From Owenia fusiformis (Eukaryota > Annelida > Polychaeta > Sabellida > Oweniidae), in the NCBI GenBank assembly GCA_903813345.2, contig CAIIXF020000009.1, positions 5,076,030 to 5,140,029 on the forward strand: 64,000 nucleotides of DNA, in the 5' to 3' direction. The notes below the pieces were generated by a model. It searched no databases. It had not been told where the DNA came from and saw only the letters and a program-made list of their open reading frames with translations. Each line of letters opens with the position of its first letter. Positions within the stretch are counted from its first letter, which is position 1. Below, piece by piece: positions 1 to 64,000 of the stretch. The translations under genes and the position numbers were made by a program.

Positions 1-49
1 TAACATGAAACTGAACCTACATGTAAAACTTGTACATAAAAGAGTTGTA

Positions 50-340
50 GCTAGATTCAGTCTCTATTTATGGCTGGTGCTCATAAGCAGATTTAACTCA
101 TGCCTTGCAGATTCTGTTAAGATTCAGTCACTTCTCAAGGGTTGTAGGCAGATAAACTCTATTCAAGGGTTGTACACACAATCAGTCTGTATTCATAAGC
201 TGCTCTCAGATTCTGTCTTAATTCATTAAGTCTTCTCAGAATCAGCCTCTATTCATAAGCTGCTCTCAGATTCTGTCTTAGTCTTTTCAGAATCAGCCTC
301 TATTCATAAGCTGCTCTCAGATTCAGCTTTTATTCAAAGT
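50..340. repeat. Minisatellite downstream of the TEX14-like stop codon
   Basis: Units of roughly 40-60 bp repeat GATTCAGTCTCT or AATCAGCCTCTATTCATAAG with CTGCTCTCAGATTCTGTC. The 12-mer GATTCAGTCTCT also occurs in the last codons of the terminal exon (about 369-380), so the array may derive from the end of the coding sequence. Confidence 0.6.
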
Positions 341-360
341 CAAACCAATATCTATGGTGT

Positions 361-573
361 CTACTCTGATTCAGTCTCTGAACTGGAAGGTTGCTCCACA
401 ATCATTTTGGTCTTTACAACAGGAGCATGAACAGTTTCCTCATATATAATCTCTGTCTTCCCATTCTCAAGGTCAGTGCGTGTATGGAGAATGTCATGCT
501 GACCTCCATTGGTGGAAGATGACGCCACCTTTAGTTCTGTACTGTAACCAGACTCACCTAATACCTCAACTTG
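361..573 (-). CDS. TEX14-like terminal exon with stop codon
   Basis: The 213-nt exon follows acceptor TTTCTTTCCAG and ends in a TAG at 361-363. It encodes QVEVLGESGYSTELKV, then TDLENGKTEIIYEE and a PSSSETESE C-terminus. An AATAAA signal lies on the minus strand at 329-334, only ~27 nt past the stop, inside a short tandem array that echoes the last codons. Confidence 0.8.
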   Translation of the reverse strand, partial: QVEVLGESGYSTELKVASSSTNGGQHDILHTRTDLENGKTEIIYEETVHAPVVKTKMIVEQPSSSETESE

Positions 574-3500
574 CTGGAAAGAAAAAGAAAACATTGAATT
601 TCCATAAGAGAGTAGTGTTTTAGAAAATGAACAAGTTGGGTTTTATATTTTCACTCAGTTATTTTCCATGTCAATATGAGACACCTGCACTTTGCTACTA
701 GAGATGGAGTGGACACAATTAATAGCTATTAAGCCTGTAAAGCCTATTAAGCCTAAAGTCCAATTCTTTCCACTAAGATTATCACTATAATTTCAAAATA
801 ATTTTCTAACATCAAATTGCTGTTGGTGGCCTCTGTCCCTATCAATTTGTTATATAGTATTATTTTTGCCTTATGCAAGGAAGGATCTTATTTGTTGAGT
901 TATACCTTGACAGATTGCTCACAATATGTCTGATCAGACTGGGGAGTTACATGTGTCATCTGTTGCAGGTTATTCCTCATAGCTGGCCTGTTTCCAGGGG
1001 TGTAAGGAGTGAATGGAGTCATATACTCTGTAATTAATATCAAGTCAATTACATGTGAAGTGTATAGTATTCTGGGGTGTACGGAGTGAATGGAGTCATA
1101 TACTCTGTAATTAATATCAAGTCAATTACATGTGAAGTGTATAGTATTCTGGGGTGTACGGAGTGAATGGAGTCATATACTCTGTAATTAATATCAAGTC
1201 AATTACATGTGAAGTGTTAAGTATTGTGGGGTGTATGGTGTGAATGGAGTCATATACTCTGTAATTAATATCAAGTCAATTACATGTGAAGTGTATAGTA
1301 TTCTGTGGTGTATGGAATGAATGGAGTCGTATACTCTATAATTAATATCAAGTCAATTACATGTGAAGTGTTAAGTATTCTGGGGTGTATGGTGTGAATG
1401 GAGTCATATACTCTGTAATTAATATCAAGTCAATTACAAGTGAAGTGTATTGTATTCTGGGGTGTATGGAGTGAATGGAGTCATATACTCTGTAATTAAT
1501 ATCAAGTTAATTACATGTGAAGTGTATGGTATTCTGGGGTGTACGGAGTGAATGGAGTCATATACTCTGTAATTAATATCAAGTCAATTACATGTGAAGT
1601 GTATAGTATTCTGTGGTGTATGGAATGAATGGAGTCGTATACTCTATAATTAATATCAAGTCAATTACATGTGAAGTGTTAAGTATTCTGGGGTGTATGG
1701 TGTGAATGGAGTCATATACTCTGTAATTAATATCAAGTCAATTACATGTGAAGTGTATTGTATTCTGGAGTGTGTGGAGTGAATGGAGTCATATACTCTG
1801 TAATTAATATCAAGTCAATTACATGTGAAGTGTATTGTATTCTGGAGTGTGTGGAGTGAATGGAGTCATATACTCTGTAATTAATATCAAGTCAATTACA
1901 TGTGAAGTGTATTGTATTCTGGGGTGTATGGAGTGAATGGAGTCATATACTCTGTAACCAGAACAACGGCAACGCCAAAGCGTAGCGAATCCAATCGAAC
2001 AGAAATGGCTGGCATTTTACAAACGAAATATATAGCAAATATCATAAAACAACATACCAGAAAGGCCACCATTTTCAAAATGGTTAGCCAAGTTGTCATC
2101 AGAAGAAATAATATGCTTTTAGTAGCCACCTATAAAATTTTTGAAAAATCACACACATTTACTTGTGAAATAAGTAAAAAATGTAAAAATGACAGCCATT
2201 TTTTAAAATGGCCGCCTACTATCCAAGTGTCATGAGACAGTGTGCAAGGCTCGTGAGTATTCACATATCAAATATGAACAAAATCGCTTCACTACTTTTC
2301 AAGTTATAGTAAAAACGTAAAAATGGTGGTCATTTTTCAAAATGGCCACCTACTACCCAAAGTGTCATTAGACAATGTGCCATGCTTATAGTATTCACAT
2401 ATAAAATATGAAACATACCAAATATGAACAAAATCGCTGAACTACTTTTCGAGTTATAGTAAAATACGTTAAAATGGCAGCCATTTTTCAAAATGGCCAC
2501 CTTCTACCAAAAGTGTCATTAGACAATGTGACATGCTTATAGTATTCACATACCAAATATGAACAAAATTGCTTCACTACTTTTCGAGTTATTGTAAAAT
2601 ACGTTAAAATGGCGGCCATTTTTCAAAATGGCTGCCTTCTACCAAAAGTGTCATAGGACAGTGTGCCATGCTTATAGTATTCACATACCAAATATGAACA
2701 AAATTGCTTCCCTACTTTTCGAGTTATAGTAAAATACGTTAAAATGGCGGCCATTTTGAAAAATGGCCGCCTTCTACCAAAAGTGTCATAGGACAGTGTG
2801 CCATACTTATAGTATTCACATACCAAATATGAACAAAATCGCTCCACTACTTTTCGAGTTATAGTAAAATATGTTAAAATGGCGGCCAAATTTTTTTTCA
2901 AAATGGCCGCCTTCTACCAAAAGTGTCATAGGACAGTGTGCCATGCTTATAGTATTCACATACCAAATATGAACAAAATCGCTCCACTACTTTTCGAGTT
3001 ACAGCAAAAATCGTAAAATAACGAGTAAAGGCCGAAAAATGGCTGCCATGTGCTTTTTTTAATATCTACGTTTATATCACTTACTTCCCTCTTAATTATA
3101 TGTCATTACCTTAATAAATTGACTAGTCGAAAGGTCTAACACCCCTATTGAATGAACGGATTAGTGAATGAACTCGTCCAATACACTGCCTATCCATGCT
3201 TCATGCTACGACCTACTTCATATTACCTTTCGACGACCATCTCGCTACAAGCCTTCAACAGAACTTGGAGCAACTATATTCGTCAAGATGATGAACAACG
3301 AGGACGTTTACATGAACACCTCAGAGAAATGTCCTGCTATCATTCTCCAGCAAGAAGAAGGAGAATGCACTGATAGAGACACAGAGCAAGCAGGGATTCA
3401 AGAGAGTGCAGACCAGAACTTCAACATGAGTCTGACTGACAACTTTCTCAAGGAGAAGATTTCTGTTCTGATGAACGAAATGCTTCAAAACAAGCAACAA

Positions 3501-6500
3501 GAAAGCCCAAGGAACAGTGTGAACACCAGGCACAGCAGTCCTCGGAGGCTTCAACAGGAGGCAAGGTCGGACAGACCAAGCTCAGCGGCAAGGAGTGAAT
3601 TTGTCAGAAGTCCCCGCAAAAGTTGCAGGAGTCCCCGCAGGAGCCCTAGCCCATGGAGATTTCAGGACCCCAGAAGCCACGCAAGTCCCAGGAGACGTGC
3701 AAGTCCTTCGAGACGTGGCAGCCCCAGGAGACGTGGGAGACATTCGAGCAGTCGGGACAGAGTTTGGAGCCCTAGGAGACCAGAACCCAGACGTTATACG
3801 CCGGAGAGAAGAGGTCATCATGACCGTCATGGTGAACACAGTCCACGCAGGCGTAGTAGGTCTTACAGTCGTGAAACTAGTGTCTCTTCTAGTTACACGC
3901 CTAGACCACGTGACCCGTCACTTCGTAGCAGCAGAGACAAGCACAGAAGTCCCCATAGGAGACCAAAGTCCCGCTCTAGAAGCAGAAGTCCAGTTCGAAC
4001 GAGGTCACCTAACCCGGAAGTGATTGCTCCAGTTTCACTTTCGAAAGAAAGTTCAACCAATCACAGTCTCGAACGTCACGAGGGGCCCGAGGATATGGAC
4101 TCGCCCAGTGAAAATTTTCAAGATGGCGGCTCCAGGATTTCGGAAGAAGAGAAAGTTTTGGCTTCGTACAACGCGGCGGCGATATCACAAGTCAAAAACC
4201 TGTTACCAGACGCTAACCTGACGCACCAAGTTCCAGACAGAGCGGTGGTTATCAAGCCCTTGGCATCGCAGTTCTTCAAAAACGAGTCTGAAGGTAATGA
4301 AAAATCTTTCTTACCATTATCACCCACGGTGATGACTTGTTTTTCTAACAGATCCTCGATCATCGCGAACGATTTCGCCTTCAAAAAAGTAGGACAACTT
4401 TCCCGAAACGACAAGGCATCACGCTTTCCAATTCCTCCAGCCGGAGGACTTGTTGTTTCGAGTATGAGGCCAAATTCCAGCCTGTCAGCGGTGATGTCTG
4501 AAGAAAATTTCAAGAAAGCTGACAAGGATTTGACTATCAGCAAGACCCAGTATAGGCTTCTAGAGGAAGGCTTAAGATTCCAACTGAAACCTCTGGCATA
4601 TGCAGAATGGCTGTTAGGTGCAGTGGCCAAAATTCTCAACGATTCTTCATCCACTGATACTAAGATGTTGTCTGATCTACTACAACCTGCAGCACAAGCC
4701 ATTGGCTGTCTGACTGATCAAAATGTGAGACTGCTGTCCAACGTAGTTCTACTTAGGAGAGATGGCTTCTTGAAGAACATGACTTGCCCTTCTGCAGCAA
4801 AGGAAATGCTCAGAACTCTACCCATAAACCCTTTGGCTCAGGAATTATTCCCACAGGAGTCAGTCACTGAAATTTTGAAGTCCAACCAGTCTGATCTCAC
4901 CAACCAGGCTTTAACTTCCTTGGCTAAGATGAATGCAAGAGCTGAATCAAAGAAGTCTTCTCAACCAAATAAGAAAGACAACAACAACAACAACAGAAAG
5001 TCCAGTTTCAATAACAACAATGGCCCTGGTAAAAAGAACAGCTCTAACTCTTTTCGTGGCAAGGGAAGAGGAGAGAAAAAATCACAGTGACTATCTACCT
5101 ATATCATCCAGTCCTCCAAGTCTTTGTCTCCCACAGCTACCTGTAAGCCCTCAACAGCTACCAGTGGGAGGCAGACTACAGCATTTTCTTGCCAAATGGA
5201 AAGAAATCACAGATCTAGGAGGATTTCTACAGATCATAAAGGAAGGTTACCAGCCGAAACTTCACACAAAACCTACCCTTACATGCAATCCTTGGCCTTT
5301 CCAGTCATCAACAAGAGACAGAAAAGACCTTTATGCAGCTACAGTCACTCAACTTCTGGAGAAACAGGCCATAGAAGTTGTCCAGAACGTATCCAGTCCA
5401 GGCCTTTACAGTCATCTTTTCTTCGTCCCAAAAAAATCCGGCTCTCTAAGACCAGTCATCAACTTGCATCATCTGAACCTTCATCTAGAAGTTCCAAAGT
5501 TCAAGATGGAAACAGTAGCACAGATCATGGATGCAGTACAGCCTCAACAGTGGGTGACGTCCATAGACTGCGTAGATGCTTACTTTCATCTCCCAATCAA
5601 GCAGTCATTCAGGAAATACCTGCGCTTTGTTGTTCAGGACCAAGTACTTCAATTCAAAGCCCTGCCCTTTGGTCTGGCATCAGCCCCGATGATTTGGACA
5701 CATCTGTTACGGCCTCTAGCAGCTCATCTTCACTCCAGAGGCATACTGTTTCATTATTACCTCGACGATTGGCTGATTCGAGGCAATTCACCTACAGTAG
5801 TTCTACAACATACTCAGATGGTGCTGGAACTGGCTCAGGCTCTGGGTTTCCTCATAAACTTCAAGAAGTCGGAACTACAACCAACTCAGAAGTTCACTTA
5901 TGTGGGAGTAGAATACGATCTCAGCAAGGGAATTTGCCGTCCCCCTCACGATCGAGTAGAAAAGATATGGAAAGCTGGACAACATCTTCTAGAGAAGGGA
6001 ATAGCCTCAGCAGAAACTAGGCCTGTTGTCATCTGCGGAGAAACAAGTGCCATTGGGTCGTCTTCATCTACGACCTCTACAGTGTTGTCTGTTCCAACAG
6101 TGGTCTCCTCTATCTCAGCCCCAGTCACATCTAGTTGTCCTCTCACCAGATGCTCAGGGGGCACTCCTATGGTGGCTAGACCCCAGGAATTTACAAGCTG
6201 GTCAGCCTCTCAACAGATTTCACCCAACAATGACAATCTACACAGATGCATCGTTGGAAGCATGGGGGGCCCACACACAATCGCAGGAATGCTCTGGAGT
6301 CTGGTCCCAGTTGGAATCAAGTCATCACATCAACTTTCTGGAGTTACTAACAGTCAAGAAAGCTCTGATGTTCTTCAAGGAAAAGATAACTGGACAGAAT
6401 ATTCTGATTTGCACAGACAGCACGACTGTAGCAGCATATATCAACAACCAGGGCGGAACACATTCCCCTCAACTACTCCAGTTAACTCAGGAGATTCTCT

Positions 6501-9500
6501 TATGGTGTCACAATCAGCAAATTGTACTCAGAGCGAATCATATTCCAGGATCACTGAACAGAAGGGCAGATCAGTTATCCCGGAAAAACCAGATTGTCAA
6601 CACAGAGTGGTCTCTTCATGCAGACATAACCAAGAATCTATGGAAAATATGGCCAACTCCCAATCTGGACATGATGGCCACATCTCACAATCACAAACTA
6701 CCAGTTTACGTGGCTCCAGTTCCAGATCTTCAGTCGTGGAAAACAGACGCCATGTCACTGAATTGGGACAACATGTACTTCTACATATTTCCCCCAACAG
6801 CAATGATAGCAGCAGTCCTGAACAAACTGCAGGCTCACCAAAACACAAAATGTGTAATGATAGTACCAAAATGGCCCAATCAACCATGGTACCCAGACCT
6901 TCTCAGTCTACTAGTAGATTTTCCTGTACTGATTCCAATATGGAAGAAACTCCTTCTTATGCCAAGGACCTCGATTTTTCATCAAGATCCAGAAAAGATG
7001 TCTCTACACGCTTGTCTGTTATCAACAATAACTTGCGAGAGGAGGGGTTTTCTGAAGAAGTGTCCAAAGCAGTACAAAAGTCTAGGAGAAAATCTACCAA
7101 TGCCATCTACGATTCAAAGTGGAAATTATTCTCTGTTTGGTGTTTGGAAAGAGATACCAATCCCATCGAGGCATCTATTCCAATGATTGCAGATTTCTTC
7201 ATTTATCTCAGAAACACTAAAAAGAGGTCTTTTTCTACTATCGAGGGCTACACAACAACTTTTTTCACCCCACCTATCCAATATGTTACATGCTATGACA
7301 TATAATTAAGAGGGAAGTAAGTGATATAAACTGAAGATTTTTTTTATTAAATCAACCGTTTATGGAACTTACTTACCTCTTAATTACCAGAGACCCACCC
7401 ACCTTCCCCGCTTGAGGGAAATTTTTTATTTTATTTTTTTGTATCTTCGAGGTCTCTCGGTAATATGAAGTAGGTCGTAGCATGAAGCATGGATAGGCAG
7501 TGTATTGGACGAGTTTATTCACTAATCCGTTCATTCAATAGGGGTGTTAGACCTTTCGACTAGTCAATTTATTAAGGTAATGGGATATAATTAAGAGGTA
7601 AGTAAGTTCCATAAACGGTTGATTTAATAAAAAAAATCTTCAATTTGTAGCTTTATTAATGTCCTTTATAATTTTTTTACACTTAAAACATATTGCTATT
7701 ACAGTTTTACATATTGTACCTAAATTACTGTAAAATCGGCACTAAAATGGCCGCCATTTTGAAATGAGCGGCCATTTTGAAAATCGGCTTTCAAGCAGAA
7801 CTTCTACCCCCATAGGGTATATGTGTACAAAATATGAACAAAATCGGGCCAACGGTATTTGAGTTATTGCCCGGACGGACGGACAGACGGACGGACGGAT
7901 GTACGTACGGACGGACGGACGGAGGCGTTCCCTATATCCCTCCGAACTTCGTTCGATGGGATAATTAATATCAAGTCAATTACATGTGAAGTGTATAGTA
8001 TTATGGGGTGTATGGAGTGAATGGAGTAATATAATCTGTAATTAATATCAAGTCAATTACATGTGAAGTGTATAGTATTCTGGGGTGTACGGAGTGAATG
8101 GAGTCCGATAATATCAAGTCAATAACATGTGAAGTGTATAGTATTCTGGGGTGTATGGAGTGAATGGAGTCATATATTCTGTGACGTCTATAGTATTCTG
8201 GGGTGTAATGGAGTCATATATTCTGTAATTAATATCAAGTCATTTACATGTGAAGTGTATAGTATTCTGGGGTGTATGGAGTGAATGGAGTCATATATTC
8301 TGTAATTAATAAAAAGTCAACTACATGTGAAGTCTATAGTATTCTGGGGTGTAATGGAGTCATATATTCTGTAATTAATATCAAGTCAATTACATGTAAA
8401 GTGTATAGTATTCTGTGGTGTATGGAATGAATGGAGTCGTATACTCTATAATTAATATCAAGTCAATTACATGTGAAGTGTTAAGTATTCTGGGGTGTAT
8501 GGTGTGAATGGAGTAATATAATCTGTAATTAATATCAAGTCAATTACATGTAAAGTGTATAGTATTCTGGGGTGTATGGAGTGAATGGAGTCATATATTC
8601 TGTAATTAATATCAAGTCAATTACATGTGAAGTGTTAAGTATTCTGGGGTGTGTGGAGTGAATGGAGTCATATATTCTGTAATTAATATCAAGTCAATAA
8701 CATGTGAAGTGTATAGTATTCTGGGGTGTATGGAGTGAATGGAGTCATATATTCTGTAATTAATATAAAGTCAACTACATGTGAAGTCTATAGTATTCTG
8801 GGGTGTAATGGAGTCATATACTCTGTAATTAATATCAAGTCAATTACATGTGAAGTGTATTGTATTCTGGGGTGTATGGAGTGAATGGAGTCTCTGAAAT
8901 ATCAAGTCAACTTCACGCATAGTTTCTCAAACATATCAAGCAATGTGACATTTTGAGTTTTTAATGGAAAGGGCAAGTAAATTAGTTCATTATTTGCACA
9001 AATCTTTATTCTCAGTAAATCCCTGGCATCTTTCTACTCTATTCAAAAGGAATATTCCAATTTTTCTTTTTTCAAAGTCAAACATGTACAAAGAACAAGA
9101 ACTAAATGCATGACAAGGCCTACTTCTAATTTTCCTTTATATCTTTTGATCTTCCTCCGATTCATTTATAAGCAAAATCAGAATTCCATAGAACAAGCCC
9201 ATAAACCTGATTTACTTACCATTTGTATTCCCCAAGGCAGACACTTGAAATAAACTTTCACCCGCAGTGCCATCTATGTAGCGAATAGTGCTCTCAGCTT
9301 GACTGGGGTCATATGTCATATTCTTGGGGTCAAAGGTCACATTTCTGGACTCATAGTTGGAGGCTTTAGGCTCAAAGTTTCTTCCTTCAAGGTCCCTTTC
9401 AGGAGTCATGTTAGAGTCAGGATCTAGTGCCATGGTTTGCTGGAAGAATATATAAGCATAATGCCAAAAGGGAAGGGTGACTAAAAACTTAAGGAAACCC

Positions 9501-12500
9501 AACAAGAAAAGCAAACTGTAAGTGTAAATCTGTCATAAGAAAAGTAGACCCTATATATCCCAAAACCATGATCTAACATGAAAGGAAACAATGTCTAACA
9601 GTAACATCCCCCTCCCCCTCCAATCGAGAACCAATATCACAATCCGGGACCAGAACACCAAGGGACATTTCATTCATACTGAAGTCATTACAATAAATGT
9701 TGAAGAAAAATTGAAAAATTGATAGCCAATACTCATAACATCAAAAATAGTTGTAGATACTAGTACTCATAAAAGATAATTCAGTCTCAAATGATGTGGG
9801 ATAGATAAAAGAAAATGTTTAAACTTCTCAGGATATATTGACTTGATATACATTTTTATACTTTCAAAGTAGGAAACATCCATGAAAAATCTGATTTTAT
9901 GTATTTTTATAATGAATTAATTCAAAAGCATGGGAAAGCTTTATTTTTTTGATTTCCACACAAACTTAGCTTCTTAATCAATATAATACCTGAAGTCTCA
10001 TATGTCTTGCTTGTTCTGCATTAGGATTTAGCTCATCATCAAAGTAAGAGTCATCATCAACAGCATGCTTTCCATTGCCAATGTTCATTCCTGCAATCTG
10101 AAGAACACAGGGACATTTAGGACATGTATATTTACATGATTTAGGGCATGTATTAAGATGTAAAATTCATCAACATTTCTTATTTGTAAGCATAATTTTG
10201 AGCTCCACAATTTTCTACTAATATAATGTCAATGTCCTCCCTAGAATTGTTTTATGTTGAGTATTTTGTTGTTTTTTGGTGTTAAAATATGTCTCAATGT
10301 GGGACAACATACTGATTTTGAACTGATTGCATTGTACTGTATCTACTATCTATAAACTTCAGTGCATCTTTACTTGTTTATCTGCCTGACTAAGAAGTCT
10401 GTTTATCCTATCCACATTTTCCCCTGAGCTGGAGTTGTTTGAATTACTGGATTCCAGGGCTGTCCTAAACGTATCATTGTTTGATTCAAATTCTGAAACA
10501 AAATTGATTTCAAAGTCATAAATGTTAAGGGACCATTCTTTTAAAGCAACTGTCTTTGATATATCTGAAGCTGACCTTAATTCAAGTTATTTTATTAAAC
10601 ATTGATATACAGTATTCATATGAAAGAATATATACTCACTGTTTGGGGACTTCACCATATGGCTGTCGACATTATCAACCCCTTTTCCAAGCTCCCCTAA
10701 AGTAAATTAGGCTTATTAAATGAGTTGTATGGACATATTACGTTTCAAGTGAGATGTGTGAATACATGAAATGAAGTATGGGAACACATTGAAGATTAAA
10801 GAGAAATGTGTGATTATATTGAAGAATCAAGTGAGATGTTTGAATACCTTAAAAATCAAGAGAGATGTGTAATAACATTGAAGAATCAGTGAGATTCATG
10901 AATACATTGAAGAATCAAGTGAGATGTGTGAATACATTGATTGAAGATTCAAGTGAGATTCGTGAATACATTGAATATTCAATTGAGATGTGTGAATACA
11001 TCGAATATTCAAGTGAGATTCAGGATTACATTGAATATTCAAGTGAGATGTGTGATTACATTGAATATGTATTCAATTGAGATGTGTGAATACATTGAAT
11101 ATTCAAGTGAGATTGGTGATTACATTAAATATTCAAGTGAGATGTGTGATGACATTGAATATTCAAGTGAGAGGTGTGAATACATTGAATATTCAAGTGA
11201 GAGGTGTGAATGCATTGAAGATTTAAGTGATATATATGAATACATTTGACAAAATATCTAAATACATTGAAAGGTTCAAGTGATATATGAAATGTTTGCT
11301 GGTCCTAACATACCCTTTGGTTTAACAGACATATTTTGTGTCACAATTTCATCCAGGGAATCCACTGGGTCTAGTTTCAGCTGCTCCATGGGGTGTTTTG
11401 TCTTGTCTAACATAGGGAGCCTTGATTGATGTTGAGGGGTGCTACTGAACTGTGCATCTTTGGCCCTAACTGATGGTTTGATGTTGTCAGGCATACTGTC
11501 TGCAGGTGATATAGAGGACTGTTGGCTCTGTATTAAAATACATGAAAAATAGAACTATAGATGTCAAATGTGGGGTGTAGGCCTTAATAGCCTTGATACA
11601 AAAATGTATAGTATAAACCTCTGAATTAGAAAGTTGACGTCAACCTGCTTTGGAATGATAGCTATTTATTCTTTCATTTAAACCTCTTTAAAACACATAT
11701 TGAGGGAATGATATATCAGTCACAGCATTTCTCCTATAATGGGTCCAGTTTTGGTAAATTTTGTTCAATGTACACAAATGATGTATTCAAATGTGTGTAA
11801 CAGGTCTATTCACCAATATAACACTTCGAAGGGTTAAGATTGTAAAAAATGGCAAAACAGGGAAAAACGATAAATTAGAATAAATAACCATATGCTTATC
11901 TATTGCTTGAAAATATAAATAAATATAGAATTTGAGGCAATATATGTACCTCATCATTATTGAGTTGCCGGTACTGGGGAGCATTAGGTACGACAGCGAA
12001 GGTCTTGGGAGGCAGGTTATCCGCTTCTTGTAGATGGGGCATACAACGAATACTACTCCTATTGCGTAATACTGTTTGTTGGAATGTGTGCTTCAAGAAA
12101 ATAATTTAGCAGCTTCAAATTAGATCTTGAATATGATGCAGCAATCTTCTAAGGATTAAAGAAAATGGGTGCTGAATCCTTTTGCTATTCATTTACAATG
12201 TAACTCAATTGAAAATAAAAATTAGGGGATAACACCCAAACTATACATACTGTTTTTGCATGATTTTGGAAGTTAGATGCAAGGTTTCGTACACTGCCAT
12301 GTCCTGCAAACCAATCTTCTTCAGGCTCTTGGGTAGGACTTCTCTTCTGCTGGTATGTAATATTAACACCAGATCTACAAGTAAAGTTAAAATCAGATTT
12401 GCAATATGGCAAATTAGCATTAGATCTATAATGTGGCAAGTTAACATTGGACTTACAATGTGGCAAGTTAACATTTCATATCTACAATATGGCAAGTAAC

Positions 12501-15500
12501 ATCAGCTTGGCAATATGGCAAGTTAACATCAGATCTACAATATGGCAAGATAGTTAACATTTTATGTTGACAACATGGCATATTTACATTTCATATCTAC
12601 ATGTATATGTACAATATCTCAAGTAACATTAGATCTACTACTTGTATATAATTAACATTTCAGATCTACAATATGGGAAGTTAACATCAGAATTACAATA
12701 AAGAAAAAGATAACATCTGATCGAAAATATTACAAGCTGAAACAGATCTACCATTACAATGTATTGAAATGTATACAATATAATATATACAATGTATCTA
12801 ATAGCCTGCACAATACACAACCAGAACAACGGCAACGCCAAAGCGTAGCGAATCCCATCGAACAGAAATGGCTGGCATTTTTACAAACGAAGCGCAAATA
12901 TCATAAAACAACACACCAGAAAGGCCACCATTTTCGAATGTTTGCTCACTAGCCAAGTTGTCATCAGAAGAAATAATATGCTTTTAAGTAGCCACCTCTT
13001 AAATTTTTGAAAAATTGCACACGTACTTGTAAAATAACACACATAAAAATGGTGGCCATTTTGAAAAATGGCCGACTACTCCCCAAAGTTTTATTAGACA
13101 ATGTGCCATGCTTAAAGTATTCACATATCAAATATGAACAAAATCGCTCCACTACTTTTCGAGTTATAGTAAAATACGTTAAAATGGCGGCCATTTTTCA
13201 AAATGGCCACCTTCTACCAAAAGCGTCATTAGAAATAGACAGTGTGCCATGCTTATAGTATTCACATACCAAACATGAACAAAATCACTCCACTACTTTT
13301 CGAATTATAGTGAAATACATTTTTCAAAATTGTTTTCAAAATGGCCGCCTTCTACCAAAAGTGTCATAGGACAGTGTGCCATGCTTAAAGTATTCACATA
13401 CCAAAAATGAACAAAATAGCTCCACTACTTCTCGAGTTATAGTAAAATATGTTAAAATGGAGGCCATTTTTCAAAATGGCCGCCTTCTACCAAAAGTGTC
13501 TTTAGACAGTGTGCAATGCTTATAGTATTCACATACCAAATATGAACAAAATCGCTCCACTATTTTTTGAGTTACAGCAAAAATCATAAAATGATGAGTA
13601 AAGGCCGCCATTTTTCAAGATGGCTGCCATGTGCTTCTTTAATATCTACATTTGTAGCATTATTAATGTCCTTTATAATTTTTTTACATTTAAAACATAT
13701 TGCTATTGCAGTTTTACATATTGCACCTAAATTACTGTAAAATCATCACTAAAATGGCCGCCATTTTGAAATGAGTGGCCATTTTGAAAAACGGCTTTCA
13801 GGCAGAACTTCTACCCCCATAGGGTATATGTGTACAAAATATGAACAAAATCGGGCCGACGGTATTTGAGTTTTTGCCCGGACGGATGGACGGACGTACG
13901 TACGGACGGACTGACGGAGGCGTTCCCTATATCCCTCCGAACTTCGTTCGATGGGATAATAAATAATTCATACCAGAAAAACATGGAGAAACATGGGACA
14001 TTTGGAATTCTACCCAGTTGGTAGGTGAATAGAATACAATGTATTGCAATTTATACAATGTATCTAATAGCCTGGATAAACACAATAAATAATTTATTCC
14101 AGAAAACATGGGACATGTGGAATTCTACCCAGGTGAATAGGTGACAGGTCAATGCACCTGTAGGGTCTTTATCAATAAATCTGATATAGAAGGTGACCCT
14201 GAAGAGAGTGATCAAGTCAATTAACCATTTGCTTTATAGTGTGTTTGGGGAATATGTAGTGATATTAGGAAGAAATGTGTTTGGGGAATATGTAGTGATA
14301 TTAGAAAGAAATGTGTGTTGGGGAATATGTAGTTATATTAGAAAGAAATGTGTTTGGGGAATATACGTATAGTGATATTAGAAAGAAACTCTCAAATAAT
14401 GCGATTTTCATATCCGCGAGTCTGTTTTGTCATAACAGTATTGTAGCTATATAATTGATACTGCATATCATATCAGTTCTGAAACATTCCAAGGTTCAGC
14501 CGGTTCCTTGTTGATGAATATATCAAAATATTTTTCATTGTGAAACAATGTTTGCAAATGAATAAATAAAATATAATTTAGACTATTGCAAGCAGATGAA
14601 AAACAAGTATCTATAAAAGGCTTTGTTCATTGTCAAAATGATAGTCACATTCTACTAGCATTTAATAATAAATGTCATTTTCATTCTGACACATTCCATG
14701 GTTCAGTCTGACTTGTTCAGTTGTTGATGATCATCATGAGACTAGTTTTATTGTGGAACTATATTCACAAATGAATTCATAAATATATAAAACAAAAACA
14801 AAGACAAAAACCTATCGTTTGTCTTTTATATTTATTGTTTATGCTTATTGTAGTAACGGACACAGGGGGTTGAAATGCCTGGGGTATTTCTGTTACTAAT
14901 ATAAACATAAACACAAAATTATGACACCAAAATGTTTTTATCTTTTCAATTTTCCCAAATAATTTTTGTTCACTGGCAAAGGAATGAATAAATAACATGC
15001 TAGTATACAGTAAATCTCTTTATGGACAGTCAACTTTCACCCAATCTTGATTGTCTAAAAAGTAGAACAGGACAACAGGACAGGACAAAAAAACACCAGT
15101 GAATCCTCCCACATGTTTATTGTACATTTGATTTGTATTTCAGGTGAATCCTCCCACATATTTATTGTACATTTGATTTGTATTTCAGGTGAATCCTCCC
15201 ACATGTTTATTGTACATTTGATTTGTATTTCAGATGAATCCTCCAACATATTATTGTACATTTGATTTGTATTTCAGGTGAATCCTCCCACATATTTATT
15301 GTACATTTGATTTGTATTTCAGGTGAATCCTCCCACATGTTTATTGTACATTTGATTTGTATTTCAGGTGAATACTCCCACATATTTATTGTACATTTGA
15401 TTTGTATTTCAGGTGAATCCTCCCACATGTTTATTGTACATTTGATTTGTATTTCAGATGAATCCTCCAACATATTATTGTACATTTGATTTGTATTTCA

Positions 15501-18500
15501 GGTGAATCCTCCCACATATTTATTGTACATTTGATTTGTATTTCAGGTGAATCCTCCCACATGTTTATTGTACATTTGATTTGTATTTCAGGTGAATCCT
15601 CCCACATATTTATTGTACATTTGATTTGTATTTCAGGTGAATCCTCCCACATGTTTATTGTACATTTGATTTGTATTTCAGGTGAATCCTCCAACATATT
15701 TATTGTACATTTGATTTGTATTTCAGGTGAATCCTCTCACATGTTAATTGTACATTTGATTTGTATTTCAGTACACGTATAACATAATACATCTGGGGGG
15801 GATTTGTCCTCCATATTTATGAATAACAAAGCCCTGAATAATAAACTGAAAATAGTATTCACCCTTAAATATATACTATCAACCTACTTGAATCTCCCTG
15901 AGTCAGGCTCATCCAATGAAGGAGCAGAGGGGACCTCATATCCTTGATCACCAAACCAGGAGTCTCTTCGTTCCAGAGAATTTGGCCCACTATTTGGGTC
16001 AACATTCTGAATGGGTGAATTCTTAGTACTGGGAACAAAATGACTAGCAGGTTTACATATTCCTGCCCCGGTATTTTGCCCTTTCAAGCTTGAATTCAAG
16101 TTCAGATAGCTGCTAGAAGTTCTGTTTAAGGTTGTCCTATAAGTAATTACAAGGATTTTACACGCAAAATGTTACCACCACCTGCTATTTGTTACAGATG
16201 CCCCATGCCAACCGCCATCCACATGGAGACTATAACAATCAGTCACCACCAGAAGTGAATGATGAAACATAGAAAGATTCATTGTTTCATCCAAGTCATT
16301 TAAGTCAAAGGTTATGAAATTATTGCAATCATGGTGATGAATATTAATGTAATAAATATTAACCAATATTTTTTTTATCTATACACTTTACAACACATTA
16401 TACACAACAATAATATCAGTTTTAAATATATTTTATAGTTATTTATTGAGTAACATAAATGTTTTGGTACACATTTGTATAATAAAATTTCACCTGCTGC
16501 CATGGAAACCATTACTGGCCCCTGATGTTCTAGAAGTTATGCTTGAGTTGAGAACTTCTCCATTGCGCCCACTTCCGGCTGATCTAGTTCTACTATGCTT
16601 GTATTGGTAGCCTCTACTTGGACCATTGCTAACACAGAAATAAAGTTTAACAAAACCTCCTATTTTGCCAGGCAGAATACTTTTGATTCAAGGAAGTTTT
16701 TTTCCAAAAAGTTACAAAAAGATTCTGATGGGGAAAAAATTGTTTATGGAAACACCATGGAAAAAATGGTGTTGAAAATTGCAACACTATAATTTTAGTA
16801 TACACTGCCAATCTCAAACATCTCTGTTTATGAAACACTGTGCTGGACAACGCTGTAAAAACAGTACTACTGTACATCACTGCAGTGCTCGAACTGCACC
16901 GTTCAGTACTGTTAACAGTGCTGTACAGCGCTGCAAGATGATGTTGCAGATTTGGGTTGAAATTATGGTGCAATCTTGTTGAATGTTCCTGAACATGAAA
17001 AGGTTCAATGATTGAAACATTCAATATTCAAATTTATACTTTTTGAGAAAAGTTAAAAATATAAATGAATGAAAATCATTTCAATATGGTCAATACTTTT
17101 TCGTAAAAAATAAATTATGGATGAGTACATCATAAATGACTGTCAGTAATAAAACCATAATATATTTTATCATTAAAAGTTTTCACAAAAGACAAAATAG
17201 TAAAATCAATGCCATTTTCAAGCTCCATTTTTGACTTGGAATAACTGCTGAGGTAATATTCTTTTATTAAGTTATTTCAAACATTATCAGTGTACCTTTG
17301 TATTAAAAACTTTGACAGGGGGCCTGGATTAATGTTGGAAGATTCACTGTTGTTATTGTTCACTGACCTTCTCAGTGCAGGTGGTTTACTTGATGTCACC
17401 TGGCTCAGGTACTGTTCAGTGATGTATTCTCGATTTTGTTTTGTTGGCACGACCATATCAATGTCATCATAGGCTTGGTAGGGTTTCCTATGAATGATAA
17501 TCAAAATAGGTTTAGACCATATCAATTTCATCATAGGTTTGGTTAGGGGTTTCTTTGAATGAATATAAAATCATACTCCGATTACAGGGCTTCAAAATCC
17601 AGAATATATTCCTTCTTTTTACCCCATGCGATAAGCAGTTAACATTTCCCCGATTAAGAACTCGCAATCTGATTGGCTGTCGCAACACTGCGACAGAAAT
17701 CATATATAAGTCATTGCGCATAATTAGATCATGTGATTTAGTTAAATCGGGAGCTTCCAAATTGGTTATAGCAGGGGGAAGGAGGTACGGATTCTGGACA
17801 CCTGCTTAGGAGGATGATATAAAATAGATTTAGAGTTTAAAGAGAGTATCAGAGATAGCGAGCAGGCCAACAAAAATTGATTCAATTTTAGAATATATCT
17901 GGCTCATGTCATTCCTTGTCATATCTATTTTTTAATAATCCCCAAAGTACACAGTTTATTTCAGGAAAACGATAGATTTTTACAATAATGTATTATTTTT
18001 CTATAAAAATGATTACCATTCTTATTATTTGAGAGAATTTTAACATTTTACACTCATTTTTGCACTTTGAATCCATGATAACTTCATCAATTTATACATT
18101 ATCGTGAACCTTTTGGGAAATATTGTATTTGAGATTGTAATGAATAGATTGGTAGGTCAATTGTACATGTTGTTTGTAATTTTGTCACCCCTATAGATCT
18201 GATTCTGCCTTTAATGTCATCATAGGTTTGGTAGAGTTTTCTTTGGATGAATATTAAAATAGATTTAAACAATATCAATGTCATCATAGGTTTGGTAGGG
18301 TTTCCTATGAATGAATATTAAAATAGGTTTAGACTATATCAATGTCATCATAGGTTTGGTAGGGATTCCTATGAATGAATATTAAATTATATTTAGACCA
18401 TATCAATTTCATCATAGGTTTGGTAGGGTTTCCTATGAATGAATATTAAAATAGGTTAAAACTACATCTATATCAATGTCATCATAAGCTTGGGATGGAT

Positions 18501-21500
18501 TTCTTTGAATGAATTTTAATTTAGGTTAAGACTATATCAATGTCATCATAGGTCTGGTAGAGTTTCCTTTGAATGAACATTCAAATAGGTTTAGACTATA
18601 TCAATTTCATTATAGGTTTGGTAGGGTTATCTATGAATGAATCACATTTAGACCATATCAATATCATCATAGTGTTGGTAGGGTTTCCTATGAATGAATG
18701 TTAAAATAGGTTTAGACTGTATCAATGTCCTTATAGGTTTGGTAGGGTTATCTTTGAATGAATATTATAATATATTTAGACCATATCAATGTCATCATAA
18801 GTTTTGATAAATATTTTATTGCATTTCAGGCATACCAATATCAACATAGTTTTGTTCGGTTTCATATGTATGAATATAATTATATATTTAGACCATATCT
18901 ATATTTTATTTTTTTTATTTATTGATTTCTCAATTCACCCCTATATAGGGTATAAGAGTACAAAAGACAAACTTAACTAATACAGTAACAAACATTAAAA
19001 TAACATTTATATACATGTAAGAACATTTTTTGCCCAGAATGTCATCAAAGGTCTGTTCAGGTTTCCTGTGTATTAATTTTATGGTACAAATAGACCATAT
19101 CAATGTCAGAGGTCTACTTAGGTTTCCTTATTATTAATTTTTTGATATATTTACACCATATTTATGTCATCATTCAAGTACATTGTAGGTCTGTTTAGTT
19201 CCTACTAAAAAAATTATATTACAGTTAGGGCAAGTCAATGTCAACATATGCTTGTTCCAATTTCCCAAGTAATGATTTTTGATCCCCAAAATTTTGAAAT
19301 TGTGGAAATGCTGAAAAAGATTTTAGAAAACAATGCCACTTATATATACTTAAATTAAGACTTACCTTTGTTGATGCAAATTCTGAGCTGATTTATAAGG
19401 CCCTTTTGAGCGGAACACTTGACGTTTTCTCTCAGCTGTCTGGTCTTTGTAGTTGTATTCATCCAGGTCACTATCACTGTCATGATGAGATGATGTCTTT
19501 GCCTGTTGTTTGAGGCGAGTCTCTTGACTATATGTACCATCAACTTCATCATAACCTCCTCGTCTGTAAGAGAAAAAATGTACTTACAATCTACATGTCA
19601 CCATGTACTTGTAAATATAATGGTTTTACAATACACAACACAAGAGTGAAATGCAGTGGAGGAATTTAAGTGAATTCAGCACTTCTAGTTCTGAGCATAA
19701 TGTCAGGTAGATATTTTGGGTTCCTAGAATAAAGCATTGTCACTTTAGTAATTCAGTTTACGCCGACATTATGTGTTCCTCTCAAAGTTTCAAACCAGGC
19801 AAACCCAGGTAATAAAAATCATGTTAATGCAAGGGGATAGAGCATAAACATTGCAAATGAAACCAACAAGATAGAGAATCTGCCTAGGGGGAACACACAT
19901 TGTTTTCAATTCTACTGATGAAAAACAAAAATCAATCAGTAAAATGTATATACTATACAGATTGTCCATTGTTCAGTGAATGCACATGAAGAGCTAGGAT
20001 GCTATATCAAATGATCATGACTTGATGAAAAGATGCACATTATTTGTAACAATAAGGTTGAATAATCAATTCCAGGGCAAAGGGAGAAGGGAAAACCTTG
20101 CTCAATATATCACATAACATGACAAATGAAAATTACTTAATGAAAAGATAATCATAACTTGTTATGTTAATAATTAATGAATAGGAAAAGTAGTGGAGTG
20201 CAAACATAAACACTGGAAAAAATGGTGGCTGACACCCCATGCGAAAAAATATAACACAATATGAAAGCAAGTCTATACTAATAAAAATAGTATTAATTTT
20301 GAGGAATTCAATGGCAAAATGTTTTTTGGAGAAAAATGTAGGAAAATGTGTTTAATAATTAATTGATTTTACCTGTCATAAGGTCCTGCTAAAGATTGAA
20401 CAGGTTGATCTCTCTGTTTATTTTGCTTCAACGAGCTTCGTGGCAATGGGTCCCTGAAGCATAAAAAAATTTAATAAATATATCTGCAAAATTGTGAGTT
20501 TGTTTTCGATTTTCAAAGATAAAATAAATAGAATATTTTAAAACATATGTTTTAATTTCAACATTTATTTAGTTGACAGCCTTTCCTGCATATAATATCA
20601 ATGTTGTTTTCTTTTTTATCAAATCCTCTTTGTTCATCAACAAATAATCAAATTCTTTTGATACAGGTCTTCGTTCTGAAGTTCATGCAACCTAAGTATT
20701 AGGAAATGCTAGGAAATATGTTTGTTTGATAACCTGATCACCTACACAGCTTTTTAATCACGTTACATCAAGTCATCAGTTAAATGTGCTTTTTGCATGA
20801 AAACATATTTTCTAGTATGTTTAGAGGTTCTGGAAACAGTTGATGTGCTCCAAGTCGTCTCACAAAACAAAATACAATATCATCAAACGATAACATTTTT
20901 GCAATCTTTGTTAATAGAGCTCTGCCTCGCCAAATATTTACATATCTGATGAACATTTATGAATCTTTATAGTATCCCACAGAAACTATCTGGCTTTCAT
21001 GATGCTAAAATAATTTGTATGGATAGTATACTGCATAAGTGGTAATTTTGCCTAATCATTTAATTTGCCTATTTCCTAATTTTTGCCAGGTTCGGAAAAT
21101 TAAATGTCGGAAATATTGTCTTTATAATGTTATCCAATGGGAGGTTTCTTGTCATTAGGAAAATTAAAATTAGGAAAATGATGAAATTTGACCATTCGGA
21201 AAATTAACCACTCGGATTAAATACCACTTATACAGTATCTTGAACACCAGATATATAGGTTGGGCACTTCTATTTTCAAAAATGACCGTTGCATCCACAA
21301 CAAAACACTCATTTCTGCCACATCAAATATTTCTCGTCAGGATCTCTCTGCATAGGGTGATTTTGGTTACCGTTACAATTCACATATTGATAAAATAAAG
21401 GATATCCTATGATTCATGAGTGATATGATATTTATCCACAAATTGACATCTGCATAGGGATCGTGTCGTGAGAGGGTACAGATATCGATATCCATTAATA

Positions 21501-24500
21501 TCACAGTAACTATGGAACCAAAATAAAATGCCATAATGAAACACCAGTGAGTTTTGGAACAGGTCTGAGGATAAGGTTGAAACTTTTTGGTTTAATAAAA
21601 CTGATTATTTTTTAAATTGGAACATCTCATATTGCTTACAAATTGTAACAGTGTGAGCAGTGAATGTTCCAAGTCCTGAAATATCCGAAAAAGATTCTTT
21701 GCATCATGGTCCATCAATAAAGTAAATAATAGAATGAGTTACATCTTAGGTTTATTTAGGAGCAAAAGTAATGAAACTGTCCATTCAATATATTTCCTTG
21801 TGATGTCAACCTGTATATTGGAAAAATAAATTTCCAATACGAGACTATTGTTATGTTACTGTTCCTTTGTTTTTCAACCAATTAGGAACGAGCTTTACCA
21901 AGCTTGTGGGACAATATATAGAGTATTTTTGTACATAAGAGTTCATGATGACTCAAGAGAATGAAAGGTGCTCACATGTTTCGCATGTCTCTCATGCTAT
22001 TGTTTATGCTGACGAGGGTCTGTAGAGGAGAAATTAAAGGGGAAGTGCTTACATCAGAGATAGAAGGATGGGTGAAACGAGCTGGCTATTGCCCTGGAAC
22101 AGACATTAGTAATATAATCGGTATATCAGTAGAGGAGTGTGCTGCAGAATGCAAAGCAACTCCAACCTGTGTGATATTCACGTATCACCCTGAGACAAGT
22201 CGATGTTTCAAGAAAAATTATGTTTGTCCAACGTCTCAGATGGTACCATCAGAAGGTCAATGGGCTTCAGGATTGGGTACATATCACCCTGTCCCTGATG
22301 CATGTGAAACTGCAATGACAAAAGATAATCCAACAATTGAATTCTCTCCTTCGTCCATAAAGATAAGTGACTTGTATTATGGACCACAACATGCATATAT
22401 TGATGCCACCACAGTACTACACACTACCTTGGGGACAGTTGAGAAATTTGGAGGTTGGATGCCTGCAACAAATGATGCAACTGAATATTGGGAGGTCTCC
22501 TTTCGTGAACTGACAACTGTGGATAAGGTTATAACGCAGGGAGGTGAGGGTTCCACAAATTGGGTAACTCGATATAATGTAAAGCACAAACCAACCTCAA
22601 GTGATGAGTGGGTGAGTGTTGGCCCATATGATGCAAACACCAATGCAGAGGACAAAGTTACACATCTGCTTGTACCAACAGCTACCGCCAAAATCTACCG
22701 TCTTGAAATCATAGCATGGAATGGTGCGATTGCAATGAGAGTGGAGCTGATTGGGTGTCTACCATCAGGAAGCTGCTCCCAGTCATTGATCAAAGCTGAC
22801 CCTGATGTCATCCTATCTGTTTCAAGTGTTGGTGATAATGATCCAGTTTTATATGATGCGGCACAGTCAAAGATTGATACATTAACAACTGATGACCAGG
22901 AAATATTTCGTTTAGGAGGATGGTCTGCTGGAATCTATAATCAGGATCAATGGCTTCAGGTTAGCTAAAATAGATAAGATTTTCAAGCCGATTCTCATGT
23001 TTCTCATTGAATATTTAAATACTAGAAAAAAACTTGCTTGAACTTGATTATCTGCAATAAATAAATTATTATTTCAAAGGGATTTTTAAGGGAATGCTTT
23101 TAGTTGATGAGGATTTTGAATGCTCGTGTATTCTTTCCATTGATTAATATAATCCCCCATTTTAGTTTGGGAGATTTTGAGCATTTCTAATTAAAATCGG
23201 AACATTGTTATTTTACAATTAAAACATTTGGGATGAGAATACTTGATTTAGCTGGAATTTAAGGTTCATCAATATCGAACATGTTTTTTCCACCATCTTG
23301 CCTGATATTTACCCATCCTGCCATGGACCATAAAAACAGATAAGTGATACCATACAGAACTGTTTTGTGCATTAAAGCAGATATGAAATGGTATTTTTTA
23401 ACCTAAGGGAATCAATTTGATTTTTTGATAAATGTATTTGGACATGTTTTCTCATCAGTAGTGTGAAAATTATTTCACTCTAACGATCGTAATAGCTGCT
23501 TAATAAACAATATTCGAATTGGTTGTGACGTTATTGGCCCCCACGTGATCTCTCACTGGCCCCCACGTGGCCCGTTTTGGTCCATTAGATCATGACGTCA
23601 TAATGCCAAAATGTTTTGTTATTTGTTTACACAACAATCCTATGGTTGCCGTGACGTTGTGATTACTAAGGAACCAATAAACCAAAGCTATATTTTGTAT
23701 ATGACGTTACTAATCACGTGGGGGCCAATTTGATTGATCAGTTTGTTTTATTTCGTTATCTATGACCGTTAGCAGTTATCTAACATTTATTTCATAATGG
23801 CTATCACAAGAACTCTACGTTGGGCTTACAATGGAGAAAACCGCATTTTTGTAGCTGCAAGTTGAGAAAAGCTATTTCAGTTGTCCTTTAATATTGATGT
23901 TTTTGGCAGTACTAAAACTCGGATAAGTCAAACTGAATGAATTTGGACATGCGAGAGCTTTGTTTGCTCAATATATTTTTACAAGTCAGTTTAACCTTCA
24001 GTATCTGTTAATTTTCTAAGGTTATTTCTTCAAATGAAATAGGAAAGGCGCCAACAAACGTATGGCTTAACTTCATCATAAACTACAAAATGATGAAGAG
24101 CTCCATGTACTATTACATTTTTTGCACATCTTTCTCCTACTTTGTTTTAGGCTGAATTTCCAAAGATCAATGTTGTCACAGAGGTCATAACACAGGGAAG
24201 CAATAGAAGAAATAAAATGATTACATCATACAAGGTTTTATCGAGCATGGATGGTGTGAACTGGATTGAAAGAGATAGATTTTCAGGTAATATATACCAA
24301 ATATTCCATTCTATTGAGGTGAATGCATGTTCATCTTTCCCTCAGTGTATTTCCTGCAGCAGGAAATATATCTGAGGGAAAGATGAACATGTATAGAATG
24401 GAATATTTGATTTATCATATCATTTGAATATTCTACAAATTAGGTTTATTTCTTTAAACCATTTAATGGTAACATGGCAACGAAAACACCATTGCTATGA

Positions 24501-27500
24501 GTACCCATGCTCACACTACAAATATAAGCTATGACGTCATAACAATGAAGCTTTGTTGTCATGCATATCCAAGTATTTTGTACAATATTGTTGTGACATC
24601 ATGACAAAAACATAACATCCAGGACTTTCTACCATGGTTATACTCCGTGGTATATACAGTTGAAAAGGAGGCTGCAGCTGAAGACGGCTGGAAACAATAA
24701 AATACACCCTAATATTTTCAATCATGTGATCAGTTCTTATCCAATAACAAAGCAAGAAACATTTCAATGATATAATAAATTGGTTTAAATTTTCCTTCAT
24801 TTCAGCAAAGAAAAATACTAATCTTACTTGTGAATTACCTGTGAATTAAGATACCTGAAATATCTTAGTGATGGTCTTACTAAAGGAGAAGATGTACCAT
24901 TTAACCTTCTTTGTAAAAGTCATTGGTTGGGATATGGGGTTTGTGTATTAACTGATGTAATTCACAGAAATCAAGTTCTTTCATTTTTATCCACTTTTTC
25001 CACCACAGTTGGATATACTGTAGTCGTGTTTGGTGTTATCATGATCGTTAGAAAACTGCTCATTGTTTTTTCAAATCAGTACAAATGATAAGGCATACCA
25101 ACTTCTAGAGCTGATTTACTTTTGGGTAGCCATTTTGTTCTCTGGCAGCCATTCTGGAAGTTTCTGAAACCAAATAGTGATATTTGTCATGTTGACACCT
25201 TCTGCACGACCAGTGATTGGAAAAAATGGGACAGAGGGGGAGCAGGCAATTCCTGCTGGAAAATTAAAAAACCTGAATAAATAGGTGCAAGGTATGGTAA
25301 AATATGTTAGGTGTTCTACGATTTTTCTGAACCAATACATTTCAAAGATTGGAGATATATTAAGAAAGGCACAAAGCCACCAACATGCCCAAGTCAATGT
25401 TTCTGCTATAAATCAAGCAACAATGGTCTATACAACCTGTCATAAATACTTGTGACGTTATCATAACTAAATTAATGCCATTGCTGACTTTATGAATAAG
25501 TTTCCAAATGTATAAATAAAAAGTAATCAAAAATTATAAAAATGGGACCAAGGGAGGGGGAGAGAGGACGAAGGAGGAGCAATATGTTCATAAGACATGA
25601 TAAGAGATGGTACTCGACTTTAAGTCCTATATAACTCTTTTCCCAATTTTTCCGTTCTTCAGAGGTGTAACATCCAGTTTCTTACTAAGTTACTGAGTTC
25701 ATTTTTCAAATACAAGAATTCGTGTAAAGTTGTTTCACTTTATAGACAAATTGCTCCACCTCCATCCCATTTTTTACTATTTTTGATTCATTTTTAAATA
25801 AATAATATTTGGAAACTTATTTTATAAAGTCACAATGGCATTGATTTAGTTATGATAATGTCACTTACAAGTATTTATTACAGGTCGTGTAGACAATTGT
25901 TGCTTGAAATATAGCAAAAACATTGACTTGTGTGCACATTGGTGGCCTACTTTTTTATACATCTCATATCTAAAAGCGTATCGGTTCAGAAAAAATCTAT
26001 TTGGTGGTGTGATTTCATTCGTGTCATGTGCCTTGTTTCCTATTGCCATCAGGGTTGCTTGGTAACATGGGGTTGAATTTACTTGGAGTTGAGTTTGACT
26101 GGGTTGAGATGTCATCTAAACAATGACCATGTTAATATTTCAAAAGCATGCCAAATCCTATTCGTGAATACGAATATAAAAATATTTGCCAAAAATCAAT
26201 CCCTCCAATGGGTTGCTTGGAAACATATAGACAATGTAAATATTTTATAACACATGCCAAAATCCTATTCAGGAATATAAATATGAAAAGAACTAAAATA
26301 AACTGATCCAAAGAGCAGACAAAATCATCTGATTGGAGGATGCCAAACAAACAAAATCCAAATAAACTGTGGTAGAGAGATTTCATGTTTCTGAAATATT
26401 TCCAAATTCCTCATTCAAGTATTATAGTAACTATTTAAGCAAAAAGAGCTATTAGCATAAAAAACTATGGGTTTTAAATATACCTTTGAAAATTGGCTAT
26501 GATATTGCAATGTACATTTATATGATGAAAATACAAATTAAATAATATCTTCATATCTAGAATTTCAAAAATTACAAAAACCATAATGCAGGATTTTTTC
26601 CATGTTTGCTAGAATAATTAAAATAAATTGATGATTATGCACTGGTTTGATTTAACAGATCAAGATCCTGAGAAGATATCTGGAGATGACAGATGCGGAC
26701 CACCCTACAACAATAAGGAATGTGATGTCTTGACAGCATATTGTTGCTCCACTCTTAACTGGTGTGGTTCAGATTCCCATTGCTCTTCATCACTCATTGA
26801 CTACAGACAAACAGGTAATTACAGCACTGCCATCAATCATAAAATCAAATATATGATGTTCCATTCGTAGAACTTGATAGTAGATGAGTACATAGTAAAC
26901 CACACAATTTTTTGCTCATAATCTGATGTAACAGAGAAAACATTTATAATTTTCTCATATTTAAGATGTTATACATATTTGCTTATCATATAACTTTTTC
27001 ATTTTAGGTGTATCAAGGAAAGGTGACGCAGACACAAAACTCTTTCACAAGTTCAGTAAAAGATTTCTTGCAAAATATGTTCGTATTGTCCCTCTAACAT
27101 GGAATAATGGTATTGAACTCAGGGCTGGCTATCTTGGCTGCGACTATAGCAACCACATTAACTTGAGCGAAGGTTTTGACAACACATTTTCACCAGTGAT
27201 CCTCAACCGAATCATTGATTACGATCTCAACAACAACACTTGTATGAACATTCCTAATACAGCTGAAGACCCCGGATATCTGAAATTCTCAACTGATTTG
27301 AACTTAGATTTTGGGTCTGATACAGAGTTTTATGTTGTGTTGACAGGTCGATTAGAATGTGAAAGCCCGTACCATTATGTGTACTCCGTAGATGTGGATG
27401 CCCCAGCTAGTACAAATCTTCACACAGGACGGTTTGAAAAATGCCAGCTTATTACTGCTGATGCCCTTCCTGACAACAGAAACAGCTGTACGTACATCTG

Positions 27501-30500
27501 TGGATGCAATCCATGTGGCTACAGTGGTCTTGCATTTTTCAATCTCCCGAAATCAAACACCTGGACATTATGTGATGTTAAAGTGGTACCATTAGACATG
27601 ATCTAAAATTCCTTCCAAAGTTGTTCTCATAAACATAAGACACTTCAGCTTTGAGTATACAGTACTATTGTGAACACCTGATATGTTAATCTAAAACAAT
27701 GTGATAAAATCCATTGCAGAATTCTGGAATGGATTAGACTGCTTGGTTTGAGGTCTGAGATATGTGACTTGAATGACTTTAAAAGACACATTAATGACAT
27801 ATAGACATTCCAATAATTATGAGAACATATATTAACTTTCCAAAATTGCTTTGATTTTTAATGTCGAAAATTAATTAAAGAGAGAAGCAGATCTAGCCAA
27901 AACAAAAAATTGTTTCAATTCTAAAATATTTTTGGATCATATCATTTCTTGTCTATTTCTAAAAATCACTACTAGTATATATATATATAGATATGCACAC
28001 TTAAGCTTTTTACAATCATGTATTATTTTCCTATAATTATGGCCTCTATTTTCATTATTTTGGAGATTTTAAACATTCATCCCAATATTTGCACATAGAA
28101 TCCTAAATAAATCCTAAATAACTTCATAAATTTATAACATATTATGGACTTTTTAGGAGATATTGTATTTGAGATTGTAAGGAATAGATTGATAAATCAA
28201 TTGTACAATGTGGAATACCATGGCCCTCTCTTGCCATGGAATATGTGATAGGGTACTTTCGATTTAGAATTTGTGAAATTTTTAACAGTTCGTACAAATT
28301 ATTAGACTCCAGATTGAAAATCTGGAGTCTATTGCTTTTGCCTGTATTCTTATTATTCTTATTATTAGACTCCAGATTGAAAATCTGGAGTCTATTACTT
28401 TTGTCATTATTCTTTATTAGACTCCAGATGTCAATCTGGAGTCTATTGTTTTTGCCAGTATTCTTCTTCTTCTTATTATTATTATTTTTCTTTAAGAGTT
28501 TTTTCAATAACTATAAGGTATCCAGTAAAGACCATTATACAGTTCATTTAGGTTCAGTATCTAGTTGGTGGGAAATTGGGTCAAATTTTTATCTAGGTCA
28601 AAGGTCAAGAACTAGGTCAAATCCAGTACTTTGTCACTTTTTTCGATTTTCTCGGTCGTCCTTCAATATTTTTGATCCGGGTTTTTTTCATTGTGTTCCT
28701 CATAAAAAAGTAGAAAATCTAAGGTCGATTTAGTTTTTTGGTATCTCAAACCAATTTCGAGATATCAGTGTCCGAAAACGAGGTCCAAAAAAAAGTTCTC
28801 CGAATCCAATGTCCAGGATATCAGTCTTATAGGAGATTTTCTCAGGATTCCGAATCTGAAAACCAAATTTCGATTTGACTTCCGGTTCAGAAGTTATGGC
28901 ATTTTGAAAATTCAAAAATCGCTAAATTTGGAACCCCATGTTAATTCAATGGGAAAAAATATTTTTTTGAAGTGTAAAATACGAGATACAGACTAAGCAC
29001 AGCTAAACATAATGGAAGCCCATAAAAGAAAGGGACCTCAAAACCTTCTTTTCATAAAAATTTGGACACCAAAATGCCTAGGTCAAAATCTAGGTCAAAT
29101 TCAAAGTTTTTCCTTATTTTTGCGATTCTGACACTACAGATTAATTATATTCTTCAAAATTTTGTATACATGTAGCCAAGAGTGTGCTAATAGTGTTAGC
29201 CTTTTGCCGTCAGAAAGTATCTTGCCCCACTTTTGAAATATGGTGTCCGAAAAGTAGGTCAAAATAAAAAATTCTCCAAATTTAACGTTTGAGTTATGAA
29301 TTAAGTATAGAATTTTCTCAGAAATCCGAATCTGCAAATCAAATTTCGATCCGACTTCCTGTTCGGAAGTTATGACATTTTGAAAGCTCAAAAATCGCTA
29401 AATTTGGTGCCCCATGTTATGTCAATGGGAAAAAAGATTTTTTTGAAGTGTAAAATTCGAGATATAGACTAAGTACAGCTTAAAATAATGAAAGCCTATG
29501 AAAGAAAGGGACCTCGAAGGCTACCTAACTTCAAAATTTGGACACCAAAATCCCCAGGTCAAAATCTAGGTCAAATTCATAGTTTTTCCTTATTTTTGCG
29601 ATTCTGACACTATGTTTAAATGATTTGCTTCAAAATTGTGTATACAGGTAGGAAAAAGTGTGCTAATAGTGTTAGCCTTTTGCCGTCAGAAAGTATTTCT
29701 ACCCACTTTTGAGATATGGTGTCCGAAAAGTAGGTCAAAATAAAAAATTCTCCAAATTTAGCATATGAGTTATGAATTAAGGGTAGAATTTTCTCAGGAA
29801 TCCGAGTCTGCAAACCAAATTTCGATCCGACTTCCGATTCGAACGTTATGGCGTTTTGAAATTTCGAGAAAAATCGATCTGATGGTATCCTGATAGAAAG
29901 TCAAGAGTAGAGAAGAAAATATTGAAAAATGCATCCATCCTTCCTTTGTGATCCTATCGTATCCTTCTTATCTACCTTTCCTTCATATCCTCTCCTTCCT
30001 ATCCTTCCTATTCTATTCCTTCTTCATATTCTATTCTATCATTCTTTCCTATTCTATCCTATCGTTCCTTCCTATTCTAGCCTATCATTCCTTCCTTTTT
30101 CATCCATCCATCCATCCATCTTTTTCTGGATGACTCAGCTTATTTTGGATGACTCGGCTTATTCTGGATGACTCGGCCAAAAAAAGTCTAGATCTGGAGT
30201 CTGAAATTGAACTTCGTTCAATTTCCAAAGTCTAGTTATTATTAGACTCCAGATGAAATCTGGAGTCTATTGTTTTCGTTAGTTTTCTTATTATTCTTTT
30301 TCTTCTTATTATTATTATTATTATTATTCAGAGCACGTTTTCTCAATAACCGTAAGGTTTTTAGTAAAGTCAGTCATTTGGTCAATTTAGGTCCAGAATC
30401 TAGTTCCTCGGAAATTGGGTCAAATTTTTATCTAGGTCAAAAGTCAAGAATTAGGTCAAATCCAGTACTTTGTCACTTTTTTCGATTTTCTCGGTCGTCC

Positions 30501-33500
30501 TTCAATATTTTCGATCTGAGTTTTTTTCATTGTGTTCCTTATAAAAAAGTAGGAAACCTAGGGTCGATTTAGTTTTTTGATATCTCGAATCGATTTCGAG
30601 ATATCAGTGTCCGAAAACGAGGTCAAAAAAAAAGTTCTCCGAATCAAATGTCCAGGATATTGATCTTATAGGAAATTTTCTCAGGATTCCGAATCTGAAA
30701 AAGAAATTTCGATCCGACTTCCGGTTCGGAAGTTATGGCGTTTTGAAAACTCAAAAATCGCTAAATTTGGTGCCCATGTTAAGTCAATGGGAAAAAATAT
30801 TTTTTTGAAGTGAAAAATACGGAATAAAGACTGAGTTCAGCTTCATATAATCAAAGCCTCTAAAAGAAGGGGACCTCAAAAGCCATCTAGCTTTAAAATT
30901 TGGACACCGAAATGCCTAGGTCAAAATCTAGGTCAAATTCATAGGTTTTCCTTATTTTTTCGATTCTGACACTACACTCTAATTATATTCTTCGAAATTG
31001 TGTATACATGTAGCCAAGAATATGCTTATAGTGTTAGCCTTTTGCCGTCAGAAAGTATTTTGACCCACTTTTGAGATATGGTGTCCGAAAAGTAGGTCAA
31101 AATAAAAAGTTCTCCAAATTTAATATATGAGTTATGAATTAAGAGTAGAATTCTGTCAGGAATCCGAATCTGCAAACTAAATTTCGATCCGACTTCCAGT
31201 TTAGAAGTTATGGCGTGTCCGAAAATTAGGTCAAAATAAAAAATCTCCAAATTTAACGTATGAGTTATGAATTAGGGGTAGAATTTTGTCAGGAATCCGA
31301 ATCTTTCAATCGAATTTCGATTTGACTTCCGGTTCGGAAGTTATGGCGTTTTGAAATTTCGGAAGTTATGGCGTTTTGAAATTTCGGAAAATCGATCTGA
31401 TGGTATCCTGATAGAAAGTCAAGAGTAGAGAAGAAAATGTTGAAAAATTCATCCATCCTTCCTTTCTGATCTTATCCTATCCTTCCTTTCTATCCTTTCT
31501 TCGTATCTTTTCCTTCCTATCCTATCCTTTCTTCCTATTTTATCCTATACTTCTTTCTTATTCTATCCTATCGTTCTTTCCTATCCTACCTTCCTATTTT
31601 ATTTATCCATCTATTTCTAGATGACTCAGCTTATTCTGGATGACTCAGCTTATTCTGGATGACACGGCTAAAAAAAGCCTAGATCTGGAGTCTGAAATTG
31701 AACTTCGTTCAATTTCCAAAATCTAGTTATTTTTCTTAACACGTTTTCTCAATAACTAGAAGACATTGAGTCAAGACCTGTATATGGTCAATTCAGGTCC
31801 AGTATCTAGTTTCTCGGAAATTGGGTCAATTTTTTATCTAGGTCAAAGGTCAAGAACTAGGTCAAATCTTACGTTTTCAACTTTCTGTCTTTTATCTTCA
31901 TCGTTATTTATCGAAACGTCTTCATCTTTTTTTCATCATGTAGCTTAGAAACAGCCCTTTCATAAGTGTGCCATCCGTTTTTTGATTACTCTTACCAATT
32001 TTGAAATATGGCGTCCAGAAAGTAGGTCAAAATGAAAGGTTCTCCAAATTTAATAAATGAGTTATGAATTAGGAGTAGAATTTTGTCGGGAATCCGAATA
32101 TGCAAACCAAATTTGAATCTGACTTCCGGTTCGAAAGTTATGGCTTTTGAAATTTCGGGAAAAATCGATCTGATGATATCCTGATAGAAAGTCAAGAGTA
32201 GCGAAGAAAATATAGAAAAAATCATCCATCCTTCCTTCCTATCCTGTCTGATCATATCCATCCTATCTATCCTTCCTTCCTGTCCTTTCCTTCTTATCCT
32301 ATCCTTCCTTCCTATTCTATATCCTAGCCTATCCTAGAACTGGGTCAAATCTTACATTTTCAACCTTCTGTCTATTATCTTCGTCGTTCTTTATGGAAAC
32401 GTATTCATCTTTTTTTCATCATGTAGCTTAGAAACAGCCCTTTCATAAACGTGCCATCCGTTTTTTGATTACTCTTACCGATTTTGAAATATGGCGTCCA
32501 GAAAGTAGGTCAAAATAAAAAGTTCTTCAAATTTAACATATGAGTTGTGAATTAAGAGTAGAATTTTGTCAGGAATCTGAATCTGGAAACCAAAGTTCGA
32601 TCCGACTTCTGGTTAAAAAGCTCAAAAATCGCTGAAGTTGGTGCCCATGTTAAGTCAATGGGAAAAATGATTTTTTTTTGAAGTGAAAAATACGAAATAT
32701 AGACTGAGTTCAGCTTAATTTAATGAAAGCTTTTAAAAGAAGGGGACCTAAAAAAGCCATCTAGTTTCAAAATTTGGACACCAAAATGCCTAGGTCAAAA
32801 TCTAGGTCAAATTAAAAGGTTTTTCTTATTTTTGTGATTCTGACACTACACTTTAATAATATTCTTCGAAATTGTGTATACATGTAGCCAAGAGTGTGCT
32901 TATAGCGTTAGCCTTTTGCCGTCAAAAAGTATTTTGACCCACTTTTGAGATATGGTGTCCGAAAAGTAGGTCAAAATAAAAAGTTCTCCAAATTTAACGT
33001 TTGAGTTATGAATTAAGAATAGAATTTTCTCAGAAATCCAGATCTGCAAACCAAATTTCGATCCAACTTCCGGTTCCGAAGTTATGGCGTGTCCAAAAAG
33101 TAGGTCAAAATAAAAATTCGCCAAATTTAACGTATGAGTTATGAATTAGGGGTAGAATTTTGTCAGGAATCTGAATCTTTAAATCAAATTTAAATCCGAC
33201 TTCCGGTTCGGAAGTTATGGCGTTTTGAAAGTTCGGAAAATCGATCTGATGGTATCCTGATAGAAAGTCAAGAGTAGAGAAGAAGATATTGAAAAATTCA
33301 TCCATCCTTCCTATCTGATCCTATCCTATCCTTCCTATCTATCCTTCCTTCATATCCTTTCCTTCCTATCCTTCCTATCCTCTCCTATCATATCCTTTCT
33401 TCCTATTCTGTTCTATCCTATCCTTCTTTCTTATTCTATCCTATCGTTCCTTCCCATTCTATCCTATCCTACCTTCCTATTTTATCCATCTATCTTATTC

Positions 33501-36500
33501 TGGATGACTCAGCTTATTCTGGATGACTCGGCTTATTTTAGATGACTGGGCTTATTTTAGATGACTGGGCTTAAAAAAGTCTAGATCTGGAGTCTGAAAT
33601 TGAACTTCGTTCAATTTCCAAAGTCTAGTTATTCTTATTAGACTCCAGATGAAATCTGGAGTCTATTGTTTTCGTCAGTTTTCTTATTATTCTTTTTCTT
33701 CTTATTATTATTATTCTAAGCAAGTTTTCTCAATAACTGTAAAATCTTCAGTTAAGACAATCATTTGGTCAATTTAGGTTCAGAATCTAGTTCCTCGGAA
33801 ATTGGGTCAAATTTTTATCTAGGTCAAAGGTCGAGAACTAGGTCAAATCCAGTACTTTGTCACTTTTTGCGATTTTCTCAGTCGTCCTTCAATATTTTCG
33901 ATCTGGTTTTTTTTCATTGAGTTCCTTATAAAAAAGTAGAAAATCTAGGGTCGATTTAGTTTTTTGATATCTCAAACCGATTTCGAGATATCAGTGTCCG
34001 AAAACGAGGTCCAAAAAAAAGTTCTCCGAATTAAATGTCCAGGATATTAGTCTTATAGGAAATTTTCTCAGGATTCCGAATCTGAAAACGAAATTTGGAT
34101 CAGACTTCCGGTTCTGAAGTTATGGCGTTTTGAAAGCTCAAAAATCGCTAAATTTGGAGCCCATGTTAAGTCAATGGGAAAAAAGATTTTATTGAAGTGA
34201 AAAATACGAAATATAGACTGAGTTCAGCTAAATATAATGGAAGCTTTTAAAAGAATGGGACCTCAAAAGCCATCTAGCTTTAAAATTTGGACACCAAAAT
34301 GCCTAGGTCAAAATCTAGGTCAAATTCAAAGTTTTTCCTTATTTTTGCGATTCTGACACTACAGATTAATTATATTCTTCGAAATTTTGTATACATGTAG
34401 CCAAGAGTATGCTAATAGTGTGAGCCTTTTGCCGTCAGAAAGTATTCTGCCCCACTTTTGAGATATGGTGTCCGAAAAGTAGGTCAAAATAAAAAATTCT
34501 CCAAATTTAACGTGTGAGTTATGAACTAAGTATAGAATTTTCCCAGGAATCCGAATCTGCAAACCAAATTTCGATCCGACTTCCGGTTCGGAAGTAATGT
34601 CATTTTGAAAGCTCAAAAATCGCTAAATTTGGTGCCCCATGTTATGTCAATGGGAAAAAAGATTTTTTTTGAAGTGTAAAATACGAGATATAGACTAAGT
34701 ACAGCTTAAAATAATGAAAGCCTATGAAAGAACGGAACCTCGAAGGCTACCTAACTTCAAAATTTGGACACCAAAATCCCTAGGTCAAAATCTAGGTCAA
34801 ATTCATAGTTCATCCTTATTTTGCGATTCTGACACTACACTTTAATTATATTCCTCAAAATTGTGTATACATGTAGCCAAGAGTGTGCTAATAGCGTTAG
34901 CCTTTTGCCGTCAGAAGGTATTTTGACCCACTTTTGAGATATGGTATCCAAAAAGTAGGTCAAAATAAAAAGTTCTCCAAATTTAACGTTTGAGTTATGA
35001 ATTAAGAATAAAATTTTCTCAGAAATCCGAATCTGCAAACTAAATTTCAATCCGACTTCCGGTTCCGAAGTTATGGCGTGTCCGAAAAGTGGGTCAAAAT
35101 AAAAATTCGCCAAATTTAATGTTTGAGTTATGAATTAGAGGTAGAATTTTGTCAGGAATCCGAATCTGCAAATCAAATTTCGATCCGACTTCCGGTTCGG
35201 AAGTTATGGCGTTTTGAAATTTCAAGAAAAATCGATCTGATGGTATCCTGATAGAAAGTCAAGAATAGAGAAGAAAATATTGAAAATACATCCATCCTTC
35301 CTTTCTGATCCTATCCTATCCTTCCTATCTACCCTTGCTTCGTATCCTCTCCTTCCTATTCTATCCCTTCTTCCTATTCTATTCTATCCTTCTTTCCTTT
35401 TCTATCCTATCGTTCCTTCCTATTCTATCCTATCCTTCCTTTTTTATCCATCCATCCATCCTTCTTTTTCTTAATGACTTAGATTATTTTGGATGACTTG
35501 ATTTATTCTGGATGACTCGGCTAAAAAAAGTCTAGATCTGGAGTCTGAAATTGAACTCGTTCAATTTCCAAAATCTAGTTATTCTTATTAGCACGTTTTC
35601 TCAGTAACTAGAAGACTTGGAGTAAATCTAATTACATGGTCAGTTAGGGTATGTGACCTAGTTTCTGGGAAATTAGGTCAAATTTTTATCTAGGTCAAAG
35701 GTCAAGAACTAGGTCAAATCCAGTACTTTGTCACTTTTTTCGATTTTCTCGGTCGTCCTTCAATATTTTCGATCCGGGTTTTTATCATTGTGTTCCTTAT
35801 AAAAAAGTAGGAAAGCTAGGGTCGATTTAGTTTTTTGATATCTCAAACCGATTTCGAGATATCAGTGTCCGAAAACGAGGTCCAAAAAAAAGTTCTCCAA
35901 ATCAAATGTTCAGGATATTAGTCTTATAGGAAATTTTCTCAGGATTCCGAATCTGAAAACGAAATTGTGATCCGACTTCCGGTTCAGGAGTTAACACATT
36001 TTGAAATTTCAAAAAAATGATATGATGGTACCCTGATGGCATGTCTACCTGACCGTTAATTTTCTCATTTCTCATTAATATCAAAGTTAAAATTAAGGTT
36101 TTAATAGACAATTTTCTCAGGATTCCGAATCTGAAAACAAAATTGAGATCCGACTTCCGGTTTAGAAGTTATGGGCTTCTCAAAAAAAATCCCACCGCTG
36201 CCACAAAATTGTAACAATCTCAACCCTTTCATTAATATCAGATCTCAAAATGGTTTTGAGATAAACAATCTAAATCTGGAGTCTTGAATTGAACTTGTTC
36301 AATTTCTCCAATCTAGTTTTATATTTTTTCTCATGAATGTATTCTTATAACATTACAAATAAACATCTTATAAAATATGGTAAATTTAATCGGAAGGAAA
36401 CACGAATACATTTATTTTTTCAAGTGGGTGCAAATTGATTGTGTGTGCAAGCCTGTTTTTAAGATCTCAGGTGGGTGGTGCACCCACTTGTTTAATGCTT

Positions 36501-39500
36501 GGGAGATCACAGATTCTATTTGCAATGCCAATTTTGCCAAAGAGCTCAGTCAAATCTGTTTGAGCTCTTTTAAAAATCAGTCTGTCAAAAAAGCAGTGGT
36601 ACTTATAAAACACGATATTATGAGATATTTTCATTGTGATTTTAAATTGTTATAAACTTGAAAAAATATTTCACAATCTTGTTGATTTTAAAAATATGGG
36701 TTTACCGTTTCATTCCTGTGTTTGTAAGATATGTTCCTTCATTTACATCAACTTCATCTCTGTTCCTTCCTTGACCTCTGAACTCTTGTTGTTGACTCCT
36801 GGCTCTCTGCTGACCTTTGACCTCAAATTGTTGAGTTCTGACCCCTTGTTGATATTTGAATTCTTGAGATGGTTCCATCGACTTGAAACGATCTGGAATA
36901 TTTAGGGAGGAGTTCTACTCATTCATAATATACACGCATTAAGACTAACATATGACTCAGTACAATAAACAATAACAATTAACTAAATAAACACATATAC
37001 ATATATATAACACTCAGATTCATGGATAATATCTCTTTAAAATGCTTGAAAACTTAATTGCATAATCAAGTTATGTTTTAAGACATATTGGAACATACCT
37101 TCATAATGTGAACCATCACTGCTTTCACTTTCAAACTCTGGTTTCTTTGATTGCTGATATTTCTTTGCAGGACTACCAGTAGTCTTTATTGATGTTTCCT
37201 ATAGTTTTAAATTTTGATGATCACAAATGAGTGAGTTGGGTAACATTATAAAACTTGTCTGTTTTGTTGGCTCAAATAGTGAAAAAATGCTCATCATTTT
37301 TCATCATATTTTGGAGGGCATTTCAAAACATTTTTAATTTTGATGATAAGAAATGAATATTTAAAAAACTTGCTAATCATCATATTTTGGAGGGCATTTT
37401 AAAAATAGGTCAAATGTCATATTTTGATGACAAAAGGTTCTCCAAGATGAGGTAAATGTAGGAGCCAGAACAAATATTACTTACCAGCTTGGACCACCAT
37501 ATGAGCACCAGTTAGCAGTTTGTAAAAAAAAGATTGACAGACAGACAGATTGATGGAGGGAAGGATAAACTAAAAGATGGACAGACAAATGAGTGAGGGG
37601 TTATATAAATTCACCATCTGAGACAAACACAATTTGAAAACACAATATTGGAAATTCTACGATAAGGGCTATTAGGCCATTCAAAGATTAATATATGTTG
37701 AACATCCCCTTCTCTGATTTGGGCAATTATTAAGAAAAATGAATTCAAACTAGACAGCAATGCCAAGGCATAGAAAATTCCATCAGCCAGCCCTGCCATT
37801 TTAGCCAAATTGTAATTTACAATATATTCTTCTTCTAAGTATTGATATATGAAATTTCAACAAAATCCCTCCAATACTTTTTCAGTTATAGCAAAAACAT
37901 AAAATAACACATATAAAAATGGCCACCATTTAATATATTAATATTACAGTTTTATATGTTGTACCTAAAATACTGTAAAATTGACACTAGAATGGCAAAC
38001 ATTTTGAAAATTGGCTTTCCAGCAGAACTTGTACTTACATGGGGGTTGTATGTATAAAACATAAATGATATTGGCTAACAGTATATGAGTTATTGCCTGG
38101 AGAGACAGACATACAAATGGACTGAGCCGTTCTCTATATCCCTCCAAACATCATTCAATGGGATAATGACAATGGTTAAACTTTTAAAATAAGATTTTAG
38201 ATCACATTAAAGTGAAAGGAGTTCTCTGATTAAAAGCTCAGTGACAGCATCATAATCATGTGGGGGCCTCACTTAAGCAATTGTTCACTTTGTATACTTT
38301 ATGATATTCCAGACAAGACGATACAATTTCATGATATACAATCCAGCTGCAAATTAAAAACTGAACTGACAAAAAGGTCATAAGTCACTTACCAGTATTC
38401 AATATGCTTGTATTCTGTACTTACGTTTGAATGCAGAATTAGATCTCTCATTTCTACCAGACTCATTTTACTTCTAGAATGTATATTGTGTTGAAGTCCA
38501 TACTGCAATATGGTGAGGAATGGTTGCGGAATTTTTATCTAAAAGCATGTTGACAAAATATTTGTAACATGGACACTATATGAATACATTGACTACAACC
38601 AATGCAATTTAAGAAAAAATATCACATGGCTTTTAAATAATCCGATTGGTAATGAACATGAAACTTTTTTACTACTTTTACTACTTTAAGCAGTGTAGTT
38701 TTAATTTTTATGTTAAATTTCAAAATCTCATTTGACTGGGATTTGGGATTCATCCAGCAAATATTTGTAATATTGATTCAAAAAATGAAAAGTTAACTAC
38801 TATGAATCCATTATGATACAATACGGGTGGTTGTAAAAATAAATGCAGGCAAGAATGGAAAGCACAACACTAGCTGTCTCTATAAAGGCTTTAACGCAAA
38901 CTGGATGTGAAAAATGAAGTATGATAATACATACCTCATCAATTGTTAGCATTGTTTCATTCTGCAGCACTCTGGTCCTGATGTCTTCCACACTGATGAG
39001 GCTGAATGGCACATCACCTGAATCAACATTCAATAATATTAGCTGATAAAAAGAGAAAAAAGAATAGTTCATACAAGGCTCTTTCAACATTCAATAAGGT
39101 GAACTGATAAAAAGAGAAAAAAGGAATTGTTCATGGAAGGGTGAGTCTTTTCCTTTTGAATAGAGTTATTATTGGATGAGTCCTATGTTTTTCTTTGTTT
39201 TTGTCGAGTTATATCTTTTAGCTTTTCATTGTATACATAGTTCAGATTGCAGCTTATGTATAAGGAAAGTATGGTCATCTTTCTGGCATCACAAAAGAAT
39301 AAAAGATAGCATTGTAAAATTCTAAGTGAAAAGAAAAATATAATCTAGAAATAGCTTATAGTAATGAATATGGCAATTCAAAATTGGGGAAGGGGAAGCA
39401 TTTGACATTGTTTATTGTTTAATACCTTTTTGGTTTCATTTTTCAGTCAATGGTTTTACAATTATTTACCTTCAAACATCTCCCATATTACAGCACACAG

Positions 39501-39630
39501 ACTATAAAGATCGGACTCCACAGTTGGGAAATCGCCTCTCATGACTTCAGGAGACATCCAGTTATACACTGCATTCAAATACTTGTTGGAAGTAGCCTGG
39601 CTTACACCTTGTTCATAACATCGTGCATTT
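361..39630 (-). CDS. TEX14-like: TEX14-like inactive kinase gene, 19 exons, 5' end missing
   Basis: Nineteen minus-strand exons join with matching phases at every junction and give 938 codons plus a TAG stop. This phase chain is the main evidence that the gene is real and intact. The first three exons form a kinase C-lobe: the APE position reads SPE in NWMSPEVMRG, followed by the subdomain IX aspartate in VESDLYSLCAVIWEMFEG. This pattern, and the IPQPF...LQYGL segment further on, resembles TEX14, a catalytically inactive kinase-like protein of germ-cell intercellular bridges. The remaining ~800 residues are polar, rich in Ser, Gln, Asn and Asp, with no globular domain I recognise. The CEP55-binding GPPxxxY motif of mammalian TEX14 is absent from the visible exons. 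N-lobe and catalytic-loop exons were not found between 39630 and 64000. Introns hold most of the repeats in the window. TEX14 is an inference from the kinase part only; another pseudokinase is possible. Confidence 0.7.
906..1027 (-). CDS. TEX14-like exon 18, last unit of a 77-bp array
   Basis: The 122-nt exon runs from phase 1 to phase 0, acceptor TTAATTACAG, donor GTATAA. It encodes YMTPFTPYTPGNRPAMRNN, then QQMTHVTPQSDQTYCEQSVK. The acceptor and first ~9 codons are copied in every unit of the 77-bp array immediately upstream. The incoming phase matches exon 9220-9439 and the outgoing phase matches the terminal exon. Confidence 0.8.
1028..1956. repeat. 77-bp satellite array, left part
   Basis: About twelve tandem 77-bp units. 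On the minus strand each unit carries AATTACAG followed by AGTATATGACTCCATTC, the acceptor and start of exon 906-1027. A downstream ATGTAATTGA gives an in-frame stop in each unit. The array continues at 7962 after an insertion. Confidence 0.9.
3069..3227 (+). repeat. DIRS left inverted terminal repeat and end
   Basis: Positions 3090-3227 are the reverse complement of 7459-7598 with only a few mismatches. The outer part (TATATCACTTACTTCCCTC) is copied in reverse in the internal complementary region. The Gag-like ORF begins inside this repeat. Confidence 0.9.
3168..5090 (+). CDS. DIRS ORF1, Gag-like with RS-rich domain
   Basis: A 640-residue ORF in the position of DIRS gag. Residues ~110-290 are dense in Arg-Ser and Ser-Pro-Arg repeats (SPRRSPSPWR and similar), as in SR splicing factors. 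The middle (~400-580) is a more ordinary helical region, probably the Gag core. The last ~50 residues are basic and Asn-rich (KKDNNNNNRKSS...RGKGRGEKK), suited to binding nucleic acid. It overlaps the start of the RT frame, which is one base phase away. Function is inferred from position and composition; I recognise no conserved Gag motif. Confidence 0.8.
   Translation: MNSSNTLPIHASCYDLLHITFRRPSRYKPSTELGATIFVKMMNNEDVYMNTSEKCPAIILQQEEGECTDRDTEQAGIQESADQNFNMSLTDNFLKEKISVLMNEMLQNKQQESPRNSVNTRHSSPRRLQQEARSDRPSSAARSEFVRSPRKSCRSPRRSPSPWRFQDPRSHASPRRRASPSRRGSPRRRGRHSSSRDRVWSPRRPEPRRYTPERRGHHDRHGEHSPRRRSRSYSRETSVSSSYTPRPRDPSLRSSRDKHRSPHRRPKSRSRSRSPVRTRSPNPEVIAPVSLSKESSTNHSLERHEGPEDMDSPSENFQDGGSRISEEEKVLASYNAAAISQVKNLLPDANLTHQVPDRAVVIKPLASQFFKNESEGNEKSFLPLSPTVMTCFSNRSSIIANDFAFKKVGQLSRNDKASRFPIPPAGGLVVSSMRPNSSLSAVMSEENFKKADKDLTISKTQYRLLEEGLRFQLKPLAYAEWLLGAVAKILNDSSSTDTKMLSDLLQPAAQAIGCLTDQNVRLLSNVVLLRRDGFLKNMTCPSAAKEMLRTLPINPLAQELFPQESVTEILKSNQSDLTNQALTSLAKMNARAESKKSSQPNKKDNNNNNRKSSFNNNNGPGKKNSSNSFRGKGRGEKKSQ
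5060..6025 (+). pseudogene. DIRS reverse transcriptase
   Basis: The frame beginning near 5060 encodes an RT domain. It shows FFVPKKSGSLRPVINLHHLN (fingers), SIDCVDAYFHLPI (first catalytic Asp region), FKALPFGLASAP and the catalytic YLDDWL at 5758-5769. The Tyr-Leu-Asp-Asp box and the DAYFHLPI motif are typical of DIRS/Ngaro RTs. The reading frame leaves RT homology near 6005-6026 and RNase H continues one frame over, so an indel breaks the polyprotein. I classify it as a broken copy rather than a programmed shift because no slippery site is obvious. Confidence 0.88.
6026..7186 (+). pseudogene. DIRS RNase H and post-RNase H domain
   Basis: In frame 2 relative to RT, LSSAEKQVPLGRLHLRPLQ leads into RNase H. 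TIYTDASLEAWGAH carries the first catalytic Asp at about 6245, HHINFLELLTVKKAL the Glu and ILICTDSTTVAAYIN the next Asp, followed by HIPGSLNRRADQLSR. After it comes NLDMMATSHNHKLPVYV...SLNWDNMYFYIFPP and VPKWPNQPWYPDLL, a conserved DIRS-lineage region often described as methyltransferase-like. All key RNase H acids are present; the defect is only the frame break upstream. Confidence 0.88.
7000..7303 (+). pseudogene. DIRS tyrosine recombinase, N-terminal fragment only
   Basis: In the RT frame, about 100 residues resemble the N-terminal SAM-like DNA-binding domain of DIRS recombinases (RRKSTNAIYDSKWKLFSVWC, then PMIADFFIYLRNTKKRSFST). The frame stops at 7303 inside the internal complementary region. 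The C-terminal catalytic domain with the R..HxxR..Y residues is missing, so several hundred bases are deleted before 7295. Confidence 0.8.
7295..7388 (+). repeat. DIRS internal complementary region
   Basis: The left half (GACATATAATTAAGAGGGAA...) is the reverse complement of the element's left terminus. The right half (GAAGATTTTTTTTATTAAAT...TTAATTACC) is the reverse complement of the right terminus. This is the template-like junction of a circular DIRS intermediate. Confidence 0.92.
7459..7641 (-). repeat. DIRS right inverted terminal repeat and end
   Basis: Reverse complement of 3090-3227 plus a distinct outer end (AAACGGTTGATTTAATAAAA). Host repeat sequence resumes at TTTGTAGCTTTATTAATG. 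Confidence 0.9.
7962..8893. repeat. 77-bp satellite array, right part
   Basis: This continues the array at 1028-1956. Units here often read ATATTCTG instead of ATACTCTG and several are shortened, so this side is a diverged subfamily. Before the insertion the two parts formed one array of about 1.85 kb. Confidence 0.9.
8894..9219. other. Intron remainder, nothing recognised
   Basis: AT-rich intronic sequence between the 77-bp array and exon 9220-9439. No repeat or coding signal was seen. Confidence 0.5.
9220..9439 (-). CDS. TEX14-like exon 17
   Basis: The 220-nt exon runs from phase 0 to phase 1, acceptor TCTTCCAG, donor GTAAGT. It encodes internally repetitive short motifs (NVTFDPKNMTYDPSQAE) and then ALGNTNG. 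The downstream intron is 8.2 kb and carries the 77-bp array and nested elements. Confidence 0.8.
9535..9815 (-). repeat. Interspersed repeat, inverted copy of 59745-60010
   Basis: The minus strand shares long stretches with 59745-60010, such as TGTAATGACTTCAGTATGAA and CCCACATCATTTGAGACT. It lies in the intron between exons 9220 and 9990. The family is not identified. Confidence 0.7.
9990..10097 (-). CDS. TEX14-like exon 16
   Basis: The 108-nt phase 0-0 exon has acceptor TTCTTCAG and donor GTATTA. It encodes IAGMNIGNGKHAV, an acidic DDDSYFDDE run and a helix-like AEQARHMRLQ. Confidence 0.8.
10374..10492 (-). CDS. TEX14-like exon 15
   Basis: The 119-nt exon runs from phase 1 to phase 0, acceptor TGTTTCAG, donor GTAAAG. 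It encodes an Asn/Ser-rich piece with SSGENVDRINRLLSQADK, a short predicted helix. Confidence 0.75.
10640..10696 (-). CDS. TEX14-like exon 14, 57-nt micro-exon
   Basis: This short phase 1-1 exon (acceptor ACTTTAG, donor GTGAGT) encodes ELGKGVDNVDSHMVKSPN. It is symmetric, so it could be skipped without a frameshift. Confidence 0.7.
10750..11285. repeat. 30-bp minisatellite
   Basis: Units of about 30 bp (AGTGAGATGTGTGAATACAT then TGAATATTCA) fill most of the intron 10697-11313. Because 30 is a multiple of three, plus-strand ORFs run through it; they are repeat artefacts. Confidence 0.9.
11314..11527 (-). CDS. TEX14-like exon 13
   Basis: The 214-nt exon runs from phase 0 to phase 1, acceptor AATACAG, donor GTATGT. 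It encodes SQQSSISPADSMPDNIKP and later EQLKLDPVDSLDEIVTQN, the only clearly amphipathic, helix-like stretch in the tail. Confidence 0.8.
11528..11949. other. Short AT-rich intron
   Basis: Nothing recognised in this 422-bp intron of the TEX14-like gene. Confidence 0.5.
11950..12090 (-). CDS. TEX14-like exon 12
   Basis: The 141-nt phase 0-0 exon has acceptor CTTGAAG and donor GTACAT. It encodes HTFQQTVLRNRSSIRCMPH and then ADNLPPKTFAVVPNAPQYR, a Pro-rich segment with no known motif. Confidence 0.8.
12251..12374 (-). CDS. TEX14-like exon 11, adjoining a 27-bp array
   Basis: The 124-nt exon runs from phase 2 to phase 0, acceptor CTTGTAG, donor GTATGT. It encodes SGVNITYQQKRSPTQEPEED, then WFAGHGSVRNLASNF. 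Its first ~12 nt repeat the unit of the upstream 27-bp array, and the exon frame stays open back through several array units to an ATG. Confidence 0.8.
12375..12720. repeat. 27-bp minisatellite abutting exon 12251-12374
   Basis: Units of 26-29 bp alternate GGCAAGTTAACAT with CAGATCTACAATAT on the plus strand. On the minus strand this reads TTGTAGATCTGATGTTAA, matching the exon's acceptor and start (TTGTAG, then ATCTGGTGTTAA). The exon frame remains open across the nearest three or four units. Confidence 0.8.
12820..13957 (-). mobile_element. Helentron-like non-autonomous element, copy 2
   Basis: Complete 1.1 kb copy with the same ends as 1957-7961, ~120-bp internal tandem repeats (13080-13560) and a GGAC-rich tract (13878-13915). 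A nearby uninterrupted paralogue of the target (about 14058-14100) lets the empty site be read and again fits insertion at a TT dinucleotide. Confidence 0.6.
14225..14395. repeat. 46-bp tandem repeat, ~4 copies
   Basis: Repeats of GTGTTTGGGGAATATGTAGT followed by GATATTAGAAAGAAAT. Confidence 0.8.
14396..15097. other. Intronic sequence with a diverged duplication
   Basis: Two related blocks (about 14470-14540 and 14685-14750) share CTGA(A/C)ACATTCCA(A/T)GGTTCAG. Otherwise nothing was recognised. Confidence 0.5.
15098..15772. repeat. 45-bp minisatellite, ~15 copies, open on both strands
   Basis: The unit contains TTTGATTTGTATTTCAGGTG then AATCCTCCCACATATTTATT. The period of 45 with no stops leaves long ORFs on both strands. 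Most units are nearly identical, and some alternate ATATTTATT with ATGTTTATT. It lies about 115 bp downstream of exon 15888-16136 in the gene's direction. Confidence 0.92.
15888..16136 (-). CDS. TEX14-like exon 10 (phase 2-2)
   Basis: The 249-nt symmetric 2-2 exon has acceptor CTTATAG and donor GTAGGT. It encodes a Ser/Asn-rich stretch and then RRDSWFGDQGYEVPSAP. The DSWFGDQG motif resembles EDWFAGHG in the following exon. Confidence 0.8.
16137..16493. other. Short intron
   Basis: AT-rich, nothing recognised. Confidence 0.5.
16494..16628 (-). CDS. TEX14-like exon 9 (phase 2-2)
   Basis: The 135-nt symmetric 2-2 exon has acceptor GTGTTAG and donor GTGAAA. It encodes a Ser/Arg/Gly-rich segment (GPSRGYQYKHSRTRSAGSG). 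There is no domain. Confidence 0.75.
16629..17295. other. Intron with palindrome-rich CAGTACTG segment
   Basis: Positions ~16838-16945 contain many short self-complementary motifs (CAGTACTGTTAACAGTGCTG, ACAGCGCTG), suggesting a decayed foldback element. The rest is plain AT-rich intron. Confidence 0.4.
17296..17487 (-). CDS. TEX14-like exon 8, last unit of a 64-bp array
   Basis: The 192-nt symmetric 2-2 exon has acceptor ATTCATAG and donor GTACAC. It encodes KPYQAYDDIDMVVPTKQ at its start and SVNNNNSESSNINPGP later. Its acceptor and first ~13 codons are in register with, and nearly identical to, the 64-bp tandem repeat in the intron just upstream. Confidence 0.8.
17488..18810. repeat. 64-bp minisatellite derived from exon 17296-17487
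   Basis: At least ten units between 18211 and 18810, plus one at about 17510-17573, have a period near 64 bp. The minus-strand unit reads TTCATTCATAG then GAAACCCTACCAAACCTATG and GATGACATTGATAT, the acceptor and first codons of exon 17296-17487. The exon itself is in register with the array. An unrelated insertion occupies about 17575-18205. More decayed units continue to about 19260. Confidence 0.88.
17835..18175. repeat. Interspersed repeat, second copy at 27880-28215
   Basis: Shares blocks with 27880-28215, such as AATATTGTATTTGAGATTGTA, ACTTCATCAATTTATA-like and GTATTATTTT(C)CTATAA. It interrupts the 64-bp array. The family is unknown. Confidence 0.75.
18811..19365. repeat. Decayed 64-bp units and AT-rich intron
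   Basis: Weak echoes of GACCATATCAATGTC and GGTTTCCT recur to about 19260, with a non-repeat insertion around 18895-19030. Confidence 0.5.
19366..19563 (-). CDS. TEX14-like exon 7 (phase 2-2)
   Basis: The 198-nt symmetric 2-2 exon has donor GTAAGT. It encodes RGGYDEVDGTYSQETRL, an acidic SDSDLDEYNYKD patch and a basic RKRQVFRSKGPYKSAQ segment. The YDEVD motif is shared in form with YDDID at the start of the next exon. Confidence 0.8.
19564..20372. other. Intron, nothing recognised
   Basis: 809 bp of AT-rich intron between exons 20373 and 19366, without repeats or coding signal. Confidence 0.5.
20373..20453 (-). CDS. TEX14-like exon 6 (phase 2-2)
   Basis: The 81-nt symmetric phase 2-2 exon has acceptor TGCTTCAG and donor GTAAAA. 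It encodes DPLPRSSLKQNKQRDQPVQ, then SLAGPYDR. It is the first of five consecutive 2-2 exons. Confidence 0.75.
21031..21235. mobile_element. 205-bp MITE with TA target duplication
   Basis: The ends CTGCATAAGTGGTAATTT and AAATACCACTTATACAG are inverted repeats flanked by TA on both sides, consistent with a Tc1/mariner/pogo-type MITE. The interior repeats TTCCTAATTTT and GGAAAATTAA motifs in inverted orientation. Confidence 0.6.
21961..22959 (+). CDS. Exon 1: signal peptide, PAN module, discoidin 1
   Basis: The 999-nt phase 0 exon ends at donor GTTAGC after TGGCTTCAG. It carries the signal peptide, a PAN/apple-like fold (C44, C60, C64, C70, C82, C89), the whole first discoidin domain (EYWEVSFRELTTVDKVITQG ... 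YRLEIIAWNGAIAMRVELIG) and the first part of the second. Confidence 0.88.
21961..27606 (+). CDS. Secreted PAN/discoidin protein with hevein-like insert (4 exons)
   Basis: Exons 21961-22959, 24151-24286, 26659-26814 and 27008-27606 join in phase to give 629 residues. Residues 1-23 are a signal peptide (hydrophobic MSLMLLFMLTRV, likely cleaved after CRG). Residues 44-89 form a PAN/apple-like module with six cysteines. Residues 115-266 are a discoidin (F5/8 type C) domain ending RVELIGC. Residues 272-475 are a second discoidin domain (SYKVLSSMDGVNWIE ... YVRIVPLTWNNGIELRAGYL) interrupted at 379-430 by a hevein-like module. Residues 476-629 are a Cys-rich region I do not recognise. The product is probably an extracellular lectin or matrix protein binding glycans. 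The gene lies antisense within a TEX14-like intron. The start ATG follows an out-of-frame upstream ATG pair at 21945-21950. Confidence 0.85.
22960..24150. other. Intron 1 of the nested gene, with E-box and CRE motifs
   Basis: AT-rich intron containing a compact cluster of CACGTG (23542, 23564, 23715) and TGACGTCA (23593) motifs around inverted GGCCCCCACGTG sequences. No transposon ends were seen. Confidence 0.5.
24151..24286 (+). CDS. Exon 2: discoidin 2 core
   Basis: The 136-nt exon runs from phase 0 to phase 1, acceptor TTTGTTTTAG, donor GTAATA. It encodes AEFPKINVVTEVITQGSNRR and SYKVLSSMDGVNWIERDRF, the central strands of the second discoidin domain. Confidence 0.88.
24298..24409. repeat. 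112-bp hairpin next to exon 2 donor
   Basis: Arms CAAATATTCCATTCTAT and GTTCATCTTTCCCTCAG pair with CTGAGGGAAAGATGAAC and ATAGAATGGAATATTTG. There is a ~10-nt bulge in the left arm and a very short loop at TTCCTGCAGCAGGAA. It begins 12 nt after the splice donor of exon 2. Confidence 0.85.
25316..26000. repeat. Foldback element upstream of the hevein exon
   Basis: Arms of ~235 bp (25316-25550 and 25770-26000) are inverted. Examples are AATGCCATTGCTGACTTTAT against ATAAAGTCACAATGGCATT, and TTTTTCTGAACCAATAC against its complement. The ~220-bp centre is unrelated. It probably represents a MITE or inverted duplication. Confidence 0.8.
26120..26330. repeat. Local duplication in intron 2
   Basis: CATGCCAAATCCTATTCGTG and CATGCCAAAATCCTATTCAG start two related ~115-bp blocks. 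Nothing else was recognised between here and exon 3. Confidence 0.5.
26659..26814 (+). CDS. Exon 3: hevein-like chitin-binding cassette
   Basis: The 156-nt exon is phase 1-1 and exactly 52 codons, acceptor TTTAACAG, donor GTAATT. It encodes RCGPPYNNKECDVLTAYCC followed by STLNWCGSDSHC. Cysteine spacing C-x8-C-x6-CC-x5-C-x5-C follows the hevein (CBM18) pattern. Of the hevein sugar-binding residues, the Ser after CC and the Trp before the fifth Cys are kept; the first Trp is Leu and the Tyr position is His. Skipping the exon would rejoin the discoidin domain in frame. Confidence 0.82.
27008..27606 (+). CDS. Exon 4: discoidin 2 end and C-terminal Cys-rich region
   Basis: The 599-nt terminal exon enters in phase 1 after TCATTTTAG and stops at TAA 27604-27606. 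It encodes KFSKRFLAKYVRIVPLTWNN and the closing cysteine of discoidin 2. About 150 residues follow: FYVVLTGRLECESPYHYVYS, SCTYICGCNPCGYSGLAFF and TWTLCDVKVVPLDMI. The clustered C-x3-C-x-C-x2-C and the LCDVKV end give it the look of a small β-rich extracellular domain, but I cannot name the family. Confidence 0.85.
27607..28300. other. 3' flank of nested gene and interspersed repeat copy
   Basis: After the stop codon an unremarkable AT-rich stretch leads into 27880-28215, a second copy of the repeat at 17835-18175. No confident poly(A) signal was assigned. Confidence 0.5.
28303..36316. repeat. Tandem array of a 0.7-2 kb repeat element
   Basis: Five head-to-tail units: 28413-30237, 30238-31734, 31735-33632, 33633-35582 and 35583-36316. 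Several start with a palindrome TTAGACTCCAGAT...ATCTGGAGTCTATT, also present alone at 28307 and 28365. Units end GAACTTCGTTCAATTTCC then AGTCTAGTTATT. Inside each are AGGTCA-rich segments, a repeating block around CCGACTTCCGGTTCGGAAGT, a CCTTCCTATCC pyrimidine tract and GGATGACTCGGCTTATTCT repeats. Minus-strand ORFs of 60-90 codons recur but look like repeat artefacts. The family is unidentified. Confidence 0.85.
36706..36892 (-). CDS. TEX14-like exon 5, Gln/Arg-rich
   Basis: The 187-nt exon runs from phase 1 to phase 2, acceptor ATTCCAG, donor GTAAAC. It encodes a Gln-rich stretch with repeated EFKYQQGVRTQQFEV and RARSQQQEFRGQ motifs, then RDEVDVNEGTYL. The DEVD..GTY motif recurs in exon 19366-19563. 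It is followed by a 16 kb intron that carries a nested gene. Confidence 0.8.
37099..37198 (-). CDS. TEX14-like exon 4
   Basis: The 100-nt exon runs from phase 0 to phase 1, acceptor CTATAG, donor GTATGT. It encodes a polar linker (ETSIKTTGSPAKKYQQ, then an acidic SESSDGSHYE). No domain is recognised. Confidence 0.75.
37199..38424. other. Intron with an old Helentron-like copy
   Basis: Positions 37739-38165 are a heavily diverged, shortened relative of the elements at 1957, 12820 and 56167 (GCAATGCCAAGGCATAG start, TTCAATGGGATAAT end). The remainder includes a GACAGACAGATTGATGGAGG microsatellite near 37540. Confidence 0.6.
38425..38538 (-). CDS. TEX14-like exon 3: end of kinase-like domain
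   Basis: The 114-nt phase 0-0 exon has acceptor TTTTAG and donor GTAAGT. It encodes IKIPQPFLTILQYGLQ and SLVEMRDLILHS, which look like the last helices of a kinase C-lobe (a P-x-P..ILxxGL pattern also seen in TEX14). Confidence 0.8.
38539..38934. other. Short intron
   Basis: AT-rich, nothing recognised. Confidence 0.5.
38935..39017 (-). CDS. TEX14-like exon 2
   Basis: The 83-nt exon runs from phase 1 to phase 0. The acceptor is TTGATTCAG and the donor GTATGT. It encodes DVPFSLISVEDIRTRV and continues the kinase C-lobe, in the place where TEX14 has a short linker after the E of subdomain IX. Confidence 0.8.
39018..39469. other. Short intron
   Basis: AT-rich. A small duplication (AATATTAGCTGATAAAAAGAG and AAGGTGAACTGATAAAAAG) lies near 39035-39115. 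Confidence 0.5.
39470..39630 (-). CDS. TEX14-like exon 1 of visible set: kinase C-lobe
   Basis: The 161-nt exon enters in phase 2 after a TTACAG acceptor and leaves in phase 1 at GTAAAT. It encodes NARCYEQGVSQ, then YNWMSPEVMRG and SDLYSLCAVIWEMFEG. These match the APE and subdomain IX regions of kinase-like proteins and are the best evidence for the TEX14 relationship. The preceding exon is not identified. Confidence 0.8.
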
Positions 39631-40330
39631 CTGTAATCATATTGAACATGGCCATAAAGATGATGAAACAGGAAAATGTACACACATCACCCAAACAGAC
39701 ATTGAAAATTACTTGGCTTATAACTTGTTTGTACAAGCTCATATTCAGAGAAAATGGCATTTTCAGCTAACTTTATATTGTAATGGCTCTGGAAGCTACA
39801 TTTATGGGCAAGTGTTAGTGGCAGATTATATCCAAAGTGTGGGATTGTCAATATAGACGAGTGGATTTTATTACAAGTATTGACTGATCATTGAAAAACT
39901 ACCACCTATGCACTGATGGAATCAAACAACATGTTATCATGCTATTTAACTCCTGCTTGATAATTGTTTGTGATAGTTATGACAATCAAGTTCTGGCATT
40001 TAAATTCATTAATTGCTAATACAATCAATGAATTCACTTGGGAGTAAAAGTATATATCAGAATGGTGAGCATTGACATAGAAAGCAGAAGAGTCCAACCA
40101 TTATTGATCAACAGAGACATTTGATTCTGCACACTTGTGTTAAAAAGTTTTACTTTCATTTTGTCTCACCACCTTAAACCAACTAAAATAGAAATGCACC
40201 AGATAAACCTTATAACCTATAGTACAAGATCCTCGTCGTCCAAAAGTATCATTTTGTTCGAAACGATGAAGAAATCGTGAATCTTTGTATGGTGAAACAA
40301 CTCTATATTGCAATCAATTTTATCCGCTCG
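39631..40330. other. Unassigned region upstream of the first visible kinase exon
   Basis: No convincing minus-strand exon found. A 77-codon plus-strand ORF at 39623-39856 overlaps the acceptor region of the kinase exon and has no splice context, so it is not annotated as a gene. Confidence 0.4.
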
Positions 40331-41124
40331 AGCAAGTTGAAGGGTGGGTTTTACAAGAGAAAATTAGGGTAGACCCCCACCCCCAAATTATTTGGGGGCC
40401 CAAAATGAACTATTTTTTATGGGCACTATATATAACCTGAGTTCCTAATAACTAAACCCAAAATGGTTAGTTAATATAAGTTCACTATTTATTAGACATT
40501 TTGCAGGATAGTTTAGATTTATTTGTGATTTTAAGCATTTTACTACCCCCAATTCAATTTTGAGTATATCTATTTTCAAGAATATTCCCTCATAACTTTT
40601 GTTTTAGAAGATTAATGCCAATCAAAAAATCCACAACTTTGCTCAAGTACCATTCGATAGAGCTAGAAAGTATGACAGTGATGTGTCCATTTAATGTTGA
40701 GAGAAAAATCCCAACAAACCCACCCCTTCTTCAACAGTGGGAGGGGGTCAATATGAAAAAAAGATTGTGAGTACATTATTTGTTCAAATTCTATTTTATC
40801 CTGCCTAAGATGGTCAATTAATATTAAGTTTACCATTAATTAGGCATTTTGCTGGGTATTTTGGATTTATTTTTGATTTTAAGCATTTTACTACCCCCAA
40901 TTCAATTTTGAGTATATCTGTTTTCAAGAATATTCCTCATAACTTTTGTTTTAGCACATTAATGCCTATGAAAAAAATCTACAACTTTGCCAAAGTACCA
41001 TTTGATAGAGCCAGAATGGTCAATATGAAAAGAATATTTTGTTAGCATATCATTTGTTCAAATTCATTTTTATCCTGACTAGGATCGTCAATTGATATAA
41101 AGTTCAGTGTTTATTGGACATTTT

Positions 41125-41625
41125 GCAGGGTATTTCAAAGGAACTAAAAGCGGAAATGAAGTCTCACTTTTGTTCTTCATAGTATTCCCAATGGATTAAT
41201 AAGTACCTGATATTTCATTTGACACCAAAAACAGCTCAAACAGACCACATCAGAGTTGACACTAGATCATGAACAAATATTTTCGATCTATCAATTTATA
41301 TATGTCAAGTTTTTAGCAATGCCATTGAAAGATGGCATTGTTGTTTGCATAAATTATCCATTCATTTTTGATAGGATTTTCAACCATACGCAATCTTTTA
41401 ATCCAAGAGTTATTTAAAAACATACACTTTGTGAAAAGTGGTAATTCACTTCTTTTGATCTCTGAACTTCAAATGCTGTTTTCTACGCGAGTAATTTTTT
41501 TTTATCACTTCAGTATTGACCCAAATTAAAGTTTTTATCATATTTGATAGAGTGTGTGAGTAACATGTCTCAAATAATATTTTGTCCTTTTTCCTTCAAA
41601 AATAGGCGCATTGCCTGTTTAAATT
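41125..41625. mobile_element. 500-bp interspersed element, copy in plus orientation
   Basis: The inverted counterpart lies at 46776-47270, with shared AATGAAGTCTCACTTT, CAAACAGACCACATCAGA and GGCGCATTGCCTGTTTAA. It is inserted between two units of the 330-bp array. The class is unknown. Confidence 0.75.
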
Positions 41626-41917
41626 AATTTGTTATTTTAAGCCTTTTACTACCCCCAATTTAATTTTGAGTATACCTCATTTCAAGAGGATTCTCTCATA
41701 ACTTTTACAGTAGTATATCAAAGACTATTAAACAATTCCATATCATTGTTCTAAATTCATTCCATAGATCCAGAAAGTATGACAGTCATGTGTCCTATTT
41801 ATGTTGAGGAAAAAATCATAACAGCCTCACCCCTTCTTCAACAGAGGGTAGGGGTCAACATGAAAAATTATTTAGTGATTATATTATTATTTGCAAACTC
41901 TTTTTTATCATGCTTAA

Positions 41918-42653
41918 GGTGCTATGGAAGTTAACAGGAAATGACAAAACAGGAAGTGAATTTTTTTGTACTTTTAGACATTTTTTGAACAAAGATAACA
42001 GAGTTCTGGTTTGACCTCCAGTCAATTTAACTATTACCACATATCATTTACATGACCAGGATCACAATGTGCATGGTCAGAATGACCCTAAACATGATGA
42101 AATAACCTTTTTAGCCCTTTGAAAGTGTGACTGAAAAAAGGCTAAAAGTAGGAGCTAGGGAAGGTCACTGATCAGAATCTTTTGAATTTTTCAGAAAATG
42201 TGCCTAATATAATGCTCTAACTGATACAATCTTTGAAATTATAGAAAATTGTCTTAAACAAAAATGGCGGTCATAAAAAGGAAAATAGATCGCTTTCAAA
42301 TCAGTTTTTTCATTTTTTTTCTTTTTCTATGAATGATATTAAATTTTCAAAGATTGTATCATTTAGAGCAATATATTGGGCACATTTTCTGAAAAATTTC
42401 GAAAGATTCTGTTCAGTGACCTTTCCTACCTCCTTCTTTTACCTATTTTTCAGTCACATTTTCAGAGGGCTGAAAAGGTTATTTCATCATGTTTAGGGTC
42501 ATTCTGACCATGAACATTGTGATCCTGGACCTGTAAATGGTATTTGAAACTAGTTGAACTGACTGGAGGTCAAAACAGAACTCTGTTATCTTTGTTCAAA
42601 AAATGTCTAAAAATGCAATTTTTTTGTCATTTCCTGTTAACTTCCATAGCACC
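41918..42653. mobile_element. 736-bp palindromic MITE with TTAA target duplication
   Basis: The termini GGTGCTATGGAAGTTAACAG and its complement extend into ~330-bp inverted arms. TTAA flanks both sides (41914-41917 and 42654-42657). Removing the element restores the array sequence of neighbouring units. TTAA duplication points to the piggyBac superfamily. Confidence 0.75.
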
Positions 42654-44156
42654 TTAAAATGGTCAATTAATATACAGTTTGCTATTTATTAGACATTTTG
42701 AAAGACATTTGGAATTTACTTGTGATCTTAAGCTTTTTACTAACCCCAATTCAGTGTTGAGTGTACCTATTATCAAGAATATTCACTCATATTTTTTTAA
42801 TCGAATTGATACGAATGAAAATAAATCAACAACATTGCTTGAGTATCATTTGATCGATCCAGAAAGTAAGACAGTGATTTGTCTGATCAATATTGAGAAA
42901 AAAATCACAAGAACCCAACCCCTTCTTCAACAGGTGGTAAGGCTGTGGGGGGGGGGGGGGGTCATTATGAAAAAGTATTTTGTGAGTACATTATTTGTGC
43001 AAACTCTTTTTTATCATGCCTAAGATGGTTAATTGGATGAAAATTCACTTTTATTAAACATTAAATGTTTAACATTTTATCAAACAATTAATTTTTGATT
43101 TTTAGCCTTTAACTACCCCCCAATTCAATGCTGAGTACACCTTATTTCCAAAGTATTCTCTCATAACTTTTTTGCAGTCTATGGACACCTATGAAAAGAT
43201 TGCACAACATTGCTCAAAAATCATTTGATGCATCCAGAAAGTATTATATTATTAGAAAGTACATTGATACAAAGAAAAAATCCTAACAGCACCATCCCTT
43301 CTTCAACAGAAGGGTGGGGAAAATATTTAGTGAGCATATTATTTGTGCGATCTTTTTAAGCAAAATTCACTTACAGATTTTTTGCATCTCATTGATGCCA
43401 ATGGAAAAATCCACAACATTGCTTAAGTTCCATATGATAGATCCAGAAAGTATGACAGCGATGTGCCCAATTGATGTACAGAAAAAAATCACAAAGAACC
43501 CCACCCCTTCTTCAACAGGGTATAGGGGGTCAATATGAAAAATATACTTAGTAGGTCCATTATTTGTGCAAACTCTTTTTACCATACCCCAAGATGATCA
43601 ATTAATATAAAGTTCCCTATTTTTTAGACATTTTGTCAGATATTTTGAATTGATTTTTTTATTTTCAGCCTTTTACTTCCCCCTCCCTACAATTCAATGT
43701 TAACAATTTCATGAGTTTTCTCTCATAACTTTTTAATCTATAGTGCATTGAACGCAATACAAAATTCAACAACATTGCTAGATTATCATTTGATAGATCC
43801 ATAAATTATGACAGTGATATGTCTAATAGATATGGAGAGAAAATTTCATAATAATCCCATCCCTGTTTCAACAGAGAGTGGGGGTCAGTATGAAAAATAG
43901 TCAGTGAGTAGATTATTTGCGCAAACTATTTTTTTCATGCCTAAGATGATCTGTAAACTTCACCTTTTTATTAGGTATTCTGCAGGGTATTTAGAATTGA
44001 TTTGTGATATTAATCCTTTTACCCCTCTCCAAATTCATTGTTGTGTACATAATGGAATCCAATGAAAAAATCTCATTACATTAGTGATATATCATTTTAT
44101 AGATCCAGAAATCATGACAGTGATGTATCTCAATAATATGAACATATAAGTTCATA

Positions 44157-45203
44157 GTACCCCGGACAGGTTGAATGATGCAGTTGTATTTTTACTCCAT
44201 ATTTGCAATAGAACTATTCTTATTGAAATTTACAGGATTTATTCTATAGACAATTTCCAACAAATAAAATTAATATCTTATCAAAATTTCCAATTTTATG
44301 ATTTTGACAGGCTTTTTTCAAAAACACTTCACTGTCAATAAAATACAGGTTTTGCTTGAACAATTGAACTTTTGAAACGTCATTTCAAATATTATCTGGC
44401 AATTGAATTTTCAACCGCCTAAAGTCTTTCCAGATATATTTGTTTGTTGCAAATTTAACAATCATGGCTGATTATTGTTTTTCATTTTGGTCATATTCAA
44501 TATTATTTCAGTGCATTAGGCCAATAAAACTTGTTGCTCTGGGTCTCATTTAGAGAAACGTCCCCTAGATTGCCCAGATAGAGGAGGTCAATCTTCTTGT
44601 CAACAGACAAGAGTTCAACCCGATCAAACTGTTCAATGCTGTCCAAAATGAGGTAAAACATCACGAATCTCCAAGTATTCCCAGCAGAGATGTTAATATA
44701 GCTGTGTCAAATTCTATCATGAAATTGTCAGCGAAACCTGACATATTCAAAGCATTGTACAATTTACGTGCCACAGGGTTACATGCTGAGTGATAGTGGC
44801 GGAAAGGCCCAATGCATGGCGAAAGAATGCTTTATCAGAGGAAACATGACCCAGAGTGACAAGTTTTTCATCGGCCAAATGCACTGTAATAATATTATTG
44901 AATATAACAAAAATTAACAACACTTATCAGCCATAATTAATATGGCATCAAACACATCTGGACTTTAGGCGGCCAAAAATTCAAAAGCTAGACAATCTTT
45001 GGAATGACGTTAAAAGATCAATTGTTCAAACAAAAACATGTATTTTATTGACAAATCATAAAATTAGGAATTTCTTTAAAATATTTTTTTTCCATGTTGG
45101 AAATTGTCTCCAGAATAAAACATGAAAATTTCAATAAGAATGGTTGTTCTATTGCAAATATAGGGTAAAAACATGACTGCATCATACAACCTGTCCGGGG
45201 TAC
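44157..45203. mobile_element. 1.05-kb inverted-repeat element carrying unique cargo
   Basis: The ends GTACCCCGGACAGGTTG and CAACCTGTCCGGGGTAC are inverted and flanked by TA. Arms of ~330 bp pair (44157-44500 and 44880-45203). The ~350-bp centre is not palindromic and contains a 74-codon open frame. Confidence 0.75.
44569..44793 (+). other. Open frame in the centre of the inverted-repeat element
   Basis: Seventy-four codons without an initial ATG run from just after a TAG to a TGA. They encode EEVNLLVNRQEFNPIKLFNA and later NSIMKLSAKPDIFKALYNLR, compositionally protein-like. A CCCAG dinucleotide context just before (44572-44577) could be an old splice acceptor. This may be a captured exon or a remnant of the element's own gene; I do not recognise it. 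Confidence 0.4.
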
Positions 45204-45205
45204 TA

Positions 45206-46020
45206 TAAACATTACTCCACCCCCATCAACAAGGTGTCAATGGAGGGATTTAATAATGATTCATACATGTACATACATTACCCACTATATTGCATCAACC
45301 ATGATATTTCTTTTACTATTATTAGGTATGTCTTTTAACAAATCTTTCATTTAAAAACTGATCCTTATGTGGGGGGCCCTCGAGAAATGTACAATTTAAC
45401 TTGATTTTTACCATTACAGACCATTTCATGCTCATAGATAGTCTAAGATAGATCATCATACACTATGGCCAATCATGGTATTCTGTGCATCTTATGGTGG
45501 ATTTAAACAATCGATTCATCCTTCTTGCAATTAAATAATATGATTACAGTATTTTTATGGTAAACTTTGACCATTAAAAAACCAATGGCCTCGAACTGCC
45601 ATGCTACATTAACATAAAGCTGTTTGACTATACAAGTACTGTATAAGACTGTGAGATGAACAAAACATGTTTAATTTGAGGCACAGTTATACAGTTATGG
45701 TAAATTGCAAAATTTCAGATGAGAGATTCAGGGAGAGATTGTTAACCCCCCCCCCCACACACAAACACTGAATAGGCAAAATCCTTTTTCTGCATCATTA
45801 ATATTTTTATAATATGAAATCAATTTGGACATAAAGATTCATTTTTTAGCTGAATTTTCTTGATTAAGCATCAAAAGACTTTAGAATAGTGATATAATAT
45901 CCTCAAAATTAATGTTAACAAAATTTGAAAAGATGGACATCAAAGGGTTAAAATATCAATTTTGTGATAAACAACTAATTCCTATGATCATTACCTAATA
46001 GTATCAGTTATTTCATGAAA
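45206..46020. other. AT-rich spacer
   Basis: No gene or clear repeat. A poly-C run occurs at about 45745-45754. Confidence 0.5.
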
Positions 46021-47690
46021 ATCTGGGAGTTTGCTCTTTAACTCTCCCCTCCCCCAGAGCCTCTCCAGAGGTGGGAGTAAAACATTAATTTTCGAGGAAA
46101 AAGTGAGCGAGAAACTTGCTCTGATGGATTTTTCATCTAAAATCAAAATATTAATGAAATTAAATGGCTTAATTTCTGCAGGAATTCAAACAAAAAGGAA
46201 CATGAAGATCCTGGACTACCCCCCCCTCTCCCTTGTTGCTTCTTGGCTTAGTTGGCTAAGAATTTTTTCTCTGTATTAAATGATTCCTACATTTTGAAAT
46301 TCATTGAGCTTATAGAATGATATCAGAGCTCGCTTCCTGAATTTTCCATCAATATATATGAAAAGATCTTAGAATTATGACAAAATATCATCAAAATCCA
46401 TGTTTCCAACAAGAATCACTTGACATTAAGGGATCAAAATATGAGTTTTGCAAGGTAAAATACATTTTAAAAATACTTGAAACTAATTTTCTTTATATCT
46501 TTTAACTGAATGAACATAGTTCATGGTTGTATTATGAACAACTGTTCACAAAATATATTTTTTGCTTTGCCCCCCTGCTACCCCTTGGGGGTGAGGTTAA
46601 AACATAATTTTATGGCACAAAAAGTGACCCACGAATTTGCTCAGGTAGATTTTTTCATTTGATACAACTAATATATTCATAAAATCACAAGATTTGAACA
46701 AAAGAAATGCTTAGACTACTTGGCAGGGACAATATACTTAACCCCCCCCCCCCACTCTTGCTTCTTAGTTTACCAGTTAAACAGGCAATGCGCCTATTTT
46801 TGAAGGAAAAAGGACAAAATATTATTTGAGACATGTCACTCACACAGTCAATCAAATATGATAAAAACTTTTATTTGGGATAATACTGATGTGAAAAAAA
46901 AATTACTTGCATAGAAAACAGCATTTGAAGTTCAGAGATTGAAAAAAGTGAATTACCACTTTTCACAAAGTGTATGTTTTAAATAACTCTTGGATTAAAA
47001 GATGGCGTATGCTTGAAAATCCTATCAAAAATGAATGGATAATTAATGCAAACAACAATGCCATCTTTCTATCGCATTGCTTAAAACTTGACATATAAAA
47101 ATTGATAGATCAAAAATATTTTTTCATGATCTAGTGTCAATTCTGATGTGGTCTGTTTGAGCTGTTTTTGGTGTCAAATGAAAGATCAGGTACTTATTTA
47201 TCCATTGGAAATACTATGAAGATTTAAAGTGAGACTTCATTTACGCACCTTATCCCTTTAAATAGTTTTTTTCTCCATTATTAATAATTTTGATAATTTG
47301 AAATTTTAAGGACTTGTGGAGGCATACTAGAGCTCTCTTCCTGATTTTTTCATAAATATTGAAAAATCTTTTAATTATGACAAAATATCTTCAAAATTAA
47401 TGTTACCAACATTGTTAATTACTGAATATTAGATAATTTAATTATTGATTTTACAAGTTAATATGAACAAAAAACAACTTAAACTGCTTTCTAATATATT
47501 TACTTCTTGAATCAACTTTTTTTATGTTGTTATATGAAAAGTTTTTCAGGGACAAAAAGTGACCGACAAACTTGCTCGGGCGGATATTTTTATTCCAAAC
47601 AATCAATATATTCATGAAATCATAATGGCTTAATTTCTTCATCGTTTCGAACAAAACAAAACGAAGAGCCTAGACTACTAGTTAATGATT
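46021..47690. repeat. Degenerate ~400-bp tandem repeats
   Basis: Three blocks (about 46021-46300, 46310-46770 and 47275-47690) share AAGTGACC(C/G)AC(G/A)AA(A/T)TTGCTC, TTCATGAAATCATAATGGCT-like and GACTACT motifs. They relate loosely to the 40-44 kb array. The second block contains a poly-C run at 46743-46752. Confidence 0.6.
46776..47270. mobile_element. 500-bp interspersed element, inverted copy
   Basis: Reverse complement of 41125-41625, beginning TTAAACAGGCAATGCGCC and ending GTGAGACTTCATTTACGCAC. Confidence 0.75.
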
Positions 47691-48022
47691 AATGATTAAT
47701 AAAAAAAAACAAACTGATACATGCATTTTAAAGGAAACCAAACGCTGTACTTTGTTCTTTTCAGAAAACACCTTATGCAAAGTTCAAGGTGATTTTGGTC
47801 TCAGATTAAACTGAGTAAAATATTCAAAAATAAGAATGTTTAACATATAAATGAATCCAAGAAATACAGCTGTACATTTAAGCAAGTGTTTAATTGTAAA
47901 AAGAATCTTTTTTTTATCAACTTTACATGAAACTGATCACCATATGATCAAAACAATCATGACAAAATTGGGTTGAAAGCAAGAATCTATCTAGTACATG
48001 TATATGAAGAATATTCAGACTA

Positions 48023-48524
48023 CAGTAAAACCTGTGTAATCTGAACGCCATTTGGGACCGGCTAAAAGCGTTCAGATTAGGAGGTGTTCACATTTCAAGG
48101 TTTTTGCATTCGCAATATTCCGGATTCTGAAGAAATGTGAACACATTCTCAGTATATATTTATAGTTCTTCTGACCACATAGCTTTATGGCATTCCTGAA
48201 ATTTGAAAATTCAATTCAAATGTATCTAGTCATGCTTTAAAGTCCCATTATAATTGAGACCATTCAAGATTTTTTCCCAAAGTTTTGATATCATGATAAT
48301 ATTTGAGCAATTCTGTATGAAAAATCAGAAATTTTATGAAAAGTGTTCAGATTAGACAAGTGAATTTTTCAAATATGACTGTTCACTGTTTAAATTGAGA
48401 GGTGTTCACATTATAAGTTTTTTTAACATGGCAGTCAATGGGAGGGAAAAATGGGACCGAAAAAAAATTTTCAGATTGGGAGGTGTTCGGATTAGCCAGG
48501 TGTTCAGATATACAGGTTCTACTG
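48023..48524. mobile_element. 502-bp pogo/Tigger-like MITE
   Basis: The ends CAGTAAAACCTGTGTAATCT and the complement of the right end (CAGTAGAACCTGTATATCTG) match closely. The element is flanked by TA. CAG termini and TA target suit the pogo branch of Tc1/mariner. No transposase remains. Confidence 0.75.
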
Positions 48525-49082
48525 TATTCTAATTAATCAAGGATTGGATGATGTTTTACTTGAGATGATATTGATTGTTTTGACTCATATCATAAAATCA
48601 AATATTATGAAATATCTATTTCACAAGTAGCCAACCATGATCTTGACAAATGTAGCAATAAACATTAAAAGGTACTATTCATCCAAACTTTCTTAGTTCA
48701 TTGAAAACATAGAAAATTACCCTAAATATGCTTTAAAGGGTAGATGAAATCTATGCCAATCGTGAAAGAATTCTTTATCTGAGCCCAAATTATAAAAGTT
48801 ACACAAATAGCTCATTAATATAACAAGTAAAATGCATTCTTATGAAAGTGGAGTATATAGTGTTGTAACACAATACTGATACCATGAGAGCAGAAATTGA
48901 GAAAGAATTACTTTGTTTTTTCATCAAAATTATACATTCTGGAACAGTATGATTAATCATTAAAACATGTGAAGTGTCACATTCAAATGTTATAGTTTTA
49001 AGAATATCTTAAAAATCTTTAAGAATAAAATGTGGGCAGCAAAAATCTTCGAAGTTGAAATTGCCAATTATATATAAATGTA
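48525..49082. other. AT-rich spacer
   Basis: Nothing recognised. Confidence 0.5.
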
Positions 49083-51972
49083 CAGGGTGGTCAAACGGCA
49101 TCCCTAGTTTTTCCTAATATCTTTGTCATTCTAAGAAATAACTCCCTGATATTTTACACAGTTGTACATCATTCAATTTCCTACCAACCTGTCATATTTC
49201 ATGACCATCGGACTGATAGTCACAATATTACTGCATTTTAAGCAACATGCCCCAGATGGCCACTTTCGGGCTCTCTGAGCTGGTCTGTTATTCAAATGAA
49301 CTCCATTTCCAACTTGATGCACTGGTAAACTCTAGTAATTTTTATTCTTGGGGAGCCAAGCACTTGATGAAGTAGTGGAGAGGCACCTTCACACAGACAG
49401 ATGCACAGTTTAGTGTGTTCTCAGAAGATAGGGTCCTTTACCTTTGATGATACCAACGGATATGCAATAACTGTCTAGGTGAACCCAGGGGGGTTGATAG
49501 GCAGCAACAGTGGTTCCAACAAGACAGAACCATACCCCATACACCCAATGATGCACAATAATGGCTTTGGGACCACTTCAATGACCACATTATCAGCAGT
49601 ACAACAGACAATGAATGGGCACCCCATATTCCAGATTTGGCCCTATTTAATCTTTACCAGTGGGGATAAGGGTTCGCGCTATCCATTTAAATTTCTGAGT
49701 CCCAGGGACACAACCCATTTGAAAAATTTGAGTCCCGTCTAATTTTTTTGGGTCGCTCATATTTCTTCACAAGGTTCAAGAAAAATATTGTGAAAGTGAA
49801 AATAAAGTGGGCGATAATAGAGTGCTTACATCAAAATGGGATAATGAAACAATTATTTCAAGCCACTTGCCACTATTTTGGACTGACTGAGAGACATATG
49901 GACAAATCGATGTTAAGTAAAATGGCTGAAAAAAACCGGATATAATTTTTTGCCAATTATTTGTAACAAAATTATTTCATACAACTACCCTTTACAGTGA
50001 CATGGCTTTTTGCAATGCAAGACACCTGAAATTATTTGTAAAGCTAGGAAATGGGCCAAAATTGAATTTTGCGAGACAAAAATGGCGACCATTTTGAAAT
50101 CAGGCAAGCTTTTGAACCAGGAGTCATAGTCATAGTTTTTTGTATTGATGTTGAACAAAAATATCTTGAAACTGGAATCCTATCGACAGAGGTTTTAAGC
50201 AAATGGTCCAAAAGAGGATTTCGCGAGACAGATGGACAAATCAATGTTAATTAAAATGGCTTTTAATAAAAATAAAAAAAAACGTATATGATATTTTGCC
50301 GACTTTTTGTAACAAAATTATTTCATACAACTTCCCTTTACATTGACATGGCTTTTTACAATGCAGGACAGCTGAAATTATTTGTACAGCTAGGAAATGG
50401 GCAAAAAGTGAATTTCCTGAAACAAGAATGGCGACCATTTTGAAAATAGGCGAGCTTTTGAACCAAGAGTCATAGGAGAGTTTTTTGTATTGATGTTGAA
50501 CAAAATTAACTTAAAACGGGAATCCTATCGACAGAGGGTTTAAGGCAAATGGTCCAAAAGTGGATTTTGCGAGACAAATGGACAAATCAATGTTAACTAA
50601 AATGGCTGAGAATAAAAAAAATGGATATAATTTTTCGCTGATTTTTCGTAACAAAATTATTTCATACATCTACTCTTTACACTGACATGGATTTTTACAA
50701 TGTAGGACACTTGAAATTATTTGTAAAGCTAGGAAATGGGCCAAAATTGGCGACCATTTTGAAAATAGGCGAGCTTTTGAACCAGGAGTCATAGGGGAGT
50801 TTTCTGTATTGATGTTGAACAGAAATAACTTAAAACAGGAATCCTATCGACAGAGGTTTTAAAACGTGCCACTATTGTTGACGGACGGACGGATGGACGG
50901 ACAGACAGACGGACAAGTGAGTGATTGCAAAAGCTAAAAAATGACATATATTGTAATTCGATGCATCCTCCCGATAAATATCTATCATTGGGTCCTTTTC
51001 ACACAATTCTTAAGTAATGTTATACCAAAATAGAAATGAATGAAGATAAATGCTCAAATTAAGAGTTTTGTTTTCACATTTTACCAAATCGAGATCTTCA
51101 AGGTCATGTCAAAACTTTTGCTTCTTTTTATTAACATTTCTCCTTATTCTGACAATTTTTAGATGAAAAACATTGATCTATCATTAAACAATTATCTTGA
51201 TGTATAACATTAGATAGATATATAATGGTCTCTAGTGGAAATAAGAAAGATAATCGTGAAAACAAGTCTTTCAATTCGCGGGGCTCCACTGGGGATTTCT
51301 GCAATATTATGTTTTGATCTTCCATTTCTAATTTGGCATTTTCTGGAATACATCAGAACCAATCAAAATCCATGTTTCAGACTGGAAACCCTGTGAATCT
51401 TCGGTAGCCATGATAGCCAATCAGATTTGCCGATATAAATATACCTGGATCATTGCTCCTATATCAAGGTAGTGCGAGTTTGAAAATCTTGATGAAAATC
51501 ATGTTTCACCACTACTTTGCTGCAGTTAAAGTTATCTTGTAGCAGTTTATAATTTTTGCGTCCTAGGGACGTAAGTTGATTTTGATTTTAACGTCCAACT
51601 TTCTGAAATTTCCGTAAAAATGGCAAAAAACGGCATCAACGCGAACACTGGGGGATACCCCAAAGAGTGTAGGGTAATAACACCAGAAAGACATTTGACC
51701 TCAAAATAAAGATCACATGTGTCATTCAGGCCATACTTGCTGAGGAATGGTTTGGAAAATGTGTGCAGGTTTGCCCACAGCACGATATTTTGAAAACTGG
51801 GGCACCTTGTTTAAAGTGCTGTAACATTGCGACTATCAGTCCAATGTTCATGAAATAACACAGTCTAGTATGAAATTGAATGATGTAAATTTGTGCCAAA
51901 TATCAGGGCAAAATCTTAAAAATGACAAAGATATGAGGAAAAATTAGGATTGCCGTTTTTTTGACCACCCTG
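49083..51972 (+). mobile_element. Decayed mariner-like transposon with ~190-bp TIRs
   Basis: The ends CAGGGTGGTCAAACGGCAT and, inverted, CAGGGTGGTCAAAAAAACGG are flanked by TA. The inverted similarity extends ~190 bp. A broken transposase fragment lies at 49502-49665. Between 49740 and 50900 there are three ~340-bp tandem repeats (CGACAGAGGTTTTAA, GGCGACCATTTTGAAA) followed by a GGAC microsatellite (50880-50915), probably a later insertion. Confidence 0.75.
49502..49665 (+). pseudogene. Mariner-family transposase fragment
   Basis: The frame reads WFQQDRTIPHTPNDAQ, a stop at 49559-49561, then WLWDHFNDHIISS and EWAPHIPDLALFNLYQWG. This matches the conserved QQD..PH...W....F....I......P.SPDL.......WG region of mariner/Tc1 transposases. 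The in-frame stop and missing flanking domains mark it as dead. Confidence 0.8.
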
Positions 51973-51974
51973 TA

Positions 51975-52440
51975 GACAGTATAACACTATTTATCTAGTC
52001 TCACCAAAACTAGTGTTTGTTTGCTATAGAAGCAATAGACAGTGACAATACTTAGGCATGGCTGCAATATGTGAGTATGATTATGATTCTAAAAATTCCT
52101 AAACATTTAAATTGATACACATATAAAAATAATTCTCTATTTCTGATATGTGTTAATGAATGTAGTCACATTCTTTGTTTTTCTATTGTAACTGTCTTTC
52201 TAGACACAATCAAATAATAGATATTGATTTAAGTGACAATTTCAATGAGACAATAAAAATTCAAATATCATTATAATTATTGTATATCTTTATTTCTCAT
52301 AATGAAATGGGTATATATTTTAACAATGTGAAATACTAAATATTAATAGAACCTATTGATATTATACATTGTGATAGATCAATCTAACAATTTAGAATGT
52401 GTTATGTTGCCTTGTTTGAGTAAATAAATCATTTGAAAAA
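51975..52440. other. AT-rich spacer
   Basis: Nothing recognised. Confidence 0.5.
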
Positions 52441-52910
52441 GTAAAATATATTTAATTAATCAGTTGCAAGTAGGTAGTTACCATTTTCCCAGCCAGGTTG
52501 TTAATTTGGGTGAAATAACATTGCAAGGTATTATCAAGTTCCATTAAACTTGAATATTCTTAATTTTTAGTGGTTCATGTTTCATATTACTCTTTTATAT
52601 CTGATAGTTGTACAAATTAAAATATCTCCAGTAAAAGAAAATATTATGTGCACAACACAAGAAAAGATATTTCACTTTTTGTGTTTTACAACATGGGGAC
52701 TATGGGGAATCTCCCTGACCTAAATGTCACATTTTCGAAGAAAAATCAATTTGATGTATTTTTTCATGACGATTCCAAATTAAACATCAGTTAGACTGAA
52801 TTTTGAATTTCTAATGACAAAAATGAAGAGAGTTACTACTCGCATTTAGTTAATTGGATTATGGGCTTTAAACATTATAGTTTTCGCCTTTACACAGCAA
52901 ATGTGTATTT
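52440..52910. repeat. Interspersed repeat, direct copy of 63570-64000
   Basis: Shares TACAAATTAAAATAT, AAGAAAAGATATTTCACTTTT and GGGGAATCTCC(C/T)(T/C)GACCTA with 63570-63830. The family is unknown and continues past the window end. Confidence 0.75.
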
Positions 52911-53401
52911 ATCTTACAATGTTCTTTTTACTCAAATTCAGAAAGAGTCTCTTTAATAACTTGCAATAAACATGTATCTGCAATGGTAGTGCAACTTTAG
53001 TTGTTGCAATGAATGTACATTAGAGAAATGTGATAGATAGAAACCACGCAGGAGAGACATACATATATACCTATAGTTAGAAAGGGCCAGAAACCTTCTG
53101 GTGAGAGAAAAAGACATGTATGTACATGTATGTATTACATGTCATGTATGTATACACATACAGCACTGAATATAGTCATATTGAGGAAATTATTCTTATT
53201 TTCCCCATTGACACTTAAGAGATTAAGATTTTAAGATTTTAAACGGCAATATATCTTTCACCATGAGTACTTCCTGGCCATAAATATATCTGTTTATTAT
53301 TAAAACAATGTGTTTTATTTCAAGTGAAGTCCCCATGATTGTTAAATATGAATCCAGCTTTCTGGAAAATTATGAATTAGGATCCCACCTTGGCACATTT
53401 T

Positions 53402-54541
53402 TTAAATGTTAAGCTTGTTTTGTAAAAAGATGATCTTGTTTGATCCAAGCTTATTTTTCTTTGAGTCACTGTTCATTTCAAGGGGGCTTATGTCTTTTCT
53501 CTTAAGATGCACTTTAAGAGAGGATTTTTGCTTAGTTGTAGAGTCACAACTGGCATTATCTGAGATGTTCTTAGCGGGGGTTGAAGTATTTTGGTGGCAC
53601 TCAGCCAAGAACTTATCTGCCATTTTCATGGCATCTTGTGAAGATATTGAGCTATCTTCTGGTTGAAGGGCACGTGTTATGATCTTCTCTGCTATTTTGG
53701 CACCACTCTCTGCACTCTTAGTTGTTGGTTCCTGCGGCTTTGTCTGTTCGTGGACCTTCTGACGACCTGGTGTTTCCATCGGGCATGCCGATTTCCGGTG
53801 TCCATCAATACCACATTTCCAGCAAGTGATTTTTGGCTTCATTGCTTCATCGGATGTTCTCAGAAGACATTCTGACTTGCGATGGCCTTCCAAACCACAT
53901 TGGAAGCACTTTGGTTTTGATCTTTTTGGGCAGTCATTGATATTATGATCGCCTCTGCAATGTGGACAGTTAATTTCTTGTCCATCTTGATATATTACTA
54001 TGTCTATTTCGATTAGCTCTAGAGGATTGAAGGGGTTGGGTATTGTGTAGCCTAAATATCTAGGTTGCGATTTGACTATTTTTCTCACATAACAAAACCT
54101 ATGCCCTGTGAGTACACTGTGTCGTGTTCCATAAGTTGCTCTTCTGCTGTGGAATTTCACGTCTGAGGTACGATCTGCAAATGAGTCCACCCACTGCTCA
54201 ATTTCCGAGTTGGAAACATGAAGTGGTATACCATGTATCGATACTCGTCGGGAGTTTCGTCCTGCTCCAAACGATGCGCTGGGTGTTGCGAAGTAGTCAC
54301 TTATTTTGAACTGCTTTCCATTGACGCACAAAGAGCCAAGAGATAATAAGTTGGTTTTTGTTCCAAGACTGTCAGTATAAATTATGTAGGAGCCACTGAA
54401 TAGTTGCACACCAATTATATTGTCTCCTTTTATTACATCCGGTCGAATTCTATCATCAGCCTGTGATATAAGTTTATCAAGTAGTTCATATTCATTCATT
54501 CTGCCCATTCCTCTGGCTTCTAGCTTAAGGTCAGGGTGCAT
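53402..54541 (-). CDS. Solo zinc-knuckle ORF, retroelement ORF1/Gag-like
   Basis: An uninterrupted 379-codon ORF without introns. The middle (about residues 95-200) has an RRM-like pattern starting RRVSIHGIPLHVSNSEIEQW. Residues ~200-260 carry three zinc knuckles: a variant CPHCRGDHNINDC, then CFQCGLEGHRKSEC and CWKCGIDGHRKSAC, both C-x2-C-x4-H-x4-C. The C-terminal third is polar, ending in basic KKNKLGSNK. The layout resembles ORF1 of non-LTR retrotransposons or a Gag-derived gene, acting as a nucleic-acid-binding protein. No reverse transcriptase follows. It may be an intact leftover or a domesticated copy. Confidence 0.75.
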   Translation of the reverse strand: MHPDLKLEARGMGRMNEYELLDKLISQADDRIRPDVIKGDNIIGVQLFSGSYIIYTDSLGTKTNLLSLGSLCVNGKQFKISDYFATPSASFGAGRNSRRVSIHGIPLHVSNSEIEQWVDSFADRTSDVKFHSRRATYGTRHSVLTGHRFCYVRKIVKSQPRYLGYTIPNPFNPLELIEIDIVIYQDGQEINCPHCRGDHNINDCPKRSKPKCFQCGLEGHRKSECLLRTSDEAMKPKITCWKCGIDGHRKSACPMETPGRQKVHEQTKPQEPTTKSAESGAKIAEKIITRALQPEDSSISSQDAMKMADKFLAECHQNTSTPAKNISDNASCDSTTKQKSSLKVHLKRKDISPLEMNSDSKKNKLGSNKIIFLQNKLNI

Positions 54542-54667
54542 GATGGGAAATTCTCTGCATTCCTCAATTGAGTCACATGTTATTTTTCAAACAAGAATCA
54601 CTCCTTCCCCACATTGTCTATATCTTCCAGTTTTGCACAAAGAGTGCACTTATGTGCCTAGAAAAGA

Positions 54668-54803
54668 CTTGTGAGAAGAATGTTTTGATAAAGTGTATAG
54701 AAAACAAGAAAATTCAGTGAAAAAAATCAGAAAAATTTCAGAAATTTTTTTCACTGAATTTTCTCATTTTTTATACATTTTACAAAACAAACCTTCTCAC
54801 AAG
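54668..54803. repeat. 136-bp near-perfect hairpin
   Basis: CTTGTGAGAAGAATGTTTTG and GAAAATTCAGTGAAAAAAAT pair with ATTTTTTTCACTGAATTTTC and the distal CTTCTCACAAG, with a loop around 54731-54743. It lies ~130 bp upstream of the zinc-knuckle ORF and may be a tiny MITE. Confidence 0.85.
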
Positions 54804-54956
54804 GCAAATGAGCAAATAAGAAACTTTTCCAGGAGCTCCAAAATAAGTATGGCTACTCCATTTCAGGGGTCGTCTCAATCGTTGCAGTTATTGCAGTTAT
54901 ACAATGCTTTTATACAATCATATAAAGCACTTAGGGTGGGATAATATCCTTTATCA

Positions 54957-55285
54957 TGTGTGCAAAGAACGAGGGAAAGTATCGCAACAGATTTTTGACA
55001 GTAAATAATTTTTTTCTAGTAGTTTCTGGCTGTATAAAAATGAATGCATATGAAAGGCCAATGTAAAATCTTTAAGAAAAATTCAAAGAATGGTTTCAAG
55101 ATCAATTGGATAATCTCAAAAGCCATGTTTAATCCACCCACCAACTAGCTTTTTTTCAAAATACAATCGTCATTTTCACCATCGTCCCTCATTTTTTTTA
55201 CAATTTTCATGCAAAGTTACATTGTACTTGAACACATGTTTCATCACTTAAAATGTATAAGGAACTCCTTCTGGATTAGGATTAT
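54957..55285. repeat. Interspersed repeat, inverted copy at 59195-59510
   Basis: Shares, in opposite orientation, GATGAAACATGTGTTCAAG, ACAATGTAACTTTGCATGAAA, ATGAGGGACGATGGTGAAAA and TCTGTTGCGATACTTTCCCT. Unidentified family. Confidence 0.8.
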
Positions 55286-55520
55286 GATAATCCAATATAA
55301 GGGGATCCAATTGGGCTATGCTTTTAGTACAGCACACTCATATAAGATGTCATTAGTGTGCCATAAAGTTAGTTCAAAATGTTTTCAAAAATGAATGGTT
55401 GGACTTGTTTGACCCCCTGCTGTTTGATCCCCTGTTTGATCAATGGAGCATAACCTCAGCATTTCCCAAACAATTCTGAATACCTGTCAAGTTGACAGTT
55501 TAATGTTTGAGTGCAGTTAA

Positions 55521-55569
<49 letters not shown>

Positions 55570-56166
55570 TTGTTAAGAAATTCTAAATACCTCTCTTTAT
55601 GATAATTTCTATGATGTCCTTATTATAGCATTTACTTTGAACAGGTTTTCTGTATCTTGTTTATCAGTAATGATTCACGAGGTATACAGTGCTATTAAAA
55701 TCATAAATACAGTACAAGTATTTAGTACATCATACCTTTGCCAATAATTTTAGTAAGACGAATATTTTGATCCAGCTTCTGAAAAAACATTGGACATGTT
55801 TCTATATGATGATGTGTTTTAACACACTTCCTTATTTGTGTATATCTCCAGATTGATTATTCAAATAATGAAATGAAGGATGATATGCTAAGAATAATTT
55901 TTGCATATTCATCAATTCAAGAAATGTTATCCTAACATACACTCTTACCTTAATGTTAACATTAGGGAGATTAAGCTTGCATATAAAATCGAAACGCCAA
56001 CCTATGACCAATCGCCCACACAAATGCATCGCTAAATTTTTTCTATTCACATTTAGGTTGTGAACATTGCAAGCTTAAAGTCCCTATTGAGAGTCTCTGA
56101 AAACCACAATCGATACCATTGAGTGTGTGGTGTATACTTCCTTTATCATTATTTCTAAGATTTACA
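55286..56166. other. Spacer with TG microsatellite
   Basis: A (TG)n run at about 55526-55567 (some 20 repeats). The rest holds nothing recognised. Confidence 0.7.
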
Positions 56167-57330
56167 ACCAGAACAACGGCAACGCCAAAGCGTAGCGAAT
56201 CCCATCGAACAGAAATGGCTGGCATTTTTACAAACGAAATATATAGCAAACATCATAAAAAACACACCAGAAAGGCCACCATTTTCAAAATGGTTGCTCA
56301 CTAGCCAAGTTGTCATCAGAAGAAATAATATGCTTTTAAGTAGCCACCTATAAAATCTTTGAAAAATCGCATACATGTACTTGTAAAAAAATAACACACA
56401 TAAAAATGGTGGCCATTTTTCAAAATGGCTGACTACTCCCTAAAGTTTTATAAGACAATGTGCCATGCTTAAAGTATTCACATATCAAATATGAACAAAA
56501 TCGCTCCACTACTTTTGGAGTTATAGTAAAAAATGTAAAAATGACAGCCATTTTTATAAAATGGCCACCTACTACCCAAAGTGTCATTAGACAGTGTGCC
56601 ATGTTTATAGTATTCACATATGAAATATGAAACATACCAAATATGGACAAAATCGCTTCACTACTTTTCGATTTATAGTAAAATACGTTAAAATGGCCGC
56701 ATTCTACCAAAAGTGTCATAGGATGGTGTGCCATGCTTATAGTATTCACATACTAAATATGAACAAAATCGCTCCACTACTTTTCGAGTTATAGTAAAAT
56801 ACGTTAAAATGGCGGCCATTTTTCAACCGCCTTCAACCAAAAGTGTCTTTAGACAGTGTGCAATGCTTATAGTATTCACATACCAAATATGAACAAAATC
56901 GCTCCACTACTTTTCGAGTTATAGCAAAAATCGTAAAATAACGAGTAAAGGCCGCCATTTTTCAAGATGGCTGCCATGTGCTTCTTTAATGTCTACATTT
57001 TTAGTTTTATTAGCCCTTCATAATTTTTTTACATTTAAAACATATTGCTATTACAGTTTTACATATTGCACCTAAATTACTGTAAAATCGGCACTAAAAT
57101 GGCCACCATTTTGAATTGAGCGGCCATTTTGAAAATCAGCTTTCGAGCAGAACTTCTACCCCCATAGGGTATATGTGTACAAAATATGAACAAAATCGGG
57201 CCAACGGTATTTGAGTTATTGCCCGGACGGACGGACTGACGGACAGACGGACGGACAGACGGACGAACGTACGGACGGACGGACGGACGGAGGCGTTCCC
57301 TATATCCCTTCGAACTTCGTTCGATGGGAT
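56167..57330 (-). mobile_element. Helentron-like non-autonomous element, copy 4
   Basis: Full copy with ends CCAGAACAACGGCAACGCC and TTCGTTCGATGGGAT, internal ~120-bp repeats (56440-56900) and an extended GGAC-rich tract (57226-57292). Closest in structure to the 12820-13957 copy. Confidence 0.6.
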
Positions 57331-57883
57331 TATAACATCTTTTTAGCAAAATGTCCAGTTATTAGGGAGGTTAAGATCGCACTATTTTGATGAACGTACA
57401 CATGGAATGTGTAAACTTATGGTCCCCTATTCACGGTGTTATAGCATGACGGTTACGTCAAGGCAATTTGCAAAATTTTGCAGTAACGATAACAAAAAAT
57501 GGCGGATGGGAAAGGCAGCATGTCCTCTTTCTCGCCTGTAGGCAATATTCACAGATAAGATCTCCTTTTAAACTACTTCCATTCGGTGACGTATATATGG
57601 ATGGTTATAAAGACTGGGTCAAATCTGCCATGTGGTCTACAAGAAACAGAATATAAGCTGTAAACCTACCGACTGAGTTTTTTTTGGTCCATTCTCGTGT
57701 TTTCTCAGTACATGAGCCACTCAAAATATTAAGTGTAAGTAAACTGTGTATAAACAAGGCATAAAATGAAAAATTCAGAACAGGAATGTGGTGTATATCG
57801 TAAATAATAAGGTTTAAAACGCAATGTCGTTAGACGACTACGTATGACCGGAATTCTATGGACGGTAACCACAGTGTTATAGC
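57331..57883. other. Possible promoter region of a plus-strand gene
   Basis: Contains two related segments (GGTGTTATAGCATGACGGTT at 57437 and AGTGTTATAGCATGATGGAT at 57873) and an ATG in good context at 57499 (AAAAAATGGCGGATGGG) followed by a short frame. Higher GC than its surroundings. The promoter role is inferred. Confidence 0.35.
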
Positions 57884-60427
57884 ATGATGGATACGCCACC
57901 TCCCTTCTGCACGGCTACGTTCACTGATTTATCCAATAAAATGGCCACGATGGAAGAGAAAACTAAGGTTGGTGCATTATTTTCTACTACTGTGTATCAA
58001 TGAAAGGATGAACGATTTATGTAAGCATGGCATTCGGTGATACATTCAGTAATGTATATTTTGAAAGTAGTCTTTGCCCGGGGATAACATGAAATAAGAG
58101 AAAAACTGTAGAGTTTGAAATTCAAAACTGCACAAAATTTAGTAATTTGTTTATTTTTGTTGTTAGGGCATGGTCTACATTGCCTAAAAACCTTGGGGTA
58201 TATAGATGTTACCTACATACGATCATACAAAGCCACCCGTGTAGCTCAGCGGAAGCGCAGGTACCTCTTACGCAATAAGTCCCGGATTCGATCCCTGGTT
58301 CAGGCAAGACTAAATTTGCTTGTTTGCGTGAAGTACTTCAGGGTGTTTGACTGAGTGGTCTGCAACTCGTACAAAAGGCTGTGGTGTGTACTAGTATGTC
58401 TATGTATGGGTGCACATAAAAGAACACAGAGTTCCTTCAAGGAGGGGTTCCTGGGTCTATCTTCCATGTTAATTACGTAAATTAGGGAGGAACTTTTTGA
58501 CAGTTTTGGCTAAAAAATCATGCGAAAAGTGCTCAGATTGGTGAGAAACTGCATCATTTTGAAAGAATCTCTGGGGGAGCAGCAGCTCCCTTTATCTCTC
58601 CCATTCTACCTGGCTACGAGCCTGTGTACTTAACCTCTCTAATGTTCATGATCAATACTAAATGTAAAATTTTCACATTTTTTATATTTCTACTATTCAT
58701 ATTGACCAATCCCCATTCATGTCATTTTAACAGGTCCCTTCATTACTTTACACCAGTGTTTATTAATCCCTTGTTTTCTAGTCGTATGTGCTTTTATTAT
58801 TCAGTTTCACAATCTATTGTTTAGCCATGCGTTTAACATGTTTGCATGCTGAGTTTGTTTTATGTAATGTTTTTTGTTCGAAATATGGTTTACACATTCA
58901 CTCAATTGAGTTGGGGTGTTGCCCCATTACTAGTTAAAGTTGCCTAGAGTTTGTGACTGTACATACACAAAGTATTTCAAATATATATTTTAGAAAACAT
59001 TTTATATTTGATTGCCACCCAAGGGTCTTCCACTCACCCATTACATAAACAAAACATGAACTCTAATAAAAATGCCAACAAGACTGCAAGGGAAACTTAA
59101 TCTATGAATTGGACTTTGCCATATCACATGTATTAGTCCCGTGACCAGGGAGGGGGAGGAGGGGGGTTGAGAGACGACCCTCTCCCCTAGCCACATTTAA
59201 TGGAGTTCCTTATATATTTTGCGTGATGAAACATGTGTTCAAGAACAATGTAACTTTGCATGAAAAATTGTAAATAAAAAAATGAGGGACGATGGTGAAA
59301 ATGACGAATGCATTTTGAAAAAGCTTGTTGATGGGTGGATTAAACATGGATTATAAGATAATCCAATTGATCTGGAAACTATTCTTTGAACTTTTCTTGA
59401 AGATTATAGATTCGCCTTTCAAAAGCATTTACTTTTTACAGCCAGAAACTACTCACAAAAAATTATCAACTGTCAAAAGTCTGTTGCGATACTTTCCCTG
59501 CTCCTTTGAAGAAAATCAGACAAGCGGTTTTCCAGAAATGACGATGACAAGATTTATTGAAAAACCTTCTAGATGGCCGCCCAAAAGTTGGAACTTTTTG
59601 AGGTGGTGCTATGGCATTAATGTCGAAACAGCCATAGTTTTTTCCTTTCCTGATGACAATTGTGAATTATTGTGTTTTATGGATTTTGGCGAAGGCTTTG
59701 CAAATTGATGTTGACCCTTTGAAATGCCTATGGACTTTTGCGATTGGATTTTGTCTTTCCCACATCATTTGAGACTAAATGCTACAACTTTTTTTTGATG
59801 TTATGAGTATGGGCTTTCAATTTCCAATTTTTTCTTCAACATGTATTGTAATGACTTCAGTATGAATGGAATGTCTGTTGGTATTCTGGTCTGTTCTGGA
59901 TTGTGATGTTGGACCTTTAATGATGGCGGATATGGAGTAATAGACATTGTTTCTTTTCAGGTAAGATCATGGTTTTTGGGGTATATGGCTCTTATTCTTA
60001 TGAATGACTCCGTTACTACATGTACTTTTGGTCCTTTCCCTTTGACACATGTGCTTAGATATTTGGTTTCTTCCCATTGGGATTTGTGCTTACATATTTC
60101 CATGGAAGTCTAAAATTGTTCCCTTCTTTAGATAAGACAATTAGAAATTTGTCAAACCTTGGCAGGTCAGAAATTCCAGAGTGATCCAAACAATGTTTGG
60201 TAATAATCGGTAGACAAAATCTTAAAATAATTGATATATGATATATGATTTAAAACTGAAGGGTATATAGTATATTTTCAATTCAAAATCAGATGATATG
60301 TTTCAATAAAACCCCAAAACATCTCTTTGGATTTCATTTCAGTTTGAAGAGATGAAGCCTAAGAAATTGCAAGCAGATATGGCAAGCAGACAGAGCAAAG
60401 TAAAGAGTTCTGGGAAGAAAAAGATTG
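57884..60427 (+). CDS. Putative 5' end of an unidentified gene, two exons
   Basis: Exon 57884-57967 starts with ATGATGGATACGCCACC and encodes MMDTPPPFCTATFTDLSNK, then MATMEEKTK. It ends at donor GTTGGT in phase 0. Exon 60343-60427 follows acceptor ATTTCATTTCAG and encodes FEEMKPKKLQADMASRQSKV, then KSSGKKKIG, with donor GTATGC in phase 1. The phases agree and the joined peptide is hydrophilic and lysine-rich. The start could also be the internal Met of MATMEEK. Later exons were not found before 64000. I do not recognise the protein; both exons are short, so this call is tentative. Confidence 0.45.
58230..58450 (+). mobile_element. tRNA-derived SINE
   Basis: GTGTAGCTCAGCGGAAGCG (A box) and GGATTCGATCCCTGG (B box) lie 30-35 bp apart in a tRNA-like head (about 58233-58312). 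A non-tRNA body follows, with GTGCACATAAAAGAACACAG. The clover-leaf is degenerate, so this is not a functional tRNA gene. Confidence 0.7.
59195..59510. repeat. Interspersed repeat, inverted copy of 54957-55285
   Basis: Same family as 54957-55285 in opposite orientation. It creates most of a 127-codon plus-strand ORF at 59325-59708 that is not considered genuine. Confidence 0.8.
59745..60010. repeat. Interspersed repeat, inverted copy of 9535-9815
   Basis: Shares TTCTTCAACATGTATTGTAA, CCACATCATTTGAGACT and GATCATGGTTTTTGGG(G)TATAT with the complement of 9535-9815. Confidence 0.7.
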
Positions 60428-60739
60428 GTATGCAATTTTATTGTTATGCAATTTTATTATTTATTTCAAGAACTCGAGCTTTTTATTGAACTTGGGACTC
60501 ATTAAAAAATCTTGACAAAATTATGGATGCCAAAATTGAAAAATGTAAAACAATAATAAAAAAAAAATTCAATATCAATTTCTTAAAACTACTGTTAACT
60601 GTAGTGACATTTGTTTATACAATGCAACATACCTGTAATTGCTTATAAAGTTACTAAATAGTAAAAAATTCTACATCTATTACATCTATATTTACACCAC
60701 AGTTACACCTGAAATTTTAAGCACTTTCGGGATGGAAAA

Positions 60740-61720
60740 TTCAAAATGGCCACCTTAACATTTACCCAGACTGCCTAAAAACTAATCAGTTCTTAACTTT
60801 CGATAGAAACATCTCTAAAATTTTAGGATGAATCCATGAAACCTGTAAACAACCCTCAAGAGACACATTTTAAGGTATTAATTCATAGTGTATCAGCTTT
60901 TTTTCTACAATTCAGATTTTCCTGAAAAAAATCCTGGTAAAAGATATACTGATGTATTACAAAATATGTGAAAATTGGAAACATTGACCGTTTAGTCATT
61001 TCTAAACAAGCCTCGACAGACAAGATTTTAGGATGGAAAAATCCAAAATAGCCACCTTAACATTTATCAGACAAGATTTTAGGATGGAAAATCCAAAATG
61101 GCCACCTTAACATTTACCCAGAATGCCGAAAAACTAATGAGTTATAAACTTTCATAGGTAGAAACATCCCTGAAAATTTCAAATGAATCCTTCAAACGGT
61201 TTGGCTGGAAACCTGTAGACAAGCCTTCAAAGACAAGATTTTAGGACGGAAAATCCAAAATGACCGCCTTAACATTTACCCAGAATGCCGAAAAACTAAT
61301 CAGCTCTAAACTTTCATAGGTAGAAACATCCCTGAGAATTTCAAATGAATCCCTCAAACAGTTTGGCTGGAAACCTGTAGACAAGCCTTGACAGACAAGA
61401 TTTTAGGACGGAAAATTCAAAATGGCCACCTTAACATTTACCCAGAATGCCGAAAAACTTATCAGTTCTAAGCTTTCATAGGTAGAAACATCCCTGAGAA
61501 TTTCAAATGAATCCCTCAAACGGTTTGGCTGGAAACCTGTAGACAAGCCTTGACAGACAAGATTTTAGGACCGAAAATCCAAAATGGCCACCTTAACATT
61601 TACCCAGAATGCTGAAAAACTAATCAGTTCTAAACTTTCATAGGTAGAAACATCCCTGAGAATTTCAAATGAATTCCTCAAATGGTTTGGCTGGAAACCT
61701 GTAGACAAGATTATTCGGGA
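60740..61720. repeat. 163-bp tandem repeat, ~5 copies
   Basis: The unit carries GACAAGATTTTAGGACGGAA, AATGGCCACCTTAACATTTA, CCCAGAATGCCGAAAAACTA and GGTTTGGCTGGAAACCTGTA. The copies are well conserved towards the right end. Confidence 0.88.
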
Positions 61721-61836
61721 CGCCCGCCCACCCGGCAAACTGATTACAATATAGCACCTTAGGGTGCGATAATAACTAGAAAACAGCAAGTCCAAGTATA
61801 ACAATTCCAACAGAACAAAACATATTTTATCAAATA

Positions 61837-63188
61837 CATGGTGTTAAAAAAACGCAACCTAAAGAAATCGCTATATCTTGAAAAATACTGGTTCAATTAT
61901 GTTCATATTTTCAAGAAATAAAGAAGAGACTGTGCATATATAGCTCCTGTAAATGGTTAATTGTAAAACATGATGCCTTGGACACCTGCTCAAAATAGAC
62001 AGTTGTACTAAGAAAATACGAAAAACCCAGTCAGGGGTGACTGCAACCGCAAACAACTAAATAACTTCCTAACCATAGTGTTTTGGGTCTTCAAATTTGG
62101 CACAAATCATCTTCATTCACTGTATGGTAAATCTGTAGAGTGAAATCAAAATCACTTCAGGAACTTTACAGTCATGGTCGAAATGCTTTCAAATCACATT
62201 CTAATGCCCTGGTTCAGGCAGACTTAAGAAGGCATTTTGACCATCTGACTGTAAAGTCCCTGGAGTGATTTTGATGAAACTCCACAAATTCACCACACAT
62301 TGAATGAGGATAATTTTTGCCAAATCTGAAGTGCCAAAACTGCATCTGTGGTTTTAAACAACAAACTACAAAGCATCTAATCTTCAAATGCCCTCTGTTG
62401 AATGTTATAAGAGAGAAACTTTGGGGGGAACTCAGGAACATGCCAGAAATGAACTTTTTCTTTACAGGATGCTCTATAGAGCAAAAGCTGAATATCTTAA
62501 TGTATGGCAGAGATGGAGTTAGCATAACATGCAATTCTTCAATATTGAAGCATTTTACATCCTTTTTGTGTGGATGCATTGATATAATTATATAGTTTTT
62601 AACACATTCCTGCCATGCATACATACATGTTGGTAGTCATTTTGTTGCTATTTTGTAAATTTGAATAAACTTTGTATTAACAGGGCCAATAATGCTGATT
62701 TCAGCCTCGGCCCTGTCATTTGTAGATAATTTTGTAAAGTAAAATAAAGAAACCATAAAAACTAAAGTGCCAAAACACTATGGTTAGAAAGTCATGTGAT
62801 TTTATTGCTGTGGCAGTCACCTCTGAGTGGGTTTTCATATTTTCCTAGTACAACTTTCATTTGAGCAGGTGTCCAAGGCATCATGTTTTACAACTTACTG
62901 ACAACAGGAGCTATACATACACAGTCTCTTCTTTCTTTTCCTGAAAAAAATGAACATAATTGGATTAGTATTTTTCAAGCTATAGTGATTTTTCATTCGT
63001 GTTTTCGTATTTTGCTAGTACAACTGTCTTTTGACCAAGTGTCCAAGACATCATGTTTTACAACTAACTAAAAACAGGGGCTATACATACACAGTCTCTT
63101 CTATCTCTCCTGAAAACATGAACATAATTGGATTAGTATTTTCCAAGATATAGCGATTTCTTTGGGTTGCGTTTTTTTAAACACCCTG
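61837..63188. mobile_element. Palindromic mariner-like element split by a LINE
   Basis: The left end CATGGTGTTAAAAAAACGCA and, inverted, the right end CAGGGTGTTTAAAAAAACGC are flanked by TA. The inverted arms extend almost to the centre near 62200. The right arm contains an internal ~190-bp direct duplication (62805-62995 and 62995-63188). A LINE fragment occupies 62341-62764. Confidence 0.75.
62341..62764 (+). mobile_element. 5'-truncated LINE 3' end with 12-bp target duplication
   Basis: Flanked by AAGTGCCAAAAC at 62329-62340 and 62765-62776. The frame encodes CICGFKQQTTKHLIFKCPLL, a Cys/His motif like the one closing many LINE ORF2 proteins, then EKLWGELRNMPEMNFFF, stopping near 62595. 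The 3' end carries AATAAAGAAACCATAAAAAC. Target duplication and truncation are typical of target-primed reverse transcription. Confidence 0.8.
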
Positions 63189-64000
63189 TACCCCGCTACA
63201 AGAGTATTGTCTCCCTTTGGCAAATTCTTCATCCATGAAATGCTTAGCAGAGGTCATACAAAGCTGGTAACTGGTTATCATAATTTTCTTTAGAAATGGC
63301 GGCTATTTTGATTTCAGCATTTCTTTTGACCAGAGTTCTTTGCCAACTAATAATGGGCCCTTGGGCTTTGGCTTAAATACATGAAATATATGTTAAATAG
63401 CCATTGTTGTGAATACACTACCTTTCAAACTGTAGTACTTATTACTTTGGTTGGAAATGAAAAATTTAGATTTTCACAAAACATCAAAGCATTTTTAAAG
63501 TGGCAGGCTTCTTATTTTGTATTTGAGTAACCAAAAATAATATTTACATGAAATAAGGTGGCCTTTTGAATGATCCAGAAGCTAGTAGGTATAGTCACCA
63601 GTTTCACCACCTGGTGGCTAATTCGGGGCAAATAACATGGCATGATATTAGGAAGTTCTTGAATATTCATCAGCTTTAGTGGTTCAATTTTTATATTACC
63701 CTGATGTATCTGATTGTTATACAAATTAAAATATGTAAGAAAAGATATTTCACTTTTTTATGATTTTATAACATAGGGTCTATAGGGAATCTCCTCGACC
63801 TAGAAGTCTCATTTTCAATGAAATTTAAATTTTTAAGTTGATAAACACTTTTTAAAACCACATTTCTAGATGTAATTTTCGTGTAGATTTCAAATATGAT
63901 ATCACTTTGAATTTTTAATGACTGAAATCAAGATTATTTCTGCTTGCATCTAGTCTTCCTTCTTGAGAAGATTTCTACCTCCATATGGCATCAGCAAATT
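63189..64000. other. Spacer and start of an interspersed repeat
   Basis: Nothing recognised to about 63570; from there to the window end it is a second copy of the 52440-52910 repeat. Confidence 0.55.

Follow-up and report, generated by a model that had tools for sequence, protein, structure and literature searches.

Minisatellites spanning exon edges in a repeat-rich gene and in conserved genes of Owenia fusiformis

Within the window analyzed here, a 64,000-nt stretch of the genome of the annelid Owenia fusiformis, several exons of one gene begin inside minisatellites that continue into the intron upstream. This raises the question of whether such exons were born from satellites, whether exon–intron boundaries keep seeding tandem duplication, or whether ordinary minisatellites happened to span splice acceptors. 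The 3' part of the host gene (361–19563, minus strand) was assembled by hand-joining 12 exons from position 19563 to 361, which yielded a single phase-consistent open frame, 677 aa long and ending in its only stop. Because the exons join into one frame, reading phase as well as the repeats fixes where their acceptors lie. The exon-attached copy is the only copy of each array that the gene model requires. TEX14 carries a kinase-like domain and ankyrin repeats within one protein; the TEX14-like identity of the host gene is tentative. A putatively linked kinase-like exon (39465–39686) matches PF07714 at 25.1 bits, just above the cut-off of 23.1, whereas Pfam gave no match for the 677-aa region itself at E-values of up to 1.

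In an echo test, the score of each exon edge was compared with the maximum reached by 50 first-order Markov shuffles; to pass the cut-off, an edge had to score 36 or higher and to beat that shuffle maximum by more than 4. Three of the 12 acceptors passed, and so did none of the 12 exon 3' ends, of which 11 are donors and one is the stop end. The acceptors at 1027, 12374 and 17487 scored 95, 40 and 80 against shuffle maxima of 28, 32 and 25, respectively. The remaining nine acceptors were below the cut-off, two of them slightly exceeding the shuffle maximum (19563, 25 vs 23; 10097, 27 vs 24). The exons 1027–906, 12374–12251 and 17487–17296 on the minus strand each start within the outermost unit of an array, with periods of 77, 27 and 64 bp, respectively. 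The original prediction had named these three exons and periods, and they proved correct; however, its placement of the repeats directly upstream does not hold for all of array 3, and array 2 is a modest case. It had further suggested that the last codons of the terminal exon are echoed in the array beyond, which the test contradicted: the stop end, taken with 25 nt to either side, scored 24 against a shuffle maximum of 31 (24 vs 26 in a second run).

In array 1, the acceptor and the first 31 nt of the exon at 906–1027 form the edge unit of an exon-proximal part at 997–1957 (minus strand, 77 bp × 12.5), which comprises 12 full units, including the exon's own, and a half unit cut by an insertion. 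This insertion of about 6 kb (1958–7961, plus strand) is retroelement-like, with an ORF at 4933–7302 matching the reverse transcriptase domain RVT_1, and past it the array resumes in register on the minus strand at 7963–8912. Array 1 is thus larger than originally stated. Array 2 (27 bp × 7.0, minus strand) occupies 12363–12549, corresponding to 51452–51638 in TRF coordinates of the reverse complement, and includes the acceptor and roughly the first 12 nt of the exon at 12251–12374; only TRF on the reverse complement reached the exon edge, as the forward run delimited the array to 12384–12549 with 6.1 copies. In array 3, the acceptor and the first 37 nt of the exon at 17296–17487 belong to a pair of 64-bp units (17451–17571, minus strand), so that a single further copy adjoins the exon unit. 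The rest of the array (18213–18804, minus strand, 64 bp × 9.3) lies beyond an interruption of 641 nt (17572–18212) that holds a dispersed repeat; its 17894–18212 part resembles stretches at two other loci and at 27875–28207 of the window. Repeat units crossing the exon–intron boundary, the defining feature of what have been called mirages, are clear in arrays 1 and 3 and modest in array 2.

The three arrays appear to have arisen independently. Their consensus units look unrelated to one another by eye, and a genome search with one piece of each array, skipping common words, matched only the host gene; the earlier claim of repeated origin within one gene is therefore upheld. The introns of this gene are unusually rich in such sequence: minisatellites cover 29.7% of its intron points, compared with 7.4% of intron-interior points across 90 sampled loci, so several acceptors lying inside arrays are unsurprising here.

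Those 90 loci served as the control and comprised 16 of 19 globin, 30 of 92 myosin, 30 of 60 CCT and 14 of 29 proteasome matches. Exon edges in them were placed by a crude splice-site score from DNA alone, which gave 153 of 180 possible edges, the other 27 being dropped because no splice site exceeded that score. Four of the 153 (2.6%, 95% interval 0.7–6.6%) lay in arrays, all in chaperonin or proteasome genes: an exon edge of CCT-theta (83 bp × 9.1), one of CCT-beta (96 bp × 4.2), a donor of CCT-alpha (154 bp × 2) and an exon edge of PSMA4 (104 bp × 2.7). Acceptors were in arrays in 2/28 CCT, 1/13 proteasome, 0/16 globin and 0/25 myosin cases, and donors in 1/25 CCT, 0/15 globin, 0/19 myosin and 0/12 proteasome cases, with no difference between acceptors (3/82) and donors (1/71; p = 0.62). 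By the echo test, five of the 153 control edges were hits; locus L067 was excluded from the array count because its repeat covers just 4 nt of the exon. Six more edges (L016, L038, L044, L059, L061 and L087) exceeded the shuffle maximum below the cut-off, L038 with a score of 35 against 36. Compared with these conserved genes, the host gene, which was itself selected for the pattern, had more acceptors passing the echo criterion (3/12 vs 4/82, Fisher p = 0.042), and the array criterion gave no significant difference (2/12 vs 3/82, p = 0.12). A value of p = 0.026 for this comparison was set aside, as it mixed the two criteria.

The conserved genes bear on the order of events. In CCT-theta, CCT-beta, CCT-alpha and PSMA4, the repeated part of the exon matches solved structures of the same subunits; as it is conserved in such distant proteins, these exons are older than their arrays, and the proposal that the exons were born from satellites is not supported where it could be tested. 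For the window, the corresponding alternative holds that the three exons, or at least their first codons, arose from pre-existing satellites by exonization. The array units would offer ready acceptors together with an open stretch, as in array 3, whose units encode peptides such as KPYQ.YDDID.V, and for the three exons the exon-first order is a presumption. Against this, only 31/122, about 12/124 and 37/192 nt of the exons at 906–1027, 12251–12374 and 17296–17487 are repeat-like, most of each exon being non-repeat; the search described above found no copies outside the host gene that could have supplied a satellite; and the exon part is ancient in the four genes that share the structure. We therefore consider exonization unlikely.

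Each array also lines up additional acceptors upstream of the true one, and the prediction of arrays of decoy 3' splice sites was examined with an acceptor matrix trained on 58 acceptors, which is somewhat circular because these were chosen by the same crude score. The counts cover acceptors that share the register of the true one and leave out other AGs. Beside the exon at 906–1027, 9 of 12 upstream acceptors scored at least 8.9, the score of the true acceptor, and two decoys farther out, in the distal stretch of array 1, surpassed it (10.0 and 11.3). In CCT-theta, CCT-beta and PSMA4, decoys equaled the true acceptor in score. In array 3, by contrast, all seven registered distal copies scored below the true site. 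At the sequence level, the prediction is supported for array 1. Reading through from the decoys, all 12 beside the exon at 906–1027, all seven distal ones of array 3 (matrix score 0 or more), all eight copies in CCT-theta and the one copy read in PSMA4 ran into stops. The frame is preserved and remains open across the exon for one array 2 decoy (−51 nt) and for each of the three in CCT-beta, and thus their use could change the protein.

It is conceivable, though improbable, that the arrays have a regulatory function in the gene as decoy or alternative acceptors, for instance via premature-stop transcripts. That array 1, CCT-theta, CCT-beta and PSMA4 have decoys roughly on a par with the true site, and that array 2 and CCT-beta have frame-preserving ones, would fit such a role; however, the sharing of the structure with chaperonin and proteasome genes suggests no common regulatory function. 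Moreover, among the 12 units of array 1 the exon-like half is more diverged than the intronic half (0.079 vs 0.048), and since it is not the better conserved of the two, the copies show no coding constraint. The amphioxus mirages are likewise reported not to disturb splicing, with support from RT-PCR (PMC3087553, PMC3902484).

That three acceptors within a single gene carry unrelated arrays, together with the four conserved edges elsewhere, could also indicate that exon–intron boundaries are favored sites of tandem duplication, as the original prediction offered. Duplication across boundaries does recur, but no preference accompanied it. Control edges were in arrays less often than intron-interior points (2.6% vs 7.4%, bootstrap 4.7–10.3%; binomial p = 0.019, with the two intervals overlapping), and array coverage at 76 loci fell toward exons, from 6.6–8.7% beyond 1 kb to about 3% in the first 100 nt. 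With edges no more prone than intron interiors to fall in arrays, boundaries do not appear to be preferred sites; although a preference could be partly masked by selection against damage to exons, we regard this explanation as quite improbable. An assembly artifact that inflated or misplaced copies is the least credible alternative: tandem arrays are hard to assemble and copy numbers in this one assembly may be wrong, but most units of array 1 differ from each other, the array continues in register across an insertion, and the pattern recurs in unrelated genes.

Judged from the DNA sequence, the arrays probably arose as ordinary minisatellites that came to include splice acceptors by accident and could grow only within the intron. 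A short tandem duplication, probably by slippage or unequal exchange, would span the 3' splice junction by chance, and the copy joined to the exon body would remain the working exon start. The array would expand only into the intron, because every further copy lies upstream and is removed with it; the three occurrences in the host gene would follow from introns unusually full of minisatellites. The spliceosome would choose the acceptor joined to the exon, probably because under exon definition the acceptor closest to the downstream donor is the one paired with it, and most mistakes would presumably be eliminated as premature-stop transcripts. Exon-edge duplication seems to be a side effect of the many repeats that is tolerated, and not a special device.

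Structures of this kind are known from lancelets. In amphioxus, minisatellites are reported at the exon edges of Adh3, the globins BflGb6 and BflGb9, troponin C and PGBD5 (PMC3087553, PMC3902484). The two cases share minisatellite-like tandem duplication of an intron–exon boundary, AG or GT signals in many units, involvement of acceptors or donors, and comparable unit sizes (10–72 bp in Adh3 and 150–160 bp in globins, vs 27–154 bp in O. fusiformis). They differ in that the host here is an annelid and not a cephalochordate, that three mirages occur in one gene, and that splicing in amphioxus was checked by RT-PCR whereas the present case is known from DNA. In line with an annelid host, the one globin exon compared, out of 19 matches to PF00042, was closest to chains named giant or extracellular globins, a type known from annelids; GFP (PF01353), RAG1 (PF12940), COX1 (PF00115) and a lancelet fluorescent protein gave no match, which says little about the host. 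A search of open-licence literature, which named annelids or polychaetes in part of its queries, found no report of such structures in annelids, and the mirage-type structure seems to be present here in another animal group. Internal tandem repeats in human segmental duplications are likewise reported to lie at exon–intron boundaries and may lead to novel introns, but they concern recent paralogs and half of them are coding, whereas the O. fusiformis arrays are intronic beside one exon edge (PMC2812944); intron gain by tandem genomic duplication likewise involves a duplication that includes splice-site sequence, but there a new intron is gained, whereas here existing introns seem to have grown (PMC4974935). 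We tentatively propose, as a possibility well short of an expectation, that mirages are general in animal genomes rich in minisatellites, where a few per cent of exon edges would carry them, those of essential genes among them, and that decoys which preserve the frame, as in CCT-beta and array 2, continually supply protein variants and new intron positions. If the arrays are rightly read as mirages, each is a natural experiment in which several almost identical acceptors follow one another, so that the choice between the first transcribed acceptor and the one nearest the exon, as well as intron growth by duplication, could be tested with RNA; and mirages, at 4 of 153 conserved exon edges in the O. 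fusiformis sample, would be no oddity of amphioxus.

Twelve exons of the host gene, the putatively TEX14-like chain on the minus strand, were joined in a hand-built model from 19563 to 361 into a single open frame that encodes 677 aa and has one stop, so that acceptor positions are set by reading phase. In the echo test, 50 nt round every exon edge was aligned to its own flanks and then to shuffled flanks. The original prediction that three exon starts are echoed in arrays was borne out, as 3 of the 12 acceptors passed (scores 95, 40 and 80 vs shuffle maxima of 28, 32 and 25, respectively); two more just exceeded the shuffle maximum (25 vs 23; 27 vs 24), both well under the cut-off. No exon 3' end of the gene passed (0/12), and the terminal exon end, for which an echo had been raised only as a possibility, scored 24 vs a shuffle maximum of 31. 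The exon-edge array pattern is real. Elsewhere in the window, matches to PAN and F5/8 type C occur in open frames at 21952–27603 (plus strand, opposite to the host gene), with the kinase-like exon on one side and the C-terminal exons on the other, and one open frame of 394 aa occupies 53405–54586 (minus strand).

Tandem Repeats Finder placed array 1 (77 bp) at 997–1957, at the start of exon 1027–906 (minus strand). It holds 12 full 77-nt units including the exon's own, each containing an AG that directly precedes 31 nt resembling the exon, plus a half unit truncated by an insertion of about 6 kb with a reverse-transcriptase frame, past which the array resumes in register at about 7963–8912. 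Two shorter relatives of this insertion, each about 1.1 kb, lie at 12821–13957 and 56168–57330; they share common ends with it (1958–7961), left CCAGAACAACGG and right TTCGATGGGAT. Among the 12 units, divergence was 0.079 in the exon-like half vs 0.048 in the intronic half, which gives no hint that the copies have been kept as coding sequence. Array 3 (64 bp; 17451–17571 and 18213–18804, start of exon 17487–17296, minus strand) is split: one copy sits next to the exon unit, whereas the remaining ones lie past a 641-nt insert, of which 17894–18212 is similar to stretches at two other loci. Array 2 (27 bp; 12384–12549, start of exon 12374–12251, minus strand) is degenerate, reaches only about 12 nt into the exon, and has the weakest support of the three. 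Searches of the whole 498-Mb genome (window, C9:5076030–5140029) with one piece per array, skipping very common words, found no array copies outside the host gene. A further array, 45 bp x 15, lies at 15099–15771 in a host-gene intron (minus strand), distant from modelled exon edges; its unit on the plus strand starts GTGAATCC and ends TTTGTATTTCAG, and the consensus therefore contains both AG and GT.

Upstream copies of the true acceptors were scored with a matrix built from 58 acceptors of the same genome. For exon 906–1027 (true acceptor, 8.9), the 12 registered copies scored 6.6–9.0, with 9 of them at 8.9 or above, and 18 codons on, all 12 meet a stop; further out, in distal array 1, two copies with scores of 10.0 and 11.3 exceeded the true site and likewise ran to stops. 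Seven registered copies in distal array 3 scored 1.5–5.0 vs 5.2 for the true site, each meeting a stop in 15 codons or fewer. The −51-nt copy of array 2 scored 8.2 vs 7.7 for the true site and is in frame, adding 17 residues; the −107 copy is open without keeping the frame, and the −160 and −291 copies end in stops.

The same echo test was given to 153 edges at 90 loci round conserved exons of four families of our choosing (globin, myosin head, CCT chaperonin and proteasome), with CCT and PSMA4 subunit names taken from solved-structure searches. Four edges lay inside arrays: three acceptors, in CCT-theta (locus L058, 83 bp x 9.1), CCT-beta (L063, 96 bp x 4.2) and PSMA4 (L083, 104 bp x 2.7) exons, and one donor, in a CCT-alpha exon (L053, 154 bp x 2); the 75 edges from globin and myosin gave no such case. 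Where the exon is repeated, its sequence is conserved in the solved-structure chains that match best (VAHPAAKMIVMAS vs VQHPAAKMIVMAS, and a second pair, 20 residues each), which we take to be mammalian, and these four conserved exons therefore predate their arrays. Decoys scored 6.0–7.2 in all eight CCT-theta copies (true, 6.0), and equalled the true site in all three CCT-beta copies (8.3) and in the one PSMA4 copy read (11.6). Those of CCT-theta and PSMA4 meet stops after 20 and 27 codons, respectively; all three of CCT-beta are in frame and open across the exon. Outside the 153-edge count, the CCT-beta-like locus carries a second array (L063 2902–3153, reverse complement, 105 bp x 2.4), whose unit of coding-like sequence followed by GTAAGT makes it a donor-side mirage candidate. 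A 30-bp duplication just upstream of a CCT exon (L067 1453–1512, reverse complement) takes in only 4 exon nt.

On the proposal that exon boundaries seed duplication, we found no sign of such a preference. Intron-interior points in the 90 control loci, taken no closer than 200 nt to the matched exon, were inside arrays in 7.4% of cases (bootstrap 4.7–10.3%) vs 2.6% of edges (95% interval 0.7–6.6%), a deficit at edges with binomial p = 0.019, although the intervals overlap and edges of the same gene are not fully independent. Array coverage also dropped toward exons (76 loci). In the host gene, 29.7% of intron points were inside arrays; affected acceptors were somewhat in excess over conserved genes by the echo criterion in this gene picked for its pattern (3/12 vs 4/82, p = 0.042), and not clearly so by the array criterion (2/12 vs 3/82, p = 0.12).

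The most economical account of the pattern is minisatellite birth with tolerated intron-side growth: minisatellites would arise frequently in the O. fusiformis genome, some would happen to cover a splice junction, and expansion would be tolerated on the intron side only. We infer that the acceptor attached to the exon is the one in use, and splicing errors would be removed as premature-stop transcripts. On sequence grounds, the most interesting point may be the candidate frame-keeping decoys of CCT-beta and array 2.

We found no report of mirages, minisatellite-like tandem duplications across exon–intron boundaries, in annelids in our search of the open-licence literature, part of which named annelids or polychaetes; this is weak evidence, and the host group is probably new for them. 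One globin exon from this genome is most similar to giant extracellular haemoglobin chains, in keeping with an annelid host. The pattern itself belongs to a known kind. In amphioxus, mirages are reported from Adh3, globin, troponin C and PGBD5 genes; they seemingly leave regular splicing unaffected and may contribute to intron creation (PMC3087553, PMC3902484). Their defining feature, tandem repeats that span the boundary, is shared by the host-gene arrays.
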